Source of the DNA: a virus
Length of the DNA stretch: 64,000 nucleotides
Virus record (IMG/VR): IMGVR_UViG_3300035390_000014
Location: 1 to 64,000 of that record
Direction: 5' to 3' (one strand)
In this document: positions 1 to 64,000 of the stretch, piece by piece
Numbering within the stretch: the stretch's first letter is position 1
How the letters are laid out: every line of letters starts with the position of its first letter
Position numbers and translations under genes: made by a program
Notes under the pieces: model-generated
The model's database searches: none
What the model saw: the letters and a program-made list of their open reading frames with translations, nothing else
Told to the model about the DNA's origin: nothing

Positions 1-118
1 GTGCTAGTCTAACATCATCAGCACATAGCACTTGGTGATCATTCCTCAAAAACATATCAACATAAGTACTTTTTCCTGAACCAGCTAATCCCATCAAAAC
101 GATTAACTGTTTTTCCAT
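1..118 (-). CDS. P-loop nucleotide/polynucleotide kinase, 5' part only (cut by window edge)
   Basis: The protein starts MEKQLIVLMGLAGSGKST, a Walker A motif directly after the first beta strand. About 15 residues later comes VLCADDVRLA, which resembles the 'sDDiR' region of T4 polynucleotide-kinase-like and AAA_33 kinases. Only the first 39 residues are inside the window, so the substrate cannot be told. The ATG at 116-118 follows a GGAG-type site (CTCC at 122-125 on the + strand) and lies just downstream of the RNA polymerase beta gene. Confidence 0.7.
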   Translation of the reverse strand, partial: MEKQLIVLMGLAGSGKSTYVDMFLRNDHQVLCADDVRLA

Positions 119-127
119 TTACTCTCC

Positions 128-3100
128 TTATCTTTTCAAACCTAATGCTGTAAGGTTTGCATTTAATAATTTAACAGACTCAGGAACAATTGAATCGACA
201 TGATCATCTTCTTCAAGTCTTCCTAAATCTGATTCCAATTGTTCTCTAATAAACTTGTTCTTAAGATCAATACAATCAGATTTAGTTGTTAGAAATTCTC
301 TTAAATTAAATTTGGCATTATGTCCAATCAATGCTGCTGTTTCCATTTCCCCACATCTTTGACCACCTTTATTTTTACGACCAGCTAAAGGTTGCAAAGT
401 CTTTCTTGCATATGATCCAATACCTCTTGCCGCTAACCTTGTCTCAGATATATGAACCATTTTAAAGAAATATCCATATCCACATGTTACTGAATTAACT
501 GGATAACTATTTGACTGAGGATCAAACACATGGTATGTAAATTGTGTATTTGTATAAGCTAATGCTTGTTTGGTCTTTTCCATATTAACTGATTCAAATG
601 GAGGTTGAATTATTGACATATTGTCTATCCATTCATCATCAATAATCAAGGGCATTTGCTCTTCAAACTGCTGATGATACCACCCAATTTCAGTATTATC
701 AATTATTTTTATATAACCAAGAACATAATCTTTCACAAGTATCTGAATTTGATCTTGAGATAATTCATGATTTATTACTGATTGATCTTCACCATGAATT
801 ATATGTTTCATTTGCTTCTTCAAATCAAATAAAGACATACCCATATGATATTCAAACAACTGACCTACATTCATTCGACCAATGGTTCCCAAAGGATTGA
901 CAATAATATCAGCATGTCTCCCATCAGGTAACATTGGCATTTTTTCATGAGGAATAATAGTAGAGATTACACCTTTGTTACCATGTCTGTTCCCAACTTT
1001 ATCCCCAATCTGAATTGGTCTAAAGAATATACCAAACATTTCAACTCTAATTCCTAATACCTCTTCACCTTTCTTTTTAAATTTTCCTGTATTACTGAAT
1101 AGATCAAGATTATTTGCCTTGATAAAAGGTTTAACCTGATCCTTCTCCAGATTTTCTTCGATGATAACTTTAATTTTTAATTCTTCATCCTGCTGTGAGT
1201 TGATAACACTTTCAACCCAATCATTATACTGAGGTATATCCACACACCATTGATTAACATATAGATTAACTTCTGTTATAATAACATCCTGTTTTGATAG
1301 AAGTTTTCTTTCTTCTTTAAATATATCAAAGAAGTCCATTTGATTATTCGGAAATTCTTTTAAAATTGCGTATGGAGTACCTTTAGCAATTCTATCTCCG
1401 ATTTTTGGTAAAGGTTTATAATCAGCATTTTTATCCAAAGATAATAACACTTTATTCATAGGGATATCAAAAGACATATCCTCAAAATGAACTGATGTAA
1501 ACAATCCTTCCTTCTGGACGCGGTCTGAGATGATAATTCCATCCTCATAATTGTATCCATAATAAACCATTACACAAGTTAAAAGGTTTTTGCCAATGTT
1601 TATACTTCCATCTTTACAAAAATTACTTTCTGCTAAGATTTCACCAGCTTTAAATTTATCACCTTGCTTCACATATATATTAAATACATCAAGATTTGAT
1701 ATATAAATTTTTCTATATGTGATATTAAATATTTCAATTGTCTTATCATCATATAAAGCTATTATATAATTACTATCAAGATGTATAACCTTTCCTGATT
1801 TTTTAGCAATTTTTACAAACTGAGTATACTTTGTATATAAATTTTCACAACCTGATTTAATCATAGGTTTGTCAAAATTTTGTAACATAATTGCCTGTCT
1901 CATTTGAGACGACGCCATTTGCAACCTAGTCTGATCATCATGTTCAAGGAATGGAACCATAGATACAGGAATTGAAATTGGTTGCTTTTCAAGAAATTCA
2001 TCAGTAAATCTTAAATTTTCATCCAGTGGAACATTTGGAATAAGATTTTGAAGAACTCCGCAGTTATCTCTATCTGGTGTATCAACAGGACATATTCTAC
2101 CAAACATACTTGGCATAATATCTCTTAAATGCTCAGGAACATTCTGTCTATTAAACCCACCAGGTCCAACCAAGCTTGTTCTGCTTAACTTAGTTGCTTC
2201 ATCAATAGGATTAATAGCAAAATCAAACTGAACAATATCTGATACATTACATTCGGATAATATTTGAGTTGAATTAACATTGAATTTTGGTTGTCTTGCT
2301 GTTCTATTGGACATACACATATCAAATACTGCTTTAGATATCTTTGCTAATACTACATATTCAAGACATCTAATTCTTTTATTCTTCAGATCAGTATCAT
2401 CAAGATCACCACCATTCAATGTATAAACAATTTCATCAATAATATTATCGGTTTGAAAGAATATTGTTGAAATAGGATCAACTTTCAATATTAAGTCAAG
2501 GGAATATATAATATCTTCACCCTTAACTCTAGCATTAAATTTTGAATAATTTCTTCCTATTTCTTTTATAATATCATCTTGAGTTAACCCTCTTGATTCA
2601 TCATAAAAACATTTTAAATCATAAATCAACTTTTCATACAAAGTTGATTCCGGTGTCATAATTGGCGCATCTACCATATCAGATAAACCAAATTTTTCAT
2701 TCATAACCTCAATCCCATAATAACCAAACATAATTAGAAATAATGGAACTTTTCTTCCTAAGATGCTAATATAAACATAAGGAGATTCTTTCTGAGGAAA
2801 TATCATAAGAGTTGCAACATTAGTTCTAATCTTGATACTCTTTCCTCTTGTAACAACAGGGATATCAAACAACTGAAATAGAGGTATTTTCTTCCTTCCA
2901 TTTATAACTATGTAATTGTCATCTACTAATGCCGGAATTTGCATAGATAAATCTATCTTTGCAGTTCCTTTTTGAAACCTGATTATCAAATTCTTTTTTA
3001 AGGTTTTACTTATCTCTCCGTTAGAAAATCTGGGTTCTTTTAATCTAAATTCCATCAATTCAAACCCTAATTCTTCTGCTGGGATCAGTATCTTTCTTAC

Positions 3101-3190
3101 GTTCTCCAAAAGAGCTGCATACTCTTGCTGTCGAATATTAAAGATATGATTATTTCCGCCAACTTTATATATCGGATTTTCTATAGCCAA
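128..3190 (-). CDS. Multisubunit RNA polymerase beta subunit (first phage RNAP)
   Basis: Phage homologue of bacterial RpoB, 1020 aa against about 1340 in E. coli. Conserved blocks occur in the expected order: RICPVDTPDRDNCGVL (bacterial RICPIETPEGPNIG) near residue 365, GYNYEDGIIISDR near 550, GDKVGNRHGNKGVIS near 730, VNPLGTIGRMNVGQ near 770, and GRKNKGGQRCGEMET near 940. The lysines and histidine of the active-site block NRHGNKG are kept. The start is TTG, placed by an AAAGGAG site nine bases upstream. It follows the beta-prime gene by 15 bp, so both should be co-transcribed. A second beta homologue is at 36870-40961, so this phage encodes two polymerases. Its distance from structural genes suggests a non-virion, middle/late-transcribing enzyme like the phiKZ nvRNAP (inference). 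Confidence 0.95.
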   Translation of the reverse strand: MAIENPIYKVGGNNHIFNIRQQEYAALLENVRKILIPAEELGFELMEFRLKEPRFSNGEISKTLKKNLIIRFQKGTAKIDLSMQIPALVDDNYIVINGRKKIPLFQLFDIPVVTRGKSIKIRTNVATLMIFPQKESPYVYISILGRKVPLFLIMFGYYGIEVMNEKFGLSDMVDAPIMTPESTLYEKLIYDLKCFYDESRGLTQDDIIKEIGRNYSKFNARVKGEDIIYSLDLILKVDPISTIFFQTDNIIDEIVYTLNGGDLDDTDLKNKRIRCLEYVVLAKISKAVFDMCMSNRTARQPKFNVNSTQILSECNVSDIVQFDFAINPIDEATKLSRTSLVGPGGFNRQNVPEHLRDIMPSMFGRICPVDTPDRDNCGVLQNLIPNVPLDENLRFTDEFLEKQPISIPVSMVPFLEHDDQTRLQMASSQMRQAIMLQNFDKPMIKSGCENLYTKYTQFVKIAKKSGKVIHLDSNYIIALYDDKTIEIFNITYRKIYISNLDVFNIYVKQGDKFKAGEILAESNFCKDGSINIGKNLLTCVMVYYGYNYEDGIIISDRVQKEGLFTSVHFEDMSFDIPMNKVLLSLDKNADYKPLPKIGDRIAKGTPYAILKEFPNNQMDFFDIFKEERKLLSKQDVIITEVNLYVNQWCVDIPQYNDWVESVINSQQDEELKIKVIIEENLEKDQVKPFIKANNLDLFSNTGKFKKKGEEVLGIRVEMFGIFFRPIQIGDKVGNRHGNKGVISTIIPHEKMPMLPDGRHADIIVNPLGTIGRMNVGQLFEYHMGMSLFDLKKQMKHIIHGEDQSVINHELSQDQIQILVKDYVLGYIKIIDNTEIGWYHQQFEEQMPLIIDDEWIDNMSIIQPPFESVNMEKTKQALAYTNTQFTYHVFDPQSNSYPVNSVTCGYGYFFKMVHISETRLAARGIGSYARKTLQPLAGRKNKGGQRCGEMETAALIGHNAKFNLREFLTTKSDCIDLKNKFIREQLESDLGRLEEDDHVDSIVPESVKLLNANLTALGLKR

Positions 3191-3205
3191 AATGTTGTTC
3201 TCCTT

Positions 3206-5920
3206 TTAAATTTCTTCGCCGCATAAGATTTTATCCATAACTCCATGATATAAACCAGAATCAAGGACACCACGTATGATATGTTTCTTTGGATTTGAAA
3301 ATGCTAAACCCATCAACCAGCTTTCATTTGAGGGCACAGTTTGAACAGATAGGTATTTAGGAACTACATTTTCTCGACCCTCAACCAATCTCCATTTTTT
3401 ATTATTATACCACATCAATTGAGATACAACACATTCAAAATGTACATGATGAATTGTTCTACTAAGGTTATAACAAGTGTACAACTTGGCAACCAATTCT
3501 TCTGGTTTAGTTCCTTTAGGAAATTTATGCAAAAGTTTAGACACTGTTGATAAATCAGCAACAATATCATGCTGTTTCATATCCTCACCTTCACTTTCCT
3601 TATCCAAAACAGCAACACCAGATGTATGAAATGTACGTAAAACCAACTGAGTATTACATTCTCCAAGACTCTGAGCTGCAATAACTCCAACAAACTCAGA
3701 ATCCAACATCTCATACAATTCCCCATAACATTTGGTGCATATTTTAGGGTTCTTACAATATATTGGACTTCTAACTTCAACAATCTTTCCTACATAACCA
3801 AGATAGTTATACTCGGTCATTTTAATCAGAGTACCATCTTCTTTAAACCATTTTCCAATTAACATCTTTGCTTTCTTTTCATCATCAACAAATACAGAAA
3901 GTAAATCAGTTGTTCCACAATCCTCAGTGTCTTTATCAATTTGAAGATTAGCACAAGTGAATATTAATTTTCTTGAAAGGTATCCAGATGTTCCTGTGTT
4001 CAAAGCAACATCAAGTAACCCCTTTCTAGAACCATTGGTAGAATCAAAGAACTCTCTTGGTGTTAACCCATTGATAAAACTATGTTTAATGGGTCTTTCA
4101 ATAATCTCACCTCTAAAGTTTGAAATAAAACCTCTGGTTAAAACTATCTGTCTTACCTGATCCCAACTCCCTCTAGCACCAGATTCTATCATGTATGCGT
4201 ATTTAAAATGATCTCTAAGATACTGAGTTGTTTCTTCCTTAGATACCATATCAAGTTGTTCTCTAATATCATCGCCTTCATACAATGAATCTCTTTTCTC
4301 AAGTGACCCTTCAATGAAACAATCATCTAGTGCAAGAGTTGCCCCAAATAATGTTGAATATTTAAATCCAAGAAATTTAATTTTATCGAGAACAGCAGCA
4401 GTAATTTCATTTGAATATCTATTATTAACATCAGTTAAATAGTAATTAATTTCTTTACCACCAACTTCTTCATCAATTATATGATAGTCAGATGGAAAAC
4501 AATCATTCAATAACTTTCTATCAGCTTTAATTGTTGTCCCTTTATATTCAACATCATACTGTAGATCAGGAAATATTTTATGAGTAACAGCATAGATACC
4601 CAATATAACATCCTGACTTGGTGTAGTTGACAAACTTCCATTAGAAGGATTGGTAAGATTTCTTATAACCAACAATCTATCCAACACTTCTTGCTTTGCT
4701 TCTTCACTGATTGGAACATAAACAGCCATCTGATCCCCATCAAAATCTGCATTAAATGGAGGGCATGACAATGGATGTAGTTTAATAACTTTTTCTAAAG
4801 TAACTTTGGTTTTATATCCCAAAAGACTTAATCTATGTAATGAAGGCTGTCTGTTTAAAATACATACCTCATTTACAGCAATCTCTTCACATATATTAAA
4901 AAGAATTGGGTTGCCAACTTCAATACAATTATCAATAAAATCAATTGAATCATTAATTTTCTTAAATCTTCCAATCTCAATAATTTTCTTTGCGATTTTC
5001 AATTTAAATAATTCAAGAAACATCAAATAAGGTAATGCACAATATTCCATTTCTAATGTAGGATCAGGAACAATTACTGCTCTACCAGAAAAATCAATTC
5101 GTTTACCTAAAATATTACCACGAATCAATCCTTCTTTTTTAGACATTTTCTCAAGAATATAAGCATACAACTCTTGAATATCTTTTTGAAGCTGTCTGTA
5201 ATAATTGTAATATAAATTTCTATCAACTCTTATATCACATGGAGTTTCTCTCATTGCTTCTTTTTTAGTAAGTATTTGAGTATAGTATCTATTAATTTTA
5301 TCCGAAGATACTTGTCCTTTCTTACTAACTTTCTTTGATGCAGGCCTTAAATCAGGAGGTAATACAATAACCTGACCGATTATTAATTGATCTATATTTT
5401 CTTTAACAACTTCCCAAGAAGTATTTCCTATACCCAAACCATAATCAGCTAAATCTTCAATTAATATTTTAATTGCTTCAGTACCGACTAAAGCATTTCT
5501 ATCAATATTTTCAGGGTCTTGTTTTTCAACCCTCCATGATTCTTCTTCATCATCATATACTAAAATACTGTTTTCATCTTTCATCAATTGATCCAATGCA
5601 GTCTTTACTTGACGACCACCAAGATCAATTACAAGATCATAAAACAATGGGTTCACAACCGGGATTGGTAGAATAATTTTAGCAAATCTTTTTCTTCTCT
5701 CATTGCTATTAACAACATCAACTCCACAATCTGCACAGGTTCCACCAGAACCTGATATACCCCAATAGGTTCCACATTGACAAGTATAATTCTTTTCTGG
5801 ACCAAATATCTGCTCAGAAAATAATCCTGTCGCATGAGGCAACTTCTTGTCGTAGATCTTAGTTGTTGTGATTTCTTTTAAGTCTTCACAAAACTCGTCA
5901 AAATTTAATAATGTAGGCAT
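3206..5920 (-). CDS. Multisubunit RNA polymerase beta-prime subunit, single chain (first phage RNAP)
   Basis: RpoC homologue of 904 aa (E. coli about 1407). It keeps an N-terminal zinc ribbon (C47, C49, C62, C65 in CQCGTYWGISGSGGTCADCG), GKRIDFSGRAVIVPDP, the switch region RQPSLHRLSLLGY, and the Mg-binding loop FNADFDGDQMAVY near residue 392 with all three aspartates. It also has GARGSWDQVRQ and the trigger-loop/bridge-helix block LGECNTQLVLRTFHTSG near 763. After the trigger loop a shortened C-terminus still resembles the beta-prime C-terminal segment, so the chain is unsplit. That differs from the second polymerase and from phiKZ. The long bacterial insertion between trigger loop and C-terminus is missing. 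Its ATG has an AAAGGAT site. Confidence 0.95.
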   Translation of the reverse strand: MPTLLNFDEFCEDLKEITTTKIYDKKLPHATGLFSEQIFGPEKNYTCQCGTYWGISGSGGTCADCGVDVVNSNERRKRFAKIILPIPVVNPLFYDLVIDLGGRQVKTALDQLMKDENSILVYDDEEESWRVEKQDPENIDRNALVGTEAIKILIEDLADYGLGIGNTSWEVVKENIDQLIIGQVIVLPPDLRPASKKVSKKGQVSSDKINRYYTQILTKKEAMRETPCDIRVDRNLYYNYYRQLQKDIQELYAYILEKMSKKEGLIRGNILGKRIDFSGRAVIVPDPTLEMEYCALPYLMFLELFKLKIAKKIIEIGRFKKINDSIDFIDNCIEVGNPILFNICEEIAVNEVCILNRQPSLHRLSLLGYKTKVTLEKVIKLHPLSCPPFNADFDGDQMAVYVPISEEAKQEVLDRLLVIRNLTNPSNGSLSTTPSQDVILGIYAVTHKIFPDLQYDVEYKGTTIKADRKLLNDCFPSDYHIIDEEVGGKEINYYLTDVNNRYSNEITAAVLDKIKFLGFKYSTLFGATLALDDCFIEGSLEKRDSLYEGDDIREQLDMVSKEETTQYLRDHFKYAYMIESGARGSWDQVRQIVLTRGFISNFRGEIIERPIKHSFINGLTPREFFDSTNGSRKGLLDVALNTGTSGYLSRKLIFTCANLQIDKDTEDCGTTDLLSVFVDDEKKAKMLIGKWFKEDGTLIKMTEYNYLGYVGKIVEVRSPIYCKNPKICTKCYGELYEMLDSEFVGVIAAQSLGECNTQLVLRTFHTSGVAVLDKESEGEDMKQHDIVADLSTVSKLLHKFPKGTKPEELVAKLYTCYNLSRTIHHVHFECVVSQLMWYNNKKWRLVEGRENVVPKYLSVQTVPSNESWLMGLAFSNPKKHIIRGVLDSGLYHGVMDKILCGEEI

Positions 5921-5931
5921 TATTAATCCTT

Positions 5932-6291
5932 TTATTTAAAGGTTTTAATTACATACTCAGATATTGCAACTAAATGTGTCTTGATCTCCTTTGAAATTGA
6001 TAGTTTGAAATTAGGCATTAGCGCCAACATTGTTTGCCCAACTAGGTCTTTAAGGTCTTCTCCTTTAATAGATTCTTTAACTTCTTGGTTAAGTTCATGT
6101 ATATCATTTTCAAAAGTTTCTGTATTATCTTCAACATTAACTAGTCTATCATTTATGTCTTTAACATTTTTTTCTGTTTTAAGACACATATTTTTATAAG
6201 ATTCTATAGTTGGAAGAATTCTCATAATCTCCAATCTCTTATCAATCAATCCAATAAGTTCAATCTCCATCTCTTTACTAAATATAGCCAT
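5932..6291 (-). CDS. Coiled-coil hypothetical protein
   Basis: 119 aa, not recognised. The middle (residues about 30-85) is rich in E/K/N/D with heptad-like leucine, isoleucine and valine spacing, suggesting a coiled coil; the ends look helical. The start codon overlaps the stop of the E2-like gene upstream (TAATG) and the gene ends 11 bp before the polymerase beta-prime start, so it may be translated with either. It could be an accessory subunit of the polymerase or of the Ubl cassette; nothing in the sequence decides. Confidence 0.7.
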   Translation of the reverse strand: MAIFSKEMEIELIGLIDKRLEIMRILPTIESYKNMCLKTEKNVKDINDRLVNVEDNTETFENDIHELNQEVKESIKGEDLKDLVGQTMLALMPNFKLSISKEIKTHLVAISEYVIKTFK

Positions 6292-6761
6292 TATATAATC
6301 TCCCTTGGTAATGGTGGCGATGTTTTTAAATGTTCACGTAATGGATAATGATGTGGATCATCCAATCCCCATTGAGATATCATATATTTTATATACTTAT
6401 TTGAATAAAATTTATAATTTGGCACACTGGAAGGATCATTCTGGTATTTTTCCATTAACTTATTGCTTATCAATTTTGTTCCTATAATACTATTTCCAGT
6501 ACAAAACCTAGAAAATTTAGGTGGGTTATTTATATCTATATTTTTTTCTCCTTCCCACCCCCAAGCATTTGGATGAAAACTATCTGCAATTATTATATCT
6601 TCTATAATATTATCCAATAAATTATTTACTATAACATAATACCTTTTTACATTATAGCTTGGATGATAATAAGTTATATCATAAGAGGTATGTTTAAATA
6701 TAATATTTTTTGGTATCACACCACCTTTTGATACATAATATTTTTTACCTTCTATCATCAC
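6291..6761 (-). CDS. E2-like (UBC-fold) candidate protein
   Basis: 156 aa. A beta-rich first half (YYVSKGG, ITYYHPSYNVKRYYVIVNN) leads into H63-P64-N65 and then C87 in RFCTGN. An HPN followed by a 'C-x-G' cysteine is the arrangement of UBC-fold E2 enzymes (HPN ... active-site Cys), and FCTGN resembles the CLGS/CLGN motif of bacterial E2-like proteins. The spacing between HPN and Cys is longer than in eukaryotic E2s. The gene lies 8 bp downstream of an E1-like gene inside a cassette with Ubl and JAB genes, which is the main support. Function is inferred from motif and context only; H63 and C87 would be the key residues. Confidence 0.5.
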   Translation of the reverse strand: MMIEGKKYYVSKGGVIPKNIIFKHTSYDITYYHPSYNVKRYYVIVNNLLDNIIEDIIIADSFHPNAWGWEGEKNIDINNPPKFSRFCTGNSIIGTKLISNKLMEKYQNDPSSVPNYKFYSNKYIKYMISQWGLDDPHHYPLREHLKTSPPLPREII

Positions 6762-6769
6762 CCACTCCT

Positions 6770-7657
6770 TTATGCTGCTCCAGTATCAGGCAGTAATTCT
6801 AAATAAACTTGACTTGGATTTTCATCATTAACTTTAATTGTATAATATTCATTTAAAGGAACAATAGTACATACAATTTCAGATAATATTTTTACAGCAT
6901 TATTATAATGATCAATTTCATTTTTCTTTATGCATTGAATATTTCCTCCTACACATCCTTCTTGTCCAACAATAACTATCAAATCCTTAGTTTTATTAAG
7001 TTTAGTAATTTGAGGCAATGTTTCATGAAGATTTCTAATCTTATTATCACCTTTACAATATTCAAGAACCATATCAGGTTTATTATCAAATAATTCAATA
7101 GCTTTATTGGCTTGTTTCTTAACCAAATCAATTTCAGCTTGAAAAACTAATTGTCTTTCCATAAAATCAGTTAATATTTTTTTATCAATATATTGAGAAG
7201 CAATTGAAGATGCTATGGTTAATTCTGATAATGATAAATTATGTGAATATCTACCTGTTTGTTTAAATACAACTTTATGATATTTTTCACAGTCAATGAC
7301 TAATGTTTTATATGAAATATAAAATCTAACATCAATTTCACCACCACGACTGCAAATTTCATCTCTACAATCAACAATCAATTCACTTTCAGGAAGCCAA
7401 ATCTTTCCTTCTATATATTCAATAGGAAAGATTTTAGTTTTAATTAATGAGTTATTGTTATATATAATACGACTCATTGCCTCAACTTTAAACTTACCGA
7501 TATCATCTCTCTTATAAATAGAATTGCCAATATTTTTTGTTTCTATTATATCAGGGTCAATTAATATTAAATTTTCAATTCCTTTCATTTTAGAAATGTT
7601 ATCAGCAAAGAATCCTCCGAGTGATCCCAAACCAATTATTACGATGCTTTTATACAT
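6770..7657 (-). CDS. ThiF/E1-like adenylating enzyme (second E1-like protein)
   Basis: 295 aa. It begins with a Rossmann ATP-binding loop IIGLGSLGG (residues 8-15), followed by IDPDIIETKNIGNSIY (D34, D36, N42, N45) and K55 in GKFKVEA, the usual ThiF/MoeB/E1 adenylation arrangement. DCRDE at 96-100 matches the strand after which E1s place 'D.D' contacts. No clear CxxC zinc pairs and no obvious catalytic-Cys loop like the one in the other E1-like protein; cysteines are at 97, 102 and 123, with more in the C-terminal third. It sits between the E2-like gene and a helical protein. It may activate a Ubl C-terminus by adenylation without an E1 thioester (inference). The C-terminus ends LLPDTGAA. Confidence 0.8.
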   Translation of the reverse strand: MYKSIVIIGLGSLGGFFADNISKMKGIENLILIDPDIIETKNIGNSIYKRDDIGKFKVEAMSRIIYNNNSLIKTKIFPIEYIEGKIWLPESELIVDCRDEICSRGGEIDVRFYISYKTLVIDCEKYHKVVFKQTGRYSHNLSLSELTIASSIASQYIDKKILTDFMERQLVFQAEIDLVKKQANKAIELFDNKPDMVLEYCKGDNKIRNLHETLPQITKLNKTKDLIVIVGQEGCVGGNIQCIKKNEIDHYNNAVKILSEIVCTIVPLNEYYTIKVNDENPSQVYLELLPDTGAA

Positions 7658-7711
7658 TTCATTTTTAATCCTTTATGTTATAATAGTTTGTTTCTTAAAT
7701 CAATAATTACT

Positions 7712-8131
7712 TTATTCATTTATATATTCATTTATTTTTTGTAATGTATAATGCAACGAATGAATCTGTTTCATTATAGTTTGAGCTTTACCATAAATAG
7801 TTGGATCAGTTTCTTTGATAAGATTATGCATCAAATGAGAAAGTTTATGAGGTTTTAATTTATTATAAAGTTTATTCATCCCTGCAGTTAATTCACATGC
7901 AACAGTCTCATATTCAATAACATTTGGCGTATTTTGAATAAGTCTATGTGTCAAGAATAATAAATCATTAATATTATCCTCTTCCAAATGTGTAGAAGCT
8001 AAATATAAATCATTTTCATGTTTGTCTTGTAATTCTTTCAAATCAATTTTTATTAATTTAACTGGATTGCCCTCAATTTCAGCGATATAATAATCTTTTT
8101 CATCTTTTAATATTTTAATTTTCTGTTCCAT
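7712..8131 (-). CDS. Helical hypothetical protein in the Ubl cassette
   Basis: 139 aa, not recognised. A short beta-like N-terminus (KILKDEKDYYIAEIEGNPVKLIKI) is followed by a predicted all-helical body with one cysteine (YETVACELTAG). It has an AAAAGGAG site and follows the Ubl gene across a hairpin. Its place between the Ubl and the second E1/E2 pair suggests a part in the cassette, but no motif supports a function. Confidence 0.7.
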   Translation of the reverse strand: MEQKIKILKDEKDYYIAEIEGNPVKLIKIDLKELQDKHENDLYLASTHLEEDNINDLLFLTHRLIQNTPNVIEYETVACELTAGMNKLYNKLKPHKLSHLMHNLIKETDPTIYGKAQTIMKQIHSLHYTLQKINEYINE

Positions 8132-8144
8132 TATATCTCCTTTT

Positions 8145-8180
8145 AAATAAGGGGTAAGAATTAATCCCTACCCCTTATTT
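8145..8180 (-). terminator. Hairpin after the Ubl gene (attenuator/terminator or processing site)
   Basis: A perfect 12-bp inverted repeat, AAATAAGGGGTA (8145-8156) against its complement at 8169-8180, with a 12-base loop. It fills most of the 65-bp gap between the Ubl stop and the next start. In the minus-strand RNA the 3' arm ends in UUAUUU rather than a long U-run, so termination may be partial; this would make the Ubl transcript more abundant than the downstream E1/E2 genes (inference). Confidence 0.6.
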
Positions 8181-8196
8181 TAATCAAATACTAATA

Positions 8197-8748
8197 CTAT
8201 CCTTTGGAACCAGCAGGTTTGATGAACTCAAGAACATCGCCTTCTTTAAGAACATAAGAAGAATCGATCTTGTTTCCAGAAACCTGACCCTCAGCAAGTC
8301 TATCAATATTCAGAACTTCCTTGAGGAATTCCTGAACTGCTCCAACTGTTTTACCCTGAACAGGAAAGTCAGCAGAGTTGGCACCACAAGAAACCTGAAT
8401 GGTTGTTGTGGTTTTGTCGCCTTTCTTTGCAGAAGGTTTAGTTAGAACACTTGACATTTTAAACTGAGCTGCAGTTACAGGTGCAGGAGGTTTAGAAGCC
8501 ACAGTTTGAGCAAGTTTCTGAGTATGGCTCATCCCAGGTTTAGTTGCAACAGGTTTAGTTGCAACAGGTTTAGACACAGATGCAGGACCATCAGCAGTAG
8601 CGGCAGAAGCAGCAAGAATTGCTTTAATTGTAATGTCTTTGGTCTTTTTGGAAAAACCAACAATTTTACGTGCTCTAACGATAGTTCTCAGTTCAGCAAC
8701 GGTCATGTCATTCAGAGTGTCATAAGTTTCGATTGTAGAATTAGTCAT
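8197..8748 (-). CDS. Ubiquitin-like protein with N-terminal SAP-like domain
   Basis: 183 aa in three parts. Residues about 13-48 (MTVAELRTIVRARKIVGFSK...) look like a SAP/LEM-type helix-extended-helix that often binds nucleic acid. Residues about 49-112 are a low-complexity A/K/P/T linker with a repeated VATKP. Residues about 113-183 form a small beta-grasp-like domain (TTTTIQVSCGANSADFPVQG, then a helix AVQEFLKEVL, then YVLKEGDVLEFIKP) ending in G-S-K-G. The fold pattern and C-terminal glycine match ubiquitin-like/ThiS/MoaD proteins, and the ending resembles PRTRC-type Ubl 'protein C' (from memory, not searched). It sits directly downstream of an E1 and a JAB gene. The last glycine could be used directly, or a terminal residue could be trimmed by the JAB peptidase. 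Confidence 0.75.
   Translation of the reverse strand: MTNSTIETYDTLNDMTVAELRTIVRARKIVGFSKKTKDITIKAILAASAATADGPASVSKPVATKPVATKPGMSHTQKLAQTVASKPPAPVTAAQFKMSSVLTKPSAKKGDKTTTTIQVSCGANSADFPVQGKTVGAVQEFLKEVLNIDRLAEGQVSGNKIDSSYVLKEGDVLEFIKPAGSKG
8536..8565. repeat. Two tandem 15-bp units in the Ubl linker
   Basis: AGGTTTAGTTGCAAC occurs twice back to back (8536-8550 and 8551-8565). It encodes the repeated VATKP of the linker between the SAP-like and Ubl domains. Such a repeat can expand or contract and change linker length without affecting the frame. Confidence 0.85.
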
Positions 8749-8780
8749 TTTTAGTTCTCCTAATGTTTAATAAATTTAAT

Positions 8781-9458
8781 TTAGTTTTTAGAATTTCTTG
8801 TTTTCGCTAATGTAGCCATTGAAGTGATATCGAAATATACTTCGCCAAACCTTGTCACATCTTTTCCTTGATGAATTGCATAGAACATCCAACACATTAT
8901 TGTTGCAACAGTTAAATTTGTGAACAATAGCTGTGGCGCTGATTCAGATAGTTCTTCGCAACTCATATCTTCCGGAGATCGATCTTCTGGATATTCAATC
9001 TCTGGATGATATTCATCTAATGACGCTGTTACATTCTTCCCACCCTCCCTTTTATAAATCTGAGCGTTACCATCAGTGTATTCATTACCACCACTGATAA
9101 CAGTTATATCATTAAGTGTTGAACAATAATCAGAAATAACTTTTCTGGAAACATGATTGTCAACACATATAAAAACGATGGAATTTTCTGATATTAATGA
9201 TTTTATATTATCTTCATTAACAAATTCATTATAATCTTTAAAACCAACCTTTGAAAATTTGTGTTTAAGTTCTGTGCATTTAACAGTAGCCTTATCACCT
9301 AATCTTGCAAAAGTTTGTCTTTCACTATTTCGTGCTTCATAAAAATCTCCATCAACCAAACTAACAGATGCATTAATGTCTGAGTAGTTTAAATATCTGG
9401 ACAAATTATCACACAAAATAGATCCAACTCCACCTAACCCAATAATAACAATATTCAC
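8781..9458 (-). CDS. ThiF/E1-like Ubl-activating enzyme (PRTRC ThiF type)
   Basis: 225 aa. Nucleotide-binding loop IIGLGGVGS (residues 5-13), then VDGDFYEARNSERQTF (35-50) containing the acidic, Asn and Arg residues typical of E1/ThiF adenylation sites, and FICVDNHVSR near 97-105. Near the C-terminus MSCEELSESAPQLLFTN (C167) matches the position of the conserved 'SC..' loop of PRTRC-type ThiF proteins, making C167 a candidate E1 thioester cysteine. The start is GTG with a TAGGAG site. The gene lies between the JAB and Ubl genes, 12 bp and 32 bp away, the usual order for an E1 acting on the adjacent Ubl. Confidence 0.85.
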   Translation of the reverse strand: MNIVIIGLGGVGSILCDNLSRYLNYSDINASVSLVDGDFYEARNSERQTFARLGDKATVKCTELKHKFSKVGFKDYNEFVNEDNIKSLISENSIVFICVDNHVSRKVISDYCSTLNDITVISGGNEYTDGNAQIYKREGGKNVTASLDEYHPEIEYPEDRSPEDMSCEELSESAPQLLFTNLTVATIMCWMFYAIHQGKDVTRFGEVYFDITSMATLAKTRNSKN

Positions 9459-9470
9459 AATAACAATCTC

Positions 9471-10520
9471 CTATTTCTTTGTTAGGTCGTCTTGATCCGG
9501 ATTTTCATCAACATGAAATGGATCACTTTCAGTTACTTCAAAACCCATCAGCTTTGCACTTTCATCATCCAATCCATCAATCAAATCTTTCATCATCAAA
9601 TCTGATTTATGATGTCTATATGGACATTGTGAACATGGATTCCATTCATCATCACTAACTTCATAAGAATCAAATAAACTTCTTTGTTGAGGAGTGCCAG
9701 GCATGAATGATGAATTTCTTTTATAAAATTCACTAATTGACCCACCAAATCCATATGATCCATGATTATATGTTGGTGTTGTATAAATAGGTCTATCAAT
9801 CTGTTTCATCCATTTCTTTGGAAACTCAAAATCCTTTTCAGGAGCAGTACAATCATAACCAAGTTTCTTCTCAGCTGGTACAGGTGTTTTTACACCTTTC
9901 AACCAGGTATATCTCTGGTATTGTTGAGTAACTTCATATTCAACTAATTGAACACCATCAATATAGTCCTCTGGGTTTACCATAAATCTTTCACCACCTG
10001 ACATAATAGAACAAGATATATCAAAATATTCATCAGCCATTTTACCAAGAGTGATATGCAATCCATCCCAATTTTCTTCGTCAGCATGATCTGTACCAGA
10101 ATGAAATGCTGACATATTAGCATGACTATGAATGGTTCCAATTCTTATATAATCCTTATAAGTATCTTCTCCATTGATATAATTAACACTTGCTCCAGTT
10201 ACACCTTGTTTTGGCACATCAATTCTATATCTTTTCCTTTTCTTATTATAATGCAGAATTACATTCGCTTCTGCCTTATACACTTTATATACTTCTCTAA
10301 ACAAAGAAAGTATTTGAGCAAATTGTCTTATTGAAATTTTAGCTATGTTCAAAGTTGCATATGTAGAACATTCACCTAAAATAGAAATTGAATCCACCTT
10401 GTTGAGTGTATTAAAATCACCCATGGTCTTTTTCAGATATATTCCATCTTTTGCTACTACATAGAATATAGGTTCGTCTGGCATTTCAGTTTTTCCATCA
10501 TTCACCCATACTGGAAACAT
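9471..10520 (-). CDS. JAMM/JAB-family metallopeptidase (deubiquitinase-like)
   Basis: 349 aa. The complete JAMM zinc signature is present: H131-x-H133-x7-S141-x2-D144 in HSHANMSAFHSGTD, with an upstream glutamate candidate (E84 in YKAEANVIL). The N-terminal region (PIFYVVAKDGIYLKK) precedes the catalytic domain, as in the PRTRC JAB protein. The C-terminal third has a CSQCPYRHHKSDL element that may bind another metal. Expected role: hydrolysis of the isopeptide or peptide bond after a Ubl C-terminus, to mature the Ubl or to remove it from targets. It abuts the E2-like gene (no gap) and is followed by E1 and Ubl genes. Confidence 0.88.
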   Translation of the reverse strand: MFPVWVNDGKTEMPDEPIFYVVAKDGIYLKKTMGDFNTLNKVDSISILGECSTYATLNIAKISIRQFAQILSLFREVYKVYKAEANVILHYNKKRKRYRIDVPKQGVTGASVNYINGEDTYKDYIRIGTIHSHANMSAFHSGTDHADEENWDGLHITLGKMADEYFDISCSIMSGGERFMVNPEDYIDGVQLVEYEVTQQYQRYTWLKGVKTPVPAEKKLGYDCTAPEKDFEFPKKWMKQIDRPIYTTPTYNHGSYGFGGSISEFYKRNSSFMPGTPQQRSLFDSYEVSDDEWNPCSQCPYRHHKSDLMMKDLIDGLDDESAKLMGFEVTESDPFHVDENPDQDDLTKK

Positions 10521-13088
10521 TTAAAAATCCTCCTTAAATTGTTCACTTCTAAGAGATACTTTTGCATTAGTATTTAATATATAACCGCCTAACATATTCG
10601 GAAATCCTGTTTTGTTTTCTGCCATTCTAGGATTAGCAACAGAAATCCTTGGCATTGTAATACCATGTCTTACTACATATTTCAAATCATTTTTTGTAAT
10701 ACTAGTCCCCCATTCTAAATTTGCCCAGCTTGTGACGTAATGATATTCAAATGAATATCTAGTTCCATTTTTTCTTGCTAGAAATTTAATAGAATTTGAT
10801 CTACCATCTGTAAAATGATCACCATGTTGCCATTTAATTTTTTCTAAATCAAATTCTACTATTTCAGATTTCTTCCAGTCATCTGATTTAAATGGTATTC
10901 TTTTAAATTTAGATATAGTATCTTGATTCATCCACAATGTGCATAAATTAGAACATATTGCCAATGGATATTTAGTTGAACCATCATTAATAAAAGCTAT
11001 AATGGAATTAGTATCCTTCTTGGGAAAATTAATAATACCAGTAGTTGTTGCTTTGATTTTATCCCCAGACTTCCAATCACCACACTGTGATTCAACTTTT
11101 CTAACACACCCAATATTAACATTATCATTACCAAAATTAATATATGGAATTCTAAATTGAACTTTTTTATTTAATGAGGTACTGTTAATATACAATTTAT
11201 TATCTTTTTCATCATACTCAAAACTATCAATAGATGATACAAGTAACATATCCTCTGGGTTACTCCAATTGGCATACACTATTGGATCGCCAACTTTAAA
11301 ATCAATATCGCATTGAATACGAGGTATATATAGCCTTGTTCTATTTGCTAATAAAATTTTCTTTAAATACTCTTTTATATCATCAATACCACAATAATAT
11401 CTAACAGCTTGATTACTATCTATAAGAATTCCTTTGTTTCTCATAATATGAAATTTAGGTTTACTCTCTGATCCATTGCTATTGACTAATAGTTTATCAA
11501 AATGACATATAGTATCAGGTTCTATTAAATTATTTGTATCTATAAAATCATAATCATTATGACCATTTTCATAATCACTATGATTTAAATTTATACTATT
11601 TCCATTTTTTCCAACAGGAGGTAAAAACTTTATAATAATATGTCCAGATCCTGATATTGAAATATTTTTATATTTCATTTTTCTAATTTTATAACAATTA
11701 TTATATCCTTCATTGGAAGTAATGATATAATAATCTTTTTCTTTATCAAGAGATTCACCATTGATTTTAATATTACTAAAATTCATTATAGAAAAATCAA
11801 TATTTTCAATAAGATAATGATCATTTCCAATTAATGCCTCAATTTTTCCATCCTGTGCTACTCTAATTGATTTAATCCTTTTATTGACTATACATCCCCC
11901 AGATTTAAAAGTTATAATATCATCAGGTTTAATAACTTTACCATTAACTTCAACTTCCTCCAATTCAGTCTTAGTATATAAATCCCCAAGACCTTTTTCA
12001 AAATCTTGATATGGTACTGAAATTAATTCTCCTTTACTATTTTCTAACTCAACTTCTAAATATGATTCTTCATGATCATCAGTTGTGATAGAATATAAAT
12101 ATAAAATCTCATTGTTAAAAGAAATTTCATCACCAACCTGAATTGTCATTCCTTTTATTGCTAATGAATATGAGGTATTTCTAACATTTGATTTTTTAGT
12201 TACAGTTGACGAAGTTGTACCTCTAACAATATTTTGAAGTAATTCATATGATGAACCAGAATTTTTTGAATCATTTGAATATTCTCTCACAGAACTGATT
12301 ACTCTACCAATGTTTCTATGGAATTTTAACCAACTTACATTATAAATAAACATTGGATCAAGTTTACTAAAATACATCCATGAGAGATAATCTTGAACTT
12401 CATAAGCATTAGAGTTTTCATATGCTTTAATATTATCAGTATAATCTTTATTATAACGATTCAACCAAAATGTTTCAATAATATTTTCAGTAGTTTCTAA
12501 TACAGTTGAATAATTTATAATACTCCCAAGACATATTGTTTGACTATCTGGAATATTATAAAGAGGTGCCTTAAAAAGATAATCTGACAAACTTGTAATT
12601 GGATGCAATCTGAAAAATGGTTGCATTTGAAGCATTTGATTTTGTTTATTTAACACTATTATAAAAACAACATATGGAAAAGATAACTGAAATGAATATG
12701 GGCGACCTGAATTTTCATCCAAATAATTTTCATACCCATACTCTTTTAATTTTCCAGTTATTCTCAATTTTTCTATTGTTGCTTCCATCCCAATATCAGC
12801 TTTAATAGTTCTAATTCTCGGAGGTTCTTCAATAACTATAATTTTTCTACCATTCCCAAAAGTTTCAAAATACTTACAACCTACAGGTAAAATTTCATTG
12901 TTATTATTAAAATTTGTTTTCAAACCATTATAGAAATCTTTTGTTCTTATAGTTCTATTTCTACATATTGGTTTAAAAGGAACCTCTTTTGTTTCGCCGT
13001 GCACATAATTTTTGTCTAATTGGTAAATATCATCTTTAGTTCCAATTATACTAGTATATTGATTACCTATAACAATTTCTCTATTCAC
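10521..13088 (-). CDS. Large protein with N-terminal E2-like (PRTRC protein B-type) domain
   Basis: 855 aa. Residues about 80-200 carry the pattern of the bacterial E2-like PRTRC protein B: IVIEEPPRIRTI near 85-95, a hydrophobic strand FPYVVFIIVL at 137-146, H162-P163, then LFKAPLYNIPDSQTICLGS (171-189) with a candidate active-site C186. The remaining 600 or so residues are beta-rich with several GD-containing short segments (VGDEISFNN, PDDIITFKSGG, KVGDPIVYAN, SGDKIKATT) that look like repeated small barrels. No known domain was recognised there. The start is GTG after AAAAGGAG. It is the first long gene of the cassette and abuts the JAB gene. PRTRC protein B is normally much shorter, so the long extension is unusual. 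Confidence 0.65.
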   Translation of the reverse strand: MNREIVIGNQYTSIIGTKDDIYQLDKNYVHGETKEVPFKPICRNRTIRTKDFYNGLKTNFNNNNEILPVGCKYFETFGNGRKIIVIEEPPRIRTIKADIGMEATIEKLRITGKLKEYGYENYLDENSGRPYSFQLSFPYVVFIIVLNKQNQMLQMQPFFRLHPITSLSDYLFKAPLYNIPDSQTICLGSIINYSTVLETTENIIETFWLNRYNKDYTDNIKAYENSNAYEVQDYLSWMYFSKLDPMFIYNVSWLKFHRNIGRVISSVREYSNDSKNSGSSYELLQNIVRGTTSSTVTKKSNVRNTSYSLAIKGMTIQVGDEISFNNEILYLYSITTDDHEESYLEVELENSKGELISVPYQDFEKGLGDLYTKTELEEVEVNGKVIKPDDIITFKSGGCIVNKRIKSIRVAQDGKIEALIGNDHYLIENIDFSIMNFSNIKINGESLDKEKDYYIITSNEGYNNCYKIRKMKYKNISISGSGHIIIKFLPPVGKNGNSINLNHSDYENGHNDYDFIDTNNLIEPDTICHFDKLLVNSNGSESKPKFHIMRNKGILIDSNQAVRYYCGIDDIKEYLKKILLANRTRLYIPRIQCDIDFKVGDPIVYANWSNPEDMLLVSSIDSFEYDEKDNKLYINSTSLNKKVQFRIPYINFGNDNVNIGCVRKVESQCGDWKSGDKIKATTTGIINFPKKDTNSIIAFINDGSTKYPLAICSNLCTLWMNQDTISKFKRIPFKSDDWKKSEIVEFDLEKIKWQHGDHFTDGRSNSIKFLARKNGTRYSFEYHYVTSWANLEWGTSITKNDLKYVVRHGITMPRISVANPRMAENKTGFPNMLGGYILNTNAKVSLRSEQFKEDF

Positions 13089-13090
13089 AA

Positions 13091-13450
13091 TTATTCTCCT
13101 TTTAAGAATTGCATCCTTTCAACAAACTCTTTTAATATTTTCTTAGGATTATCATGTTTAACAACCCAAACCTTAGCTCTTTTAGGAGTTGATGTATTAA
13201 TATTCGCTAAACAATTCCAATGTGAAATAATATATTTATTTTGAGCTTCTCGTTCAATACAAATATAATTTTCATATTTTTTATTATTAGTGACAATAGG
13301 AAGAGACAAGAATATATTTGACCCAACAGGTCCTTCATAATCAATTGTATCGCCTAATTCTTCTTTTTCTATATGATCACAAAGAATCCTTAATTTTTCA
13401 TCTAATTCACTCTTCTTCCATGTTTCAAGAAGTTCATCAATAATTGTCAT
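13091..13450 (-). CDS. Hypothetical protein upstream of the Ubl cassette
   Basis: 119 aa, not recognised. A helical N-terminus (IIDELLETWKKSELDEKLRIL) is followed by a beta-rich part (NYICIEREAQNKYIISHWNC) and a helical C-terminus. It lies 2 bp before the E2-like gene start with an AGGAG site, so it is very likely in the same operon. Confidence 0.7.
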   Translation of the reverse strand: MTIIDELLETWKKSELDEKLRILCDHIEKEELGDTIDYEGPVGSNIFLSLPIVTNNKKYENYICIEREAQNKYIISHWNCLANINTSTPKRAKVWVVKHDNPKKILKEFVERMQFLKGE

Positions 13451-13461
13451 TTAATCTCCTT

Positions 13462-13773
13462 TTATTTTTTAATTCTAAATCTTACTCGATTAGGAGTTTC
13501 AACCCATTCACTTCTTTGAAATGGTACAGTTCTCCAATCTTTTTTATCCAAATCAAAAACATGAACCATACCCTGTTTCTGCACCAAAGAAAAGATTTTA
13601 CCCATATTTACATCTTTTGGTCTTTTTCCCTCAGGTATTTTTGAAAAATCCAGAGTGCATCTCATTGTTCTTTCAGTTCCATCAAGTTTTCTAAACCTAA
13701 TAGTAACTTCTTCCTCTGCTTTTATCTTTTGATAAAACTCTATTGCGTTTTGTAATACATTGTCATCAGCCAT
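13462..13773 (-). CDS. Small phage SH3/Sm-like protein (DUF2693/WYL_2-like)
   Basis: 103 aa. After an N-terminal helix it shows VTIRFRKLDGTERTMRCTLD, then HVFDLDKKDWRTVPFQR and a terminal strand. This 'F.K.DGt.R.mrCTl ... v.D.d...WR.f' pattern is the one seen in short DUF2693 (WYL_2, Sm-like SH3 beta-barrel) phage proteins. The role is unknown. It precedes the Ubl cassette in the same direction with an AAGGAG site. Confidence 0.7.
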   Translation of the reverse strand: MADDNVLQNAIEFYQKIKAEEEVTIRFRKLDGTERTMRCTLDFSKIPEGKRPKDVNMGKIFSLVQKQGMVHVFDLDKKDWRTVPFQRSEWVETPNRVRFRIKK

Positions 13774-13782
13774 ATTAACTCC

Positions 13783-13956
13783 TTATAGATATCTAAAATC
13801 TTGGTTTTGTTTGGATTTAAGACTTTGAATTGCAACTAAGCCTTCATTCTTTTTAGAAACTTTAAAATGTTTTATAACTTTTTGTTTTGCATCCCAAAGA
13901 CTATCTGCTTCAACAACTGTTTTCTCTCTGTTAAAAAATCCTTCAAATTTGGCCAT
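13783..13956 (-). CDS. Small conserved phage protein, 57 aa
   Basis: A short reading frame starts at an ATG with an ideal CGGAGGT site and ends just before the next gene. The protein (MAKFEGFFNREKTVVEADSL...) contains SLWDAKQKVIKHFKV followed by KNEGLVAIQSL. This resembles a small protein found in many phages ('s..dAk.kai.hFkv.ks..glv.v'). Function unknown. Confidence 0.7.
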   Translation of the reverse strand: MAKFEGFFNREKTVVEADSLWDAKQKVIKHFKVSKKNEGLVAIQSLKSKQNQDFRYL

Positions 13957-13979
13957 TTCTTACCTCCGTATGAATTAAG

Positions 13980-14561
13980 TTATCCCCAACATGTAATGCC
14001 AAACATTCTTCTATTTCTTTCTTTTATATTAGAAATAAATACATCTTTGTCTTTATCATGAAATGTATGTTTGTGCAGATACGTATGCTCAGTTGATAAC
14101 ATTAATCCTAAATTTTCTTTTCGATCATCCATATCATTCATATTAATGTGATGAACACACCATATTAAATTCCGCAACTTTGTAATATTGTATAGAAATT
14201 CTTGTTCCTCTTTAAATAAGATTGGATTTTGATTCTTATCAATTGTGCCTAAAATATCTATAAAAGGTGTTAATGGAAATTTAAAATCAAATTGTGAATA
14301 ATAAGAAAAGAAAAATGCATGATGTTTACCAATATTGCAAGACTTTTCTATATTAAATAATTTTTCAATTGTTGAAGTTATTCCTGTTCTTGATTTACGA
14401 CCTTTTGTTACAGCACTATTATAAATTATTGGACATTTATCACATTGTCCACCACTCTCACGAACATTTCTATAATCGCACATCATACAACCACCATCTT
14501 TTATAGAATCATGTTCTGTTAATAATTTCCATAATCCAGGAAAATCAATACTATTTGTCAT
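13980..14561 (-). CDS. HNH-type endonuclease-like protein
   Basis: 193 aa. Two CxxC pairs occur near the N-terminus (CMMC at residues 25-28 and CDKC) and the C-terminal third has WCVHHINMNDMDDRKENLGL followed by TEHTYLHKH. The 'HH-x3-N..D..eNL....eH..lH' spacing is that of HNH nucleases such as those freestanding in phages. The gene follows the radical SAM gene with an 11-bp overlap, so they are translated together. It may be a homing nuclease or a host-DNA nuclease. Confidence 0.7.
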   Translation of the reverse strand: MTNSIDFPGLWKLLTEHDSIKDGGCMMCDYRNVRESGGQCDKCPIIYNSAVTKGRKSRTGITSTIEKLFNIEKSCNIGKHHAFFFSYYSQFDFKFPLTPFIDILGTIDKNQNPILFKEEQEFLYNITKLRNLIWCVHHINMNDMDDRKENLGLMLSTEHTYLHKHTFHDKDKDVFISNIKERNRRMFGITCWG

Positions 14562-15594
14562 TATCTCGTCTCTCCTTATGAATTAAATTATCAACAACAT
14601 CTCCATCTTCTGATATCATTCGACTCATAAGCATACAGGTCCAACAACATCCTTTGCAATAATTCTTTTTATCAATTCTAATCATTTCTTTATATGTAGG
14701 ATGTAATCCTTCACCAAGAAAACAATCATATGCCTTCATAACTGGAGTCATAATTCCACGAATACGAAGGCAAAGTCTTACACTACCATCAGCATCAATT
14801 GTCATATTATGAACATTATCTTCTAACCCACAATCAAGATTTGCTGGTAATATATCCCAAATTTTCATCAACAATGTATCAGACATATGAACATCAAGCT
14901 TATCATCAATAATCTTTTGAAATATATCTTTAACTGTCTTATTCTTTTTAACTAAAAGATTCTCATCCTCAACATTTGAAAAGTCATAATAATTATTTTT
15001 TTTAATATCAACTGTTGTGATATCACTGTTTATACCCATGTCTGTTAACATTTTAACGAGGTTATACAAATGATATATATTGGTATTATCAACTGTGATT
15101 TCCGCTACTAAATCATTGATTTTACCCTTATACTTTTGCAACCTTTCAATACCAGCTACACATTTTTTATATCTGTCATCATCAGTTAATGATTTATCAT
15201 CCAATATCAATGGATCAACTGATGATGTTAGACCTTGAATATACTCAGTATCTTCCATCAACTTATCAATCATTGGTTGAACTGCATCTGAATTATTTGT
15301 AATAATTGTATAATGAATATCTTCTTTATTACAATAATTTATAATATCAGCAAGATCCTTTCTAAGCATTGGCTCGCCTCCATAAAAAAGCATAAAAGCA
15401 TCTGGATTATGTTTTTTAATTCTACCCAATGTTGCAATAACATATTCGGTTGACATTTCTTGTTTATGATAATGACTCATATTAGGATAACTTGATGGTT
15501 TCCCTTCATAGTCTTTCACAATAGCACAATAGGAACATTTCAAATTACACTGCCTTGTCAGTAACCATGAAATTATTTGTATCTTATTTTTCAT
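14551..15594 (-). CDS. Radical SAM enzyme with SPASM-like C-terminus
   Basis: 347 aa. The 4Fe-4S motif C16-x3-C20-x2-C23 lies in TRQCNLKCSYC, followed by FYGGEPMLRKD (the SAM-binding GGE). C-terminal cysteines in LDCGLEDN, VRLCLRIRG and YCKGCCWTCML resemble the auxiliary-cluster SPASM/twitch region used by peptide-modifying radical SAM enzymes. It is not QueE-like in length or C-terminus. The substrate is unknown. Genes on both sides are small zinc-ribbon and HNH proteins, and the Ubl cassette is about 1.5 kb downstream. Confidence 0.85.
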   Translation of the reverse strand: MKNKIQIISWLLTRQCNLKCSYCAIVKDYEGKPSSYPNMSHYHKQEMSTEYVIATLGRIKKHNPDAFMLFYGGEPMLRKDLADIINYCNKEDIHYTIITNNSDAVQPMIDKLMEDTEYIQGLTSSVDPLILDDKSLTDDDRYKKCVAGIERLQKYKGKINDLVAEITVDNTNIYHLYNLVKMLTDMGINSDITTVDIKKNNYYDFSNVEDENLLVKKNKTVKDIFQKIIDDKLDVHMSDTLLMKIWDILPANLDCGLEDNVHNMTIDADGSVRLCLRIRGIMTPVMKAYDCFLGEGLHPTYKEMIRIDKKNYCKGCCWTCMLMSRMISEDGDVVDNLIHKERRDNDK

Positions 15595-15772
15595 TATTTT
15601 TTTTCTCCAACATTTGTTTAAATTCTAATTCTTCTTTTTCAATAGCTTTTTGAAAAGAAATTGATTCACTATCATTGATGTGACTAATACAAATATCACA
15701 CATTGAAATAGATTTAGATTTCCCAGAAATAGGGGTCATTGTACCACATGTATCACAAATTTCTTCACCCAT
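15584..15772 (-). CDS. Small zinc-ribbon protein
   Basis: 62 aa. Two CxxC pairs (ICDTCGTM and MCDICIS) about 17 residues apart form a probable zinc ribbon, followed by a charged helix. It overlaps the start of the radical SAM gene by 11 bp and has a GGAGAG site. Function unknown. Confidence 0.7.
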   Translation of the reverse strand: MGEEICDTCGTMTPISGKSKSISMCDICISHINDSESISFQKAIEKEELEFKQMLEKKNNEK

Positions 15773-16028
15773 ATAATATACTCTCCTTTGCTATTACCTT
15801 AGTATCTTTTGTTGGATCAAATAAACCTTTTCCAAATATATTCACCGGTTTACCAATTATCTTTTTATCAATATATGAATCCAAAACAACTACTCTTGAC
15901 TCAGCAAATAAATGTAATCCACAATCCTGACAGATCAATAATGTATCACCATTATCATGAGTTCTTTTTAAAGCTTTTAACCCTCCACAATTTGGGCATG
16001 GTGCCTGACTTGTTACCATATATCCCAT
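15765..16028 (-). CDS. Zinc-ribbon protein, 87 aa
   Basis: Contains APCPNCGGLKALKR and LLICQDCGLHLFAE, two CxxC(G) knuckles typical of a transcription-factor-like zinc ribbon, followed by a tail with no recognised motif. Its ATG overlaps the stop of the CreA-like gene (TAATG) with an AGGGGAG site inside that gene. Function unknown; nucleic-acid binding is possible. Confidence 0.7.
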   Translation of the reverse strand: MGYMVTSQAPCPNCGGLKALKRTHDNGDTLLICQDCGLHLFAESRVVVLDSYIDKKIIGKPVNIFGKGLFDPTKDTKVIAKESILYG

Positions 16029-16471
16029 TATCTATACTCCCCTAAAGGTACAGTTGATATTGTATGTTTATAAGAACCTTCAAATACTTTGGTTGAATAT
16101 GTAACATAAACCATTGTCTTGTTAGGTTCATCATAAAACCTTGCTAGTTTTAATGATTTCCATCCAATTGATTTTTTCAAATTTATTACTTGAGGATTCA
16201 TGGTTTTAATAATTCTACCAATCTTCCTAGTCAATCTAGTAGACACACAATTGTTAGAAGGATCAGCCATTGCTAATGGGTTACCAGATTTAATTGTTGA
16301 AAGATAAATTGTAATAAATGGCATATCAGGATCTTGCATTGTAAAAACTTGAATCTTATCTTTCATGAACATTCCACCAAGACTTATTTCAGCCATTTGT
16401 CTTGGGCCTGCAAAACATACTGATGTAAAGATAAACATAATTGCAATAATTAATGAGATTCTAATTTTCAT
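16028..16471 (-). CDS. creA: CreA-like exported protein
   Basis: 147 aa with a clear signal peptide (KIRISLIIAIMFIFTSVCFA, cleavage after about residue 21). The mature part resembles the bacterial CreA family (PF05981): KIQVFTMQDPDMPFITIYLS corresponds to the family's 'vea.DDPdv..vtCY.S', then ADPSNNC, then LKLARFYDEPNKTMVYVTYS and KHTISTVPL (family 'L.v.RFyD...ntL.Yl.YS.k..eGSpkn.iS.VP'). CreA is a bacterial periplasmic protein of poorly known function and would be unexpected in a phage. The motif match was made from memory. Confidence 0.75.
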   Translation of the reverse strand: MKIRISLIIAIMFIFTSVCFAGPRQMAEISLGGMFMKDKIQVFTMQDPDMPFITIYLSTIKSGNPLAMADPSNNCVSTRLTRKIGRIIKTMNPQVINLKKSIGWKSLKLARFYDEPNKTMVYVTYSTKVFEGSYKHTISTVPLGEYR

Positions 16472-17093
16472 CCTTCACTCCTTTAATAGATAATTTATAA
16501 GTTCCATCTACTTCTTTTTTACACACTTCACTTTCTCCATAATATCCACACCATGGATCACCCCCGTCCCATCCATCTCCTTCAAAATCAACAACTCTTC
16601 TTTCACCTTTAATTGAAATGTTAGATATCCCTAACATTTCAATTAAATCTATAATCATTTGATTAATTGCCTTTTTAATTTCAGCAATTGACTGTGATGT
16701 TTTATAATGAAATCCTACATCAATACTTTTATCATTATAAATATTCATAGTAAAGTCTGGTTCACAAAGATAAACTTCTCTAGTAACCATTTCTTTAGGA
16801 TTTTCTGTGTCAGGTTCTTTATAATTAAAGAAATATTCAGTATAATCACCCTTCGTTGCCTCAAACCCCAATTGCAGATGATCTTCATTTTTTACAATAC
16901 AAAAATTTGGAACTGCTTGAAGTTGAGTTAATCCATAAATATAATCTATGAATTTTTTGGTTATATCTAATGATTCTGTTTCCACATTAAAATCCTGAGA
17001 AATTACAATATCACCAGATGTAACTTCCCAAGTATCAATTACTATAAAACTAGTAGATGAACTATTCGTTACAAAATCACTTTTCATTTTCAT
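16461..17093 (-). CDS. Protein with N-terminal 'SDFVTNSSSTSF' motif
   Basis: 210 aa. It begins MKMKSDFVTNSSSTSFIVID. This short DFVTNSSSxSF N-terminus is found on many otherwise unrelated bacterial and phage proteins, for which I know no function. The rest is beta/alpha mixed with an acidic EGDGWDGGDPWCGYYGE segment near residue 175. It overlaps the CreA-like gene by 11 bp, so the two are probably co-translated. Confidence 0.7.
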   Translation of the reverse strand: MKMKSDFVTNSSSTSFIVIDTWEVTSGDIVISQDFNVETESLDITKKFIDYIYGLTQLQAVPNFCIVKNEDHLQLGFEATKGDYTEYFFNYKEPDTENPKEMVTREVYLCEPDFTMNIYNDKSIDVGFHYKTSQSIAEIKKAINQMIIDLIEMLGISNISIKGERRVVDFEGDGWDGGDPWCGYYGESEVCKKEVDGTYKLSIKGVKDEN

Positions 17094-17103
17094 TGTTTTT
17101 TCC

Positions 17104-19290
17104 TTATCTAAATTCTAATATATTATCAGATTCAATATCATCAATTTTTGTATGAGATATTATACCGACCCATTTTTCTTTTGCTGCTGTTCTTAACAAA
17201 TTAGATGCATGTCTAATATTCTCACTATCCAATGAATCAAAGATTTCATCAAATAAGATTATATTAACACTTGTATCCTGAACATTAGCCATTAAATCAG
17301 CTAAGGTTAATATAGTTCCAATATCAACTAACCTTGTCTGACCACCAGAAAATTTAACTCTTTTATCTGAATGAGTTAAAGTATCAAAAACATTTACAGA
17401 TATTTTATCTCTAAACTCTTTATTGTCTTTGGTAGCTTTTAATGTATCGAATGTTACTTTATAACGACCATTACAAAGCATATCCATATAATATGAGATT
17501 CTATCATTCATAAATGGTATAGCTTCATCAATCAACATACTTTGAATACCAGATGCTGAGAATCCAGTTTTCCAGAATTGGAGAATCAACATACGCTTAT
17601 CATGTTCAACCCTTGCAGCTAAAGATTCTTTAATAAGCTTTTTATAATTTTCAATCTCCACTTTGCAATTTGTTATAATGGTTTTATCAAATTCTAATTT
17701 TTCTGCTTCAACTAAATTCTTTTTATGACCATCAAGTAATGATTGTAAATCAGCCAACTCCTGGTTATATACATCTATTTGAGATTGAATTTTAACTAAA
17801 TTATTTATTTCTAATGTTAGTTGAGATAATTCTGCATTGATATCTTTAACTGTTTCTTCTTTTTCTTTCTCAATATTTAATGTACCTGTTTTAATCATTT
17901 CTTTGACTTTACCGATGGCAATATTCTTTCTTTCAGTAAATTGACTAATAGAAATACGATTAGCTTCTTGAAGTGCTTTTATATTTTCTTGACATTTATT
18001 ATAATCTTTTTGATTAATTGCATTCCAAGAAGTTTCTTTTATAGTTAAATCTTTACACTCTTTGCCAATCTCACCAATTTGAGTTCTTAAAGAACTAACC
18101 TCAGCTTGTTTTTCCTCAACCAATTCTTTGAGATGATTAATACAAAGACCATCAACTTCTCTTAAACAAGTAGGACAAATTGATACATCAGTCATATCAA
18201 GACCAATTATTTCTTTTTCAAGAAATGAAACATTTGTACTAAGTTTGGTTGACTCAGTCCCTAATATGTTTAATTTTGTTTTAATTAAATTTATTTGCTC
18301 TTCTGCTGCCTTAAATTTAATATCATATGCATCCTTCTCTTTCTGAATAGCATCTCTCATTTCCTCAGAACCTTTATTGGATAATTGAAGACTTTTATTA
18401 TTCAATTCAGATATTTTTAAATTAGCTTGGTTTTCCAAAGTACTGATGTTAGTATTATTAAGATCATCAATCTTACTAAGATCATTTCTCAATACACTCA
18501 TATGAGTTGTTTTTATTTGCTGCTGAGTTGAGGTATCTTCTGGGAGATTCTTTTGAGTTTCGAGATGGGCTAAGATTTTTTTCTCATGAATATTAATCTG
18601 AGTTTGACAATTAAGAATACTATCATCACGATTTTTCTTAAATGTTTTTTCTGTCTCCAAATTTTCTTTCAATCTATTTTCAGCAGACTCTAAAAGACCT
18701 TTGTTAATGCCAATAGATTGATTTAATTGTGCTATTATTTGCTCAATTTCTTTTAATTCAACTCCACATTCTTTTACATACAAAACAAAATCATCTAATG
18801 TCATAATTTTTCTAAAGATTTCTTTTTGATCTGCATCACCCAAATCTGTGAAGAATGATTTAACTTTTTGAGAAAACAATAGAGTATTCATAAAAAGTTT
18901 ATAAGGCATCAATAATTTTTCAACTTCTGGAACAACTTCTTTATGTCCTTTTAAATAAGGTTTAGTTGAATCACCTTTAGTTATGGTTACTGAATTTCCT
19001 AGTCTTGTATACTTAACAAATCTATCAACTCTATATTGAACGTCATTAATTTTAAAGATTGTCCATGTATGACAATTCTTTCCAGTCTTAGTATTTAAAA
19101 CATCATCACCACGACCTTTCTCACATTGACCATATAATGTAAATGGTATAGCTTGAAATATAGATGTTTTGCCGCTACCATTTGGACCTATAATCATTGT
19201 AGTAGAACCATTATCGAATTTAATGACCACTGGATCTATATGATTACAAAAGTTCTCCATCCCTTGCTCTATAAATTCAATTTTTTTCAT
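17104..19290 (-). CDS. 46: SbcC/Rad50-like recombination nuclease ATPase (T4 gp46-like)
   Basis: About 728 aa. Walker A IIGPNGSGKTS (residues about 34-43), long coiled coils, a zinc hook ICPTCLREVDGLC near 375, the ABC signature VKFSGGQTRLVD, and Walker B NIILFDEIFDSLD near the C-terminus. With the SbcD-like partner it should resect DNA ends for recombination-dependent replication. The ATG at 19288-19290 is chosen because it forms an ATGA overlap with the gene upstream and follows a GGGGA stretch. An upstream in-frame TTG at 19305 would add five residues. Confidence 0.93.
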   Translation of the reverse strand: MKKIEFIEQGMENFCNHIDPVVIKFDNGSTTMIIGPNGSGKTSIFQAIPFTLYGQCEKGRGDDVLNTKTGKNCHTWTIFKINDVQYRVDRFVKYTRLGNSVTITKGDSTKPYLKGHKEVVPEVEKLLMPYKLFMNTLLFSQKVKSFFTDLGDADQKEIFRKIMTLDDFVLYVKECGVELKEIEQIIAQLNQSIGINKGLLESAENRLKENLETEKTFKKNRDDSILNCQTQINIHEKKILAHLETQKNLPEDTSTQQQIKTTHMSVLRNDLSKIDDLNNTNISTLENQANLKISELNNKSLQLSNKGSEEMRDAIQKEKDAYDIKFKAAEEQINLIKTKLNILGTESTKLSTNVSFLEKEIIGLDMTDVSICPTCLREVDGLCINHLKELVEEKQAEVSSLRTQIGEIGKECKDLTIKETSWNAINQKDYNKCQENIKALQEANRISISQFTERKNIAIGKVKEMIKTGTLNIEKEKEETVKDINAELSQLTLEINNLVKIQSQIDVYNQELADLQSLLDGHKKNLVEAEKLEFDKTIITNCKVEIENYKKLIKESLAARVEHDKRMLILQFWKTGFSASGIQSMLIDEAIPFMNDRISYYMDMLCNGRYKVTFDTLKATKDNKEFRDKISVNVFDTLTHSDKRVKFSGGQTRLVDIGTILTLADLMANVQDTSVNIILFDEIFDSLDSENIRHASNLLRTAAKEKWVGIISHTKIDDIESDNILEFR

Positions 19291-19592
19291 TTCTTCAATC
19301 CCCAAATATCCCCAAATATCTCTGTCAACATCTTAAATTCATTTGGTTTTGTTTTACTAAATTTCTTATTAGTTTTAACCCCAAACATTCCACATAAAAT
19401 CTTTGAGAATTCCTTATTTGTTAAGGATTGTTTTATAGATGCAATTATTGGATCAGAATATTTTTTAATATTTTTAGAATCACCAAGTTCAACAATCATT
19501 GAAATTGCTGTTGGTATATTCAGATATATCATTTTTTGTTTCTCTTGTACCACATCACCAGCTGGTTTTCCACCTAAGCTTACATCACTCAT
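19287..19592 (-). CDS. Small protein between the gp46- and gp47-like genes
   Basis: 101 aa from the ATG at 19590-19592, which has an AAGGAG site seven bases upstream; an earlier in-frame start lies inside the preceding gene. Residues LNIPTAISMIVELGDSKNIKKY and FSKILCGMFGVKTNKKF suggest a helical protein. Not recognised. Its stop overlaps the gp46-like start, and its position inside the gp46/gp47 pair suggests a link to that nuclease. Confidence 0.65.
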   Translation of the reverse strand: MSDVSLGGKPAGDVVQEKQKMIYLNIPTAISMIVELGDSKNIKKYSDPIIASIKQSLTNKEFSKILCGMFGVKTNKKFSKTKPNEFKMLTEIFGDIWGLKK

Positions 19593-19602
19593 GTTATTCT
19601 CC

Positions 19603-20598
19603 TTATACAATTCTATCAATTATAGATTTAGCTTCTTGAATATATTCATCATGTTTATCTAATGGAATTTCTTTAATTAATAAATAAGCTTTTAATTTAT
19701 CTTCAAGAGACATTGAACTATCAATACCACGGTTAGTAATATCTCTAGTAGTTTTATCAACTATATTAAAACTCTTTTCAATAGTTGAAGTATCAACATT
19801 ATCAACTTTTAATAATTTAACAAAATCTCCATTTTCTCTTAAAAGTTTAGCTTGTTTTATAACTTCTAAAGCATTTTCACTATTTAATTCAAGCTCAATA
19901 TGCTTTTGATAACCAGTTATTTTAATTGAATCGCTTGTTCCAGTATCACTATCAAGAACTATAAACCTTTTTTCTTCACCTTTCTCACCCCAATCTAATT
20001 GAATAATGGATCCAGGGATTGTTACATTTCCAACTTCTTGAGGTAAATGATAATGTCCAATATAACAATGTTTAAAATGTTTTAAATCAGTCAATCCTAT
20101 ATCAGATACAATTGATATTCCAGAATTTAACATTGCTTCATTCAATCCAAAATGAGATACTAAATAATTTCCTTTAGGAGCTTTTTTAATATCATCTTTC
20201 ATTTTCTTTGGGTTCCATGGTACAAAAGAAACATTTTCTATATCTCTTGCTTCATGTAGCATTATAACATTAGGTTCATTATCAAGACCTTTTAAACCAG
20301 ATACACCATCACCAGATTTTGAAGACATATCGTGATTACCATCAATAATAATAAATGTTATTTCAGGATAACTTCTGAGAAAATCATATAGAATTGATAA
20401 AGCTATAGAATGAATAATACTTTTATTATGCAATGTGTCACCAGCAATTGTAAAATATTTAATACCATTTGCTTTAGCATATTCAGCTATTTGAATTAAT
20501 GTTTGTTTTAGATAATGTAGTCTCCTTGATACACCTGCCACAATTGTATCTTGAGAATATAAACTTAAATGAATATCAGCTACAATTATGCTTTTCAT
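19603..20598 (-). CDS. 47: SbcD/Mre11-like nuclease (T4 gp47-like)
   Basis: 331 aa metallophosphoesterase: D8 and H10 in VADIHL, D54 in IAGDTLHN, N88-H89-D90 in IDGNHD, then LVSHFG and CYIGHYHLPQ supply the metal-binding residues in the expected order. It is the nuclease partner of the SbcC-like ATPase about 300 bp downstream and would process DNA ends for recombination and replication restart. Confidence 0.93.
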   Translation of the reverse strand: MKSIIVADIHLSLYSQDTIVAGVSRRLHYLKQTLIQIAEYAKANGIKYFTIAGDTLHNKSIIHSIALSILYDFLRSYPEITFIIIDGNHDMSSKSGDGVSGLKGLDNEPNVIMLHEARDIENVSFVPWNPKKMKDDIKKAPKGNYLVSHFGLNEAMLNSGISIVSDIGLTDLKHFKHCYIGHYHLPQEVGNVTIPGSIIQLDWGEKGEEKRFIVLDSDTGTSDSIKITGYQKHIELELNSENALEVIKQAKLLRENGDFVKLLKVDNVDTSTIEKSFNIVDKTTRDITNRGIDSSMSLEDKLKAYLLIKEIPLDKHDEYIQEAKSIIDRIV

Positions 20599-20801
20599 TT
20601 CTTTATTTTTCTCCTTTTTCTCATACCAATTTTAATGGGTTTTTTCTTTGATTTTACATTTTTCATAAACCATCTCAATCTTGCATCACATATCTCTGAG
20701 CAACAAGATTTTACAAGACAAGTTAAACATGGGTCAAAACATGGTGTCTCACCAATTGAATAAGGACTTAGTTTTTTCTTAGTGTCTTTTATCATATTCA
20801 T
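20595..20801 (-). CDS. Small cysteine-motif protein (DPCxxCLVKxxCxxxC)
   Basis: 68 aa. FDPCLTCLVKSCCSEIC holds four cysteines with the same spacing as in the protein at 31490-31828 (DPCKGCLVKPICDQMC), so the two share a small metal-binding-like module. The tail is very basic (KNVKSKKKPIKIGMRKRRK), suggesting nucleic-acid binding. Its stop overlaps the gp47-like start and its start overlaps the previous gene by 23 bp. Confidence 0.6.
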   Translation of the reverse strand: MNMIKDTKKKLSPYSIGETPCFDPCLTCLVKSCCSEICDARLRWFMKNVKSKKKPIKIGMRKRRKIKK

Positions 20802-21048
20802 CCAAAATTAAAATTCCTATTCCTATAAGAGCTGCCCCTATTACAATCAACCCCATAAATCCAAGTACAATAGCAATAGGCAACCAATAAGCAGCAAAAC
20901 ACCAAAGCCAACTAATGTCAATATTATCAGTTGCCTTTAAAATTATTAATAGTATTGTAATTAATCCAGCTGTACTAATTACACTTTTATTAACTATAAC
21001 ATTACCAGCAGCAGTTCCAGCTTTTTTAGCAATCTCTTTTTGATCCAT
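20779..21048 (-). CDS. Small membrane protein
   Basis: 89 aa with two hydrophobic segments (about residues 25-38, GLITILLIILKA, and about 46-82, rich in A/I/L/G) and charged ends. Predicted two-pass inner-membrane protein; no family recognised. It follows the helicase gene by one base. Confidence 0.65.
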   Translation of the reverse strand: MDQKEIAKKAGTAAGNVIVNKSVISTAGLITILLIILKATDNIDISWLWCFAAYWLPIAIVLGFMGLIVIGAALIGIGILILDEYDKRH

Positions 21049-21049
21049 C

Positions 21050-22471
21050 TTAATCTCCTTTTACAATTGTAAATGCATCTTCTTCTTTTAATAAAAATTT
21101 TTCATATGTAAATTGATTAACAAATAAATATTTTATTTTCCAATCTTTACTTTTATAGTAATCAACTCTACTCCAAAACGAACCTTTAATATTTTTACAT
21201 CCTATATCAACCATATCCAATATTATTGGAGTTTTCTTATCATGACCAGGGTAAGTTCTAGTTATTCTACCAGCTAACTGTTCTATATTTTTAACTGGAG
21301 AGGTAATTAACAACGAGTCTTTCCATGGGACATCAATACCATCACGTATCTTACCAGGGGTAGAGAATGAAATTTGTTTTTCAAGTTCGTCTAACGAGGA
21401 TCCCGCTATAAACTTAGACTTATCTTCACATGGTAGCCAATCATATAAAGGAACTATCAATTTATCCACTCTCTCTGAAATGCACAGTAGGTGTCTATTC
21501 TCCTTAGTTAATTTTAATAATAATGCTTTAACCAAGTCCATGAATACTTTTGAATTTTTCATTATGCTTAGATAACGAGCTCGTTGAAAATTACCTTCCC
21601 AATTTAAATATTTCTCTCTTCTTGGTGTATCTATATCAAAATCTAATAATACAAATGTAACTTCCGCTGACATTGTATCATCATCACTATCAACAGTAAA
21701 TTCATCTCCTACATGATATTTTAGTATATCACTATTTCCATCATTTCTATATGGAGTTGCACTTAAACCATATGTAATTGCAGATGGTGTATGTAATGAA
21801 CAATTTGAAAATGTTGGAGCGCCTAATGTTGTGTGTATTTCATCTCCTATGAAAACACCTACATTAGCTTTATTTAAAGCCATTAGAAATTCCATTCTTT
21901 TTCTTTTTAAAAGAGATAAAATTGTTTGACATGTAGCTATAATAACAGAACTTTCCATTAATTGTTTTTCAAATTTAGCAGATTTTAATATAGATATTTT
22001 ACCATCTTCTAAATTAGTAAATTGTTTTAATCTATCTCTCCATTGTTTATCTAATGAATCTCTATGTACTAATACTAATGCCTTCTTTTTTCTTTCAGCT
22101 ATCATATAAATACTAACAACTGTTTTTCCCATACCTGGATTTAGTTTTATCATACCATTTGTATGATTCATCATATAATCTATTGTTAATTTTTGAGCTT
22201 CATTTCTTGGTGTTATACTGTGTTCAATTTCGATATCTTCCCCAACATGAGCATTATTAATAATTTTACAATCAACATACTCATGTATAGGGAAGAATCT
22301 AGGAATCATTAAGAACTTTTCGGATTCTGAGAAATATTTATTAGTTATAAAATCAGGTGAATTATATTGCTGTTGTTTCCTAAACAGTTTTGCTCGCACC
22401 AAATGATACCAACTTTCACCCTCATATTCTCTTGGAATTAATATTCCCGATCTCCTACTAAGTTCTATCAT
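21050..22471 (-). CDS. uvsW: SF2 DNA helicase (UvsW-like)
   Basis: 473 aa. Motif I IKLNPGMGKTVVS, motif Ia ALVLVHRDSLDKQW, motif II VFIGDEIHT (DEIH), motif III YGLSATPYRNDG, motif V region GIDVPWKDSLLITSP and motif VI EQLAGRITRTYPG. The overall plan matches UvsW-type helicases, which unwind branched DNA and R-loops in T4-like phages. It lies with the gp46/gp47 genes and near topoisomerase genes. Confidence 0.88.
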   Translation of the reverse strand: MIELSRRSGILIPREYEGESWYHLVRAKLFRKQQQYNSPDFITNKYFSESEKFLMIPRFFPIHEYVDCKIINNAHVGEDIEIEHSITPRNEAQKLTIDYMMNHTNGMIKLNPGMGKTVVSIYMIAERKKKALVLVHRDSLDKQWRDRLKQFTNLEDGKISILKSAKFEKQLMESSVIIATCQTILSLLKRKRMEFLMALNKANVGVFIGDEIHTTLGAPTFSNCSLHTPSAITYGLSATPYRNDGNSDILKYHVGDEFTVDSDDDTMSAEVTFVLLDFDIDTPRREKYLNWEGNFQRARYLSIMKNSKVFMDLVKALLLKLTKENRHLLCISERVDKLIVPLYDWLPCEDKSKFIAGSSLDELEKQISFSTPGKIRDGIDVPWKDSLLITSPVKNIEQLAGRITRTYPGHDKKTPIILDMVDIGCKNIKGSFWSRVDYYKSKDWKIKYLFVNQFTYEKFLLKEEDAFTIVKGD

Positions 22472-22477
22472 AATTAT

Positions 22478-23503
22478 TTACTCCGAATCAAGTTTAATTC
22501 TAAATACAGATAACATATCTTCTTTAGTTAATATTGCAGCACTATCACGACTTTCCCAAATAGTAATCTGTTCTATACCTTTAAGATGACCAACAAACAT
22601 TAACTGTTCCCAACACCAAACTAAAATATTTTCTGCAGTTGGAATTTCAATTAAGTCATTTAAAGAACTATGATCTAAAACATCTATAATACAGGTATTC
22701 ATTATTTCTTTTAACTCTTTATAATCCATTACCATCATAGTAGCAGGATCTATTCTTCTTCTAATTCTAACTTCAATATCCCATTCATGTCCATGCCAGT
22801 TTTCACATTTTCCTAAATGATGTGGAAGTTTATGAGCTGCAGCAAAACTTAATTTTTTACCAATGGTTACAAATGGCATAATCCTATTTGAAAGATGAAA
22901 TTCACTATGACATGGAACACATTCAGCTTCTAAATTTGAGATAAGAATATTTGAATGATCTTCATCTATATGATGAATATTAATATTTTCATCTGAATTA
23001 CATCTTTTACAATGAGAAATATCTTCGAAACTAGAAAGAAAATCTCTATAAAACTTTTCAGCTTCAACAGATTTAGTATGAATTTCAGGTTTGTAATTAT
23101 GGTGTTTATTTCCATATTTACCTAACATTCCATTTATTCTATCTTTATAAGTTCCTTTCAACCATTTATCAGTAACTGTTTTTGATATTTTATCTACAAC
23201 CCCTGAGTTATGAACAGGATTATTATATCCCATTCTTCTAGTTGACATGATTCTATTTTTTCTCAATGGCTCAATTTTTTTGATTCTTGTGCTAATATAA
23301 TATTTATTAATATATAAATCTTGTTTCTCAATTTCCTCAATAATTTCTTGAGTATATAAATCTGTTTTAATTATTAAATCATCTAAAACTTTATTTATTT
23401 TATTAAGATAATTTTTATGATCTTCATCATCCATTCTAACTAGATGTATCATCATATTACTGTATGTAAATTTACATACTGGACATATTCCTTTATTTGG
23501 CAT
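22478..23503 (-). CDS. HNH endonuclease fused to QueD/6-pyruvoyl-tetrahydropterin synthase
   Basis: 341 aa with two parts. Residues 1-205: a CPVC knuckle, a basic NUMOD3-like stretch (MGYNNPVHNSGVVDKIS) and an HNH nuclease motif (CKRC 165-168, IHHIDEDHSN 176-185, CVPCHSEFHL 195-204). Residues about 212-341: QueD fold with H224 (AAAH), C233 and the HGHEW zinc histidines H237/H239, MDYKELK, LDHSSLND (277-284), PTAENI and WES (315-318). QueD makes 6-carboxytetrahydropterin for 7-deazaguanine synthesis. No QueC, QueE or FolE is recognised in this window. It may be a homing-type nuclease joined to, or inserted before, an active queD. Confidence 0.85.
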   Translation of the reverse strand: MPNKGICPVCKFTYSNMMIHLVRMDDEDHKNYLNKINKVLDDLIIKTDLYTQEIIEEIEKQDLYINKYYISTRIKKIEPLRKNRIMSTRRMGYNNPVHNSGVVDKISKTVTDKWLKGTYKDRINGMLGKYGNKHHNYKPEIHTKSVEAEKFYRDFLSSFEDISHCKRCNSDENINIHHIDEDHSNILISNLEAECVPCHSEFHLSNRIMPFVTIGKKLSFAAAHKLPHHLGKCENWHGHEWDIEVRIRRRIDPATMMVMDYKELKEIMNTCIIDVLDHSSLNDLIEIPTAENILVWCWEQLMFVGHLKGIEQITIWESRDSAAILTKEDMLSVFRIKLDSE

Positions 23504-23512
23504 ATGTTTCTC

Positions 23513-23830
23513 CTATTGGCAATCCACTGCTTCTAGATCGCCCCATGAATTTTTAATTTTACCTAAATGATAAACAACACCATCAATAGTGATAGTTTTC
23601 TTACCATCTAAGCAGTTAACCCCAGATCTATCAATTGTAACTGTTTCTGTTTCTACTCTTACTTCTGGGTCTACTTCCTGTTTAAACTCTCTAACAAATA
23701 CTCCAGCCTTACTTGCTAAATCCTCATCTCTAACAAATTCCATAGCTATAGGTATTGCTATAGATCCTACTACCATTATTATAACAATAGTAATAATTAA
23801 TTCAATTAATGTAAATCCTTTCTCCTTCAT
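23513..23830 (-). CDS. Type IV pilin-like protein
   Basis: 105 aa starting MKEKGFTLIELIITIVI, a class III signal peptide: short positive leader, G5, then F6 and E10 (the E+5 residue) and a hydrophobic helix. It would be cleaved and methylated by a host prepilin peptidase. The C-terminus (C73 ... C104, with TIDGVVYHLGKI and SWGD) closely resembles that of the protein at 24068-24445, so the two share a small disulfide-closed domain. The pilin-like N-terminus is unusual for a phage gene. AGGAG site upstream. Confidence 0.8.
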   Translation of the reverse strand: MKEKGFTLIELIITIVIIMVVGSIAIPIAMEFVRDEDLASKAGVFVREFKQEVDPEVRVETETVTIDRSGVNCLDGKKTITIDGVVYHLGKIKNSWGDLEAVDCQ

Positions 23831-23838
23831 AGTATCTC

Positions 23839-24057
23839 CTATTTAACAAAAGATAATCCTATCATAATAATTGCCACAATACCGAAAACTTTAGTCACAT
23901 CAATCATTTTTGAATAAAATGTTGGATGCACCCAGTCATTTAAAATTGTTTTAACAACCAATGCCTTACCTTTTTCATCAACTTTTGTAACATATCTTTC
24001 CGCTGTTAAATTTCTCATTTCACCATCAATCATTATATTATTTCTTACATCACTCAT
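23839..24057 (-). CDS. Small tail-anchored membrane protein
   Basis: 72 aa from the ATG at 24055-24057, chosen for its AGGAG site; a longer frame would run into the gene upstream. A polar N-terminus (SDVRNNIMIDGEMRNL) ends in one transmembrane helix (FGIVAIIMIGLSFV). It lies between the two proteins that share the Cys-WGD-Cys domain, so all three may act together at the membrane. No family recognised. Confidence 0.65.
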   Translation of the reverse strand: MSDVRNNIMIDGEMRNLTAERYVTKVDEKGKALVVKTILNDWVHPTFYSKMIDVTKVFGIVAIIMIGLSFVK

Positions 24058-24067
24058 TTGTTTTCTC

Positions 24068-24445
24068 CTATTTACAAGTTCCACCAATAACATCACCCCA
24101 AGTATTGATAGTTCCTGCATAATATGTTACACCATCAATAATAATTACCATACGACCATTAATACATTGTGGGGTTGTTGTATTTTTAATGGTTGATTTT
24201 CTCTCTTTATATTCAACAATTGAATTTTTAAAATTAGATATAATAGTTTCTCTATTATTCATCATCTTTGCATTTCTCACACCCAAAACACCAATCACAA
24301 CTACAATTATAATAAAAGATATAATTATAAAACTTATATTTCTTATATATTGTCTTCTCTTAAGTCTGGCATATGTCATTCTATTATTATTTGAATAACT
24401 AAAATTAGATTCTCGTTGTGGTTTTAACCATGGATATTCTGACAT
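24068..24445 (-). CDS. Membrane protein with C-terminal Cys-WGD-Cys domain
   Basis: 125 aa. A polar, basic N-terminus of about 36 residues precedes one long transmembrane helix (ISFIIISFIIIVVVIGVLGV). The C-terminal domain (C94-INGRMVIIIDGVTYYAG-TINTWGD...C124) lines up with residues 73-104 of the pilin-like protein two genes downstream. Topology N-in with the Cys domain outside, where a disulfide could form. Function unknown. Confidence 0.7.
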   Translation of the reverse strand: MSEYPWLKPQRESNFSYSNNNRMTYARLKRRQYIRNISFIIISFIIIVVVIGVLGVRNAKMMNNRETIISNFKNSIVEYKERKSTIKNTTTPQCINGRMVIIIDGVTYYAGTINTWGDVIGGTCK

Positions 24446-24449
24446 ATAA

Positions 24450-25775
24450 TCACCTATATTGGTCTAAAACAAACTTATCCAATGTTGATAATTTAGTTTG
24501 TAATTCAACCATTTTATCATTCAAATCTTGAGTGTCAGTCTTAAATGTTAAAAGTTTTTGGATTCTATATTTTGTAACTAATTCTTTAACAACATTTTCT
24601 TCTACTTTACTTTCACTGGAGATTCGTTTAATAATTTTTGGTAATTCCTCTTTTGTTAATGAGGCACCTTTTTCAACCATAACTTTTACTAAAGGTCCTT
24701 TAATTTTTTCAAGACAGTTCATTTCAAGAACAAAATCATTGGTTTTATTAATCTCTGACACCAACATTCTTTTATTTGCCTGAGTATACATTGCATAAGT
24801 ATTCAGTAACATATCATCAATGGAAGTAACTTGAACTTGTCTCTGTCTATCAACTGTAATAGTTTCAAATGAAACAGAACCAACTAAAGCTTCTCTTACA
24901 TTTTTTACTAATTGATTAAAAATCTTTGTTCTGTTTCGTTGTTTTGAAATACTAAATATGATTGCAGTTCCATTTTTACCACTTGAAGAATCTATAAACC
25001 CTATGTCAAGATTCTCCAATTGCTTTTTTATTGGAGCTTTATTAAGAATTGATTCAAATCTTCTACCAGGAGGCCAAGATTTGATAACTACTTTGCATTG
25101 AGCAGTACTAACACTTGCAATCCCAGAAACATTAATCTTAGCTTTTCCGGTTGTTAATAGCTCTTGTAAATCTTCTTTTGTTGCTGTTATTTTACAACTT
25201 GTTTTTGGAGCAATTATTGGTTCTACTCCTTTTTTATCAGACAACAACCAAAACAATCTTGCTTTTAAATCTTCTCTTGAATAACATGGTATGTATGTTC
25301 TAAACCCAAAACCAATGCCTTGAGTATAATCATTACCCATTAAACAAAATGGAAATCTAGTTGGGATATATTCTGGTTCATCATCCAATTCACTTTCAGA
25401 CCACGGCACATGTTTAATTAAATCAAATGCCATATCAACCGTTTCTTTAGAAATTCTACATTCTGTATACCTAGAAGCTGCTGGTGGTGTTGGTTCTACA
25501 CCAAGATTATTTCCCCAGTTACCCTGACCTTCAATAAAGTCATGTTTAACCATCTGAAATAATGTTCCATATGCATCTGAATGTGGGTGAAATCTTGCCA
25601 TACATGTCCCGGTCACTCGGGCACTTTTAACAAATTTCTCCCTCGCTACCATATATGTTGTTAATAATATTCTTCTTTCAACTGGTTTTAAACCATCATC
25701 CTTTAAAGGAAAGGATCTAAAATTATTAACATACAAACCATATTTTCTATAAGCTTGCGGTACTAATCTATCCAT
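24450..25775 (-). CDS. 52: Type II DNA topoisomerase, medium/A subunit (T4 gp52-like)
   Basis: 441 aa. It begins like GyrA/ParC breakage-reunion domains: YGLYVNNFRSFP, DGLKPVERRIL, CMARFHPHSDAYGT, and AASRYTECRIS with the catalytic tyrosine Y103. The short length without the GyrA C-terminal wheel fits phage gp52-type subunits. It would act with the ATPase/TOPRIM subunit two genes upstream to relax replicating DNA. It overlaps the preceding gene by 13 bp. Confidence 0.93.
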   Translation of the reverse strand: MDRLVPQAYRKYGLYVNNFRSFPLKDDGLKPVERRILLTTYMVAREKFVKSARVTGTCMARFHPHSDAYGTLFQMVKHDFIEGQGNWGNNLGVEPTPPAASRYTECRISKETVDMAFDLIKHVPWSESELDDEPEYIPTRFPFCLMGNDYTQGIGFGFRTYIPCYSREDLKARLFWLLSDKKGVEPIIAPKTSCKITATKEDLQELLTTGKAKINVSGIASVSTAQCKVVIKSWPPGRRFESILNKAPIKKQLENLDIGFIDSSSGKNGTAIIFSISKQRNRTKIFNQLVKNVREALVGSVSFETITVDRQRQVQVTSIDDMLLNTYAMYTQANKRMLVSEINKTNDFVLEMNCLEKIKGPLVKVMVEKGASLTKEELPKIIKRISSESKVEENVVKELVTKYRIQKLLTFKTDTQDLNDKMVELQTKLSTLDKFVLDQYR

Positions 25776-26281
25776 ATCCCACCCTTTATTAATTTATGAT
25801 TTTGGAGAAACCAAAAGAACATTTTTAATTGAAATCTATCCTGAATTTCAATTGTGTATTTCCATTTGTTATCTGCATATGGTTTATATACCCATTCAGG
25901 TTTAAAACCTTCACAGTATACTTGATGAACCTGAGATTCAATATTATGAACAATTCCAAGTTTTTGCCAATCCATTTTATGAATTTCATGAGTTTCCACA
26001 GAAACTTTCCAGTCATGAAAATTACCTCTAATGATAAAAGTGTCACCATTAGCTTTAATACAATACACTGGTAGTTCAATACTTTTTGATGTATGGGTAC
26101 TGATTACTGTAATATTTTCTCTAATTGTTTGATATTCTTTATAGGTATTTACATTCCTATTAACAAGAAATGATGGAATTTTATCCCGAATAAAACAAAC
26201 CTGATCAGACCAGGCACTTTTATATATCATTTCGTCTGCTGGGTGATTAGCAGTTATCCATTGTTGTAATGGCTCATTCAT
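25763..26281 (-). CDS. Hypothetical protein between the topoisomerase subunits
   Basis: 172 aa, not recognised. Tryptophan-rich and mixed alpha/beta, with FIIRGNFHDWKVSVET in the middle and a C-terminal helix (FQLKMFFWFLQNHKL). It has an AGGGGGA site and overlaps the genes on both sides by a few bases, so it is translated with the topoisomerase genes. Confidence 0.7.
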   Translation of the reverse strand: MNEPLQQWITANHPADEMIYKSAWSDQVCFIRDKIPSFLVNRNVNTYKEYQTIRENITVISTHTSKSIELPVYCIKANGDTFIIRGNFHDWKVSVETHEIHKMDWQKLGIVHNIESQVHQVYCEGFKPEWVYKPYADNKWKYTIEIQDRFQLKMFFWFLQNHKLIKGGIWID

Positions 26282-26531
26282 TTTTATTCCCCCTTGGACA
26301 CCACTTTGGGATTGGTGTTGTTTCTTCTCTAATTTTATATGGTCTGCATGATCGAGTTATACATTTATTAGGATTTTTGTCAGATAAGTATTTTGAATAT
26401 TCTTTTCTTTCATCATTCTGTTTTAATGTACAAACAACTGCACAATCATCATCACAAAACCAATCATTTGGATCAGGATCACTAATAACTTTATGATATT
26501 CACAATCAATACAACTTTTTATATCATCCAC
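26274..26531 (-). CDS. Cysteine-rich small protein
   Basis: 85 aa with eight cysteines, including CIDCEYH near the N-terminus, FCDDDCAVVC in the middle and RSCRPY...WCPRG near the C-terminus. Probably a small metal-binding protein. It has a GGAGGGG site inside the preceding topoisomerase gene. Function unknown. Confidence 0.65.
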   Translation of the reverse strand: MDDIKSCIDCEYHKVISDPDPNDWFCDDDCAVVCTLKQNDERKEYSKYLSDKNPNKCITRSCRPYKIREETTPIPKWCPRGNKNE

Positions 26532-28333
26532 GTCCCCTCCAAAAGTTTTCTTTTTTCTCCTGAATCGGAAAATAATTTAATCATCTTATTCATATCACTT
26601 GAATAAGTAACTGGTATTAATCTTCGAGTCTTCTCGTTAATCAACACAACTTTTAATTGATCTGGATTCATTTCGCCTAAACCCTTAACACGTAATAAAT
26701 GTTTCTTCTCATCCCGTGCTTTAGTTACTTCTGCTGTTGTCCATAATGGGATAAAATTATTCTTTTCATTAATCGCATATAAAGGAGTTTCAGCATAAAA
26801 GAAATGACCATTTTTAATAATCTCTGGAGTTAATATAGCCAATGCTAAAGTTAATAATGCAAAGATATGCAAACCATCATCATCAGCATCTGTTGCACAA
26901 ATAATTTTACTATATTTTAAATCATTAATATCAAAGTCAGGTCCAACTCCGGTTCCAAATGCCCCTATAAGTTCTCCTATCTCTTTATTCTTTAAAATAT
27001 CTTTAGCAGTTGCAGCGCTTGGTATTTTACCCTTCAATGGTAATATAGCATGCTTTCTTGGGTCTCTACAATCAACTAACCCACCAGCTGCAGATTCACC
27101 CTCAGCTACAAACAGCTCACCAAACTTACTTGAACAATCTCTTAATTTTGTAAATTTAGTTGAAACTCTTTTCCCAGTATTAACAGACTTAAATTTTTTA
27201 GAATCTAATTTCGCTCTATAAATTTGAAAATGAGATAATATTCTATCTAAATCACCTTCTCCATTCTTGTCCTGGTTTTTATTTTCATTGAAATGAGTTT
27301 CAAGCTGAGTTTTAATCTGAACGGCAAATCTTTCAAGTGAGGTTTTATTGTTGGTTAATCTATCTTTGGTTTGTCCAGCGAATTTTGGTTCTTTTAAACT
27401 TAACATGATATAAGCTTTTAACCCAACTAAACAATCTTGAGGTTCAAACTTATAACCCATTTTTTTACCTTTGGCCATGAAATAACTTTTGATTATTTCA
27501 AATAGATGATTGACATGAGTACCACCATTATCAACCGGAAGTAAATTAACAGATGACAGTACTTTAGGAGATATTGTACCACTCTTAACATATGTCATCA
27601 TTACATTATATGATTCTGGATTTATAGATGATTTAAATAAAACAGGTTGAGCTAAAATGTTATTTCCTTGCAGGCATCTTTGATCAAAATAATCAGCTAC
27701 TGTTAATTTAAAAATTTCTTTTGTTTCATCAATTATTAAAGCAAATGTAACTTTGGACATTTCAGCAGATGCTATTTGTAATCTTTTTTTAATTCTATTT
27801 AAATCAGGAATTAAACTATCAAATATTTTCTTCGAAGGTTTAAATTCAATTTTTGTTGAAAAAGGTGATTGTCCTTCATGTTTGGTTATTGATTTCTTTT
27901 TTAACTTACCAAGTTCAAAATTAAAGATTGCATGTTTATTATTTCTATAAATCTCGACTGTATAAAAATCACTTAAGGCATTTGCACATACTAACCCAAC
28001 CCCATGAAGACCACTTGCTATTTCATATGCTGATTTATTATCCTGAAATTTAGCACCAGAAAACAACTCAGTTGAAATAGTTATTGGTACATTTTTTGAA
28101 ATTGGAATTCCGCGTCCATTATCCATTATAGAACATATATGAGTTTTTGTATCAATTTTTATAGCTATAATACTTACATGACCACCTTGAGCTTCATCCA
28201 GAGCATTATCAAATGCTTCTTCAACTAAATGATGTGGGTCATCAGTTGGACCAATCCACATACCAGGTGAAATTTGAATCTGCTCCATTGGCTCTAATTT
28301 TCTTATATCTTCTGCAGTATATGATTTAGTCAT
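26519..28333 (-). CDS. 39: Type II DNA topoisomerase, ATPase/TOPRIM subunit (GyrB/ParE, T4 gp39-60-like)
   Basis: 604 aa. GHKL ATPase motifs: EEAFDNALDEA (E39, N43), MDNGRGIPI and GLHGVGLVCANALS. TOPRIM: FVAEGESAAGG near residue 411 and CATDADDDGLHI near 485, plus LPLKGKI. ATPase and TOPRIM are in one chain, unlike T4 where gp39 and gp60 are split. The ATG follows a TGAGGT site. The gene is preceded by a hairpin at 28353-28382 that may separate it from the gene upstream. Confidence 0.94.
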   Translation of the reverse strand: MTKSYTAEDIRKLEPMEQIQISPGMWIGPTDDPHHLVEEAFDNALDEAQGGHVSIIAIKIDTKTHICSIMDNGRGIPISKNVPITISTELFSGAKFQDNKSAYEIASGLHGVGLVCANALSDFYTVEIYRNNKHAIFNFELGKLKKKSITKHEGQSPFSTKIEFKPSKKIFDSLIPDLNRIKKRLQIASAEMSKVTFALIIDETKEIFKLTVADYFDQRCLQGNNILAQPVLFKSSINPESYNVMMTYVKSGTISPKVLSSVNLLPVDNGGTHVNHLFEIIKSYFMAKGKKMGYKFEPQDCLVGLKAYIMLSLKEPKFAGQTKDRLTNNKTSLERFAVQIKTQLETHFNENKNQDKNGEGDLDRILSHFQIYRAKLDSKKFKSVNTGKRVSTKFTKLRDCSSKFGELFVAEGESAAGGLVDCRDPRKHAILPLKGKIPSAATAKDILKNKEIGELIGAFGTGVGPDFDINDLKYSKIICATDADDDGLHIFALLTLALAILTPEIIKNGHFFYAETPLYAINEKNNFIPLWTTAEVTKARDEKKHLLRVKGLGEMNPDQLKVVLINEKTRRLIPVTYSSDMNKMIKLFSDSGEKRKLLEGTWMI

Positions 28334-28352
28334 ATAAACCTCATTAGATTAA

Positions 28353-28382
28353 TGTGAGGATGCACTCTATTGCACCCTCACA
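28353..28382 (-). terminator. Hairpin between 28392-28694 and the topoisomerase gene
   Basis: TGTGAGGATGCA (28353-28364) faces TGCACCCTCACA (28371-28382): a 12-bp stem with one wobble or mismatch and a 6-base loop. No U-run follows in either direction, so it may be an RNA-processing or mRNA-protecting structure rather than a full terminator. Confidence 0.5.
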
Positions 28383-28391
28383 TGATTAATA

Positions 28392-28694
28392 TTAAACAGA
28401 CTTTGGATCTCTTAGTAATTCAATTTCATATTCAGTAAGTTCCGGCATAAATTCACATTTTGCTTTTAAACTAGAGCCAAGATCAATTCTTCTTATTGGG
28501 CCGTATGTTTTCTCTTTTCTCAAAGCTTTAACCGCTCTGAGTGCAGAAAGCTCTCTTCCCTCAGTTTTGATAAACTGATCATTTGGATTACAAATAGAAA
28601 TTCCTCTTGCTACAAAACCTTCATTTTCAATAACAGTAATTGCCGCAAATGGGTGATTTCTTTCATCTCTCATGTAATAATTAACACTTTTCAT
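28392..28694 (-). CDS. Hypothetical phage protein, 100 aa
   Basis: Not recognised. Begins KSVNYYMRDERNHPFAAITV and has a central RGISICNPNDQF segment, a basic helix (LSALRAVKALRKEK) and an acidic C-terminus. It overlaps the next gene upstream by four bases (ATGA) and is the last gene before the hairpin. Confidence 0.65.
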   Translation of the reverse strand: MKSVNYYMRDERNHPFAAITVIENEGFVARGISICNPNDQFIKTEGRELSALRAVKALRKEKTYGPIRRIDLGSSLKAKCEFMPELTEYEIELLRDPKSV

Positions 28695-28921
28695 TTTTTA
28701 AAATCCTCTTTTCTAGTTAATTCAATTCTCGCTTCACATTCATTTTTTTCATTCATTTTATAATGAATTATTTTATCAACAATATATCCTCGTATAATAT
28801 CCCCTCTTTTAGGAATAGTTTCTAAATACATTTCATCCTTTGTTCCATCAGGATAAATAATATCTACATCATAATCTACTATTGGATCTATATTTAATAA
28901 TTCATCATAAAATTCAGCCAT
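28691..28921 (-). CDS. Hypothetical protein, 76 aa
   Basis: Not recognised. Acidic N-terminus (EFYDELLNIDPIVDYDVDI) and a beta-rich rest with PKRGDIIRGYIVDKI. It is linked by start/stop overlaps to the VWA protein gene upstream and to the next small gene, so all three are co-translated. Confidence 0.65.
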   Translation of the reverse strand: MAEFYDELLNIDPIVDYDVDIIYPDGTKDEMYLETIPKRGDIIRGYIVDKIIHYKMNEKNECEARIELTRKEDFKK

Positions 28922-30288
28922 TAGTCAACCCTCACAATATATCCTGTTTTATCAAGAGTGCGAATAGTACCACCTTTTTTATCAGATTGAACTACCCAAA
29001 TAATTTTTCTTGGTAAACTTTTCCTTGGAAAATCATTAATATTTTCACAACCACCATCAGTAAAACATAATAATACATCAGGATTTATTTGCTTCGCTCT
29101 CTCAATACCTTCTCTTAAAACAGTTCCGCCTCGACCTTTAACATTAAATTGAATATCAGATACTCGTTTTAATTTATACTCTTTTTGTAAACAAGTGTCA
29201 ACTTCAAGAACTGTTACCTCACAATGTCGATCTTTTTCAATTATGTTCTTACACCCTGAAAGACCTTCTTTAACATCTTCATCATCCATACTTCCAGATG
29301 TATCAATCATGATTACAATTTTAAATGTAAAATCTCTAGTCCTACCGGGGAATGGTGAAATTGATGGTGCAGTTCCATCATCAATAACAAATGCATAAGT
29401 TCTTTTTCTATTTATTCTAGATAAAGATCTTTTAAATTTACTATACCTTGATCCCTTTATCAATTTTTGTATAAGCTGATAATAAGGAACTTTAGGTGGA
29501 GTCAATGCTTTATCAATTAAAGACTGAATATGTCCTGGTAACATACCTCGTCTAGTACTAAAATTCTTAACTGAATCTTTAATTATTTCTTGAATATGAC
29601 CATCTATCTTTCTTGAAAGAGAACTTAAATCAGCAACTTCTTTTTCAACATCACCCCATTTAGAATGATCTCCGATTGTATCATAATCTGATCCATTACC
29701 ACCATGTCCGTCACTAGGTGAACCTTCTCCAGGTTTTCCCTCGCCTTCGCCTTCGCCTTCACCTTCACCACTATCTTTAGATTTATCTTTAGCATCTTTA
29801 AGAAGCTTGTAATAATATTCTTCCGTTGGTCTATCATCTTCCATTTCATATAAATCTGGAAAACAACTTTCCCATGGCTTATCTTGTATAATACACTGTC
29901 TTGGCATATTAATAACTGGATTAACAGCACAATCAGCAGCAGTATTCCATATTCTGGCTTTAGCCATTTTCATTTTATCAATTGGTTCATTTGATAAAAT
30001 TCTAAGTAATCGAGGGATATGTTTATTTAGAACATGCATCCCTTCATGTTCAATTACTTTTTTTAAAACTTCATTAGTAGTACCTTCAAAATATGATGGG
30101 TTGAATAAAAGTTCTATTGTTCCATTTGGTCTTGGAGCAACACCCATTATAGATGGAATATTTGAATCAGAAACTCTTCTTATGCGACTAAAGATGTATC
30201 CAAAATAATTATAAGATATATTTTCATTACCAGGTTTAATCGTCATTTCTGCAATTAAATTTTTTAATCGTTCTCCTGTGCCATTCAA
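28921..30288 (-). CDS. VWA-domain protein with N-terminal metallopeptidase-like domain (DUF2201-like)
   Basis: 455 aa. N-terminal domain has a zinc-peptidase HExxH motif (H81-E-G-M-H85 in VIEHEGMHVLNKH). A flexible linker near residues 165-200 is rich in GEGEG. The C-terminal von Willebrand A domain has the metal site IDTSGSMDDED near 325-335 and VLLCFTDGG. This matches DUF2201-type putative metallopeptidase/VWA proteins, which pair with MoxR ATPases; a MoxR-like gene is 11 bp upstream. The pair is probably a chaperone or remodelling machine. The start is TTG after an AGAGGTG site. Confidence 0.85.
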   Translation of the reverse strand: MNGTGERLKNLIAEMTIKPGNENISYNYFGYIFSRIRRVSDSNIPSIMGVAPRPNGTIELLFNPSYFEGTTNEVLKKVIEHEGMHVLNKHIPRLLRILSNEPIDKMKMAKARIWNTAADCAVNPVINMPRQCIIQDKPWESCFPDLYEMEDDRPTEEYYYKLLKDAKDKSKDSGEGEGEGEGEGKPGEGSPSDGHGGNGSDYDTIGDHSKWGDVEKEVADLSSLSRKIDGHIQEIIKDSVKNFSTRRGMLPGHIQSLIDKALTPPKVPYYQLIQKLIKGSRYSKFKRSLSRINRKRTYAFVIDDGTAPSISPFPGRTRDFTFKIVIMIDTSGSMDDEDVKEGLSGCKNIIEKDRHCEVTVLEVDTCLQKEYKLKRVSDIQFNVKGRGGTVLREGIERAKQINPDVLLCFTDGGCENINDFPRKSLPRKIIWVVQSDKKGGTIRTLDKTGYIVRVD

Positions 30289-30299
30289 TATACACCTCT

Positions 30300-31529
30300 T
30301 TAATTTTTATTAGATAATTTTACAATTGCCTCATAGAAATTTGCTTTATAATTAGGTTGCTTCATTAATTCAACATGCATGTTAGTCATGTATTTAAACT
30401 CTTTAGTATTTCTACCAAAAGTATCAATTGAAGTAACAAATATTGCAGAAGCATCTAAAGGTACCGTAGACAAATATTCACCTACATATTCTAATTCTTT
30501 TCCACCTTTTTCATATTTCGGACATTGAGTTGTAAGATAATTAATAAACCCAGTCATTATCTTTGAGATTCCAGCATTATCTTTCTGCTTAACTAATGCT
30601 GTCAATGCTGCTCTAACCTTTGGTAAGTTATAGAATATATCTTTTGGATTAATTTCTTTTCCTTCTCTTGCAAATTCAACAAACATTCTTGCTTTATTTA
30701 CATTTAAAAGTCCAGATGCCAAAGATTCAATTCTTAAAAATTGTTCATTTGTAAAATCACCCTTTCCACCTCTGTCAATTTTATGAAGATGGTGAGATAA
30801 TTTTTCATAACTAGCAGGGTTAGCAAATACAGATCCAATTTTCTGAGCACCAAAATCATATAGAAAATCAGGATTTGCTGAAATAAACTCAATGATTAAT
30901 GGATGAAAATTTGCTACAGCACCATAACTCAAAAAGTCTTTAACACTCACTTCTGTATAAATATGAAGTTGTCTTCTAAGACCGGCTGCATCTTCCATTG
31001 TATCCATTTGATATTCAGAATCATCTGGGTTATCAGTTGTTATAACAAACCAATTCTGAGGAAATGCCTTCAAATGAATTTGGTATTCATTCTGTACTTG
31101 CCAAAACATTTGCTGCAATGAATGATCACCCCTTGAACATTCATCAATAACAAATAGACCATAACTATCTTTATCCTTAGGAACAAAATCAGAATAAAGC
31201 ATTTCAAATTCTCTTTTGCCATTATCAACAACTGGAAATGGAATCATTATATCATCTCTTGATAAAACTGGAGATTTTAACATAATCATTGCAAAGTCTT
31301 TTCCAACAATTTCACTTAACTCATTTTTCAACTGATTACAAATTGCTGTTTTACCTACTCCGGCAGGACCAATTATATGAAAACATTGTCTCTCAATAAA
31401 ATCAAGACCTCTTCCCCAAGCGTCAATTGTATCTACAATGTCTTCTTTAATCAAATCTTTAATTGCACTGATTGATAATACCGGAATATTTAATCTTTCA
31501 AAGTATTTTTGTTCTTCATTATTAGACAT
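30300..31529 (-). CDS. MoxR-like AAA+ ATPase
   Basis: 409 aa. Walker A IIGPAGVGKTAIC (residues about 52-64), Walker B LFVIDECSRGD, then FVITTDNPDD as sensor 1. This is the MoxR/CbbQ-type layout. It is followed by a VWA protein, the partner such ATPases usually have. The ATPase probably drives assembly or disassembly of a phage or host complex; the target is unknown. Its start overlaps the cysteine-motif gene upstream by about 40 bp. Confidence 0.87.
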   Translation of the reverse strand: MSNNEEQKYFERLNIPVLSISAIKDLIKEDIVDTIDAWGRGLDFIERQCFHIIGPAGVGKTAICNQLKNELSEIVGKDFAMIMLKSPVLSRDDIMIPFPVVDNGKREFEMLYSDFVPKDKDSYGLFVIDECSRGDHSLQQMFWQVQNEYQIHLKAFPQNWFVITTDNPDDSEYQMDTMEDAAGLRRQLHIYTEVSVKDFLSYGAVANFHPLIIEFISANPDFLYDFGAQKIGSVFANPASYEKLSHHLHKIDRGGKGDFTNEQFLRIESLASGLLNVNKARMFVEFAREGKEINPKDIFYNLPKVRAALTALVKQKDNAGISKIMTGFINYLTTQCPKYEKGGKELEYVGEYLSTVPLDASAIFVTSIDTFGRNTKEFKYMTNMHVELMKQPNYKANFYEAIVKLSNKN

Positions 31530-31828
31530 AACATTATTCCTTTCTTTATATAATTCATAAATTTTTCTATAATACCTACTTTTACTTTAAGAGGTATAAA
31601 TAATTTTTCTTTCTCTTCCCGATCTATTTGGTCATAGGCACAACCATAATGAGTAAATCCATTTTCATCATTATAGTCATCTTCCCAATAATATCCAGTT
31701 GCTGCTTCTACTTCTTGTTTTGATCTTTTTATAATTCTACTAGTATAATATTCAATAACTATTGGACACATTTGATCACATATTGGTTTAACTAAACATC
31801 CTTTACATGGATCTTCAAAAGGTAACAT
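31490..31828 (-). CDS. Cysteine-motif protein (DPCxxCLVKxxCxxxC)
   Basis: 112 aa from the ATG at 31826-31828, which has an ideal GGAGAGG site; an upstream ATG at 31840 lacks one. The N-terminus FEDPCKGCLVKPICDQMC has the same four-cysteine spacing as the protein at 20595-20801. The middle is acidic and aromatic (YYWEDDYNDENGF). The C-terminal helix overlaps the MoxR start. Function unknown; metal binding is likely. Confidence 0.65.
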   Translation of the reverse strand: MLPFEDPCKGCLVKPICDQMCPIVIEYYTSRIIKRSKQEVEAATGYYWEDDYNDENGFTHYGCAYDQIDREEKEKLFIPLKVKVGIIEKFMNYIKKGIMLCLIMKNKNTLKD

Positions 31829-31845
31829 AACCCTCTCCATTCTAT

Positions 31846-31871
31846 TAGAAGAGGATTATATACCTCTTCTA
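31846..31871 (-). terminator. Hairpin after the candidate SSB gene
   Basis: Perfect 9-bp inverted repeat TAGAAGAGG (31846-31854) and its complement (31863-31871) with an 8-base loop. It lies directly after the stop codon of the candidate SSB gene. There is no following U-run in the minus-strand RNA, so it may protect the 3' end of an abundant transcript rather than stop transcription. Confidence 0.5.
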
Positions 31872-31872
31872 G

Positions 31873-32814
31873 TTAAAAATTAATATCTTCAAAGTTAAAT
31901 GTTGGTGCCTCTGCTGGAGCTGCTTTAAGTGGAGCTTGTTGAGTATTTCCACCTGCTGCTTGCTGTCCAACATTAGAATCAGGAATAACATTTCCATCTG
32001 GAACTGCCGGAGTTTGATCAGGAGTATATCCAGTAGCTGTATCAGTTCGAGTCCAATCAAATTTTTCATTGAATTTACCCAAAGACTTTTTAGCAATCTC
32101 TAAAACATTAAAGATTGACTGATTATCTAATGGAGCACCAGGGGTGAATGTAAATACATCCTTATCGCCATAAGCAGAAGGAGCTTTAGCCATTCCAACT
32201 GTTGTAACAAATCTTTTATTGTTAACAGCAATCTTTTCAAACTCAAGACTTTCTGGAGATGAAGGTTCAAATAATGGAGCTGTGATATCTTTCTTATAAC
32301 AATCAGCAAGATATTGAGATACATTATTATATTTCATTCCTTTACCTCTAAGGAATATAAATATTGGAGCACCTGTTTCTGCATGAGGAATTGGTTTTCC
32401 AGTTACATCAACATAAATACCTGCCATAATAATTTGCTCTCTACATTGGTTACAAAAAGCATTAGCAGCTCTTTCCGCTGAGTTGGTACCACAAACTCGA
32501 TTATTCCAACCATGCCAAGGAGGCTTTGGTTCTTTCTTAAAACTAAAACATGCAACCTTTGATTTACCTGCTTGATCTGTTTCGTTTTTAACAAGAATCT
32601 TTTTAACATGGGTTATAACCATATTAGCGGAATCTTGATTATATTCAACCCCTCTAATCTGAAGTTTACCACCTTGCTCTGTAACACCAATATGATTTGG
32701 TCTTGAATTACCAGCAATATATAATGAATGGAAAAATTCATCTTCTGGTTTCACTGGTTCTGTACTTTTATATCCTGTGGTTCCAAGGTCCGCATACTCA
32801 TTAAAATCTGCCAT
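31873..32814 (-). CDS. Candidate single-stranded DNA-binding protein
   Basis: 313 aa. A globular part (residues about 20-245) has a CGTN...CNQCRE cysteine cluster, reminiscent of a zinc-bearing ssDNA-binding protein such as T4 gp32. A flexible Q/A/P/G-rich linker follows, and the protein ends in an acidic tail PTFNFEDINF, like the C-terminal protein-interaction tails of SSBs. Position among replication genes and a strong GGAG site fit an abundant replication protein. No sequence motif is decisive, so it remains a candidate. Confidence 0.55.
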   Translation of the reverse strand: MADFNEYADLGTTGYKSTEPVKPEDEFFHSLYIAGNSRPNHIGVTEQGGKLQIRGVEYNQDSANMVITHVKKILVKNETDQAGKSKVACFSFKKEPKPPWHGWNNRVCGTNSAERAANAFCNQCREQIIMAGIYVDVTGKPIPHAETGAPIFIFLRGKGMKYNNVSQYLADCYKKDITAPLFEPSSPESLEFEKIAVNNKRFVTTVGMAKAPSAYGDKDVFTFTPGAPLDNQSIFNVLEIAKKSLGKFNEKFDWTRTDTATGYTPDQTPAVPDGNVIPDSNVGQQAAGGNTQQAPLKAAPAEAPTFNFEDINF

Positions 32815-32828
32815 TTTTTTCTCCTAAA

Positions 32829-33401
32829 TTAATTATTTGGTATTAAACAAAAATTTGAAAGATTTCTATCTTCTGGTAATGTAACCAAATTAAATTCTGA
32901 ATTAAACCAGCATTTCATATTTTGATCCAATAACTCTGTTGATAAAAACTTCCTTACGTTTTTATAATTTGGCAATGAAACCAAATTAGGGTCCTCAATT
33001 GTAATAGGAATAACTTTTCTAACTTTTTCATCAGTTATCTTCCCTACTATTAATTTAGGATGTGGGCAATATACAATTACTAATCTATTACCAACCATCC
33101 TAAAAATTTCGTTTTTGTAAAAGAAAACATTTGTATCTAAGTCAAATGCTACAGTATCTGCATTTAAAACTCTTTCAATTGAAGTATGCTGCCTGCATAA
33201 CATTCCAACTTTTTCTGAGCATATAGGACAATCCTTATAATCAATTTTATATTTTAATCCATTAATATGAAAATCGTCTTTCGCTGCTTTTGAAAAATAG
33301 CTTAATATTTTCCTTTTGTTTAATAGAAATTTAATTATTGTAATAGGATAAATATCACAATCTAACTTTTCTACAAACTTTTGTGTTGCAATTAATTTCA
33401 T
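32829..33401 (-). CDS. Hypothetical protein with a zinc knuckle
   Basis: 190 aa, not recognised. CPICSEKVGMLCRQH near residue 60 looks like a metal-binding knuckle. The rest is mixed alpha/beta with a repeated (L/V)VSLPNYKN / LVTLPEDRN pattern. It is the gene just before the candidate SSB and the first after the long non-coding region, so it probably heads this transcription unit. Confidence 0.65.
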   Translation of the reverse strand: MKLIATQKFVEKLDCDIYPITIIKFLLNKRKILSYFSKAAKDDFHINGLKYKIDYKDCPICSEKVGMLCRQHTSIERVLNADTVAFDLDTNVFFYKNEIFRMVGNRLVIVYCPHPKLIVGKITDEKVRKVIPITIEDPNLVSLPNYKNVRKFLSTELLDQNMKCWFNSEFNLVTLPEDRNLSNFCLIPNN

Positions 33402-33761
33402 ATTTCAATCCTTTTTTTTAAGCGACAAAAAACGACAAAAAGTTTTAGTGTCCATTTAAAACCCATGCAACTAGTCAATGCCCTAAGAATATAACATATA
33501 AATCATAATACAATAAAGTATTAGATAGATATGAAATAAACTTAAGACATCAACTAATTGCATTAGTTTTTGTAAAAGATTTATTTGACGTTAAGATAAT
33601 AATTAGAATATCAAAGACAAGTCTTTAACGTTTAATAAACTAATTACTAACATTGATAAGAATATTATTAATATAAATGATATTATCTATATTAAATTAT
33701 ATCCGATTTTAGACTTAAATTGCAGATAGGTGACAACTGACCTATTACGATTTAACCAAGT
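33402..33761 (-). other. AT-rich non-coding region with inverted repeats (candidate origin/promoter region)
   Basis: No credible gene in these 360 bases. It contains AACTAAT-TGC-ATTAGTT (33552-33568, perfect 7-bp stem), AAAGAC-AA-GTCTTT (33613-33626) nested inside ACGTTAAGA ... TCTTTAACGT (33588-33596 with 33622-33631), and ATAGGT-8-ACCTAT (33726-33745). CGACAAAAA is repeated near 33422-33441. Such clustered dyads in AT-rich DNA next to a candidate SSB gene suit a replication origin or a complex promoter region (inference). Confidence 0.45.
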
Positions 33762-33929
33762 TCATTTTTTAATTTTTTCTTCTAATCTTTTTAAATCTGT
33801 ATCATTAATTCTAATGCCGATAAATTTACTAATTTCTAATAATTGCTTTAAATCGGCCACATGAAGATAATTTATAATCTTATTCTTTATCTTCGTCACC
33901 AATTGTTTTAATGAACTTTGATTTGCCAT
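33762..33929 (-). CDS. Small helical protein, 55 aa
   Basis: A short frame starting at the ATG 33927-33929 (MANQSSLKQLVTKIKNKI...) with a GGAAGGA stretch about eleven bases upstream. The protein is all-helical and basic, ending LKRLEEKIKK, with a VADLKQLLEISKFIGIRIND segment. Not recognised. It is alone inside the non-coding region, so it may be a small DNA-binding regulator (inference). Confidence 0.55.
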   Translation of the reverse strand: MANQSSLKQLVTKIKNKIINYLHVADLKQLLEISKFIGIRINDTDLKRLEEKIKK

Positions 33930-34128
33930 AGAGTCAGATCCTTCCTTTCCAAGATGAGCGCATTAATATAATCAATTTACCTCCTTTCCGACACAGGATA
34001 AGAATATAAAGAGTTTGTTAAAATCAGAATATGCTATTAACAAATTATATGTTATCCTTATGTGAGTTAAAATTGTGAGTTAATATTGAGTTTTTTGAGA
34101 GTTTTTTACTACAAACTTATGTGTTGCA

Positions 34129-34149
34129 TTATGTATATTAATATATATA
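34129..34149 (-). promoter_or_regulatory. AT-rich 21-bp repeat, copy 1 (candidate promoter or operator)
   Basis: The 21 bases at 34129-34149 (beginning TTATGTATATTAATATATAT) occur identically at 47965-47985. Both copies lie in the two large intergenic gaps, just after one gene's stop and upstream of the next transcription unit on the minus strand. AT-rich elements of this type act as promoters for phage multisubunit RNA polymerases such as phiKZ's; the role here is inferred. Confidence 0.5.
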
Positions 34150-34170
34150 GTTCTCTGTTTTAAATAATAA

Positions 34171-34431
34171 TTATGATGTAAGCATAACAGGATTTATATA
34201 ATCATTTAAATTGAATAATAGATTACCTTTCTTGAATCCAGTATCAGCCATAGCAACTCTTTGCTTAACATTTTGAGGCATGTGCATATCATCAATGGTT
34301 ACTATAACTCCACCTTGAAATTTAAAAGTTATGCCATCTGGTGTTTCATCTACAGCCATAATTTCTTTTCTGCTAATAGTAAATTCTACTTTACCTCGTT
34401 TAACAGTTACCATATAATCTTGTTCATCCAT
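34171..34431 (-). CDS. Small beta-rich phage protein
   Basis: 86 aa, not recognised. Strand-rich N-terminus (YMVTVKRGKVEFTISRKEI, GITFKFQGGVIVTI), then a helical segment and a C-terminal LLFNLNDYINPV. It has a GGAGGGG site, is last in its transcription unit, and overlaps the gene upstream by 8 bp. It may be a small virion protein given its neighbours. Confidence 0.65.
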   Translation of the reverse strand: MDEQDYMVTVKRGKVEFTISRKEIMAVDETPDGITFKFQGGVIVTIDDMHMPQNVKQRVAMADTGFKKGNLLFNLNDYINPVMLTS

Positions 34432-35023
34432 TTAATTTCCCCTCCGCTATTCGTAAATAAATTAACATTTTCTGTTTTTCGGTTGATGTAATAAACCAAT
34501 CCATAAGATCGTCTTTTATATATGTTCTAAGGAATAAAGAAACCATCTCAGATAAATCACGAGACTTAAGTTGATCTTCTATCTCAATTATCACCTGATC
34601 AGAATTTTTTTCACAGAATTTTTTTACATCAACTTTCCTTAAATCTGTTTTTAAATATCTCCAAACATCTCCAAAAAATTCTATATAATCATAATTTAGA
34701 AATTTTATTAAATCATAAACATTATTCATAGCTAATTGATGATCTAAATCTGGAGCTGGCAAAAATTCAAAATTATACACTTCCAATACTTTATTCAAAA
34801 TATTTAAACATAATCTTCTTTGATCAACAATTTCTTGAGCCTTTATATCATTCTTAACCATTGTATATGTTTCTTTGAATGTAGACGTACCAATGGAACT
34901 AACAAGTTCCATTCCGTCATATTCAATGGAAGCTTCATAATTCAATTTATTTTGATTTGGATCATCTTGTTCTGGTAAAGGCAAAGATGATCCAGTTAAG
35001 ATTTCTAAATTATCTACCGCCAT
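34424..35023 (-). CDS. Hypothetical structural-region protein
   Basis: 199 aa from the ATG at 35021-35023 (MAVDNLEILTGSS), with a GGAG site 14 bases before; a longer frame upstream would run through the preceding gene. Largely helical with aromatic clusters (FLNYDYIEFFGDVWRYLKTD). Not recognised. It overlaps the gene upstream by 14 bp, which suggests translational coupling. Confidence 0.7.
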   Translation of the reverse strand: MAVDNLEILTGSSLPLPEQDDPNQNKLNYEASIEYDGMELVSSIGTSTFKETYTMVKNDIKAQEIVDQRRLCLNILNKVLEVYNFEFLPAPDLDHQLAMNNVYDLIKFLNYDYIEFFGDVWRYLKTDLRKVDVKKFCEKNSDQVIIEIEDQLKSRDLSEMVSLFLRTYIKDDLMDWFITSTEKQKMLIYLRIAEGKLNG

Positions 35024-35648
35024 ATTTATCTGTATCTCCACTATTAGCAGCAGATACATTTTTAGCACTAGTTCTATTAGCACCTGTATTAGCTCTAGTA
35101 TTAGTTCTAGTTCTTTCTCCTTGGTATTTATCATATTTATTTTTTAGTTGTTGACCTTTCTTTTTATAATATTGTCCTGCTACTTTTAGCGCTTTACCAC
35201 CTTCGTCCTTTACATATTTGCCAGATGTTTTTAAACTCTTATTGATATTCTTACCAACGGCATTACCCATAGCAGTTGCTTTTTTGTCAAATGCTTCACC
35301 TTTTTTAGCAATAGTTCTACCAGCTTTTTTAATTTTAGATTTAGTTTGATCCCAACCAACCTTAGCTTGTGACATAGGAGTGTTGTTTTTCTTATCAGCA
35401 GCATGCATAGCATCTAGTGCAGTTCTTCTTCGAGCAGTTGCTGTACTATGTTTTGCAGCTTTATTTTTGTCGTATACTTTTTTACCCTGATAAGCAGCAG
35501 CACCGGCAACACCGGCGGCAGCAGCAGCAGTGCCAGCAATGATTTTACCTTTATGATCTCTCCAAAGTTTTTTTGTTGCATCCCATATTTTACCTTCTTG
35601 TAATTCTTCGTCTTGTACCGATTCCAAATATATATCTACCATTTTCAT
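35010..35648 (-). CDS. Basic, Ala/Gly-rich probable virion protein
   Basis: 212 aa. The N-terminus YLESVQDEELQEGKIW resembles the short targeting segment (aromatic-L-x-E ... EG) seen on other proteins here. It is followed by a hydrophobic Ala/Gly helix (IIAGTAAAAAGVAGAAAY) and a long, very basic tail. Same plan as the proteins at 42744, 45765 and 48597. Possibly packaged in the head and ejected with DNA, or inserted in a membrane. A TTAGAACA motif is 45 bp upstream. Confidence 0.7.
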   Translation of the reverse strand: MKMVDIYLESVQDEELQEGKIWDATKKLWRDHKGKIIAGTAAAAAGVAGAAAYQGKKVYDKNKAAKHSTATARRRTALDAMHAADKKNNTPMSQAKVGWDQTKSKIKKAGRTIAKKGEAFDKKATAMGNAVGKNINKSLKTSGKYVKDEGGKALKVAGQYYKKKGQQLKNKYDKYQGERTRTNTRANTGANRTSAKNVSAANSGDTDKYGGR

Positions 35649-35707
35649 AATAAGTAACTCCTTTATTTTAATTAATTATATCATTTATAATATGTTCTAA
35701 TTTTTTT

Positions 35708-36034
35708 TTAATAAAAAATCTTTAATACAGCATTTCCTAAATCTGGGATTCTGTCCATACCCTCTGTTTTCATATCTAATTTATATATAGTATTTAATGT
35801 TTCAACTATACCAGTTTCTCTGTCCAGATTAATTATATAAGTTGACCTCATATGATACCCAGGAACCCACCTACCTGTTGGATCATCTACAACTGTTCCT
35901 GTAAACATAACTGGATAAATTTTATTATCTTTCAATTCAGGAAAATGTTCCCAAAATAAATCCATATGTTCTTCTGGTACTTCTATATGATGTAATTGCC
36001 AATTCTCAATTTTTCCGCCATCTTTCTTATCCAT
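35708..36034 (-). CDS. Small phage protein (possibly DUF6957-like)
   Basis: 108 aa. Residues PTGRWVPGYHMRSTYIINLD followed by GIVETLNTIYKLD fit the 'RW..G...RTS.v......g.v.T.NS.Y.L' pattern of short phage proteins of the DUF6957 type, as I recall it. Function unknown. AGGAG site eight bases before the ATG. Confidence 0.6.
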   Translation of the reverse strand: MDKKDGGKIENWQLHHIEVPEEHMDLFWEHFPELKDNKIYPVMFTGTVVDDPTGRWVPGYHMRSTYIINLDRETGIVETLNTIYKLDMKTEGMDRIPDLGNAVLKIFY

Positions 36035-36085
36035 TGTATTCTCCTATTCTATATATATTACTTACTAAGTTCCACTTTATGATTA

Positions 36086-36346
36086 TTACTTACTTTTATC
36101 TGATACTTGTTTATTTAATTTTGCTTTCCAATATCTTGAAATTGAATCCTGTTTAGTTGGATTTTTCATTCCTTTAGATTTCCAGTATGCAGCTTTTCCT
36201 GTCTCATGTCTTTTTTTAGCAGCTGGATTATTTTTCATTCTTTGCTTCCAATCGCTTACACTTCCAGTTCTTGCTCTTGCTGCTGCTGTTGCTATTGCTG
36301 ATATTCCCTCAACTACTTCTTTTTTTAGCAATAAATAAAATATCAA
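36086..36346 (-). CDS. Basic C-terminal ORF, possibly made by frameshift from the preceding gene
   Basis: 86 codons with no ATG and no ribosome binding site at the 5' end; the listed start is a TTG inside the preceding gene. The frame runs through a seven-A run (36320-36326) shared with the end of that gene. The protein is Ala/Arg-rich then strongly basic (MKNNPAAKKRHETGKAAYW, SISRYWKAKLNKQ). An internal ATG at MKNNP would give a 51-aa protein. Either a frameshift-made tail of the gene at 36309 or a short independent gene. Confidence 0.5.
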   Translation of the reverse strand: MIFYLLLKKEVVEGISAIATAAARARTGSVSDWKQRMKNNPAAKKRHETGKAAYWKSKGMKNPTKQDSISRYWKAKLNKQVSDKSK

Positions 36347-36866
36347 ATATATAAAAAATTAAATCAATCATAAGAAATAAAGCCATATAAACAACAAATG
36401 GAGTACCACCTGCTGCTGAAAAAAATGCAGCGATTACAATACTCAATAGCATATTTACCCATAAATTTTTATTTGCTCGGTCCCAATCTATAACAGTTTT
36501 ATTGATCTGTCTAGCAATAGATTTTATTTGCTTTTCATCTTTGGCTGCAATAGCTACAAGAGATTCTAATGGAGCTTTTATTTTAGCAGGCACATTTTTT
36601 AATTCTTTTGCAGCAAATTTTCTCTTTTTTTCATAATTAGGAATATTTTTTTTAGCCGCTTCATCAACTCTTTTAGGATCCATTTTAGGAACATGGGCTG
36701 TAATTTTTTTAAAACTTTCAATATCTTTTACACCTTTTAGTTTAGTAACTAAAGATTTAGCTTTATCACCAATATTTTTTTTAACAAAATCTCCAAATCC
36801 TTCTTGAATTAAATTTAAATCCTCTTGTAAGTAACTTTCCTGTAAATAACTTTGTGTATCAATCAT
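36309..36866 (-). CDS. Membrane protein of the structural cluster
   Basis: 185 aa. N-terminus SYLQESYLQEDLNLIQEGFG resembles a targeting segment, followed by a charged helical middle and two transmembrane helices near the end (LLSIVIAAFFSAAGGTPFVV, ALFLMIDLIFYIFDILF), then KKRSS and stop. The same architecture recurs at 41304 and 53216. The gene follows the second polymerase beta gene by 3 bp. The stop comes 9 bp after an A7 run that may allow frameshifting into the next ORF. Confidence 0.7.
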   Translation of the reverse strand: MIDTQSYLQESYLQEDLNLIQEGFGDFVKKNIGDKAKSLVTKLKGVKDIESFKKITAHVPKMDPKRVDEAAKKNIPNYEKKRKFAAKELKNVPAKIKAPLESLVAIAAKDEKQIKSIARQINKTVIDWDRANKNLWVNMLLSIVIAAFFSAAGGTPFVVYMALFLMIDLIFYIFDILFIAKKRSS

Positions 36867-36869
36867 AAT

Positions 36870-39800
36870 TTATCTCCATATCATTAAACTAATAAAATAA
36901 CTATTTAATAAATCTCTTACTGGTGATGCTTTGGGGTTTCTATATTTTGCACTACCTGTTTGTATAATATCTGATAATATTTCATTTTTTGTTTGAATGT
37001 CATCGCTTAGTGGTCCAAAAAATTCAGCAAGCAAATTTGGACAATTATATGATATAAAACTATAAGTATCAAGCTCACCCATTCTTTGTCCACCTTCACG
37101 TTTCTTACCAGCAGTAGGTTGAAATGTTTTGCTAGTCATTGGACCTGTTGATCGAGCATGAAGTTTATCCTTTGCAATATGTTCTAGTTTTAATATATAC
37201 ATGTACCCTATTGGCACTTTACTTTTTGTCTTAGTATTAAATTCTGGTAAAGACAAATTATAGCCTGATTTAAGGCCCAGTGATTTTAAACATGCTATTA
37301 TTTCTTTATAAGCAGGAGCTTTAAAAGGAGGAATTAAAATAGTCATACTACCTGAATCTTTAACTTGTTTCATAAATGTTTTAAATCGAACATCATTCAA
37401 TGCTTTAAATTTATTAATTAAATTTGTACTAAATTCTTTATTTTTTGTCATATCAAGATTTGGTAAAACTTTATGTAATAAAGCAATTACTTTAGGTTTA
37501 TCATTCAATTTAATTATTTGTCTACCTAATTCTTTTGAAATTAAACCGGTATATAATTCATATAGCTGACCAATATTCATACGACCAACTACACCGATAG
37601 GGTTTAAAATAATATCAACTTGATCTCCTGTTGGTGTTCTAGGCATAAGCTCATCCTTTTCGATAAGAGAAACAATACCCTTTGCTCCATGTCTATTGGT
37701 TAATTTATCACCAACTCCTACAGGCAATTCTTGCTCTAATTTAAACCTAATCATTACACCTGGAATAGTATCTCCTTTATGAGAAAACTTTTCATTATCT
37801 TTTAATCCATATCTTGTTCTTGTTCTTTTAGACAATTTATCTAATTCAGGAAATTTTCCTTCCTTTAGATTATTAAATACTTCTATATCAACTATTTTTC
37901 CACCAGGTGATTTTTTAATTAAATGGCCAGATACTATTTCAGTTCCTTCTTCATCTTCATCAAATCCAATTAATTGTTCAATTTCACCAATACTTTTTCT
38001 TAATAAAGGTTCGCCTTTTATAGTATCTTTTCCTAATTCATTTATAAAAACAACTCTATCTTCTTTGCCAATTTCAACTTCCTCTACTATACCATGTAAT
38101 GAATTAAGAACTCCCTCCCTTACAATTCTTTCAGATAATACAATACCATCCTCAAAATTAAATCCTTTGTATGGCATTAATGCAACACACATACTTCTAC
38201 CTAATGCAATCGCACCACCTGAAACACAAGACCCTTCTGCAATAATAGATTTTTCTTTTACAACTGATCCGGCCTTTACTGTAGGTTTAAAAACACTTAA
38301 TGTATCCTTTCCAGATCCAGATCTTAAATGAACAGGAGTTACTGGTATAACTTTATTGCCTCCAGTACTACATTGAATATATATAGCATCATCAGTTACT
38401 TTAGTTACTTTTCCATTACAAGGAGATTTTTTAATAAAGTCATCTGATAAAACACTTGTTAATATAGATTCATATCCTGATTGAATCATTGGTTGTTCTG
38501 GGTTTCTTAATGGAACCGCTTGTCTCATTTGACTACAACCAAACATTACTCTGTTCCCATCATCATTTTCAACAAATGGAATTTGAGCAGCTGTAGTTGA
38601 TAACATCCCAGAGTTCTCACCTTCTTTTTTCTCTTTGGATTGTATAATACCTCTTGCTGATGTTATAAAAGCATCAACAGTTAGCTGTTGTACAATACCA
38701 ACATTTTCACCTTCTGGTGTATCAAGTGTATCAATATTACCAAACATTGAGTCATGAACATTACGACCAGCATTTTGAATAGCTTGTTTATCAGGAATAC
38801 CACCAACGGCTTTACCTACTGGTGACACTCTTGTTTTAGTAGCCATTTCCTCAATAGGATTAGCATATTCCATATCAGCAACAATTTCTGAGTTAATAAA
38901 ATCGCTTAATACTTTGGTTTGAGAGATATCAAATATAGCTTTTTTATTACCAGATAGTACTTGTTCTTTATATTCAGTATGAGCTGCTAAAATTTGTTTT
39001 TGAGCAAGATGAACTATAACCTCAGAGTTTCTTATTCTCTGATTAGATACATCATTTCTTTTTTGTGTAAATCCTTCTACAACTTTAGTTGACATATATT
39101 TCATTATCAAATGTAATTCACTTGGTAATTGTTGATTAATTAATACTTGTTTTGCAACAGGATCAACTATATTTTCTAAATTGGATTGAATTAAGAATGT
39201 TGAATTAATACGGCCAGACATTTTAATAATTAAATTATTAAAATATTCATGAGATAAAAATTCTCCATTAATTTTTAATGAACTAATATCGACATGAATC
39301 AGTGATTGTACAATTTCTTCTTTTAGCTTCGTGTTAATATTTTCAAACAAAATCCATTGTTTATCATCAACTTTAACACTCCATTTGGTCTCTTTATCAG
39401 GTCTTTGGTCTGTTATCTTATACCTAATATCATATAATTGACATGACTCTTTAAAACCAAAACTGAAGCCTAAAAGGACTAATATTGGGACTTTATACGA
39501 TCCAATGTAAGCTTCTAAATATTCTTCCCTCTTAGTTCTTTTACTCCATATATGGAAAGTTGAATAAGAACTTTCAAATTTACTATCGTATAATTTAGGA
39601 AATGTTATTGGACATAAAACTAACTGATTAATAAGACATTTCTTTTTACCATTAATTTTAAAAGTTCCATCATTAGAAACATTAGGAACATCTAATAATA
39701 TTTCATGTTCTCTTTTAAATTTATCAACAACAACTACATGAATAGTACTAATATCAGATGGAGATAGATCGCCCGGTCTAATATGTTTCTTAACAACCTT

Positions 39801-40961
39801 AACACTTTTAAATGTTAATGGAACACCTTTTGTTTCCAAAACTTTAAATGAATTAACAATATCTTTCTTTAAATTTGTTTCAAAGTCAATTTTTCTTTTT
39901 TCAAAAATATGCTCAGGAGATTTATTTCCAACAGCTTTAGCTACATTGGATAATTGGATAACAATGTCTTCTGATGTGGATTCTGTTTTCTTAGGTTCCA
40001 ATAATTCATCTACATATTTTTTATCAATAACTTTCAATCCCATTGTTTTTTTAGAATCTGGAATACTAACTGCAGTTTGACGAGCTTTAATCATATCACC
40101 AGTTGATCTATATAATGCAGAAGCTATTGCTATATCTTTAGCATCATTATTTGTTAATTCATTGTTATGTGTTTTATCCAGTGATTTAGGATTTTTTTCA
40201 AAGAATTTTTGAATAGATTGTTTGAATTTAGATTTATTAGAAGGATCGATATCGCCTTCTATTTTTTTAATAATTATATTAGATGCTGTCTCTACTTTAC
40301 CATCAACTTCTTCTTCACCATCAATAACTTTGATATTTTTAAGATATAGATTAACTTTATTAAATTTTACATCTCTGTTTTTTATTAGTAGTCTATAACG
40401 GGAAGATGAATCACTAATAGTATTCATTATCAAATGATCATAATATAAATTATTTTTTTTAATTTCTAATATAAATGGGAACATTTTTCTATCAATATAT
40501 TTTGGAACATTTTTAGTTGCATCAACCGAGTATATAAATACTTTTTCATAACTATTTGGAAATGAACTAAAAATTTTATCAACTATATTTTTTAAAAGAA
40601 ACCCACCTCTTGCTCTATAGTTTTTCATTTTATATGATTCTTCCATTGATTGTAAAAACGGACTAAGATCATATATCAAATTCTGTCCTTGAGGTATTGC
40701 TTGAATCGAACTTGAGGCAACCAATCCATGAGCCTTATAAGTATTTTTAATTTCCGGAGTCATAGAACTAAATGGTATTTTAGTTTTTGGGATAATAACC
40801 TTTTTTGCATCAACTCGTAATAAATTCAATTTTGAATAATCATCTACAAATGTCGAATTTTCACTAAAGTAAACAATCAAAAAAGGATTCTTCTGAATTT
40901 GCGGAAATCTAATACCATTAACCACATGAGTAAATGGTTTCAGTGCTTTAAATTGAATCAT
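36870..40961 (-). CDS. Multisubunit RNA polymerase beta subunit (second phage RNAP, candidate virion RNAP)
   Basis: 1363 aa. The first 400 or so residues are unlike bacterial RpoB. From about 430 the familiar blocks appear: GTFKINGKKKCLINQL, TRVSPVGKAVGG and NIDTLDTPEGENVG (bacterial cpiETPEGpNIG), KGFNFEDGIVLSERI near 937, GDKLTNRHGAKGIVS near 1090, LNPIGVVGRMNIGQ and GGQRMGELDTY near 1292. It is a diverged paralogue of the 1020-aa beta at 128-3190. The neighbours are structural-type membrane proteins and a split beta-prime. This placement suggests a virion-carried polymerase for early transcription, as in phiKZ (inference). It overlaps the nuclease gene upstream by 14 bp. Confidence 0.93.
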   Translation of the reverse strand: MIQFKALKPFTHVVNGIRFPQIQKNPFLIVYFSENSTFVDDYSKLNLLRVDAKKVIIPKTKIPFSSMTPEIKNTYKAHGLVASSSIQAIPQGQNLIYDLSPFLQSMEESYKMKNYRARGGFLLKNIVDKIFSSFPNSYEKVFIYSVDATKNVPKYIDRKMFPFILEIKKNNLYYDHLIMNTISDSSSRYRLLIKNRDVKFNKVNLYLKNIKVIDGEEEVDGKVETASNIIIKKIEGDIDPSNKSKFKQSIQKFFEKNPKSLDKTHNNELTNNDAKDIAIASALYRSTGDMIKARQTAVSIPDSKKTMGLKVIDKKYVDELLEPKKTESTSEDIVIQLSNVAKAVGNKSPEHIFEKRKIDFETNLKKDIVNSFKVLETKGVPLTFKSVKVVKKHIRPGDLSPSDISTIHVVVVDKFKREHEILLDVPNVSNDGTFKINGKKKCLINQLVLCPITFPKLYDSKFESSYSTFHIWSKRTKREEYLEAYIGSYKVPILVLLGFSFGFKESCQLYDIRYKITDQRPDKETKWSVKVDDKQWILFENINTKLKEEIVQSLIHVDISSLKINGEFLSHEYFNNLIIKMSGRINSTFLIQSNLENIVDPVAKQVLINQQLPSELHLIMKYMSTKVVEGFTQKRNDVSNQRIRNSEVIVHLAQKQILAAHTEYKEQVLSGNKKAIFDISQTKVLSDFINSEIVADMEYANPIEEMATKTRVSPVGKAVGGIPDKQAIQNAGRNVHDSMFGNIDTLDTPEGENVGIVQQLTVDAFITSARGIIQSKEKKEGENSGMLSTTAAQIPFVENDDGNRVMFGCSQMRQAVPLRNPEQPMIQSGYESILTSVLSDDFIKKSPCNGKVTKVTDDAIYIQCSTGGNKVIPVTPVHLRSGSGKDTLSVFKPTVKAGSVVKEKSIIAEGSCVSGGAIALGRSMCVALMPYKGFNFEDGIVLSERIVREGVLNSLHGIVEEVEIGKEDRVVFINELGKDTIKGEPLLRKSIGEIEQLIGFDEDEEGTEIVSGHLIKKSPGGKIVDIEVFNNLKEGKFPELDKLSKRTRTRYGLKDNEKFSHKGDTIPGVMIRFKLEQELPVGVGDKLTNRHGAKGIVSLIEKDELMPRTPTGDQVDIILNPIGVVGRMNIGQLYELYTGLISKELGRQIIKLNDKPKVIALLHKVLPNLDMTKNKEFSTNLINKFKALNDVRFKTFMKQVKDSGSMTILIPPFKAPAYKEIIACLKSLGLKSGYNLSLPEFNTKTKSKVPIGYMYILKLEHIAKDKLHARSTGPMTSKTFQPTAGKKREGGQRMGELDTYSFISYNCPNLLAEFFGPLSDDIQTKNEILSDIIQTGSAKYRNPKASPVRDLLNSYFISLMIWR

Positions 40962-41304
40962 CTTTATCCTCGTAGTTGTCTAATTTTACTAAATCATTTT
41001 CTATTAATAATGTCCCTAAATCTGATCCATCTGATAGAGTGACATAAGCTTCATATCTACTATATACAGCTGATTTAACAGATGTTAAAGTAACTTCTTT
41101 ATTTAACAATAATGGTGTAACAAAATCTGTAGCTCTTTTACCATGTTCTCTTTCTGATTCTGTTTTTGGTCTCCATGTTTCAGGAGTATCAACATCTTTT
41201 AATCTGAATCTTTGTTTAGTTGTAATAGTAAATCCAAGATCGACAGTAGCATCAAAAGTATCACCATCAACAATATTAGTTACATATGCTTTATAATTAT
41301 ACAT
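40948..41304 (-). CDS. Staphylococcal-nuclease-fold (SNase) protein
   Basis: 118 aa. IVDGDTFDATVD (11-22) and FRLKDVDTPETW (33-44) are the SNase hallmark; R34, E42 and R83 (in YSRYEAYV) match the catalytic arginine-glutamate-arginine set, so it is probably active. No signal peptide. It could degrade host DNA or process nucleic acid during infection. The start overlaps the stop of the gene upstream (TAATG), and its end overlaps the polymerase beta start, so translation is coupled. Confidence 0.87.
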   Translation of the reverse strand: MYNYKAYVTNIVDGDTFDATVDLGFTITTKQRFRLKDVDTPETWRPKTESEREHGKRATDFVTPLLLNKEVTLTSVKSAVYSRYEAYVTLSDGSDLGTLLIENDLVKLDNYEDKDDSI

Positions 41305-41999
41305 TATTCACCTTCCTTCATTCTTCCTGGAGTTCCTAAGAATGTCCACATAAAAGATATTGTACTAAGAACTAATAATACTCCAGCTACTAATAAAAAA
41401 CCGCCAGTCATACCAAGAGCAACAACACTACCCCCAAACAATGCCCCTATTAAATATGTCATAAAACCTCCTATAAAAGATAATACTCCATATACAGTAA
41501 AATTTAAAGAAGAAGAATAAGGACCTTTTGTAGTAGATGTTATTGATTTTTCTATATCTTTTAGAACTTGCTCAGAAACTTGTTTAAAAGGTTGCTTTTT
41601 AATTTTAGAATTAATCATCATTACAATCAATATTGGTATTATAGCACCAGACATTGTCAAAACACTAGCCTGACCTAATGCTGCAAAAGCTCTTGAAATA
41701 TTAACGGATGCCTTCTTAACTGCTTTCAAATCAATATCCATGTCATTAGCTAATTTATATACTTTGCTATTTAATTCTTTTTCAGGTTTAACAAAGTTTT
41801 TATGTCTGCCAACAAAAGTTTCCATTTGTTTATCATTTTTAATAGAGCTAATTTTTTTTAACATATCTTTTAATTTATTAGCAGGCATGGTAGATTCATT
41901 TAATATATTATCAACACTATAATTATTATATATTTCTAACAACTCACTATATATATCATTATTAAATAAAGCGTTTAATTCATAATTGTAATTATTCAT
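41304..41999 (-). CDS. Multi-pass membrane protein of the structural cluster
   Basis: 231 aa. The first 95 residues are polar and helical. Then come about four hydrophobic segments: SVLTMSGAIIPILIVMMI, VYGVLSFIGGFMTYLIGALF, VVALGMTGGFLLVAGVLLVL and ISFMWTFL. A short basic/acidic tail follows (GRMKEGE). Strong GAGGGTGG site. Resembles the tail of the 618-aa protein at 53216 in plan. Possibly a virion membrane-penetration protein. Confidence 0.7.
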   Translation of the reverse strand: MNNYNYELNALFNNDIYSELLEIYNNYSVDNILNESTMPANKLKDMLKKISSIKNDKQMETFVGRHKNFVKPEKELNSKVYKLANDMDIDLKAVKKASVNISRAFAALGQASVLTMSGAIIPILIVMMINSKIKKQPFKQVSEQVLKDIEKSITSTTKGPYSSSLNFTVYGVLSFIGGFMTYLIGALFGGSVVALGMTGGFLLVAGVLLVLSTISFMWTFLGTPGRMKEGE

Positions 42000-42020
42000 A
42001 CTACCACCCTCTTATATTAT

Positions 42021-42740
42021 TTAATTATTTTTATATCCTTTAGCACCAAGTCTTGAGGAACTTCTACGTTTATCATCAACTAGGCTTCCAGTCATAACCT
42101 TTTCAATGATACTCTGTTCACCTCTTTCTTCAGTTATAAGACCTGTTTTAATAGCATCATTGATATTTTCAAATGCTAATCCATTTACAAAACCCTCTGA
42201 GAAAATAACCTTTTTTAGATTAACTAATATTGGGTCCCAAGTTGATCCTAATCTAGCAGATATCTGAATGTTCTTTTTATCCCTTAATACTTGGGAACAC
42301 ATAATTTCCAAATGAACTGAATCCATATCTGATAGTTTTCCATAAACTGCGAATAATTTTCTATATAGATGCCCTGCATCTTTTAATATTTCTCTACCAC
42401 CAATCAATCTTTCAACATATGAAATTTGTACGGCTGATTCTCCAGCCTCAGTTGATACTTCTAATATTGGCGAATTGGCTTCAAATTTTAATTTAACATA
42501 ATCTTTTTCAATATTTTCTCTTTCATATACAAATAATTCAAGAGCATAATCTAATGTTATATCAAATATTTTGTCGCCATATTCAGCTTTAGCTAATAAT
42601 GATTTAACCCAAATTCTCTTACCTTCTTCTTTTTCTAAGAAATTTGTTTTATCATAATTACTCATATCAATAGATAATATCATCGCTTGAGTGGTGATTA
42701 ATTGTTGTTCATGTTGTTTTAAAAATTGAGTTATTTTCAT
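42021..42740 (-). CDS. RNA polymerase beta-prime, C-terminal fragment (second phage RNAP)
   Basis: 239 aa. From about residue 110 the sequence follows the C-terminal part of bacterial beta-prime: VYGKLSDMDSVHLEIMCSQV (bacterial 'v...qgv.I.dkHiEvivrqM'), then LVNLKKVIFSEGFVNGLAFE (bacterial 'LlgItkaslateSFisaAsF') and LITEERGEQSIIEKVMTGSL (bacterial 'a..gk.D.l.glkEnVIvGrLiP'). It completes the beta-prime begun at 43423-45765, with two small genes between. A split beta-prime is the phiKZ/AR9 arrangement, while the first polymerase here is unsplit. Weak ribosome site; probably translationally coupled. Confidence 0.82.
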   Translation of the reverse strand: MKITQFLKQHEQQLITTQAMILSIDMSNYDKTNFLEKEEGKRIWVKSLLAKAEYGDKIFDITLDYALELFVYERENIEKDYVKLKFEANSPILEVSTEAGESAVQISYVERLIGGREILKDAGHLYRKLFAVYGKLSDMDSVHLEIMCSQVLRDKKNIQISARLGSTWDPILVNLKKVIFSEGFVNGLAFENINDAIKTGLITEERGEQSIIEKVMTGSLVDDKRRSSSRLGAKGYKNN

Positions 42741-42743
42741 AAT

Positions 42744-43130
42744 TTACGCCCGTTGCATTTGTTTTTGTAAACGTTCTTTCTTTTGATCCAATATCTTCTT
42801 TTTATTCGCATCTTGTTTCATTTGATTTGCTTTAGCATTCATAGCATTCTTTTTAGATGGGTCTTGCTCCATTGAGGCAGCAGCTTTAGCTTTTTTATGT
42901 TTACGATATAAATAATATGCTCCCAAGGCTGCAACTTGAGCTCCAGGAACTACTGCCATTGCGCCACCAGCTGCTGTGGCAATACCATGGCCGGCTGCTG
43001 CTCCAGCAACTTGAACTGCGGCATATTTACCAGTTCTGCCCAACTTAGTCTCTTTATCATCTTGACCTGTTTTATCCATCAAGCCTTCACGTAAACAATA
43101 GAAGGTATATTCCTCAGATAAAGTTATCAT
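42744..43130 (-). CDS. Ala/Gly-helix basic protein, virion membrane family member A
   Basis: 128 aa. N-terminus SEEYTFYCLREGLMDKTGQD, then a long hydrophobic Ala/Gly region (AAGGAMAVVPGAQVAALGAY) and YLYRKHKKAKA...EQDPSKKNAMNAKANQ. The last part lines up with proteins at 45765 and 48597 (Y-x-x-YK-x-x-KK ... DP/TP-x-x-K), so the three are paralogues. Inserted between the two beta-prime pieces. Probably packaged or membrane-active. Confidence 0.7.
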   Translation of the reverse strand: MITLSEEYTFYCLREGLMDKTGQDDKETKLGRTGKYAAVQVAGAAAGHGIATAAGGAMAVVPGAQVAALGAYYLYRKHKKAKAAASMEQDPSKKNAMNAKANQMKQDANKKKILDQKKERLQKQMQRA

Positions 43131-43135
43131 AATAT

Positions 43136-43408
43136 TTAACCCTTACAAGTTTTAGAGCATTTAGTTCCATACCCACTTTTATAACTTTTGAATTTTAATA
43201 TTTTACCGCATTTACATATTGGTCTATCACTTAATCCTTTAGATACATTATATGATCTTTCAGTTATAGTAGCAGACTTTGGTAAATAATCTGTATACTC
43301 ATATAATGCATTATAGATTCTTGGGTTATCTTTTTTTAATTTTTTAGTACTTGGTGCTTTTTCTCCATATGTATCTTGAATATAAATTGAAACTATTTGT
43401 TTATTCAT
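43136..43408 (-). CDS. Small zinc-finger-like protein inside the split beta-prime region
   Basis: 90 aa. The last 30 residues (PICKCGKILKFKSYKSGYGT then KCSKTCKG) match a C-x-C...C-x3-C knuckle often found at the N-terminus of phage homing endonucleases. No nuclease domain follows, so it may be the remnant of a homing endonuclease that once sat within the beta-prime gene, which would explain the split (inference). Strong AAAAGGGG site, so it is probably expressed. Confidence 0.65.
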   Translation of the reverse strand: MNKQIVSIYIQDTYGEKAPSTKKLKKDNPRIYNALYEYTDYLPKSATITERSYNVSKGLSDRPICKCGKILKFKSYKSGYGTKCSKTCKG

Positions 43409-43422
43409 AATAATTACCCCTT

Positions 43423-45765
43423 TTATTTTTCTAATCCAGACATTGGATCATTGTTAATTATATCTGCTAACATATCTCTTTTTATCAATGAAACAGCTCC
43501 ACCTGTATGGAATGTTTTCATGATAAGCTGTGTGCCTCTCTCTCCAATAATTTGAGCAGCAAGAATTCCAACATACGGGGTGTTATGTCTTTCTAATAAT
43601 TTACCATAACAAGTATGACAAATCTTTTGAGATTTACAGTATATAGGAGTTCTCAAACTTACAATATCTCCTAGTTTAAATTTGCCTTCATCAAATAACA
43701 TTAGCTTACCTTGTTTGATTACATAACGTCCTTTAAATCTTCCCATTAACATTTTATCTAACTTTACATCTAATGTTCTAGTTGTTCCGCAGTCTTTAGT
43801 AACCCTATCTAACTCAACTGTATTTAAAAGATATGCTAATTTACGAGACATATAGCCAGTATCAGCCGTATTGATAACCCTATCAATAATACCTTTACGT
43901 GCCCCTTGAGATGCGTCAAAGAATTCTCTATTAGACAAACCGTCTGCGAATGACCCTGATATAGGGTCTAAAACATTACCATCAGGATCAGCTATAACAC
44001 CCTTTGCAACCAATATCTGCATTGGTTGACCCCATCCTTTTGTTGATCCAGAATTAGCAAGATCACCAAACCCTGTATTATCTAAATGTTTTTCTAATAT
44101 TGTTTGAGCTTCTTCTAATAAAGTTTGAGCTTCTTCTGGGTTAGCGGTTTTTAATTTTTCTTTAATTTTTATAACAGAATCAGGTAATGCAAAATCATCT
44201 AAATTCATTGAAGGAGCCATAATTGTAGCCCATTTAAAACCAACATCTTTTAATTTATCAACAACTTGCTTTATTACTTCTCCACCGTGCTTTTCATAAG
44301 TTAATTCAATTCTAGCACCAATAGTTTTTTTAGTTGCTTGAGCTTCCATGAAACCAAGATCAGTAGGGAAACAACTATTAACAATTGCTTTACCCATTGT
44401 TGTGTTTACACCTCTATATTTAACAGCTATATATGGTTCTTTAGCATTAACTAAATCTTCATTTGATACTGCTAATGGAGAACCTGTGGCAGTTCTATCT
44501 TTTGTAATTGTGTATAAACCAGCCCAAATCTCTTTTGAAAGACCAAAAATAAATTCATTTGATGATGTACCACTTGTTAATTTCATCATTCTAGTTCTTG
44601 CTTCTTCCTGAGCTTCATTTGTTAGTGGATGATATATAGCCATTGTATCACCATCAAAATCGGCATTATGAACACCAACCTGAGTGGTTGACATAAGCAT
44701 TGTATCGCCTCTATGTAATACAGGGTTGTATGCTAAATAACTTTGAGTATGAAGAACTGGATCTCTTTTTACAACAACAATTCTACCCTTCATTGAAATT
44801 TCAGTTTGTTCAAAGAATAATTCATATAATTCTTCTGGCACTTTATCGCCTTCTTTAATACCTTTCATTACTCTTTTAACTGCTTCAACTGATAAATCCA
44901 TCCCGGTAAATTCTTTTACCCCATTTGATAAAACTTCTTTGTCAACTCTACCTGAATATAATAAACGGTGCATAATAAAAGGTTCAAATAAACCAATAGC
45001 TAATCTTAAAGGAACCCCACATTCATTTATAAGTAAATTAGGATCTGGTGTAATAACAGCACGCCCGGAAAAGTCAATACGCTTTCCAAGCATCTGTTCT
45101 CTAATAATTCCATGTTTTTTACCAATTTTAGATCTAATATAATTATCATGATCCATTACTGATTGGTGCATAGCATAATTTAATAAATCATATAATGGAC
45201 CTGAACCAGATGATCTTAGTTGTGATGCTCTTCTCATTAAAGCAAGATAAACATCATTTAAAGCATCTATCATCCAATTACCATCTTCCCCTTGTACAGC
45301 TGGTCTTAACTCAGGTGGTATAACAGGGATTTTATCAATAAAAATTGTATCATTTTTTGTTTCTCTTATAACAAATTTTATTAGTTTATCTCTTAATTCA
45401 GTCTCACCTCTCCATTTAATAGAGGGAAATAATTTAATAAACTCTTTTATACCAGTAACACCACCAGTTTCAACTATTTCTAACCTACCATCTTTATCTA
45501 ATATAAAAGATTCCTCAGTTGATATAAATTTTTCAATTTTTCTATCCAACTGAAGTAATACTCTATATACTGATGGATGAATAGCAAACCCATGTAATTC
45601 AATATATGAAAATAAAATTCTTCTATCTTTCGAACCATCTGGTCCAAATATTTCTTCGCTATATAAACCTTCCTCATGAAAATGACCAGTCTTAGTGGTA
45701 GTAATCATAGAGGTCACAGGTTTCAAATTCTGACTGAAATTAGATGGATTGAGTAATTTTAACAT
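43423..45765 (-). CDS. RNA polymerase beta-prime, N-terminal/catalytic fragment (second phage RNAP)
   Basis: 780 aa. It keeps LGKRIDFSGRAVITPDP, a catalytic loop VHNADFDGDTMAIYHP near residue 368 with all three aspartates, SGSTKGWGQPMQ, a CKSQKICHTCYGK knuckle near 718, and the trigger-helix block GERGTQLIMKTFHTGGAVS near 750, after which it stops. The C-terminal continuation is the gene at 42021-42740. The N-terminal zinc ribbon found in the first beta-prime is absent here: the GLYSEEIFGPDGSKDRR stretch runs straight on. Its start overlaps the stop of the gene upstream. Confidence 0.93.
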   Translation of the reverse strand: MLKLLNPSNFSQNLKPVTSMITTTKTGHFHEEGLYSEEIFGPDGSKDRRILFSYIELHGFAIHPSVYRVLLQLDRKIEKFISTEESFILDKDGRLEIVETGGVTGIKEFIKLFPSIKWRGETELRDKLIKFVIRETKNDTIFIDKIPVIPPELRPAVQGEDGNWMIDALNDVYLALMRRASQLRSSGSGPLYDLLNYAMHQSVMDHDNYIRSKIGKKHGIIREQMLGKRIDFSGRAVITPDPNLLINECGVPLRLAIGLFEPFIMHRLLYSGRVDKEVLSNGVKEFTGMDLSVEAVKRVMKGIKEGDKVPEELYELFFEQTEISMKGRIVVVKRDPVLHTQSYLAYNPVLHRGDTMLMSTTQVGVHNADFDGDTMAIYHPLTNEAQEEARTRMMKLTSGTSSNEFIFGLSKEIWAGLYTITKDRTATGSPLAVSNEDLVNAKEPYIAVKYRGVNTTMGKAIVNSCFPTDLGFMEAQATKKTIGARIELTYEKHGGEVIKQVVDKLKDVGFKWATIMAPSMNLDDFALPDSVIKIKEKLKTANPEEAQTLLEEAQTILEKHLDNTGFGDLANSGSTKGWGQPMQILVAKGVIADPDGNVLDPISGSFADGLSNREFFDASQGARKGIIDRVINTADTGYMSRKLAYLLNTVELDRVTKDCGTTRTLDVKLDKMLMGRFKGRYVIKQGKLMLFDEGKFKLGDIVSLRTPIYCKSQKICHTCYGKLLERHNTPYVGILAAQIIGERGTQLIMKTFHTGGAVSLIKRDMLADIINNDPMSGLEK

Positions 45766-46355
45766 TATTTCTTAGCCTTAGCTTTTTCTATTTTTTGTTT
45801 TTGTTTAATCATTTTTTGTTTTAAAATTTCTTTCTGTTCAGGATCTTTTTCAGAACTATATTTTTTCTTTAAACCTTTATATGTAAAATATAATGCCAAA
45901 AGAACAGCAGATGCACCAACGGCATATCCTTCTTTTACCAATGTCGGCGGTTTCATTTTCTTATTAAATGTCTTAGTTGATTTAGTTTTTAACGCCGCCT
46001 GACTTACAGTATTAGGAATTGCTTTATTATATTTATTTAATAATTTTGTAAGTTTAATAACTACTCCTGGTAAATGTCCATCAGGTTGTTTTTCAGCCAT
46101 TCTCTTTGCAAGTTTTAATGAAAATTCAATCATCTTAGCATCTTTATAACCATATCTATTACAAATTGGAAACAAAGTATGTTCAGATCCCTGACCCAAT
46201 TTTAAATAACAACCAGGATTTTTTTCAGCATCAGATTTTACAAATTCTGGAGATAATCTTTTTAAATCATCATGATAAGTTATTGGTGATATTAGTTTAT
46301 AGGCTGTTCTTAATAACTCAGATAAATTTTGAAATTCTTCATTTAAATTTTCCAT
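45765..46355 (-). CDS. Virion membrane family member B
   Basis: 196 aa. Polar helical N-terminal two thirds, then one hydrophobic helix (YAVGASAVLLALYFTYKG) followed by a basic helical hairpin (LKKKYSSEKDPEQKEILKQK, then KQKQKIEKAKAKK). This C-terminal plan matches the proteins at 42744 and 48597. It is the first gene of the second-polymerase unit, with a TTTTTAGAACAAA motif about 29 bp upstream and an AAAGGGAG site. Confidence 0.7.
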   Translation of the reverse strand: MENLNEEFQNLSELLRTAYKLISPITYHDDLKRLSPEFVKSDAEKNPGCYLKLGQGSEHTLFPICNRYGYKDAKMIEFSLKLAKRMAEKQPDGHLPGVVIKLTKLLNKYNKAIPNTVSQAALKTKSTKTFNKKMKPPTLVKEGYAVGASAVLLALYFTYKGLKKKYSSEKDPEQKEILKQKMIKQKQKIEKAKAKK

Positions 46356-46383
46356 ATATAAAACTCCCTTTTAGTCTTTATTA

Positions 46384-46396
46384 TTTGTTCTAAAAA
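46384..46396 (-). promoter_or_regulatory. TTTTTAGAACAAA motif (candidate phage promoter)
   Basis: The minus-strand 13-mer TTTTTAGAACAAA stands 29 bp upstream of the gene at 45765-46355 and just past a strong terminator. The identical 13-mer is at 56891-56903, with close variants at 60634-60647 and 35694-35700, always upstream of a minus-strand gene. The consistent position argues for a promoter; not tested. Confidence 0.5.
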
Positions 46397-46416
46397 AAGA
46401 GTAATAAAACCGACAA

Positions 46417-46454
46417 AAAAAAGAGCATCCCAAATTAATGGAATGCTCTTTTTT
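46417..46454 (-). terminator. Strong intrinsic terminator
   Basis: AAAAAAGAGCAT (46417-46428) pairs perfectly with ATGCTCTTTTTT (46443-46454), with a 14-base loop. In the minus-strand RNA the stem is followed by a run of about eight U residues, the classic intrinsic terminator. It directly follows the stop of the gene at 46466-47914 and so ends that unit. Confidence 0.85.
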
Positions 46455-46465
46455 ATTTACTTTAT

Positions 46466-47914
46466 TTAAAAGTCTAAATCGACCAATTTTGATAATTCTA
46501 TAATTTTATCATCCAATTGTCCAGAAAAGTATAATGTATAAAACTTAACCATATTACTTTCTATTTTGGAAAGAGGGATGCCTCCGTAAGGTTTACCATC
46601 AAAGATATTAAAGAAATTAACTCTTGAGGTTCGTCCAACAAAATAACTCATAATTTTATAAGGTAATATTTTGGTTTGAAAACCAAAGAAGTTATTAGTC
46701 TTGTCCTGAACATTAATAAAACCTGCTTCATTATTAACATTCTTTATTTTATAAGTAGTGGCAACTGCTGGAGAACTAGTAGGATAAAAATTCAACATTG
46801 AAAACATATCTGAATATTCATTGTGAAAAACTTGTTGTAATAGTTTTTGCAAATAAACAGACATGACTATTGAATGTTCCGGAGATAAGGTTTTGAAGTG
46901 AAAGTAAGGAATATTAGTGATTTTTGATAATAGTGGAAATACCAAACAATCGCTTAAAGGTGATATATATTCTATATCCTGAACTCTTTGTTGAAACTCA
47001 GCTAAATTTTTATCAGCAGCATCATTATTATCAACAGCCATTGGAGTTGTTTTATCAATTTCTTTATAGATATATTCATAGGCAATACCCTTCAATCTTC
47101 CAAGAGTATCATTATAACTATATGTTTTAAGATTATCAACATTCAATCCATGAATATCTTCAGTTGATACTGAATCATCATAAACTATTGTTTTCTTATA
47201 TACTGATCTAAGGAACCATTTAACTGATTCCTCAACAACTCCAACAAAGTAAGTAATTGGATTTTTATCCTCTTCACAGAGAATAAGAATTGAGTTCATA
47301 ATGAAATTGAATATTTCAACTGTATGAACATCAATTGATTTACATTGGATCATCTTGATATATTCCCACATATATCTATCAGTGAGGTTATATCTAAATG
47401 TTTTAGTTTTAACAATGTTGAATATTTTAAAAACAACATCTGTATTCATTATTTCTTCAACAAGCATATTATAAATTTTCTTATGGACTTGATTTGATAT
47501 CACAATGTCTTGTCTAATTGAGATCAATGAATATAGTTTCAAATAACCAGAAACCACCAAAATCTTTCTTATTTCAGCAGGTTCAAATAAAATTGTCCCT
47601 TTCTTAACTTTAGATCTATCAACAAATTTAGAATAATCCATATTTTGAATATCAAAATATTTATCAATGTATTCTTTTAAAATGTTGATGTTATTAGTTA
47701 TGTAATTTAAATCATCTTTGTCTTTATACTCTTCAATAAATTTAAAAAACCATTCTGAAAATTCATCACCACTTGCTTCATTTACACTTTTAATAAAATC
47801 AGTAACAATATGAAATTTGTTAGTGACTGAGGAAGATTTCAAATTAAGTTCAATAGTTTTTTCACCCAAAGACATTGACCACTTCTTCTGTTCTAATTTT
47901 TCAAACTCAAGCAT
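46466..47914 (-). CDS. Large helical protein of unknown function; candidate RNAP specificity subunit
   Basis: 482 aa, not recognised. Helical overall with many aromatic residues, no metal or nucleotide motif, and a weakly conserved-looking C-terminus (RTSRVNFFNIFDGKPYGGIP). It is a single-gene transcription unit: a promoter-like dyad upstream at 47955-47991 and a strong terminator downstream. It lies next to the second polymerase and has the size of the fifth subunits of phage polymerases (phiKZ gp68, AR9 gp226), which recognise promoters. That role is a guess from size and position; it could equally be a tail or head protein. Confidence 0.6.
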   Translation of the reverse strand: MLEFEKLEQKKWSMSLGEKTIELNLKSSSVTNKFHIVTDFIKSVNEASGDEFSEWFFKFIEEYKDKDDLNYITNNINILKEYIDKYFDIQNMDYSKFVDRSKVKKGTILFEPAEIRKILVVSGYLKLYSLISIRQDIVISNQVHKKIYNMLVEEIMNTDVVFKIFNIVKTKTFRYNLTDRYMWEYIKMIQCKSIDVHTVEIFNFIMNSILILCEEDKNPITYFVGVVEESVKWFLRSVYKKTIVYDDSVSTEDIHGLNVDNLKTYSYNDTLGRLKGIAYEYIYKEIDKTTPMAVDNNDAADKNLAEFQQRVQDIEYISPLSDCLVFPLLSKITNIPYFHFKTLSPEHSIVMSVYLQKLLQQVFHNEYSDMFSMLNFYPTSSPAVATTYKIKNVNNEAGFINVQDKTNNFFGFQTKILPYKIMSYFVGRTSRVNFFNIFDGKPYGGIPLSKIESNMVKFYTLYFSGQLDDKIIELSKLVDLDF

Positions 47915-47954
47915 TTAAACTCCTTTTTTTGTTATAAAAATTAAACAAACTATT

Positions 47955-47991
47955 CTATGTTATGTTATGTATATTAATATATATAACATAG
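47955..47991 (-). promoter_or_regulatory. Palindromic element containing the 21-bp repeat, copy 2
   Basis: CTATGTTAT (47955-47963) and its exact complement ATAACATAG (47983-47991) flank the second copy of the AT-rich 21-bp repeat (47965-47985). The element begins about 40 bp upstream of the ATG at 47914, in a 161-bp gap with no gene. It could be a promoter, an operator or an origin-like element. The rest of the gap to 48075 is AT-rich with TATATATATTT tracts. Confidence 0.5.
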
Positions 47992-48075
47992 TGGTTTAAT
48001 TTATAATACATATAACATACTTATACGTAAATATATATATTTAACAAAAAATACTATATTGGAAACATACTTAAA

Positions 48076-48591
48076 TTATTTTATTACAAATCTTCTTACC
48101 ATTGAAATTACAACTTCTTTATCAATAAAGTCCCCAGGACAAGTTAATTCTTCATCAGATGATACTTCATTATGAAATTTAATTCGACTTGGATCTAATT
48201 TAAACATTTTCAACATAGGGTTTAATAACCTAAAAGCCAGTACTTCATACATACGTTTTTGTGGAACCTTAAAATCATAGTTACCTAATAAGGCAACATG
48301 AATAGCTCTGTTATTTATATTAGCATCAATATCATCCCATTCACACAAATAAACAAAAGGTCTACAAACAAAAGGATAATATTCTTCATCTATTTTTTCA
48401 ATTACATAATGATAATTAACATCTGAATGCTTCATTTCAAGTACACCCTTTGATAAACCTTGTACTTGAAACTTAGCATTATCTATCTTAGACGCTGGAT
48501 TTTTATATAATTCAGAGGTATGATGCAATATAATCCATTTAACTTTACCTCTTCTGATTTTCATCAAACTTGGTTTTAATGGGATTTTCAT
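48076..48591 (-). CDS. N-acetylmuramoyl-L-alanine amidase (Amidase_2 family)
   Basis: 171 aa. WIILHHTSE (H23, H24), then VNYHYVIEK, AIHVALLGNYD and KFHNEVSSDEELTCPGD (H140, C151) supply the His-His-Cys zinc site of T7-lysozyme/PGRP-type amidases. It cleaves the amide between MurNAc and the stem peptide. No signal peptide. Its place among tail genes suggests a tail-associated or lysis function. It follows the membrane protein gene upstream by five bases without its own clear ribosome site. Confidence 0.87.
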   Translation of the reverse strand: MKIPLKPSLMKIRRGKVKWIILHHTSELYKNPASKIDNAKFQVQGLSKGVLEMKHSDVNYHYVIEKIDEEYYPFVCRPFVYLCEWDDIDANINNRAIHVALLGNYDFKVPQKRMYEVLAFRLLNPMLKMFKLDPSRIKFHNEVSSDEELTCPGDFIDKEVVISMVRRFVIK

Positions 48592-48596
48592 ATTTT

Positions 48597-49016
48597 TTAA
48601 GCCTTTTTAGCTTTTAATTTTTGAGATCTATTTTTAGCTGAAGCAGCTTTCTTTCTAAATAATTCTTTCTCTTCTGGTGTATCAGCTTCTTTCTCTTTAT
48701 TTTTCCATTTTTTATAAAGTTTATAAGCTAAATAGGCAGCGCCAGCTAAACCAGCAGCGCCAGCAGCGCCAGCTGCCTGACCAACATGTTTACCCATTGC
48801 ACCAGATCTATTAATTTTTTTATTTGTAGAATCTACGTCATTATTCCAAGTCTTGATACGATCTTTAGACCCTAACATTTTTCCAACTGTTTTTCCTATT
48901 TCTTTATTTTTTCTTTTTATAGCCCATTCTTTACCACGTTCTTCGTTTGGTTTATATAAATCTTTTAATCCAAATTTAGCTTCATCTATCATATATTGCT
49001 CAGTTAAAGTTAACAT
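48597..49016 (-). CDS. Virion membrane family member C
   Basis: 139 aa. N-terminus LTLTEQYMIDEAKFGLKDLY (targeting-like), a basic helical region, an Ala/Gly hydrophobic helix (GQAAGAAGAAGLAGAAYLAY) and a basic hairpin (KLYKKWKNKEKEADTPEEKE ...). The tail lines up with 42744 and 45765. The gene has short GCC/CAG-type repeats where it encodes the Ala/Gly helix. Strong AAGGAG site. Confidence 0.7.
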   Translation of the reverse strand: MLTLTEQYMIDEAKFGLKDLYKPNEERGKEWAIKRKNKEIGKTVGKMLGSKDRIKTWNNDVDSTNKKINRSGAMGKHVGQAAGAAGAAGLAGAAYLAYKLYKKWKNKEKEADTPEEKELFRKKAASAKNRSQKLKAKKA

Positions 49017-49031
49017 ATTTGGTACTCCTTA

Positions 49032-50414
49032 TTATGCGAAATATCCTGGTTCATTTGTTTGTATTATTGGTGGATTTATAACTGATTCTAAAACGGTTGC
49101 TAATCCTTCTGAGGATTCTTCTATAGCTACATCAGCTTCTGCTAATTGAGTCTCCACTGTTTCAGAAAGAGAAGTTATATTTTCTTTAATATCATTAGGT
49201 ACATTTGATTCATCTAATAATGTGGCCACATCAAATGTACCATCGTCAGTAAGATACATATTTTTCAATGTAGCATTAACATATTTAATACTATCATCTA
49301 AATATTCTATATATGGGTCTTGGGAATCTTGAGCTAATGGTTTAGCTTCTTCATATGCAACTGCAAAAGCTGGAGTTTCTAACATAACTGGAATATCAGG
49401 ATAACCTGGAACATTTTCAATTCCTGGAAATTCATCAGTTTTAACAATAGGTAAAAGATCTTCAACTAATATCCCAGTACTAAGAGATGTTTTAATTTTA
49501 GTTAATGCACTAGAAAATGTTGAGTCTTTAACCATGTCAGTTATATATGGGTATCCAGGAATATCAGAAACATCTGCAAACTCTGGAAATTCAAATATCT
49601 CAAAACTAGTAACATCTGGTAATTTTTTTGTTGTTAAATCTTCAAATTTATCATAAATTTTTTTAAAATCTTCATCAGCAGTCATTGCTGATAAGTCTGG
49701 ATATCCAGCAAGATCTTTTAAAGATTCATAACCTGCTACAGTTGGGAAAGAAGAACTATTAAGGTCCGGGATACTTGGTACATCAAAATTTCTACCGCAA
49801 ATAGCTTCTATACAATTAAACAAACCATCAAAATTAGATAACAAATCTGCAATTCCAAGACTTTTTAAAATAGAATTAATTTCATTAATTAAAAAAGCTA
49901 TCGGTCCTTCTATTAAAGCTGATAATCCATCTAAAATACCATTCAATGCCTTACCTAATAAATCAGTTATAACATTTATAAAATCACTAACTAATTCTTC
50001 TATACTCATTAAACCATCAAGTAAATTACTTTTTAACAAACCACAATTTTGTAATATATTATCAATATCACTTGTATCAGGCACTGGAGGTATAGAACTT
50101 GACATTGTATCTTCAATTAAATTTGTGGCATCATCAATTTCATTAATTGGAGTAGCTGCCTCATTTTCTAAATTGCCCAATCCTGATTTTAATAAACCAA
50201 GAGGACCATTAACAGCAGCTTCGGCTCCTGATAATCCAGTAGAAATTTTATCAAGTTGATTGGTAAAATCTGTGCATACACTATTTGTCATTCCAGATAC
50301 TCCAGGTATGCCCAGCGCACCTAATCCATCTGACGATGGAAATTTTTCATTTATTGTGGCTCCAGTGGTTATAATGCTACTAATAGGAGTTGTTTCTAAT
50401 AATATATTAGTCAT
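49032..50414 (-). CDS. Baseplate/tail-associated structural protein with internal repeats
   Basis: 460 aa, acidic. The first half is helical with a conserved-looking hydrophobic stretch (LIEGPIAFLINEINSILKSL). The second half has at least three copies of a motif: SLKDLAGYPDLSAMTADEDF, VSDIPGYPYITDMVKDSTF and IENVPGYPDIPVMLETPAF, spaced roughly 70 residues apart. It is encoded immediately after the gp5-like hub protein with a 1-bp stop/start overlap. Probably a baseplate hub or spike partner. Confidence 0.7.
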   Translation of the reverse strand: MTNILLETTPISSIITTGATINEKFPSSDGLGALGIPGVSGMTNSVCTDFTNQLDKISTGLSGAEAAVNGPLGLLKSGLGNLENEAATPINEIDDATNLIEDTMSSSIPPVPDTSDIDNILQNCGLLKSNLLDGLMSIEELVSDFINVITDLLGKALNGILDGLSALIEGPIAFLINEINSILKSLGIADLLSNFDGLFNCIEAICGRNFDVPSIPDLNSSSFPTVAGYESLKDLAGYPDLSAMTADEDFKKIYDKFEDLTTKKLPDVTSFEIFEFPEFADVSDIPGYPYITDMVKDSTFSSALTKIKTSLSTGILVEDLLPIVKTDEFPGIENVPGYPDIPVMLETPAFAVAYEEAKPLAQDSQDPYIEYLDDSIKYVNATLKNMYLTDDGTFDVATLLDESNVPNDIKENITSLSETVETQLAEADVAIEESSEGLATVLESVINPPIIQTNEPGYFA

Positions 50415-51298
50415 TATGTATCCCTCTTACCTGCAGGCACTGTTGGGTTTGCTTTTTCTACTGATGATGATGATCCTGTATTATCATTAATAACACCAGC
50501 ATCTCTCGCTATTATAGACCCAGCTTTAGTATGATGGCCTACACCTGCACCATCAATTATTGAAAGACCCGCTTTTCTATTATTTGATAAAACTGCTTCA
50601 GTATTAATATTTTGACCTTTAATATGAATATCTTTTTTAACATTTAAACTAAATTTTCCACCGCAATTAATATTTATATCATTTTTAAAATCAATTTGAA
50701 GGTTTTGTTGATCAATATCAATATGAATATAATCACCTTTATAGGTTCTTATTAAGATTTTTTCTCTTTTTTCTCTTTCATCTAATAATATAGTAGTTTG
50801 ATTATCATCAATCTTAGTTACAGATGTTACATCGCCAGAAGGAGGTTCTTTAATTAATCTTTTTTTCCCTGTTATTTCAACTCGAGCATCATCTGGATCA
50901 TCAGACATCATAATTGTTCGACCTTGATGACTTTTTAATATAACCCATTTATCTTCTGGGTTTGATCCTGTTTTACATTCTGGCAATACTGTAGTATTTT
51001 CTAAATCACATGATCCAAAATAATAAGGATTACTGGGATTACCTGCTTCAAAAAATACAAAAACCCAACTACCTTTTTTAGGAATAAATGATGACCCCAT
51101 ATAATGATGTTCTTCATCACCTTCCATATTTCTTCCACCAACTGGATTATTCGCCGGACTTGCTAACAATCCTCTGGTCGGTTCAACTTCTGGCATTATT
51201 TGAGGAATCCATACTGTTATACGACCATAGAATTTAGGGTCTCTATTCCCTACAACTAATGCTCTATAAAATCCATAAAGTTCATTTGATATATCCAT
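50414..51298 (-). CDS. Baseplate hub/spike OB-fold protein (T4 gp5 N-terminal-like)
   Basis: 294 aa. Residues LYGFYRALVVGNRDPKFYGR and ITVWIPQIMPE, then FIPKKGSWVFVFFEAGNP and YYFGSC are the OB-fold pattern of the T4 gp5/gp27-spike family ('yrG.V.dn.DP...GRvkVriP'). The C-terminal half has strand repeats (IHIDIDQQNLQIDFKNDIN, INCGGKFSLNVKKDIHIKG), as expected for a trimeric spike beta-helix. There is no lysozyme domain; the amidase is separate at 48076. Confidence 0.85.
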   Translation of the reverse strand: MDISNELYGFYRALVVGNRDPKFYGRITVWIPQIMPEVEPTRGLLASPANNPVGGRNMEGDEEHHYMGSSFIPKKGSWVFVFFEAGNPSNPYYFGSCDLENTTVLPECKTGSNPEDKWVILKSHQGRTIMMSDDPDDARVEITGKKRLIKEPPSGDVTSVTKIDDNQTTILLDEREKREKILIRTYKGDYIHIDIDQQNLQIDFKNDININCGGKFSLNVKKDIHIKGQNINTEAVLSNNRKAGLSIIDGAGVGHHTKAGSIIARDAGVINDNTGSSSSVEKANPTVPAGKRDT

Positions 51299-51306
51299 GA
51301 CTATCC

Positions 51307-52197
51307 TTATTTAAAAATTCTTTTTGATATTTGCAAGATAGTAGCAAATTCAGTTTCATTATATCTATAATAAAACGCAGGAGATAGAGTTGGAGTTATA
51401 CCTGGAACATCACTGGTTGTTAATACTGCTATAAATCTAACACAATCTTCAACAGCAGGAATAAAATGTATAGTTAACATTCTTAATATTTTTGAAACAA
51501 AGTTATATTTACCAACACCAGGAAAAACTTTTAATTTATCTAAAGCTTTTATAAAATCATTTACATTACTAAAATCAAATGATCTTAATAAATCTATATC
51601 AGCTTTGTAATTATAAGCAGTTGCTATTGATGCATTTTGAAATAATCTATCACCTTTTATATTAAAAAATGCAGCATAAACATAACAAGAAATCATAAAT
51701 TTTAATTTTGGAATTTGAGTTGAATAAATACCAATTAACCCATATTCTTTGCCAAAGATTCTAATAAAAACAGATAATAAATAAGCAGTTATATGACCTG
51801 CAAATCTATCAGGAATAGCTTGTTTTGTTACCAATTCTTTTAAACATATACCATATACTAAACAACCATATAAATCTCTTGATGTTGGATTCATAGTTGA
51901 AATTTCTTTAGTGTTAAAAGAACTTAAATTTATAATAACTTGTTTAGTAGGTTTATTATAAGTAACTGGTAATGGATAATTAGGCATATAAACTATTTCA
52001 ATTTCATTTTTACCAGAATTTAAAAGTTGATAAACTTTAGTTTTTGTATAATGGTTAACCCTCTTTTCCAGTAAACTTAAAATTGAATGTAATGTTTCTA
52101 TTCCATCATCAACTATAAATGCTTGCAAACTAGATGAGGAAACATTAAGAATATTTGGTATATCTTTTAATAGAGTGAATTTATCTATAATTACCAA
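51307..52197 (-). CDS. Probable tail/baseplate protein, 296 aa
   Basis: Not recognised. Helical with membrane-like stretches that are probably core helices (AGHITAYLLSVFIRIFG, LKFMISCYVYAAFF). TTG start, chosen because GGAGG lies eight bases before it; it overlaps the gp53-like gene by 7 bp. It lies between gp5-like and gp53-like baseplate genes, which suggests a baseplate part. Confidence 0.7.
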   Translation of the reverse strand: MVIIDKFTLLKDIPNILNVSSSSLQAFIVDDGIETLHSILSLLEKRVNHYTKTKVYQLLNSGKNEIEIVYMPNYPLPVTYNKPTKQVIINLSSFNTKEISTMNPTSRDLYGCLVYGICLKELVTKQAIPDRFAGHITAYLLSVFIRIFGKEYGLIGIYSTQIPKLKFMISCYVYAAFFNIKGDRLFQNASIATAYNYKADIDLLRSFDFSNVNDFIKALDKLKVFPGVGKYNFVSKILRMLTIHFIPAVEDCVRFIAVLTTSDVPGITPTLSPAFYYRYNETEFATILQISKRIFK

Positions 52198-52580
52198 TTT
52201 ACTGCCTCCAAGTCATCTGGTGAAAGTTCAGGAAATTTATCAATTAATATATCTGAAATATAAGACATTTTTGGAATTATTATTTCATTTAAATTAAATT
52301 GCTCAACACAAAAAACTCCATTCACATACATTAATAATGGAGCCAATACAACTGTTCCATATTCATCAAATGATAAATAATCAGGTCTCATATTATATTT
52401 TAATTCAAATTTCTTTTTAGTAGAATTTGCTGTAAGAAAAAATAAATGTTTTTCCAACATCCAAAATAATGGAGACGGAAACGTCACACTCCCTTTAACA
52501 TTTTTATATGAAGTACCCATATAATCTAAACTAGTTGGCATTAGTTTATTTTTGCTAGCTTCCTGATCTATAGTAAACAT
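52191..52580 (-). CDS. Baseplate wedge protein, T4 gp53-like
   Basis: 129 aa. MRPDYLSFDEYGTVVLAPLL followed by MYVNGVF resembles the gp53 signature ('pd..Sy..YGs...ww.ll.lNgi'). It ends LIDKFPELSPDD. Small size and position beside the hub protein support a baseplate wedge role. GAGGGAT site. Confidence 0.65.
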   Translation of the reverse strand: MFTIDQEASKNKLMPTSLDYMGTSYKNVKGSVTFPSPLFWMLEKHLFFLTANSTKKKFELKYNMRPDYLSFDEYGTVVLAPLLMYVNGVFCVEQFNLNEIIIPKMSYISDILIDKFPELSPDDLEAVNW

Positions 52581-52584
52581 TTAT

Positions 52585-53229
52585 TTATCCCTCGTTAATT
52601 GCTTGATCATTATGACCAGGATAATCATCTCTCGTCCACCCACAATTAGATTCAGTTACTGATAGTCTTTGCATGATAACATCTAAATCTTCATCATCCA
52701 TAGATTTTGAGTATTCGTCGAGAAATGCTTTGTAGTTTCCTTTGATTACACTAACTGGAACTCCTAAAAAACCATTATGAAATTTTTCATGAATAGATTT
52801 AATTAATGTAACATATCCAACTTTATTTTGAAAATGATACTTTATTGCTTCTAATGAAACATCAAATGTAGAAAACTCTTTTTCTTCATCCATCATTTTA
52901 TTTGCGATAGATTTAACTAAAACAAATAAACTCGGAATATGATGATGTACCTCTATTGTACATTGATCCATTCTTTCATTGGTAATCATACAAGTCTGGA
53001 CCCCTAACACATCAATTATATAGTTTCTCCATTGTTTATATTCAATACTACTTCTAATATTTCTTTCACAATTTCTTATAAATTTTACATACTCCGCTTC
53101 ATTCTCAAAACTTCCAATTCGTAGAGGTAGTCTAAATGGGTATTGGTCACTATATAATTCTAAACCTTCTACCTCAGCATCAATTTCAATATTATCTGTC
53201 TCTAGTTTATTTAAATCAATCCCCGTCAT
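52585..53229 (-). CDS. HNH-like protein in the baseplate cluster
   Basis: 214 aa. CMITNERMDQCTIEVHHHIP near residues 80-100, then a distal LIKSIHEKFHNGFLG, gives the C...C...HH ... H..HN layout of an HNH/His-Me nuclease fold, though a clear second CxxC is missing. The N-terminal 60 residues are acidic and may be a separate part. It overlaps the membrane protein gene upstream by 14 bp and has a GGAGG site. Could be a freestanding nuclease or a structural protein that borrowed the fold. Confidence 0.65.
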   Translation of the reverse strand: MTGIDLNKLETDNIEIDAEVEGLELYSDQYPFRLPLRIGSFENEAEYVKFIRNCERNIRSSIEYKQWRNYIIDVLGVQTCMITNERMDQCTIEVHHHIPSLFVLVKSIANKMMDEEKEFSTFDVSLEAIKYHFQNKVGYVTLIKSIHEKFHNGFLGVPVSVIKGNYKAFLDEYSKSMDDEDLDVIMQRLSVTESNCGWTRDDYPGHNDQAINEG

Positions 53230-55072
53230 CTCCTTTACCTCCTTCCATTGCTTTAGCCATAATATTCAGAGCAAGAAAAATTGATCCAACAATTACAATA
53301 ACTGGCCAAGCAGAATAAATAGCACCACCAACAACTGGAGCGGCTTGTGCTAGAAAATATAAAACAATTGTAACCCCACCACCCATAAAGAATAAACCAA
53401 GTATTGCAAATATAAATGCAACTTTTAAGTCATTAGCAAAAGCATCATTATCTTCTTCTAATGTTTTAGTTTTTGATCTAGTATCCATTACAACTTTTTT
53501 CAAGTCATTTTTAAAATTATAATTTTTATTTTTATTCATTGTAGCCATACTTGCTAATAACCCAGACCCAATTTTTAAAATAGAATCATCTAGTTGAGGT
53601 AATGAATTTTTGAATACTCTAAACGCTAAATCATAATTCTTTTTATATTGTTTATCTACTACTTTTGCTTTATCAATAGCTTTATTTAAATCAATTCTTT
53701 TATTAGATGGATTAAATTTTTTAACAATCATGCTTGCTTTTTTATAATCTTTTCTTTTAAATGCACTAGTGATACTTTTGAAATCTGAAATCATTGTTTT
53801 AGGATTTTCTTTTAATTTATTAAGAATATCTGGTAAAACACTTTCATTTAAAGCTGATTCAGAGATTAAAATATCCTGAGAATATTTATCTAATTTTTGA
53901 CGTGCTAAGCTATCTGTAATCATTGATTCTTTTCTCCTTGTCATTCTAAATAAAGGTCCTGCTGATTTTCTTACATCTTCAATATCTTGATATACTTGAG
54001 ATTGGGATCTTGCATCAGAATATAGAAAACCATAGTTTACCATAGAACACATACCTCTATAGTCCTTCATACAAAAATGAACTACTTTATTAATATCATC
54101 CGCTATAATAAACGAAGTCCAACCAAGTGAAAATAACTTTTTAACACCAGAAGCACTATGAGTGAAATCTTCTTCCAAATCCATTTTATTTAATAATACA
54201 AACATATTATTTTTAAATGCTGTGTTCTGTAGTATTATATCATTTTTCCAATTTTTACTAACTGTACCCTTTTCTAAATCTTTATCAACAAATCCAGTCC
54301 ATGAAAACATAAGACCAATTGTTCTCTTCCAAGTTGAATTAGCTAATCTGTGCATAAAACGTAATACTTTTCTTGCTTGAACATGAACATTTTTACTCAG
54401 TTTACTTCTATATCTATCAATGGTCATTAATTTAACTAAGGATTGTTCATTATCAATAACAAAAGGTATAACCTTAACACCTATTGCTTTAGTATTGCCT
54501 TGTTGATCTGTTACAGTATTCCAAGTAGGAGATGTATTTATAGAATCAGCATCCAGTCTACCAATACTAGGCGGCTCATTTACAACCTGACCTTTTTTGG
54601 CATCATACTCACCTTTAGTTTTTTGAACAGCATCCTTATATGGATCTCTCTTTTCTGGTCTGGGTGGAGCTGGAGATCTTGTTTTTCTATATCCAGTTTC
54701 CATACCAGTTGCATCATAATCAGTAGTACTTGTGGTATTCATTACTTGTGTTTGATTTTTAGATTTTGGAGCTTCTGTAAGAAATTCATCATCAGAATAC
54801 CAATTTTCCAATGACCAATCTTCAGCAATATAATCATCTATGCTTTCACCAGGGTCTAAGTTTTCTAACCTTAGTTGCATTTTATTACCAATATTTTTCA
54901 TTGAAATATATACAGAATCTTTTAAATTCTGATTTTTAATATTTTGATTAGCTGCTTCTATTACATTATCTATATCATTAATATATACATATTTTTCAAG
55001 AGCTTTACATACACCAGGCAAAATATTTGGATTAACTGTTTTTGATACTATTAATGGATATGTAACGATCAT
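53216..55072 (-). CDS. Large structural protein with C-terminal membrane helices
   Basis: 618 aa. N-terminal mixed domain, a proline-rich linker near residues 120-160 (SPAPPRPEKRDPYKDA), a central domain, a basic helical region and a C-terminus with two or three hydrophobic segments (VAFIFAILGLFFMGGGVTIV, WPVIVIVGSIFLALNIMA) ending in GGKGDDGD. Same tail plan as the 231-aa protein at 41304. Probably part of the tail or of the DNA-delivery apparatus. Confidence 0.7.
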   Translation of the reverse strand: MIVTYPLIVSKTVNPNILPGVCKALEKYVYINDIDNVIEAANQNIKNQNLKDSVYISMKNIGNKMQLRLENLDPGESIDDYIAEDWSLENWYSDDEFLTEAPKSKNQTQVMNTTSTTDYDATGMETGYRKTRSPAPPRPEKRDPYKDAVQKTKGEYDAKKGQVVNEPPSIGRLDADSINTSPTWNTVTDQQGNTKAIGVKVIPFVIDNEQSLVKLMTIDRYRSKLSKNVHVQARKVLRFMHRLANSTWKRTIGLMFSWTGFVDKDLEKGTVSKNWKNDIILQNTAFKNNMFVLLNKMDLEEDFTHSASGVKKLFSLGWTSFIIADDINKVVHFCMKDYRGMCSMVNYGFLYSDARSQSQVYQDIEDVRKSAGPLFRMTRRKESMITDSLARQKLDKYSQDILISESALNESVLPDILNKLKENPKTMISDFKSITSAFKRKDYKKASMIVKKFNPSNKRIDLNKAIDKAKVVDKQYKKNYDLAFRVFKNSLPQLDDSILKIGSGLLASMATMNKNKNYNFKNDLKKVVMDTRSKTKTLEEDNDAFANDLKVAFIFAILGLFFMGGGVTIVLYFLAQAAPVVGGAIYSAWPVIVIVGSIFLALNIMAKAMEGGKGDDGD

Positions 55073-55086
55073 ATTTTCATCCTTTA

Positions 55087-55989
55087 TTACAATAGAAATA
55101 CAGATTTAACATCTTTTTCTTTTGGATCTTTTTTAGCTGAATCTTTTTTGCAATATTTTTTATATTGGCACCAATGACATTGCTCTTTATCTGAATTTAT
55201 AGTATCTGGTACAATATCATTTTTTAAACAATCAATCAACATTGGTCCATAACTTAAATATTTTATAGCTGTTTTATCATCTAAAGGTAAATCAAATGGT
55301 ATAATTCTTTTTAAATTTCTAATTATATAAACTATGGTTATTGTATCAATTTTATAATTATATTCAGAATTTAAAAGATAGGCATATATTAACCCTTGTA
55401 AATAATGAGCTAAAAGATATTCACCTTTAAATTTAGAATCATCTATAGTTTTATATTCAATTAAAAAATTATCTCTTATGCCATCAACACGACCTTTAAC
55501 TTTATATTTTTCAGAAATAAGAGTTTTTTCAACTTCAGTGTGGTCGTACAATTCCTGAATTAAATCATGAACTGTATTACCAACTTTATTTATCATATAT
55601 AAATAAGAAAAATTATATTCTTTAGATATATCAATTTCATATTTTTTTCTTACATAATAAGTTTTTCTTAAACAATTAAATAATTCGGTAACAGAAATGT
55701 ACGGTCTGTTATAACTTTGCATCTTTTTATGGTTGTCTATCAATTTTGCTCTCATAAGAGACTCAAAATTGTTTACAACAAACCCCCTTGAAGTCTGTAT
55801 CGGTTTGTTATTAAATTTAACATCCGAATAAACACCTTCAAGGGAGTCTTTTATTAGTTGCTTTGTATTTACAGAAGCCTTTTCTTTTTCAATTTTGATA
55901 TTACTACTTTTTTTAATTGAAGAAGTTTTATCTGTTTCATCGTCAAGATATTTTAATAAAGTTTCATATTGATTACTTTGTAAGCTCAT
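55087..55989 (-). CDS. Cas4/AddB-like PD-(D/E)XK nuclease with Fe-S cluster
   Basis: 300 aa. KGRVDGIRDNFLIEYKT gives the nuclease residues D169, E178 and K180, with H141 upstream and AHYLQGLIYAYLL after. C106 (LFNCLRKTYY) plus CHWCQYKKYC (C271, C274, C280) form the four-cysteine Fe-S arrangement of Cas4-type exonucleases. Probably a 5'-3' exonuclease acting with the UvsX recombinase encoded nearby. No Cas1/Cas2 or CRISPR array in the window. Confidence 0.87.
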   Translation of the reverse strand: MSLQSNQYETLLKYLDDETDKTSSIKKSSNIKIEKEKASVNTKQLIKDSLEGVYSDVKFNNKPIQTSRGFVVNNFESLMRAKLIDNHKKMQSYNRPYISVTELFNCLRKTYYVRKKYEIDISKEYNFSYLYMINKVGNTVHDLIQELYDHTEVEKTLISEKYKVKGRVDGIRDNFLIEYKTIDDSKFKGEYLLAHYLQGLIYAYLLNSEYNYKIDTITIVYIIRNLKRIIPFDLPLDDKTAIKYLSYGPMLIDCLKNDIVPDTINSDKEQCHWCQYKKYCKKDSAKKDPKEKDVKSVFLL

Positions 55990-56536
55990 GAGCCTCTAAA
56001 ATAAATAAAGCTGATTCAACCAAATTATCACGAAGAACCTTATAAGCATCTTCAATAATTTGACCATCCCACTCATTTAATTTTTCAGTTTGTGTTGATT
56101 CCCCTAACGCTCGTCCAACAAGAAGATTATCTACTGCTAAACCAAAAGCTTTCTTTCTAATAGCTTCTCTTACTTCATCTTGAATGTTTAGATCTGCATT
56201 TTCTTCAAGAGCTTCTTTTAGAGATGCCTTTACAGCATTACGACCTTGATCAGTTTCAACAAGTGCCTGAGCATTAGATCTAGCAATTTTAGCTGATTCT
56301 CTTGCTTGAAATCTAAGATCGTTTGTATTTATTTTATCCATGGTGGCAACAGGATTATGATCAATGATACCATACATTTCAATCATCAGTGACATAAAGG
56401 CACCTTTAACTGTCATATAATCTTCTGCTAATGCCTCGCAACATGCTTTCATTTTTTGGACTGGTTTTCCAAAGAAAACATTATCAAGTGCATAAAAATT
56501 TTCAAGAACTCTTATTTTACTTTCTTTTTGTAACAT
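55973..56536 (-). CDS. Hypothetical phage protein, 187 aa
   Basis: Not recognised. Almost entirely helical and acidic/alanine-rich (ALEENADLNIQDEVREAIR). GAGGAG site; it overlaps the nuclease gene by 17 bp, which suggests they are coupled. It could be a structural or scaffolding-type protein, or a partner of the nuclease. Confidence 0.65.
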   Translation of the reverse strand: MLQKESKIRVLENFYALDNVFFGKPVQKMKACCEALAEDYMTVKGAFMSLMIEMYGIIDHNPVATMDKINTNDLRFQARESAKIARSNAQALVETDQGRNAVKASLKEALEENADLNIQDEVREAIRKKAFGLAVDNLLVGRALGESTQTEKLNEWDGQIIEDAYKVLRDNLVESALFILEAHELTK

Positions 56537-56552
56537 ATTAAACTCCTCCTTA

Positions 56553-56840
56553 TTATAGATCTAGAAAACTAGAATCTTCATCCTCAATAATCTCAAGTAC
56601 AACTCGTCTTGTATCTTTTGGAAATTGAGTATTTTTTATTGCTAAAGTTAAGACTTTCAACGACTCAATGGTTCTACCTTTTTTTCCAATAATCTTTCCT
56701 AAATCTTCTTGATCACTTTTAATTTGTACAATAACAGATTTTGTAGAAACAGTTGTAGTAATCTTCACGTTTTCTGGATTGTCAACTATTTTTTTAATTG
56801 TAGATTCAACATAATCTTGTAGAATTTCAGACATATTCAT
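56553..56840 (-). CDS. khpA: KH-domain RNA-binding protein, KhpA-like
   Basis: 95 aa. SVIVQIKSDQEDLGKIIGKK then GRTIESLKVLTLAI contains the KH GxxG loop (G52-K-K-G55), and the C-terminus DTRRVVLEIIEDED closes the domain. The layout and length match the bacterial KhpA family ('vvdnPe.v.v......v.l.v...DlGkvIGk.GrtakalR.ll'). KhpA works with KhpB as an RNA chaperone; no KhpB is seen here. A TTTTTAGAACAAA motif lies about 50 bp upstream. Confidence 0.85.
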   Translation of the reverse strand: MNMSEILQDYVESTIKKIVDNPENVKITTTVSTKSVIVQIKSDQEDLGKIIGKKGRTIESLKVLTLAIKNTQFPKDTRRVVLEIIEDEDSSFLDL

Positions 56841-56890
56841 AATTTTTCCCCTTTTTAAAATAACATAAATAATATAGCATTCATTTTAAA

Positions 56891-56903
56891 TTTGTTCTAA
56901 AAA
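56891..56903 (-). promoter_or_regulatory. TTTTTAGAACAAA motif, second exact copy
   Basis: Identical to the 13-mer at 46384-46396 and in the same orientation, in the 90-bp gap before the KH-protein gene. TATATTATTTATG follows toward the start. Supports a promoter for the KH/nuclease unit. Confidence 0.5.
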
Positions 56904-56930
56904 TATACTACCTTCAGAAGCTAACTTACA

Positions 56931-58166
56931 TTATGATACAGGTTCTACTAAAGTAGGGTCAATTATTTCAGTTTGTATACATTCTTTAACTGCTATATCA
57001 AATTTTTCTTTGAAAATGGGATCTTCTTTACATAGGGTTTCTAAATCTTTTGTTCGGAATTTTTTTTCTGGATATGATACTAGATAATTCCACGCGCCAC
57101 TTGTTAATCTTTTATGTTTTACCAAAAAATGGAAGTTAGTTCTAATATTATTAAATCCACGAACAAAGTCTCCAATCAATTCAACAGTCATGTTAGGAGG
57201 CATCAATTTATTCTTAACAGATGTTACACTAACAAGAATACCATCAAATCCATATTTAGCAGGATCTAACACACCTTTAGCTTTCATTTCAAGTAATACA
57301 AAAGCATTAAACTTTAATGACTGTCCGCCAGGTAATGATTTACCAGCACTAAGGAATCTCAATTCTTTAGCAGGAGCAAATTGACCCATTGCTAACTGTT
57401 CTCTCATTTGGTTAACAGCTAAGAAAGCAATGTTATATTTTGAACATTTAGCAATATATTTTGGAATTAAGAATGATAAAAGTCTTGCTTTAAAACCAAT
57501 AGCTTGGTTTAAATCCTCAACTTCTCTTTCTCTTTGAGATGAGGTATTAGCAATTGAGTCCCAACATAATATTGAAGGAATATCTGTAATACCTTTTTTC
57601 TCTTTGAATAAACACATCACTTCTAAATGTTTAAATACTTTTTCAACAGTGATATCTGTATACGGATTAATTTTGGGTTTATTAACTCCTAAGTTAGCCA
57701 ATCTTTGACTAGTAGTAGCTTCCTCAGAATCAAGAAAGGAAGTTAAACAACCTTTATGTTCTCTTTGAGCTGCACCCATAGTTTGAATTGTAAGCATTGA
57801 TTTACCAGATCCTGGATTACCAACAACAATTGACAACGCTCCAACGGGAAACCCACCACCTAACATAGCATCTAAAACATCAATCCCAGTTGATACAGTC
57901 ATTTTCTTTCCAACTTCAGCTTTCATTTCACCTTTAACTTCAATGAAATCATTGAACTCAGCATATAGATCAGCTAACTCATTAGCATCTTCTAGTTTTT
58001 TCTTATCAACTTTTGTTAAAATAATATCACTAGCATCAACTTTAATACTACTCAATGCCTCAGACATTTTAGCTGAATCTTCTGCCTTTAATTTTTCATC
58101 AGCTTCTATCGCTTCCTCAGAAATTATTACTTCCTCTGTATCTTCACTCTTCTTTTTATCAACCAT
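56931..58166 (-). CDS. uvsX: RecA/UvsX-like recombinase
   Basis: 411 aa. Walker A VVGNPGSGKSM (residues 114-124), FLDSEEATT, Walker B region ILCWDSIANTSS, and FLAVNQMREQLAMGQFAP with the DNA-binding L1/L2 area. An acidic N-terminal extension of about 85 residues precedes the core, longer than in T4 UvsX. It drives strand exchange and recombination-dependent replication together with the gp46/gp47-like nuclease. GGAGGA site; 8-bp overlap with the coiled-coil gene upstream. Confidence 0.93.
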   Translation of the reverse strand: MVDKKKSEDTEEVIISEEAIEADEKLKAEDSAKMSEALSSIKVDASDIILTKVDKKKLEDANELADLYAEFNDFIEVKGEMKAEVGKKMTVSTGIDVLDAMLGGGFPVGALSIVVGNPGSGKSMLTIQTMGAAQREHKGCLTSFLDSEEATTSQRLANLGVNKPKINPYTDITVEKVFKHLEVMCLFKEKKGITDIPSILCWDSIANTSSQREREVEDLNQAIGFKARLLSFLIPKYIAKCSKYNIAFLAVNQMREQLAMGQFAPAKELRFLSAGKSLPGGQSLKFNAFVLLEMKAKGVLDPAKYGFDGILVSVTSVKNKLMPPNMTVELIGDFVRGFNNIRTNFHFLVKHKRLTSGAWNYLVSYPEKKFRTKDLETLCKEDPIFKEKFDIAVKECIQTEIIDPTLVEPVS

Positions 58167-58620
58167 TAAGAACTTCCTCCATTAATAATTCTGGGTTTGG
58201 ACCAGATTTTAATTTAGCTTTTTTCTTTGTGAGTTTATCTTTTTTAGATTCAAAATTTTCAATTTTTGAGGCAAGTTTTCGTACATCAATTAATTCATTT
58301 AAATCACCTTTACCAGTGACTTTTCTTCTAATATCAATTTCGTCTTTAGTAGTTTTAAGTAGCTCTTTTCTAATATCTAATAAAACATTAAACATAGCAA
58401 CTGCTGTTTTAATTTTATCCTCAAAAAATTTAGCATATCTAGCATTTAATTTTTCAGGAAATAATTTATCAATATCATTTTTAAGTATTTCTACATCCTC
58501 AACCATTTGTAATAATGCTTGTCTTTGTGTAGCAAAATCCTCTAACAAATTTTGAATTATTAATTCACCGTCAGAATTATCAGATTTAATTGATGTTATA
58601 TCATTCATTGCTTTTGCCAT
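58159..58620 (-). CDS. Coiled-coil protein upstream of uvsX
   Basis: 153 aa, highly charged and helical with heptad-like leucines; C-terminal lysine-rich stretch (ESKKDKLTKKKAKLKS). Not recognised. Its stop overlaps the uvsX start, so it may be a recombination mediator, but there is no motif to show it. Confidence 0.65.
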   Translation of the reverse strand: MAKAMNDITSIKSDNSDGELIIQNLLEDFATQRQALLQMVEDVEILKNDIDKLFPEKLNARYAKFFEDKIKTAVAMFNVLLDIRKELLKTTKDEIDIRRKVTGKGDLNELIDVRKLASKIENFESKKDKLTKKKAKLKSGPNPELLMEEVLNG

Positions 58621-58622
58621 AG

Positions 58623-58823
58623 TTACTCCATGATAATTTTCATTTGACCTGTTTGATCAAGTTTATTTCTTTGTTGACCATTTTCAACAAAGACTCCATT
58701 TGTTACATAGTCACATTTAAATGAGACTAATCTATCTTGATCTGATCCAGCACATTCATTGAATGTATTATATGGACATGATGTACTATGTGGACATACC
58801 TGATTTGCTTCTAGTAATAACAT
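58623..58823 (-). CDS. Small cysteine-containing protein
   Basis: 66 aa. VCPHSTSCPYNTFNECAGSD holds three cysteines, and a fourth follows in FKCDYV; a small metal-binding site is possible. Located between the coiled-coil gene and the ribonucleotide reductase, with an AAGGAG site. Function unknown. Confidence 0.65.
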   Translation of the reverse strand: MLLLEANQVCPHSTSCPYNTFNECAGSDQDRLVSFKCDYVTNGVFVENGQQRNKLDQTGQMKIIME

Positions 58824-58835
58824 ATTTTTACTCCT

Positions 58836-60563
58836 TTATAAATCACATGTTCCGCTAACACATGCAACATCTAACATTTCTAAATCATGTTTAGCAGAAC
58901 CGGTTTTAAGATAATTAATTGCTTGATTTTTAGTTATCTTATTTAAAGGTTGTTCTCCCCTACACCCATCTTTATATACTGTAACTCCTTTTAAGTCATG
59001 TACATATTCAAGTAAGAGTCTACTTAAATCCTCTGATGTTGATTCTTTTGGAAGGTTAATTGTCTTTGATACAGATGCATCAACATACTTTTGAACAGTA
59101 CATTGAATATTAAAATGATCTTCTGGTTTAAGATCAAATGAATCTACAAACCATTCTGGTATTTCTTCGTTATTAGTAAGCATTTTTTCATACATTGGGT
59201 GAACATAAATTCTATTACCAACTCGATCTCTTCTTTCATATGCTTTAGCAAATAAAGGTTCACTTGAACTTGTATATGGGGTAAGAAGACTAATTGTACC
59301 TGTTGGTGCAATAGCTTGTATTGTACAATTTCTTATGCCATACTTCTTAATATCGAGTCTCATTGAGGCAGGGAGTTTCCTTATAAATGATGCCTTACCA
59401 TATAGAATCGGGTCAAAAGCAGGGAATGCACCCTTCTCAGCCGCTAATTCAATAGACGCCTCATAACATTTATTTCTAATAAATTGCATCAATCGTTCAA
59501 GTTCCATTATAGATTTTTCACTACCATAACGAACTTTTTTAGCAAATAAATATTCAGCTACACCAAGAACGCCAATGCCAATTCGTCTTGATTTATTAGC
59601 ATTAACCTCAATTTGTTTAAGTACATATTTATTACATTGAATTACATTATCAAGAAATCTTACAGCCAGTTTAATTGTTTGCTCTAATTTAACCCAGTTG
59701 GTATTAACAGAGCCAGTAATAAAATTAGGTAATACAAGGGATCCGAGATCACATACACCATAAGGTCCAAGAGTAGTTTCTCCACAAGGGTTAGTACCCA
59801 ATACTGGTTCAAAATAATAAGAATTATTTTTTGAAAAGTTTGTCCAATTGATAAGTCCGGGTTCTGCCGATGTCATCATATTTTCAACAATTTTATCCCA
59901 CACAACTTTAGCTTTAACTGTACCATATTTCTTTTGGTTAAATTTAAATGTCCAATCATCATTAGATTCAACTGCTTCTAAAAATTCATCATTAACATTT
60001 ACTGAAATATTAAAATGTGATAATCTTCCATGTACTAATTTAGCATCAATAAAGTCCATTACTTCTGGATGGCTAACGTCCACGTGTGCTATAGCAGCAG
60101 CTCTTCTTGCTCCACCACTTTCTATAGTATTAGCAACTCCATCAGCAGCTTCAACAAAACTAACTAGTCCAGATGAAATCCCACCTTTACCTAAAATTAC
60201 ATCACCTCTTGGTCTAAGTGATGAAAAATTACAACCAACTCCACCACCTTCTGACCAAAGAATAAGAGAATCTTTCATAAATTGCCCAATTTCTTCAATG
60301 CTATCACCTATTGGCAAATGGTAACAGTTAAATAAAGATCCTCTAGTTCTTGCAGCATTTCTTAGGATTCTACCACCTGGGAGAAAATCCATTGTTCCTA
60401 TCATCTCATGAAATGCATCTTTATATTTTGTTCTATTTGCCGTTTCTGGCGTAGCCATTGTATCAGCAACTCTTAGAGCACATGCATCCCAATCTTCACC
60501 TTTCATTAAATATCTACTAGTTGCTACTTCAAGTGCATTTCCAGTTAATTTAACTGATTTCAT
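58836..60563 (-). CDS. nrdJ: Class II (adenosylcobalamin-dependent) ribonucleotide reductase
   Basis: 575 aa. C80 (SLFNCYHLP) and C271 (YGVCDLGS) are the redox pair, C260 in TNPCGET the thiyl-radical site with N258 and E262, plus GGGVGCNFSSLRP and SGGARRAA. The C-terminus has CVSGTC (C568/C573), the shuttle cysteines. No small NrdB subunit is nearby and the layout fits B12-dependent NrdJ. It converts ribonucleotides to deoxyribonucleotides for phage DNA synthesis and needs host cobalamin. Confidence 0.9.
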   Translation of the reverse strand: MKSVKLTGNALEVATSRYLMKGEDWDACALRVADTMATPETANRTKYKDAFHEMIGTMDFLPGGRILRNAARTRGSLFNCYHLPIGDSIEEIGQFMKDSLILWSEGGGVGCNFSSLRPRGDVILGKGGISSGLVSFVEAADGVANTIESGGARRAAAIAHVDVSHPEVMDFIDAKLVHGRLSHFNISVNVNDEFLEAVESNDDWTFKFNQKKYGTVKAKVVWDKIVENMMTSAEPGLINWTNFSKNNSYYFEPVLGTNPCGETTLGPYGVCDLGSLVLPNFITGSVNTNWVKLEQTIKLAVRFLDNVIQCNKYVLKQIEVNANKSRRIGIGVLGVAEYLFAKKVRYGSEKSIMELERLMQFIRNKCYEASIELAAEKGAFPAFDPILYGKASFIRKLPASMRLDIKKYGIRNCTIQAIAPTGTISLLTPYTSSSEPLFAKAYERRDRVGNRIYVHPMYEKMLTNNEEIPEWFVDSFDLKPEDHFNIQCTVQKYVDASVSKTINLPKESTSEDLSRLLLEYVHDLKGVTVYKDGCRGEQPLNKITKNQAINYLKTGSAKHDLEMLDVACVSGTCDL

Positions 60564-60633
60564 AAATGTTCCTCTCTATTTTAATTTTTGTATTTGTATC
60601 AGTTTTAGTATTAATTTGTTCTTATTTTTTTAA

Positions 60634-60647
60634 ATTGTTTCTAAAAA
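60634..60647 (-). promoter_or_regulatory. Variant of the TTTTTAGAACAAA motif before nrdJ
   Basis: On the minus strand TTTTTAGAAACAAT, one inserted base relative to the exact 13-mer, is followed by AAGAACAAATTAAT nearer the gene. The positions are 35-80 bp upstream of the nrdJ start and downstream of a terminator, as expected for a promoter. Confidence 0.45.
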
Positions 60648-60674
60648 CATGGAGTTTGATTCTAAAATTGGAAA

Positions 60675-60715
60675 AAAAATAGAAACAAACCCAGAGTGAG
60701 AATGTTTCTATTTTT
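60675..60715 (-). terminator. Strong intrinsic terminator after the LigD-like gene
   Basis: AAAAATAGAAACA (60675-60687) pairs perfectly with TGTTTCTATTTTT (60703-60715), with a 15-base loop. The minus-strand RNA ends in about eight U residues. It lies a few bases after the stop of the gene at 60722 and separates it from nrdJ. Confidence 0.85.
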
Positions 60716-60721
60716 CTATAC

Positions 60722-61219
60722 TTATAGTTTTTTTAGAATTTTATTAAATTTGGCAATTTGTCTTTGGTAGAATGTTTCTTCTTTAGGAGTAATTCTTAAT
60801 GGGGATGTTATATTTACTTTTGATTTAAATAAGATATAATTTTGCTGTTTAAATTTTTCATCACTTATATTACCAAGTGAAATTAAATGATATAACCCAT
60901 TAACTTTTCTCCCTTGCATAACTATAATAATATGAGATGATGTAAATTTATTTAATTGAGCTATACCTTGATCAAATAATTCTATATTACCACCACCATA
61001 TTCACCAGCAGGAATATCTCCTTTGAATAATGCTTCTTTTTCTGAATGAATATGTGTTTTAATTGCTAGTACTTTTTGATTTGGAACTAAAGGAACTGTT
61101 TTTGGAACAGCAAAAGAGTGCCAATGATCGCTTTTATTAGGATCTTCGAACCGAAGGTCTTGATGAAATCCGGCACGACGCGCCTTGTGATTATGAATTA
61201 CAAATCTTACTTTTTTCAT
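60722..61219 (-). CDS. LigD-type 3'-phosphoesterase (stand-alone)
   Basis: 165 aa. FVIHNHKARRAGFHQDLRFE (H11, H19, D21, R23), WHSFAVPKTVPL, VLAIKTHIHSE and GDIPAGEYGGGN match the phosphoesterase domain of bacterial NHEJ ligase LigD ('FvvqkH.ArrlHyDfRlE', 'sWAvPkgp', 'GviPeGeYGaG'). That domain trims 3'-phosphates or ribonucleotides at DNA ends. No ligase, polymerase or Ku gene was seen around it. GAGGT site. Confidence 0.85.
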   Translation of the reverse strand: MKKVRFVIHNHKARRAGFHQDLRFEDPNKSDHWHSFAVPKTVPLVPNQKVLAIKTHIHSEKEALFKGDIPAGEYGGGNIELFDQGIAQLNKFTSSHIIIVMQGRKVNGLYHLISLGNISDEKFKQQNYILFKSKVNITSPLRITPKEETFYQRQIAKFNKILKKL

Positions 61220-61221
61220 AT

Positions 61222-61761
61222 TTACCTCACAGCGTTTTTAACTCTAAATGCTAAAGTATTCCACCATTTTTCCCAACCTGGTTGTCCATACCATGATTTA
61301 GAAGCCACAATAAATCTAGGTCTTCCTTGTTGTCCTATTTTATAATCACATTTAGTAACACCATGATTTAAAGAATTTTTAATTTTATCCAAATATTTTG
61401 TATCACTATCTTTATTTGGCATAACTCTAAATACTATAAAAGAAACCCAATCCTTATCATGACCTTCACAAGATGCTCGCATTTCAATTTCTTTAATAGA
61501 ACTTAGATCATTTAACCATTTATTTTCTATGTGGATATCTATACTTAAACCTTTCCAGGATTTATGTTCAATATTTCCTGGGTATTGTCCTCTCATACCA
61601 GTAGGAGCTTTTTTTCCATAAACCATTTCATAAGCTGCCACAGGAGAAGGCACTCTGTCAGACCCACCTCTTTGACCCATACCTCTACCTTGACCACTAC
61701 CAGATCTATATAAGTCTGGAAATTCATTTAAATGAGTTAAATATTTATTTATCAATGTCAT
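61222..61761 (-). CDS. Hypothetical protein with targeting-like N-terminus
   Basis: 179 aa, not recognised. N-terminus LINKYLTHLNEFPDLY resembles KIKTYLNHLHES in the next gene and the capsid-targeting sequence idea of T4 internal proteins (MKTYQEFIAEA). A G/R-rich stretch follows (GSGQGRGMGQRGGS), then a basic alpha/beta domain with several tryptophans. Possibly a protein packaged in the head. Confidence 0.65.
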   Translation of the reverse strand: MTLINKYLTHLNEFPDLYRSGSGQGRGMGQRGGSDRVPSPVAAYEMVYGKKAPTGMRGQYPGNIEHKSWKGLSIDIHIENKWLNDLSSIKEIEMRASCEGHDKDWVSFIVFRVMPNKDSDTKYLDKIKNSLNHGVTKCDYKIGQQGRPRFIVASKSWYGQPGWEKWWNTLAFRVKNAVR

Positions 61762-61763
61762 GT

Positions 61764-62036
61764 TTAATCCTCAACCCCGGCGTCTTTTTCCATTTTTGCC
61801 AATCTAGTGTAATAGTCAGAAATTTCAGCTAAATGATCTTTCGCAATACGCTCTGCTATTTTAGGATTATTAGTATGCTCTTTTTCAACTTCTATACCCA
61901 TTTTTAATTGTTCTGAATCATAAGAACCATTGAAATTAGTGGATTTGCCTGGGCCTAAAAATTTTTCAATTTCATCTGGTATACCATTAGATTCATGTAA
62001 GTGATTTAAATAGGTTTTTATTTTTTTATTTAACAT
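61764..62036 (-). CDS. DUF5661-like small protein
   Basis: 90 aa. SYDSEQLKMGIEVEKEHT, then PKIAERIAKDHLAEISDYYT and LAKMEKDA match the phage/bacterial DUF5661 pattern ('D..QL..GieVE.EHT.dp..A..IA.DHLaE.pdYYtrL..mE'). N-terminal KTYLNHLHES looks like a targeting segment. AGAGGT site. Function unknown. Confidence 0.75.
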   Translation of the reverse strand: MLNKKIKTYLNHLHESNGIPDEIEKFLGPGKSTNFNGSYDSEQLKMGIEVEKEHTNNPKIAERIAKDHLAEISDYYTRLAKMEKDAGVED

Positions 62037-62038
62037 AA

Positions 62039-62587
62039 CTAACCTCTTTTAATATTATTTTTATAATCCTCCAATGCTAACATAGCAAGACAATATGCAT
62101 CACAAATATTATCATCCTTAAAATCAATACCATATTTACATTTTGCTACACGCATCATCAAAGCTTTATCAGCATGTCCATCAGTTGTGTGCCATTTTTT
62201 TAATTGAGTTGGTGGTATTACTGCATAATAGGTATCTGATTTTATAAGTTTATTTAAAATTAAATACAATAAACCACATCTTTCAAATAACGTTGGACTA
62301 TTTGAACTATAAGCTAATCCTTCTATATATACGGATTGTAATCTAGCAACTTCATCTATATATCCTAATTGATCAAAAATATCAGATACTCTTTGTTCTC
62401 CACTCATATAACATTCTTTATCAGTTGAAATTAAATGCTCGTATTCAATTTCAGCTTTGTCATTAATTATAACAACCGCATTTCCTTTTAATGATGGATC
62501 AATACCAACAAAATGTTTTTCTAGGTTGTGCCAATCTTCGCCTTTTTCCATCTCTTCAAACATTTTACTTATATTAGCTTTACTCAT
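62039..62587 (-). CDS. RuvC-fold nuclease/Holliday-junction resolvase-like
   Basis: 182 aa. FVGIDPSLKG (D30), SVYIEGLAY (E89) and FKDDNICDAYCLA (D158, D159, D163) give the RuvC-type acidic metal site. PPTQLKKWHTTDGHADK is also typical of phage RuvC-like resolvases. Probably resolves recombination intermediates before packaging. It overlaps the next gene upstream by four bases (ATGA). Confidence 0.82.
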   Translation of the reverse strand: MSKANISKMFEEMEKGEDWHNLEKHFVGIDPSLKGNAVVIINDKAEIEYEHLISTDKECYMSGEQRVSDIFDQLGYIDEVARLQSVYIEGLAYSSNSPTLFERCGLLYLILNKLIKSDTYYAVIPPTQLKKWHTTDGHADKALMMRVAKCKYGIDFKDDNICDAYCLAMLALEDYKNNIKRG

Positions 62588-62856
62588 ATTATCATAATCC
62601 CAGGGTTATTAATTAATTCGATTAATACATCACCATGACATGCCTTAGGTTTACACCAACAACCAAGTACCTTACCTTTTAACTTTGGCAATGACTCCAT
62701 TATTTCTTTATTTTTTAAAGCATATATTCTATATTTCGCAATAACTTCTGATCTAGATCCATCTTTCCCTATAATAAATGGATTGCCCCATATTGTTCCA
62801 TGGCCAATATAAATATCATAATTAGATTTTTCGCAATGAACTATTTTAGTAGTCAT
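62584..62856 (-). CDS. DUF4326 domain protein
   Basis: 90 aa. YDIYIGHGTIWGNPFIIGKD, EVIAKYR and LKGKVLGCWCKPKACHGDVL match the DUF4326 family common in phages ('yiGRps.wGNPf.ig.dgtr..viakyr', 'l.gk.LgCwCaP..CHGdvL'). The conserved Cys-His pair suggests metal binding; function unknown. Start and stop overlap both neighbours. Confidence 0.85.
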   Translation of the reverse strand: MTTKIVHCEKSNYDIYIGHGTIWGNPFIIGKDGSRSEVIAKYRIYALKNKEIMESLPKLKGKVLGCWCKPKACHGDVLIELINNPGIMII

Positions 62857-63053
62857 TATTTATTTCTATTTCTACCCCCAGGAAATCCTGGACTTTGATT
62901 TTGACCATCACCACGTTTATTTCCTTGGTTGCCCCATTTACCCAATCCACCACCACTACCATCTTTTCTTCTTTCTCTTCTTGGTGTTGGAGTTCCTTGA
63001 CCATCTGTTTTGGGTCCATTGCCGTCAGGACCAGTTCCATCTTTATAAGGCAT
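62856..63053 (-). CDS. Glycine-rich small protein (DUF5320-like N-terminus)
   Basis: 65 aa. It starts PYKDGTGPDGNGPKTDGQG, like the 'MP.gDgTGP.G.GpmTGrG' start of DUF5320-type proteins, and continues as a G/N/R/K-rich disordered chain ending GGRNRNK. Strong AAGGAG site. Probably disordered and basic; function unknown. Confidence 0.65.
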   Translation of the reverse strand: MPYKDGTGPDGNGPKTDGQGTPTPRRERRKDGSGGGLGKWGNQGNKRGDGQNQSPGFPGGRNRNK

Positions 63054-63072
63054 AATAATCTCCTTTATATTA

Positions 63073-63294
63073 TTATAGTGACCATTCTGGATTTCTTGTT
63101 ATTGAAGCATTTGACCACATATTAGATTCTTCTATTTTTGTAATTGCATTAGATTTTTCTTTACTATCAGGACATAATTCATTTACTAGTTCACAATACT
63201 CTTTAGCCATATTTCTTAATCTTTCATATTTTATAAGATCATGTGGCATTGGTTTATGATATGTAAAATTATTTTCAATTTCTGTCTTTTTCAT
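63073..63294 (-). CDS. Acb2/Tad1-type cyclic-nucleotide sponge (anti-CBASS/anti-Thoeris)
   Basis: 73 aa from the ATG at 63292-63294, which has a perfect AAGGAG site; a longer upstream frame lacks one. FTYHKPMPHDLIKYERLRNM, then LCPDSKEKSNAITKIEESNM and WSNASITRN follow the pattern I recall for the Acb2/Tad1 helical-hairpin family ('y..iR..ak.la..i.e..P.SrErslAlT.lEEavMWaNa.IaRN'). Members bind cyclic oligonucleotides or gcADPR and block CBASS or Thoeris defence. Small stand-alone gene in an accessory cluster, overlapping the zinc-finger gene upstream by 20 bp. Confidence 0.78.
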   Translation of the reverse strand: MKKTEIENNFTYHKPMPHDLIKYERLRNMAKEYCELVNELCPDSKEKSNAITKIEESNMWSNASITRNPEWSL

Positions 63295-63601
63295 TAGGTT
63301 CTCCTTGTTCATAAAAATATGGATTATTATCTTCATCATATTCTTCTTCTGACCAATACAATTTATCACAATGTGGACATATTGGATTTAAAACCCCATG
63401 TTGTACAGTTCCACACCTTGGACAAGCAATCTCTCCAACTGGAACTTTATATTTTAATGCTGGATCTCTTGGCCAATCTTGATCTTTTAATTCTTTATCA
63501 TGAGCTTTAGCACATTCTTCACAACAAAATAATTGAAATATAGTATCTTTATCATTTTTCCATACATAATATTCTTTTTGACAATATAAGCATATAGCCA
63601 T
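63275..63601 (-). CDS. Zinc-finger protein, 108 aa
   Basis: Two metal sites: CLYCQKEYYVWKNDKD ... FCCEECAKAH near the N-terminus and ACPRCG...ICPHCD in the middle (CxxC pairs 14 residues apart). The C-terminus is acidic (EEYDEDNNPYFYEQGEPNEK). Not assigned to a family; probably a small nucleic-acid- or protein-binding protein. Confidence 0.7.
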   Translation of the reverse strand: MAICLYCQKEYYVWKNDKDTIFQLFCCEECAKAHDKELKDQDWPRDPALKYKVPVGEIACPRCGTVQHGVLNPICPHCDKLYWSEEEYDEDNNPYFYEQGEPNEKDRN

Positions 63602-63765
63602 TAGTATTCCTTTAATTGATTTCTAATATATTTTTTAGCTTCTTGTCTTGCTTTTTTCTTTCCGCAAGTACCCATATCTTCCCACCAATTTTTTAAACCA
63701 TGTAAAAGTTTATATGGATGATTTCTATAATTATATCTTATTTTTTTATTTCCATATGGTTGCAT
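63601..63765 (-). CDS. Small basic protein, 54 aa
   Basis: The ATG at 63763-63765 (MQPYGNKKIRYNYRNHPYKL...) starts four bases after the stop of the gene upstream, with a weak GGAT about ten bases before it. An earlier TTG at 63822 would overlap that gene by 53 bp, so the shorter form is preferred. Basic and aromatic, with LKNWWEDMGTCGKKKARQEA. Function unknown. Confidence 0.55.
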   Translation of the reverse strand: MQPYGNKKIRYNYRNHPYKLLHGLKNWWEDMGTCGKKKARQEAKKYIRNQLKEY

Positions 63766-63769
63766 AATA

Positions 63770-64000
63770 TTATCCAAAATCAATTGAAACGTTTGGTAAG
63801 TATAATCTTTCACATTTTTCAATACATTGTTCTTTTAACTCTTTACCTTCATCACCAACTTCTTCATTTAAAGGAATTTCTCCAAATGGTGTTCTGATTT
63901 GTCCACCATATTTTTTTCTTATTCTACCAATTTGAATCATGATATCAGCTAATGCAAATTTACAAAATAAAATTTGATGTTCATTTGGAATATCTCTTAG
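63770..64000 (-). CDS. C-terminal part of an unidentified gene (cut by window edge)
   Basis: An open frame enters from the window end and runs 76 codons to a stop (…LFCKFALADIMIQIGRIRKK, then TPFGEIPLNEEVGDEGK, ending IDFG). No family recognised from this fragment. Its stop is just before the next start. Confidence 0.6.
   Translation of the reverse strand, partial: LRDIPNEHQILFCKFALADIMIQIGRIRKKYGGQIRTPFGEIPLNEEVGDEGKELKEQCIEKCERLYLPNVSIDFG

Follow-up and report, generated by a model that had tools for sequence, protein, structure and literature searches.

A putative ubiquitin-like conjugation cassette beside RNA polymerase genes in the core genome of a large-phage lineage

What is known of ubiquitin-like conjugation in bacteria comes mainly from host defence, namely the CBASS and Bil/Bub systems, and from plasmid operons that are experimentally uncharacterised. 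Bil/Bub systems encode a ubiquitin-like modifier (Ubl), an E1, an E2 and a JAMM-type peptidase in one operon, as does the phage locus described here. Type II CBASS also combines a bacterial E1-E2 with a JAB peptidase (Cap2/Cap3) and conjugates cGAS through a C-terminal Gly or Ala. Among plasmids, the PRTRC cluster (operon type 6d of Iyer 2006; one example is on a Cupriavidus oxalaticus plasmid) has all four functions of the phage locus, its enzyme genes running E2 (B), JAB (A), E1 (ThiF), with a Ubl ending in GxKG, which in that plasmid is GAKG followed by a five-residue tail. In lambda-type phages, the tail assembly proteins I and K likewise bring together a Ub-like domain and a JAB domain, but they lack an E1 or E2 and serve tail assembly only (PMC1779556).

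We analysed a window of 64,000 nucleotides, the whole stretch spanning positions 1 to 64,000 of the IMG/VR virus record IMGVR_UViG_3300035390_000014. An operon-like row of tagging genes occupies 5,932-13,088 on the minus strand with intergenic gaps of 65 bp or less. Downstream of an 855 aa E2 follow the JAMM peptidase, E1, Ubl, a second E1-like protein (E1'), a candidate second E2 (E2') and the phage RpoC/RpoB genes. The E1, E2, Ubl and JAB genes proposed in an initial annotation are all present on this strand at the coordinates given there. The two phage RNA polymerases it had noted are likewise confirmed, the first at 128-5920 and the second at 36870-40961 and 43423-45765. A promoter/terminator scan was uninformative: none of the gaps between cassette genes held a terminator-like site on the minus strand, and promoter-like sites exceeded shuffles only modestly. 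The features are as follows.

13462..13773, minus strand: WYL_2 (Sm-like) protein, conserved at the head of the block (WYL_2 E=4e-10; 51 homologues)
13091..13450, minus strand: q119, a conserved 119 aa neighbour, the first small gene upstream of E2 (44 homologues with invariant residues)
10521..13088, minus strand: E2 (UBC-like, Pfam Prok-E2_D), with the UBC part in the N-terminal ~260 aa, active Cys186 and a ~600 aa extension without assigned fold
9471..10520, minus strand: JAB/JAMM isopeptidase, PRTRC_A-like, with a full metal site (E84, H131, H133, S141, D144)
8781..9458, minus strand: E1, ThiF/PRTRC ThiF-like, with SC catalytic Cys167
8197..8748, minus strand: Ubl modifier, with a Rho_N-like N-domain, a linker, a putative beta-grasp Ubl and the end GSKG
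7712..8131, minus strand: p139, a 139 aa protein with no function assigned (11 members, a minority of relatives)
6770..7657, minus strand: E1', a ThiF match with a C-domain predicted as beta-beta-alpha-beta-beta and the end TGAA
6291..6761, minus strand: E2', candidate second E2, with an HPN...C motif (H63 and C87 invariant)
5932..6291, minus strand: p119, 119 aa, with weak coiled-coil-like matches and a conserved position
3206..5920, minus strand: phage RNA polymerase beta' (RpoC-like), the next gene downstream of p119
128..3190, minus strand: phage RNA polymerase beta (RpoB-like)

The locus resembles the PRTRC/type 6d operon in its four functions, in the order E2-JAB-E1, in its homologous E2-D, JAB and E1 proteins, and in the GxKG end of the Ubl. 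It differs in that the Ubl gene follows E1 and is fused to Rho_N, the E2 carries the 600 aa extension, and the block includes the E1'/E2' pair and is linked to a phage RNA polymerase. Judged by the curated PRTRC cut-offs (TIGR03735, 101.8 bits; TIGR03736, 144.75 bits), the window JAB falls short for PRTRC A at 26.6 bits and the E1 for PRTRC ThiF at 35.5 bits; no PRTRC profile reached its cut-off in the window phage. In addition, PRTRC F had no match in any phage examined and PRTRC ParB had none in the window genome, while both were strong in the plasmid control. The parallel that the initial annotation drew with PRTRC plasmids holds as a likeness of four linked functions, and its description of a phage ubiquitin-like conjugation cassette is supported, but the set is not itself a PRTRC system. 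Compared with Type II CBASS, the window lacks a CD-NTase, encodes E1 and E2 as separate polypeptides and has a dedicated Ubl modifier. The Bil/Bub systems use other E2 and E1 families and are bacterial defence operons rather than phage core genes.

The key catalytic residues of the enzymes are conserved among their homologues. The main E1 matches ThiF (E=7e-19) and PRTRC_ThiF (E=6.5e-9) and has the ThiF superfamily hallmarks of a nucleotide-binding GxGGxG, an Asp, an Arg finger and a catalytic Cys; D36, R47, Q48, D100 and C167, the SC-loop cysteine that had been recognised earlier, are conserved in all 60 homologues. The JAB protein matches PRTRC_A (E=4e-6) and Prok-JAB (E=0.0018), and its site IHSHANMSAFHSGTD fits the HxHx7SxxD pattern originally reported, with E84 upstream; E84, H131, H133, S141 and D144 are invariant in 60 homologues. 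For the E2, the window protein matches Prok-E2_D (PF14460) at E=0.0015 and 18.7 bits, under the 25-bit cut-off, while 36 of 47 homologues also match (best E=1.2e-6) and hhalign against PRTRC-B and other phage E2-D proteins gave a probability of 96.7% (E=4e-10). The APLYN...ICLGS motifs on which the E2 call had been based are borne out, with N178 and C186 conserved in all 55 homologues, although the E2 domain takes up only the N-terminal ~260 of 855 aa. The downstream His of the PRTRC E2, which is the Iyer 2006 criterion for family D, is replaced by F/Y-N-x-D in phages, an observation that counts against a conjugation pathway. The best PDB matches of the E2 extension are to NusG (E=0.21 and 0.68), at chance level, and we draw nothing from them.

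The modifier is Ubl-like. Its tail residues G180, K182 and G183 are conserved at 93, 98 and 100%, consistent with the GSKG-ending Ubl domain first described, and its homologues match TGS (29/48) and ThiS (25/48), with a best value of 3e-4. Comparison with a Prok_Ub-type set by hhalign gave E=8e-5 with 60% probability. Homologues end exactly in KG in 36 of 59 cases and with one additional Cys in 17, the rest having 1-5 residues more; these extensions of 0-5 residues look like those of a precursor trimmed by a JAMM peptidase. The N-domain had been called SAP-like, but Rho_N (PF07498) is the better assignment, being found in 40 of 48 homologues (best 3.8e-13) compared with 5 for SAP. Rho_N domains, known from Rho, are helix bundles that bind nucleic acids.

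The cassette is a stable part of this phage lineage. Of 66 non-redundant viral contigs that carry RpoC, 54 have the complete block with it; contig ends truncate nine of the remaining 12. E1 C167, E2 C186, the JAB E/H/H/S/D residues and the final Gly of Ubl are fully conserved in 55-62 homologues with median pairwise identities of 27-54%. Moreover, E2, JAB, E1 and Ubl distances follow RpoC distances (Mantel 0.53-0.76, against a permutation maximum of 0.30). The proteins are linked in relatives, whereas the initial annotation had named the lack of such a link as refuting its reading. A terminase profile (PF03237) had no match in the window genome and matched in relatives. A 4.9 kb contig from a Heimdallarchaeota MAG was rejected as host evidence, being a piece of this phage block that was most likely mis-binned.

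We consider it likely that these genes make up a working, reversible Ubl-conjugation pathway that belongs to the core genome of the phage and whose targets are probably its transcription or virion proteins. We infer catalysis, conjugation and target from sequence. The Rho_N-Ubl modifier would end at G-x-K-G, either directly or after JAMM trimming, and E1 would adenylate its terminal glycine and hold it as a thioester on Cys167. From there the Ubl would pass to Cys186 of E2. With the aid of its large extension, E2 would then attach the Ubl to amino groups on the target proteins, and the JAMM peptidase would also take it off again. Against this reading, no E3 or substrate came to light in the analysis. 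The likeliest targets would be the phage's own proteins, with the transcription (or virion) machinery first, because the cassette is operon-linked and co-inherited with RpoC/RpoB and the modifier has Rho_N. These features speak for a role in transcription or on phage proteins more than for an accessory defence function, and modify the original suggestion, made from the SAP-like domain, that DNA-associated proteins are involved. The link to transcription rests on gene order and Rho_N, and observations in other phages count against it: the 527 kb phage L045 has a Ubl without Rho_N and E2s without the extension, and in D69/Arash the cassette does not adjoin RNA polymerase genes. We regard it as possible, though less likely than not, that this lineage of large phages employs the Rho_N-Ubl, encoded in one operon with the phage RNA polymerase, as a dedicated core modification that regulates viral transcription, next to a second branch whose modifier is fused to an E1.

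The E1'/E2' pair is probably a second branch. E1' matches ThiF (E=3.7e-13), and its AF2 model (pLDDT 94) has Foldseek matches to PaaA/Cap2/MccB/ThiF at E<1e-7; it resembles the Cap2 E1 in both fold and sequence and weakly matches Citrobacter BubCD. It is possible, at somewhat less than even probability, that E1' and E2' make up a second conjugation system complete in itself, with E2' conjugating a predicted beta-grasp-like modifier at the C terminus of E1'. The predicted strand/helix order of that domain is beta-beta-alpha-beta-beta (block pLDDT 80-97), which by itself suggests a beta-grasp likeness, and every homologue but one, out of about 60, has Ala as its final residue, recalling cGAS conjugation via a C-terminal Gly or Ala (PMC10097602). 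E1' may carry its own modifier-like domain. In E2', H63 and C87 are invariant and P64 and N65 are 95% conserved in 60 homologues, and one record (L095) has the pair without E1, E2, JAB or Ubl. Against such a system, the C-domain matched no Ubl or Pfam family by sequence, Pfam or profile tests and could instead recruit an E2, as in eukaryotic E1s; E1' also lacks the usual E1 Arg-finger RQ motif. The best three PDB profile hits of E2' are all E2 enzymes, yet with E=0.25-0.94; its confident model (pLDDT 92), with no Foldseek match at E<=0.001 in PDB or BFVD, does not confirm a UBC fold, and profile comparison with E2-D gave nothing.

Equivalent cassettes are present in cultured phages, although unnamed as systems in their records. 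Salmonella phage Arash, Vibrio phage D69 and Bacillus phage KLEB27-3 have large genomes and encode E2-D, JAB, E1 and a Ubl with a GxKG end, and Arash also encodes an RNA polymerase. Their cassettes lack Rho_N, the long E2 extension and E1'/E2', and single-protein tblastn searches with the 855 aa E2 and E1' found no match in cultured phages. Proteomics of Arash particles lists E1, JAB and E2 (PMC10585845), and these proteins could enter with the genome. Phages often attack host proteins, and the example of cGAS-Cap2 shows conjugation of this kind to be important in the conflict between phage and host (PMC10097602), so the cassette could instead modify host proteins or defence components, for counter-defence or takeover, as an injected or early-expressed effector system. 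We think this unlikely, since the block is fixed in position beside the RNA polymerase genes, with E2, JAB, E1 and Ubl co-inherited, where an arms-race gene should be patchy, and the sequence points to no host target.

Less probable still is a sulfur-carrier pathway of the ThiS/MoaD type, in which E1 would make a Ubl thiocarboxylate, with JAB trimming, for nucleotide or RNA modification. The ThiS and TGS matches of the Ubl homologues and the ThiF-like E1 would fit, and sulfur-assimilation operons are another setting in which JAB is combined with Ubl (PMC1779556). However, every complete block has an E2-D with an invariant active-site Cys, a family not known to take part in sulfur transfer; the block showed no rhodanese, ThiG or thiouridylase, and the tandem Ubl genes of relatives fit conjugation. 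The least probable reading, that E2, E1 and JAB are degenerate or structural scaffolds of the virion or RNA polymerase without conjugation activity, draws on the Arash particle peptides, the 'structural protein' label of E1 and E2 in the Arash GenBank record and the long extension of the window E2, but is hard to reconcile with full catalytic-residue conservation in 55-60 divergent sequences.

We found no description of a complete Ubl-conjugation pathway in phages in the literature searched, in line with the novelty first claimed for the locus, although the Arash, D69 and KLEB27-3 equivalents qualify that claim and the GenBank records of ME3 and KLEB27-3 already label single genes PRTRC A. Here the tagging set belongs to the conserved core of a large-phage lineage and is tied to transcription genes, and the equivalents in phages already in culture make PRTRC-type function directly testable. 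The relatives also offer a viral case of a full tag, E1, E2 and deconjugase pathway that includes a polyubiquitin-like gene: the Ubl is free in Arash, whereas tandem copies, each with a GxKG end, occur in L005 (two), L140 (two), D69 (three) and KLEB27-3 (four). The KLEB27-3 polyUbl matches Prok_Ub at E=5e-27, and two of its tandem repeats are identical at every residue although 19% of their bases differ.

The window covers the initial 64 kb of an IMG/VR virus record that is 202,719 bp long. Nearly all of its genes lie on the minus strand, where a compact row runs from a WYL_2 gene to RpoB.

Genes of the block in transcription order
13,773-13,462, minus: WYL_2 protein, first
13,450-13,091, minus: 119 aa protein, between WYL_2 and E2
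13,088-10,521, minus: E2 protein, 855 aa (Prok-E2_D)
10,520-9,471, minus: JAB (PRTRC_A)
9,458-8,781, minus: E1 (ThiF)
8,748-8,197, minus: Ubl (Rho_N/TGS/ThiS matches in homologues)
8,131-7,712, minus: 139 aa protein, between Ubl and E1'
7,657-6,770, minus: E1', second E1-like protein (ThiF)
6,761-6,291, minus: E2', candidate second E2
6,291-5,932, minus: 119 aa protein, between E2' and RpoC
5,920-3,206, minus: RpoC, downstream of the block
3,190-128, minus: RpoB, last of the row

From E2 through RpoB, intergenic gaps are at most 65 bp, several neighbours abut or overlap, and a terminator scan found no terminator-like site on the minus strand between these genes. A further pair of RNA polymerase genes occupies 36,870-45,765. 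The window also encodes a Radical-SAM-like protein (CNLKCSYC; 14551-15594), which adjoins the block in relatives L005 and L009 as well, a 6-pyruvoyl-tetrahydropterin synthase-like protein (22478-23503; a 7-deazaguanine pathway is possible), a phage gyrase A/B pair (24450-28333) and a VWA plus putative metallopeptidase protein (DUF2201; 28921-30288).

Pfam/NCBIfam searches matched the window E1 to ThiF (E=7e-19), JAB to PRTRC_A (E=4e-6) and E2 to Prok-E2_D (E=0.0015). The E2 assignment is firm because homologues scanned one at a time match Prok-E2_D (36 of 47, best 1.2e-6); in profile-profile comparison, the domain matches PRTRC-B and other phage E2-D proteins (probability 96.7%, E=4e-10). Singly scanned Ubl homologues matched Rho_N (40 of 48, best 3.8e-13), with TGS in 29/48 and ThiS in 25/48, and Ubl matched Prok_Ub-type and other phage Ubls at E=8e-5 with a profile-profile probability of only 60%. 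Given the Rho_N matches, and Rho N-domains as best PDB profile matches, the N-terminal domain that the initial annotation called SAP-like is better named Rho_N-like. Since the small helical Rho_N family is known from the part of Rho that binds nucleic acid, the proposed nucleic-acid association may still hold.

Among 59 clear Ubl tails, 36 stop exactly at x-K-G, 17 carry one extra Cys and the remaining six are extended differently, by 1-5 residues; this is the pattern expected of a precursor that JAB trims to a shared G-x-K-G terminus. One L005 chain carries two Rho_N-Ubl units, both ending GRKG, and PRTRC C of a Cupriavidus plasmid has five more residues after GAKG. The most economical reading of the cassette is a cycle in which Ubl would be trimmed by JAB, activated by E1, handed to E2, conjugated to lysines and taken off again by JAB.

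Alignment searches gathered 34 viral loci with an E1 alignment and 80 with an RpoC alignment; collapsing near-identical contigs left 66 RpoC-bearing contigs, 54 of which contain E2, JAB, E1, Ubl, E1' and E2'. Nine of the remaining 12 are truncated by a contig end near the block, and three are real departures in their records: L104 has E2-JAB-E1-Ubl without E1'/E2', L095 has E1'/E2' without E2, JAB, E1 and Ubl, and L102 has neither. Because L104 and L095 each carry one half only, the two halves are separable. Conservation is 100% at the catalytic positions E2 C186 (n=55 sequences), JAB E84/H131/H133/S141/D144 (n=60), E1 R47/D100/C167 (n=60), the final Gly of Ubl (n=62) and E2' H63 and C87 (n=60), with median pairwise identities of 27% (E2), 37% (JAB), 54% (E1), 47% (Ubl), 36% (E1') and 25% (E2'). 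Distances of E2, JAB, E1 and Ubl track those of RpoC (Mantel 0.76, 0.53, 0.66 and 0.69; permutation maximum 0.30), meaning that this half is inherited with RNA polymerase; for E1' (0.39, permutation 0.38) and E2' (0.29, 0.27) the signal is hardly above permutation. Phage transcription or RNA-polymerase-associated proteins may be the first candidate targets, given the fixed place beside RpoC/RpoB, the co-inheritance and the Rho_N domain. Small proteins that resemble the Rho_N half of Ubl, without Ubl or KG tail, are encoded directly before the E2 gene in L009 (6220-6546), L024 and L032. DXJL01000071.1, a contig of 4.9 kb assigned to a Heimdallarchaeota MAG, is a fragment of the phage block (E2, JAB, E1) and was probably mis-binned.

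The window cassette would work like PRTRC/type 6d (PMC1779556). However, its proteins score below PRTRC cut-offs, ParB and F are absent in the window phage, Ubl is fused to Rho_N, unlike in PRTRC, and the PRTRC E2 histidine is replaced in the phages. On these grounds it is not a PRTRC system, and the cassette appears to be a new form of prokaryotic Ubl conjugation. In the open literature we found no description of such a cassette in phages, although earlier mention in subscription papers or preprints is possible; JAB, ThiF, PRTRC and Ubl all go unmentioned in a survey of 224 jumbo-phage genomes. On two plasmids, from Paenibacillus and Alteromonas, a gene of the PAPS-reductase family (L010:9743-10576 and L013:12653-13666, respectively) follows the PRTRC-like genes at a distance of a few kb.

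The window E1' matches ThiF (E=4e-13), and its high-confidence model (pLDDT 94.4) matches PaaA, Cap2, MccB and ThiF folds. Its last ~74 residues are modelled as beta-beta-alpha-beta-beta ending T-G-A-A, the final residue being Ala in all but one fetched homologue. Because cGAS is conjugated via a C-terminal Gly or Ala (PMC10097602), E1' could possibly carry its own modifier by analogy; the obvious alternative is an E2-recruiting domain, and no sequence method tried linked this domain to Ubls. E2' is a candidate second E2 only, because its consensus (H-P-N-x-D-P-x-T-x-x-F-C-L-P), its top three PDB profile matches (all E2 enzymes, none significant) and a UQ_con match at 0.006 in one homologue are E2-like, whereas no fold match was obtained with its confidently predicted structure (pLDDT 91.8).

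Searches with JAB also recovered cultured phages. Vibrio phage D69 encodes E2-D, JAB and E1 together with a Ubl protein of three repeats, all of which end GTKG, and Salmonella phage Arash encodes E2-D, JAB, E1 and a 66 aa Ubl ending GTKG, a set kept in four IMG relatives, one with a double Ubl. The Arash Ubl (L002:107-307) is unannotated in its record, since gp251c (L002:102-320) occupies a different frame. Gp246-Gp249 are listed in the Arash particle proteome (PMC10585845); numbering is apparently offset by one between that table and GenBank, with E1, JAB and E2 covered either way. E1 and E2 are labelled 'structural protein' in GenBank, and the Arash authors note that such enzymes may be carry-over from abundant expression (PMC10585845).

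Bacillus phage KLEB27-3 has E2-D, JAB, E1 and a four-repeat polyUbl (L007:2718-3425) matching Prok_Ub over four stretches (E=5e-27), every repeat ending GVKG. Repeats 2 and 3 have the same protein sequence (100% identity) on DNA that is 81% identical (19% different), a pattern that marks selection acting on the individual repeats, as eukaryotic polyubiquitin genes show. L045, a virus of 527 kb (record G003), has two adjoining E2-D genes that lack the long E2 extension, a JAB, an E1 and a Ubl with no Rho_N domain; several additional E2-D-like matches elsewhere in the record suggest an expanded conjugation system. In a 321 kb virus record, L110:863-4655 includes a 584 aa protein with HPNVSSSGQVCMGD, a textbook E2-like active-site motif, and no Pfam or PDB match; genes for an E1-like protein and an HxH-bearing JAB come next, and RpoC lies a few genes further on.

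Follow-up and report, generated by a model that had tools for sequence, protein, structure and literature searches.

Why would a bacterial virus keep two E1-like and two E2-like proteins next to each other when a single ubiquitin-like protein (Ubl) is easily recognized beside them? Ubiquitin-like conjugation was once thought typical of eukaryotes, and its prokaryotic examples come mostly from operons of bacteria, several with antiviral roles. The window we analyzed, the first 64 kb of the 202,719-base virus record IMGVR_UViG_3300035390_000014, raises the question with a minus-strand cassette that reads, in order of transcription, E2D, JAB, E1a, Ubl1, gene 7712, E1b, E2b, gene 5932, RNAP beta', and RNAP beta (Table 1). 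An initial annotation of the letters had counted two proteins of each kind and had singled out E1b and E2b as a second pair; the count holds, and we recovered both reading frames on the minus strand with the motifs and residues named for them. The viruses concerned, a family of giant phages, carry two neighboring gene sets for ubiquitin-like protein tagging: module 1 (E2D, JAB, E1a, and Ubl1) and module 2 (E1b and E2b). Sequence comparison and predicted structure suggest that module 2 is probably a second conjugation branch with its modifier fused to the E1.

Table 1. Positions of the cassette genes, of sites within E1b and E2b, and of other genes in the 64-kb window
Feature	Position	Strand	Remarks
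E2D	10521..13088	-	Large protein with Prok-E2_D-like domain
JAB/JAMM peptidase	9471..10520	-	HSHANMSAFHSGTD; Pfam Prok-JAB, 0.0018
E1a	8781..9458	-	Canonical E1-like protein; Pfam ThiF, 6.8e-19
Ubl1	8197..8748	-	SAP-like N terminus and Ubl domain; tail AGSKG
Gene 7712	7712..8131	-	Between Ubl1 and E1b
E1b	6770..7657	-	ThiF/E1-like, 295 aa; Pfam ThiF; C-terminal beta-grasp-like domain (predicted)
Ubl2	6773..7012	-	Predicted second modifier, E1b residues 216-295; AlphaFold2 model; standalone gene in sister clade
TGAA tail of E1b/Ubl2	6773..6784	-	Conserved C-terminal end
E2b	6291..6761	-	E2-like ORF; 156 aa from GTG, 155 aa from ATG at 6758
E2b H63 codon	6573..6575	-	His of HPN (GTG numbering); invariant column
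E2b C87 codon	6501..6503	-	Predicted catalytic Cys (GTG numbering); invariant column
Gene 5932	5932..6291	-	Small protein, helical; flanked by E2b and RNAP beta'
RNAP beta'-like gene	3206..5920	-	tblastn to phage beta' proteins; directly downstream of gene 5932
RNAP beta gene	128-3190	-	Last in cassette order
Rpb2-like protein (second RNAP set)	36870-40961	-	1363 aa; PF00562, 3.3e-50
Rpb1-like protein (second RNAP set)	43423-45765	-	780 aa; PF00623, 4.8e-26
WYL_2-domain protein	13462-13773		4e-10
Radical SAM protein	14551-15594		4.7e-13
Ribonucleotide reductase large chain	58836-60563		1e-99
Protein with C-terminal 6-pyruvoyl tetrahydropterin synthase (QueD-like) domain	22478-23503		1.6e-27

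Distribution of the cassette and separability of its modules

Neither named phages nor viral contigs yielded a close relative when searched directly with the E1b and E2b of the window, and the conserved stretches of E1b had no relative in GTDB genomes (one genome per species). The RNAP beta' gene was used as the comparative anchor, and the family was reached through it as 80-81 related loci, some of which are copies or overlapping contigs, so that counts of distinct sequences are given where relevant. A further scan with the beta' alignment reached a sister clade with a split form of the cassette (the split clade). E1b is present in 72/81 of the beta'-relative loci (blastp) and E2b in 71/81 (profile search), the two adjoining in nearly all, while Ubl1 occurs in 68 loci, gene 5932 in 57, and gene 7712 in 14. 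ORF comparison gives a common order in most loci, E2D-JAB-E1a-Ubl1-(variable gene)-E1b-E2b-(small helical genes)-beta'-beta. E1b-E2b is a conserved pair just upstream of RNAP beta' in dozens of uncultured phage contigs, its pairing exceeds chance, and, as far as the collections searched show, the family is viral. Cassette neighbors are also conserved (the WYL_2 protein in 58 loci and the radical SAM protein in 54).

Two fragmentary records bear on whether the modules belong together. L052 (91.9 kb) has E1b, its one ThiF, together with E2b, and no detectable E2D, Ubl1, or second ThiF; L063 (61.8 kb) has E2D, E1a, and Ubl1, with no E2b and no second ThiF. Although both records are partial, the local absence is clear because the genes flanking the cassette are in place, and these contents speak for two modules able to exist apart.

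Module 1 resembles the PRTRC gene set, itself similar to operon type 6d (PMC1779556), at scores below the curated NCBIfam cut-offs: E1a matches PRTRC_ThiF at 6.5e-9 (35.5 vs 144.75 bits) and JAB matches PRTRC_A at 3.9e-6 (26.6 vs 101.8 bits). It differs from that set in that these phages carry the E1b-E2b module in addition. E2D matches Prok-E2_D, likewise below the cut-off, at 0.0015, and at 1.6e-5 in the genome search; it keeps a Cys in ..TICLGS without the His of HPN. The large E2s of the split clade have HPN..C, and in the window clade the canonical-looking active site sits on E2b. In L044, two tandem E2D-like genes (878-3235 and 3235-5679) lie on one phage contig. Ubl1 gives weak TGS/ThiS matches, and its family tail, ..AG(K/R/S)KG or ..G[KR]KG, carries variable extensions, which suggest a precursor trimmed by a peptidase, presumably JAB; in a homologue from L034 (7143-7772) up to about 50 residues follow ..GRKG. 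Genes resembling the SAP-like N terminus of Ubl1 stand just upstream of E2D in L008 (3052-3489), L010 (3161-3523), L013 (3792-4118), and L039 (3047-3487); considered as a second Ubl, they proved to hold SAP-like N termini only, with no Ubl domain.

Homology of E1b and E2b to known enzymes

By its sequence, E1b can be assigned to the ThiF-fold E1 homologues: it matches Pfam ThiF (PF00899) with E=3.7e-13 (49.6 bits vs a cut-off of 28.1), has the motifs IIGLGSLGG and DCRDE, and is matched in its adenylation domain by the PADLOC CBASS E1-E2 models (4.7e-15). Its N-terminal ~120 residues align in profile comparison with MoeB, MccB, ThiF, Cap2, and eukaryotic E1s, the best full-profile PDB matches being MoeB (4.3e-14), MccB, and ThiF. 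Apart from one truncated row of the alignment, every fused E1b has G9/G11/G14, D34, K57, and D96. Active-site residues of MoeB that have been named together are Gly41, Arg73, Lys86, and Asp130 (PMC12355090). The MoeB-type adenylation site is incomplete in E1b, which has no conserved equivalent of Arg73. E1a has NxxRQ, including the Arg73 equivalent, in 65/65 sequences and C167 likewise in 65/65; the E1b alignment holds C97 (of DCRD) in 67/69 and C123 in 55/69, with no invariant Cys besides C97 and none comparable to C167 of E1a. In the sister clade NLxR is kept in the first E1 and lost in the second. The divergence of the two E1s, expected from the initial annotation, is borne out by phylogeny, in which the E1a sequences group as a single clade (100/99) distinct from E1b, while E1b monophyly and the finer E1 relations are left without resolution by the tree. 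An alignment of the entire E1s was so divergent that it could not serve as a search query.

The E2b of the window has HPN at residues 63-65 and C87 within FCTGN (GTG numbering). Conservation of these residues in homologues had been set beforehand as a check on the pair, and both the His and the Cys are invariant in 72/72 E2b-type ORFs; the Asn of HPN is mostly kept, with His instead in five. The usual form is HPNxDPxTGxFCLP, an HPN-x8-C spacing close to the HPN-x7-C of eukaryotic E2s, and in the window sequence, as in a few of its close relatives, extra residues are inserted between HPN and Cys. No Pfam, PHROGs, NCBIfam, or PADLOC model matches E2b. A 58-member profile searched against 177,635 PDB sequences returned three at E<=10, all of them E2 enzymes (best 0.11) that align on HPN..C. 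When built without the distant loci, the profile recovers the E2b of L076 (3.5e-10) and L080 (2.4e-7); behind these come the large E2s of L076, L079, and L080 (0.001-0.002) and nothing else until a match at 0.4; the large E2 of L076 itself matches Pfam UQ_con (2.2e-4) over the residues that the E2b profile aligns to. In hhalign comparisons E2b gives P=2.2e-7 over 83 columns with the large E2s of the split clade and P=2.9e-4 with five human E2s (approximate sequences), vs controls of 0.036-0.73; its direct comparison with window-clade E2D is weak (P=0.053).

The AlphaFold2 model of E2b is confident (pLDDT 92.4, pTM 0.85) and has the order strand meander, HPN, Cys, helix. Foldseek found no significant match for it, UBC or other, in PDB or BFVD, and the TSG101 UEV domain appears only at rank 41, which is not meaningful. 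The E2 identity of E2b thus rests on sequence, a UBC fold being putative, and the comparisons indirectly, partly via the split-clade E2s, point to a relative of E2 enzymes.

The C-terminal domain of E1b

The initial annotation had also supposed an unrecognized second modifier, perhaps gene 5932 or gene 7712. Such a modifier is likely, but its likely place is neither of the two. Both small genes are rejected on grounds of occurrence, helical nature, and inconstant ends: homologues of gene 7712 are confined to 14 loci and vary at the C terminus, and gene 5932 encodes a helical protein with weak coiled-coil Pfam matches and a variable end. Sequence conservation and structure prediction probably make the C-terminal domain of E1b, here called Ubl2, the best candidate.

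The E1b of the window ends in ..ELIPETGAA, and the family end (V/I)EL(I/L)PETG(A/G/S)A is placed at the exact C terminus. Entropy is 2.5 bits per column over the last ~80 residues vs 1.0 bit in the final eight columns. [AGS]A ends 62/65 distinct fused E1b sequences and Ala ends 63/65, against a background in which 4.8% of 1756 ORFs end in [AGST]A. GAA is the commonest noted end (39/65), others being GGA, GSA, NSA, ISA, and similar. Constraint is greatest on Gly at -3 and on the terminal Ala, rather than on an LAA end. All four Ala codons and all three stop codons are used in the tail region, and ATGA overlaps occur in 5/65; together with the entropy drop, this indicates that the tail is selected as protein. 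The same rarity of ATGA and the use of four Ala codons also rule out that the tail arises from overlap with the start codon of E2b.

The AlphaFold2 model of Ubl2 (pLDDT 87.2) consists of a helix followed by beta-beta-alpha-beta-beta and a free tail. Its top Foldseek matches, protein G, doublecortin, PI3K (presumably the Ras-binding domain), and UFM1, are beta-grasp-type folds, none of them significant (best E=0.15), and the domain has no match to any Pfam Ubl family. The last ~80 residues of E1b would form a separate, predicted beta-grasp domain with an invariantly placed small-small-Ala tail. Ubl1 differs in its tail, an extended ..KG vs the fixed small-small-Ala end of Ubl2, and the idea that Ubl2 is a diverged copy of Ubl1 finds no support (hhalign P=0.22).

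Comparison of the clades at the sequence level identifies the Ubl2-type domain as fused to E1b in one and encoded by a separate gene in its sister. The sister-clade E1b is short (175-200 aa) and without the C-terminal domain, and in 7/7 loci examined an independent ORF of 84-116 aa separates it from E2b. These standalone ORFs end in LEVTVNPLTGTA, VNLTILPVTDAA, VTINIRPIPSSA, and IKMEIHPVTGAA (L126, L128, L129, and L139, in order) and in LNIYFLPIVESA, VTIYLMPIVNSA, and ININFINLPNTA (L178, L188, and L192). Their tails resemble the fused one (e.g., ..HPVTGAA and ..NPLTGTA), and 7/7 end in [AST]A. An end-to-end hhalign comparison of all seven with the C-terminal domain of E1b gives P=0.0013, a modest link, vs 0.12-0.72 for five unrelated neighbor families; with two standalone ORFs alone the comparison was negative.

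Candidate mechanism, rival readings, and known systems

We lean toward the reading that the cassette is made up of two ubiquitin-like conjugation modules, the second being E1b-E2b with the modifier Ubl2 fused to E1b. Adenylation of the free C-terminal Ala of Ubl2 would fall to E1b or to a pair of E1a and E1b; the pair is proposed because E1b is without the usual arginine, and it would fail to explain L052, in which E1b is the one E1. Activated Ubl2 would next be transferred to E2b, onto Cys87 in an active site that includes His63, and finally be joined to a target amine, from which JAB may remove it. In the window clade the conjugated species would be either intact E1b or Ubl2 released from it beforehand. 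The terminal Ala should be no obstacle, because in CBASS the cGAS protein is proven to be conjugated through a Gly or Ala at its C terminus, the penultimate residues being variable (PMC10097602). Speculatively, the target may be the transcription machinery of phage or host, given the fixed position beside RNAP beta'. We think it rather unlikely that the two pathways are independent and that E1b itself is the tag, attached via its C-terminal alanine and perhaps to RNA polymerase.

Ubl1 might instead be the only modifier, loaded by both E1a and E1b, with the C-terminal domain of E1b recruiting E2b much as the UFD of eukaryotic E1s recruits E2. The place of that domain at an E1 C terminus beside an E2 gene, its beta-grasp-like predicted fold, the wide occurrence of Ubl1 (68 loci), and the single JAB per cassette are all consistent with this. 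A recruiter, however, needs no fixed free end, yet small-small-Ala is found in 62/65 fused and 7/7 standalone sequences, and L052 has E1b-E2b without detectable Ubl1 or E2D; we regard a single modifier as unlikely. Another reading is a heterodimeric E1, as used in SUMO and NEDD8 activation, with E1a as the active half and E1b as a pseudo-adenylation scaffold, whatever its C-terminal domain does. The cassette shares with UBA2-SAE1 and UBA3-NAE1 a pair of E1 homologues of which one is complete and the other is without an adenylation residue; the predicted beta-grasp domain at the C terminus of E1b recalls the UFD of those E1s. E1a keeps NxxRQ and C167, E1b and its split-clade counterpart have lost the Arg, and the E1a and E1b genes usually occur together. 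Against this, the glycine motif, D34, K57, and D96 are kept in E1b almost without exception, and the sole ThiF is E1b in L052 and E1a in L063 (both partial records), making such a heterodimer quite unlikely. The UFD of heterodimeric eukaryotic E1s lies on the active subunit, and to our knowledge it has no conserved free C-terminal tail.

The best PDB matches of E1b (MoeB, MccB, and ThiF), its MoaD-like tail (E. coli MoaD ends in ..EVAFFPPVTGG), and a radical SAM gene near the cassette would also suit a MoaD/ThiS-like carrier for sulfur chemistry, with the tail adenylated, thiocarboxylated, or otherwise modified and E2b no conjugating enzyme. That reading is improbable, since E2b has an invariant HPN..C and a profile that matches E2 enzymes only, and neither a rhodanese nor a sulfur-transfer gene was found in the cassette. 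Least probable, and very much so, is an ssrA-like degron in which a C-terminal AA shortens the life of E1b without relation to conjugation: the GAA ends would fit, but the other ends share Gly at -3 and Ala rather than LAA, and the tail is retained where the domain is a separate gene.

Returning to the fused-modifier reading, we compared module 2 with known systems. CBASS Cap2/Cap3 with a cGAS-like CD-NTase, like the cassette, sets E1-like and E2-like activities beside a JAB peptidase, and its conjugated protein ends in Gly or Ala, as the Ubl2 tail ends in Ala (PMC10097602). Cap2, however, is a single E2-E1 fusion, whereas E1b and E2b are separate genes with the terminus on E1b, and the cassette lies in a phage, not in a defense island; we found no CD-NTase among the cassette proteins scanned and no single-chain E1-E2, the criterion for CBASS type II. 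MoeB-MoaD and ThiF-ThiS share with E1b-Ubl2 a ThiF adenylation domain, a small partner of beta-grasp fold (predicted for Ubl2), and a ..PPVTGG-like tail; they differ in that Ubl2 is fused to the E1b C terminus and ends in Ala, and in that E1b is without Arg73 and has an E2-like gene next to it. The Ubl-ThiF fusion of Campylobacter jejuni also joins a Ubl-like and a ThiF domain in one chain, with the Ubl at the amino terminus (PMC1779556); that of E1b is carboxyl-terminal, with a free tail and an attached E2 gene.

None of the open-licence papers searched describes a ThiF protein that has a C-terminal Ubl with a free conserved tail and is encoded beside an E2, and a jumbo-phage survey and a review do not mention a phage-encoded conjugation system. 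If true, an activating enzyme that keeps its modifier fused to its C terminus would be a new arrangement, and the alanine of that modifier would extend the CBASS rule of Gly or Ala as the conjugated residue. With the fused form in one clade and the split form in its sister, a tail-bearing Ubl at the C terminus of an E1 would also offer a natural way to test the assembly of modifiers, E1s, and E2s. That uncultured phages carry two conserved syntenic modules beside their own RNA polymerase leads to the question of what these viruses tag, and whether phages use the chemistry that hosts turn against them. Besides the polymerase pair at 128-5920, the minus strand of the window encodes a second multisubunit RNA polymerase set (Table 1).

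What the first reader, a model, noticed from the sequence alone, without database searches (positions are those of the whole stretch)
36870..45765. Second RNA polymerase embedded in a structural cluster, beta-prime split in two
The beta-prime N-part (43423-45765) and C-part (42021-42740) are separated by a membrane-type protein and a zinc-finger ORF. The beta subunit follows after a membrane protein and an SNase-fold protein. It lacks the beta-prime N-terminal zinc ribbon and has a 400-aa beta extension. Position among putative virion proteins suggests a packaged polymerase for early genes.
Basis: partly seen in the sequence, partly recalled or inferred. Interest (0 to 1): 0.8.

Follow-up and report, generated by a model that had tools for sequence, protein, structure and literature searches.

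The report
Ancestral-form virion RNA polymerase, T4-like phage
This bacterial virus carries two RNA polymerases of its own, and the second one is a less fragmented relative of the enzyme that giant phages such as phiKZ pack into their particles and inject to switch on their first genes, here found in a different, T4-capsid lineage known mainly for a single polymerase.

Summary
RNAP-2 is encoded at 36870-45765 (minus strand): beta (1363 aa), beta'N (780 aa, NADFDGD, trigger loop) and beta'C (239 aa). RNAP-1 lies at 128-5920. RNAP-2 lacks the beta' N-terminal zinc ribbon and its beta has an N-terminal extension of about 350-400 aa.

The packaging idea is supported by homology, not proven. RNAP-2 groups with the virion RNAPs of phiKZ, SPN3US, AR9 and phiR1-37, and RNAP-1 with their non-virion RNAPs (concatenated mixture tree, 97/98 and 95/97). 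Beta'C matches the SPN3US gp244 family (virion beta'C), and its profile finds phiR1-37 g148, an annotated structural protein. The RNAP-2 operon has a terminator-insulated, AACA-type promoter like AR9 late promoters.

One part of the reading needs correcting. The beta' split does not define the enzyme: 29 of 35 RNAP-2-type loci keep beta' as one ORF, and splits arose repeatedly at the same linker behind the trigger loop. The core here has three chains, not four. The phage has T4-type MCP and prohead protease (mReC-like). So this is a less fragmented virion-type RNAP outside the phiKZ group, which makes the origin of the virion/non-virion pair testable.

The parts
43423..45765 (-). RNAP-2 beta'N, 780 aa: clamp N-part without N-terminal zinc ribbon, DPBB with NADFDGD, second Cys cluster (DCGT...CKSQKICHTCYG), ends about 20-25 aa past the trigger-loop FHTGG motif
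   Evidence: Pfam and PDB matches; alignment to vRNAP, nvRNAP and bacterial beta'; trees
42021..42740 (-). RNAP-2 beta'C, 239 aa, orthologue of vRNAP beta'C (SPN3US gp244 / phiR1-37 g148 / phrog_2926)
   Evidence: all 6 family members match phrog_2926; SPN3US gp244 is phrog_2926 at 1e-94; profile finds phiR1-37 g148 at 2.5e-15; hhalign to vRNAP beta'C E=1.5e-9
36870..40961 (-). RNAP-2 beta, 1363 aa, unsplit; residues 1 to about 360 are an N-terminal extension absent from bacterial and RNAP-1 beta
   Evidence: Pfam/PDB; hhalign to vRNAP betaN E=1e-41 over residues 360-1152; extension seen throughout the RNAP-2 type, absent from the RNAP-1 type
39880..40961 (-). beta N-terminal extension (residues 1 to about 360)
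   Evidence: conserved in relatives; no confident fold (pLDDT 58; no meaningful PDB match); homology to the SPN3US/phiKZ extension not shown
43136..43408 (-). 90-aa ORF with CxC...CxxxC between beta'N and beta'C; also in G006 (61% identical), absent from other relatives
42744..43130 (-). 128-aa Gly/Ala-rich ORF between beta'N and beta'C; replaced by other small ORFs or nothing in relatives
41304..41999 (-). 231-aa membrane protein (hydrophobic segments about 107-133 and 169-223) between beta'C and SNase
   Evidence: homologue in G006
40948..41304 (-). SNase-fold protein, 118 aa, overlaps beta start by 14 nt; present in some relatives only
   Evidence: PF00565 E=6e-9
45765..46355 (-). 196-aa conserved first gene of the RNAP-2 operon, immediately upstream of beta'N in relatives; function unknown
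   Evidence: no PDB match
36309..36866 (-). 185-aa protein after beta with an acidic leader ending LIQE|G and a C-terminal hydrophobic stretch; possible internal head protein (weak lead)
46376..46392 (-). promoter-like motif A (TAGAACAAATAATAAAG) 20 nt upstream of the RNAP-2 operon; resembles AR9 late/nvRNAP AACA promoter
   Evidence: motif core 29 copies genome-wide vs 0.2 expected; same place in L003, L005, L008; AR9 consensus from PMC5312081
46415..46454 (-). intrinsic terminator insulating the RNAP-2 operon from the gene upstream
   Evidence: sequence; RNA fold -21.7 kcal/mol, z=-6.7
47967..47986 (.). motif B (ATGTATATTAATATATATAG, one mismatch), near-palindromic AT element; candidate early (vRNAP) promoter or operator
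   Evidence: 7 exact copies genome-wide vs 0 expected
3206..5920 (-). RNAP-1 beta', 904 aa, unsplit, with N-terminal zinc ribbon; nvRNAP-like
128..3190 (-). RNAP-1 beta, 1020 aa, no N-terminal extension; nvRNAP-like

Best explanation
RNAP-2 is a virion-type multisubunit RNA polymerase, orthologous to the vRNAP of phiKZ/SPN3US/AR9/phiR1-37 phages but in a less fragmented form, in a T4-capsid (mReC-like) phage lineage that also carries an nvRNAP-like RNAP-1. Shown here: the two enzymes, catalytic motifs, family placement, absence of the zinc ribbon, beta N-terminal extension, and an insulated operon with an AACA-type promoter. Inferred: RNAP-1 transcribes the RNAP-2 operon late; beta, beta'N and beta'C assemble without alpha or sigma (the extension perhaps acting as head-targeting domain, as proposed for SPN3US gp241); the enzyme is packaged, ejected with the DNA and transcribes early genes. 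The split of beta' behind the trigger loop is a secondary, tolerated break whose two products complement in trans.
For: Family preference: RNAP-2 beta'N matches vRNAP beta'N better than nvRNAP beta'N in AR9 (8e-30 vs 3e-16), phiR1-37 (2e-26 vs 2e-12) and LPJP1 (1.5e-32 vs 5e-17); RNAP-1 shows the reverse in phiR1-37 and LPJP1. Trees: beta' RNAP-2+vRNAP UFBoot 100 or 84/94 under the mixture model; concatenated 97/98, with RNAP-1+nvRNAP 95/97; RNAP-2+nvRNAP rejected p=0.015. Zinc ribbon deleted at the same place in RNAP-2 and vRNAPs. Beta'C belongs to the gp244 family; gp244 is the head-associated beta'C and gp241 has a ~400-aa extension proposed to target the head (PMC5105663). phiR1-37 homologues g178, g099 and g148 are annotated 'phage structural protein'. 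Operon promoter resembles AR9 late AACA promoters and is conserved. Of 35 RNAP-2-type loci none has the zinc ribbon; 43 of 44 RNAP-1-type loci do; at least 16 contigs in that list carry both. No sigma70 region 2 in five genomes.
Against: No virion proteomics or transcription data exist for this phage. Beta' alone does not reject RNAP-1+RNAP-2 as sisters (p=0.38), and the concatenation does so only marginally (p=0.055); branches are long. A beta tree under a simpler model put RNAP-2 outside v+nv (support 71). The extension shows no detectable homology to the SPN3US/phiKZ extension. The AACA motif lacks the T at -1 of AR9 and its start sites are unknown. RNAP-2 subunits carry no obvious prohead-protease leader.
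Confidence: 0.72

Rival explanations
1. RNAP-2 is a lineage-specific duplicate of RNAP-1 used inside the cell for middle or late genes and not packaged; likeness to vRNAP is convergence or long-branch attraction.
For: Beta' AU test does not reject RNAP-1+RNAP-2 (p=0.38); concatenated p=0.055; RNAP-2 has no obvious head-targeting cleavage leader.
Against: Shared zinc-ribbon deletion, gp244-type beta'C, beta extension, consistent reciprocal preference for v versus nv subunits, 97/98 support in the concatenated tree.
Confidence: 0.15
2. The split and interposed ORFs mark a mobile-element invasion that is inactivating RNAP-2 in this phage.
For: Variable ORFs occupy the junction; G006 has an HNH/DUF7487 insertion inside beta' beside NADFDGD.
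Against: All three reading frames intact with catalytic residues, high identity across relatives, tight gene coupling (gaps -14 to +21 nt), and at least four separate changes of state, some splits with directly adjacent genes, which argues for tolerated splitting.
Confidence: 0.05
3. RNAP-2 is packaged but acts only as an ejected host-takeover or structural protein, with early genes left to host RNAP.
For: No experimental evidence on promoter use; the N-terminal extension has unknown function.
Against: Complete catalytic core conserved; no sigma region 2 found in five of these genomes; strong AT-rich promoter-like motifs that are not sigma70-type.
Confidence: 0.08

Closest known systems
Virion RNAP (vRNAP) of phiKZ-type jumbo phages: SPN3US gp241/gp218/gp240/gp42/gp244; AR9, phiR1-37, LPJP1
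   Same: beta' without N-terminal zinc ribbon, gp244-type beta'C, beta N-terminal extension, nearest relatives in trees, partner nvRNAP in the same genome, no sigma or alpha recognised
   Different: Beta is one chain (two in SPN3US); beta'N and beta'M are one chain; canonical NADFDGD is kept; T4-type capsid and S77 protease; most relatives have beta' wholly unsplit; packaging untested
mReC: multi-subunit RNAP-encoding Caudovirales (Weinheimer and Aylward 2020, PMC7481178)
   Same: Gp23-type MCP (PF07068), Terminase_6N TerL in relatives, metagenomic T4-like phages with beta and beta' resembling RNAP-1
   Different: That study does not mention a second RNAP or virion RNAP; its 800-aa minimum would discard the 780-aa split beta' of RNAP-2
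rep_vMAG_21 of a hydrothermal mat with RNAP1 and a second beta gene (PMC10159854)
   Same: Two RNAP genes in one mReC-like viral genome noted
   Different: Second gene not identified as vRNAP type, no beta' partner or mechanism described
Salmonella phage Arash
   Same: Multisubunit RNAP found in virions by mass spectrometry (PMC10585845)
   Different: One RNAP found; beta fused to the N-part of beta'; branches elsewhere in the trees

Membership tests
phiKZ-type virion RNAP | beta and beta' homologues closer to vRNAP than to nvRNAP or bacterial RNAP | tested here: met
   beta alone unresolved
phiKZ-type virion RNAP | beta'C subunit of the SPN3US gp244 family | tested here: met
phiKZ-type virion RNAP | no N-terminal beta' zinc ribbon | tested here: met
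phiKZ-type virion RNAP | long N-terminal extension on beta homologous to that of SPN3US gp241 | tested here: inconclusive
   extension present; homology not detectable
phiKZ-type virion RNAP | five-chain core with beta split and beta' split after the DPBB | tested here: not met
   three chains here, two in most relatives
phiKZ-type virion RNAP | present in the virion | not testable with these tools
   homologues are virion proteins in phiR1-37 and SPN3US
phiKZ-type virion RNAP | transcribes early genes from AT-rich early promoters | not testable with these tools
   candidate AT-rich motif B only
mReC Caudovirales | Gp23-type MCP (PF07068) | tested here: met
   G000:173947-175110 E=4e-34,
mReC Caudovirales | Terminase_6N TerL | tested here: inconclusive
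   6 of 7 records yes; G000 none, its record ends beside RNAP-1
mReC Caudovirales | beta and beta' in the published mReC clade | not tested
   published alignment not at hand; RNAP-1 is the likely match
phiKZ/AR9-type jumbo phage group | phiKZ-type capsid, chimallin or related core genes | not tested
   MCP is T4-type instead

The most novel reading that the evidence does not exclude
The virion/non-virion RNAP pair is older than the phiKZ/AR9 group: a T4-capsid lineage keeps both enzymes with largely unsplit subunits, so packaged multisubunit RNAPs are a widespread second class of phage early transcription and the fragmented phiKZ enzymes are the derived state.
Probability: 0.5. Interest if true: 0.8.

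Novelty: new variant of a known kind. Interest (0 to 1): 0.62.

Why it matters
Reviews (PMC7598289 of 2020, PMC13282480 of 2026) state that it is unknown whether vRNAP and nvRNAP arose by duplication or by two acquisitions, and the 2020 review states that no vRNAP had been purified. A family of shorter-branched, two- or three-chain relatives with intact subunits gives sequences that can be placed in trees and enzymes likely easier to express. It also implies that a metagenomic lineage described for one polymerase carries a second, virion-type one that length filters can miss, so host-independent early transcription may be far more common. Recurrent splitting at one linker behind the trigger loop shows how fragmentation of RNAPs can start.

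Tried and rejected
Tried without result: AlphaFold of beta'C (pLDDT 56; only a weak SI3-tail-like hit) and of the beta extension (pLDDT 58; PPK2-like hits with TM 0.2 not credited); hhalign of beta'C against single bacterial or gp244 sequences before family profiles were used; the extension against the vRNAP extension; searches for known families in the conserved 482-aa and 196-aa neighbours as specificity-factor candidates. T4-like capsid-targeting leaders: a loose pattern is not enriched, a tighter one is (7/308 vs 4/2103) but was chosen after seeing the data, so it is kept as a weak lead. Rejected: the split as a shared derived trait of this clade and phiKZ, because it is nested in unsplit lineages and needs at least four changes; the interposed genes as the necessary cause of the split, because L007 and L178 are split with adjacent genes; the four-chain core.
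Full report
Setting. The window is positions 1-64000 of a 202,719-base IMG/VR virus record. The genome has a T4-type major capsid protein (PF07068, E=4e-34, G000:173947-175110), a T4-type prohead protease (PF03420, 2.5e-10) and a portal protein. Six of the seven records of this group have a Terminase_6N TerL; this record does not, and it ends next to RNAP-1. This matches the markers of the 'mReC' phages (PMC7481178).

What is there. RNAP-1 lies at 128-5920: beta 1020 aa and beta' 904 aa, unsplit, with the N-terminal zinc ribbon. RNAP-2 lies at 36870-45765: beta'N 780 aa, beta'C 239 aa, beta 1363 aa. Catalytic NADFDGD, the trigger-loop start FHTGG and the beta GDKLTNRHGAKG segment are intact. 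Baseplate OB and amidase genes lie just upstream.

Beta'C. The 239-aa protein has no Pfam or direct PDB sequence match, but all six family members match phrog_2926 (best 3e-7, window 0.0016), and SPN3US gp244 is that family (1e-94). gp244 was identified genetically and by mass spectrometry as the missing beta'C of the virion RNAP (PMC5105663). The family profile picks out phiR1-37 at 2.5e-15, gene g148, annotated 'phage structural protein'. Family against family, hhalign gives E=1.5e-9 for vRNAP beta'C, 9e-6 for RNAP-1 C-termini and 0.016 for bacteria. phrog_2926 does not ring in 14 control genomes.

Which known enzyme. RNAP-2 beta'N prefers vRNAP over nvRNAP beta'N in AR9, phiR1-37 and LPJP1; RNAP-1 prefers nvRNAP in phiR1-37 and LPJP1 and, in AR9, finds nvRNAP beta'N and no vRNAP beta'N. 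The N-terminal zinc ribbon is missing at the same place in RNAP-2 and in the vRNAPs of AR9, phiR1-37, LPJP1, SPN3US and phiKZ, with a similar GSxxR linker; RNAP-1, bacteria and phiR1-37 nvRNAP keep it, while AR9 and LPJP1 nvRNAP also lack it. RNAP-2 beta aligns to the vRNAP betaN family from residue 360 on, E=1e-41. Trees: beta' RNAP-2+vRNAP 100, 84/94 with a site mixture; beta unresolved; concatenated RNAP-2+vRNAP 97/98 and RNAP-1+nvRNAP 95/97. RNAP-2+nvRNAP is rejected (p=0.015), RNAP-1+RNAP-2 only marginally (p=0.055), and not by beta' alone (p=0.38). The placement is therefore good but not final.

How general. A scan with the RNAP-2 beta' family kept 79 IMG/VR loci. They fall into two types: 35 RNAP-2-type loci, none with a zinc ribbon, beta about 1355-1420 aa with the N-terminal extension where complete; and 44 RNAP-1-type loci, 43 with the ribbon, beta about 1000 aa without the extension. 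At least 16 contigs in this capped list hold both types; all seven genomes do as well.

The split. In 29 of the 35 RNAP-2-type loci beta' is one ORF (28 of about 1000-1380 aa plus one truncated locus, L186); six are split (two of them near-copies), as are this window and G006. On the tree the split states are nested in unsplit lineages and need at least four changes. All breaks fall in the linker between the trigger loop and beta'C, near the border of beta'M and beta'C in phiKZ-type vRNAPs. Between the halves lie different small ORFs or none. So the split is real but secondary and recurrent, and it says little about function. In a few relatives beta is broken as well (L160, L180, L181).

Expression. 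An intrinsic terminator (-21.7 kcal/mol, z=-6.7) precedes the RNAP-2 operon, followed by a motif TAGAACAAATAATAAAG 20 nt before the first gene. It belongs to a genome-wide promoter-like family TAGAACATATTATAAAT (core 29 copies, 0.2 expected), also upstream of the MCP gene, and stands at the same place in L003, L005 and L008. AR9 late promoters are AACA-(6N)-TA/G, attributed to nvRNAP, and AR9 early promoters are AAATATATATTAT-(6N)-G, attributed to vRNAP (PMC5312081). The RNAP-2 operon thus looks late, as a packaged enzyme requires; the match is partial. A second element, ATGTATATTAATATATATAG (7 exact copies, 0 expected), shares ATATATATTA (on one strand) with the AR9 early motif and is a candidate early promoter or operator.

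Mechanism. Shown: the parts, their intact catalytic motifs, their family and their operon. Inferred: late synthesis, assembly without alpha or sigma, packaging (the beta extension perhaps as head-targeting domain, as proposed for SPN3US gp241), ejection and early transcription. No sigma70 region 2 was found in five of these genomes.

Known or new. vRNAP/nvRNAP pairs are known from phiKZ/AR9-type phages; mReC RNAPs are known; one vMAG with two RNAP genes was noted without identification (PMC10159854). In the papers searched I found no report that a T4-capsid lineage carries a virion-type RNAP with unsplit beta and mostly unsplit beta'. The 800-aa filter of the mReC study would have removed the split beta' of this window. 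New variant of a known kind.

Noticed in passing
window 6770-13773 (-): Two ThiF/E1-like proteins (E=4e-13, 7e-19), a weak JAB peptidase match (below cut-off) and a weak Prok-E2_D match in a row next to RNAP-1: possible phage-borne ubiquitin-like conjugation genes.
   Followed up: partly
L139-L141 (G000 about 104-164 kb): A tmRNA and 26 tRNA genes, one with a CTA (amber-reading) anticodon called tRNA-Pyl by ARAGORN.
   Followed up: no
G000 genome-wide, e.g. 35683-35699 (-), 173634-173650 (+): Promoter-like motif TAGAACATATTATAAAT, core 29 copies against 0.2 expected.
   Followed up: partly
34131-34150, 47967-47986 and further sites in G000: Near-palindromic AT element ATGTATATTAATATATATAG, 7 exact copies, in both orientations to the neighbouring genes.
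   Followed up: partly
L009:409-1657 (G006): Beta' of a close relative is interrupted beside NADFDGD by a DUF7487/HNH ORF and an intein-like C-terminal sequence.
   Followed up: partly
L160, L180, L181: In these relatives the RNAP-2 beta is itself broken into two ORFs; in L181 258 aa of the N-terminal extension stand alone.
   Followed up: no
G000:92524-93545, 128102, 172396; L008:13325, 18538: N-terminal leaders like KYLQYIQE|S resembling T4 internal-protein leaders (MKTYQEFIAE|A, from memory); tight pattern enriched at N-termini, chosen post hoc.
   Followed up: partly
window 46466-47914 (-): 482-aa protein strongly conserved upstream of the RNAP-2 operon in relatives, no convincing match in PHROGs, Pfam or PDB.
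   Followed up: partly
window 14551-15594 and 22478-23503 (-): Radical-SAM (QueE-like) and PTPS/QueD proteins: possible deazaguanine DNA modification pathway.
   Followed up: no
L015 (Salmonella phage Arash): Beta is fused to the N-part of beta' in one 1525-aa chain, with the rest of beta' separate.
   Followed up: no
phages collection, e.g. OR844998.1, MT836236.1: Several records labelled as phages hold bacterial rpoB/rpoC and look like host contamination.
   Followed up: no
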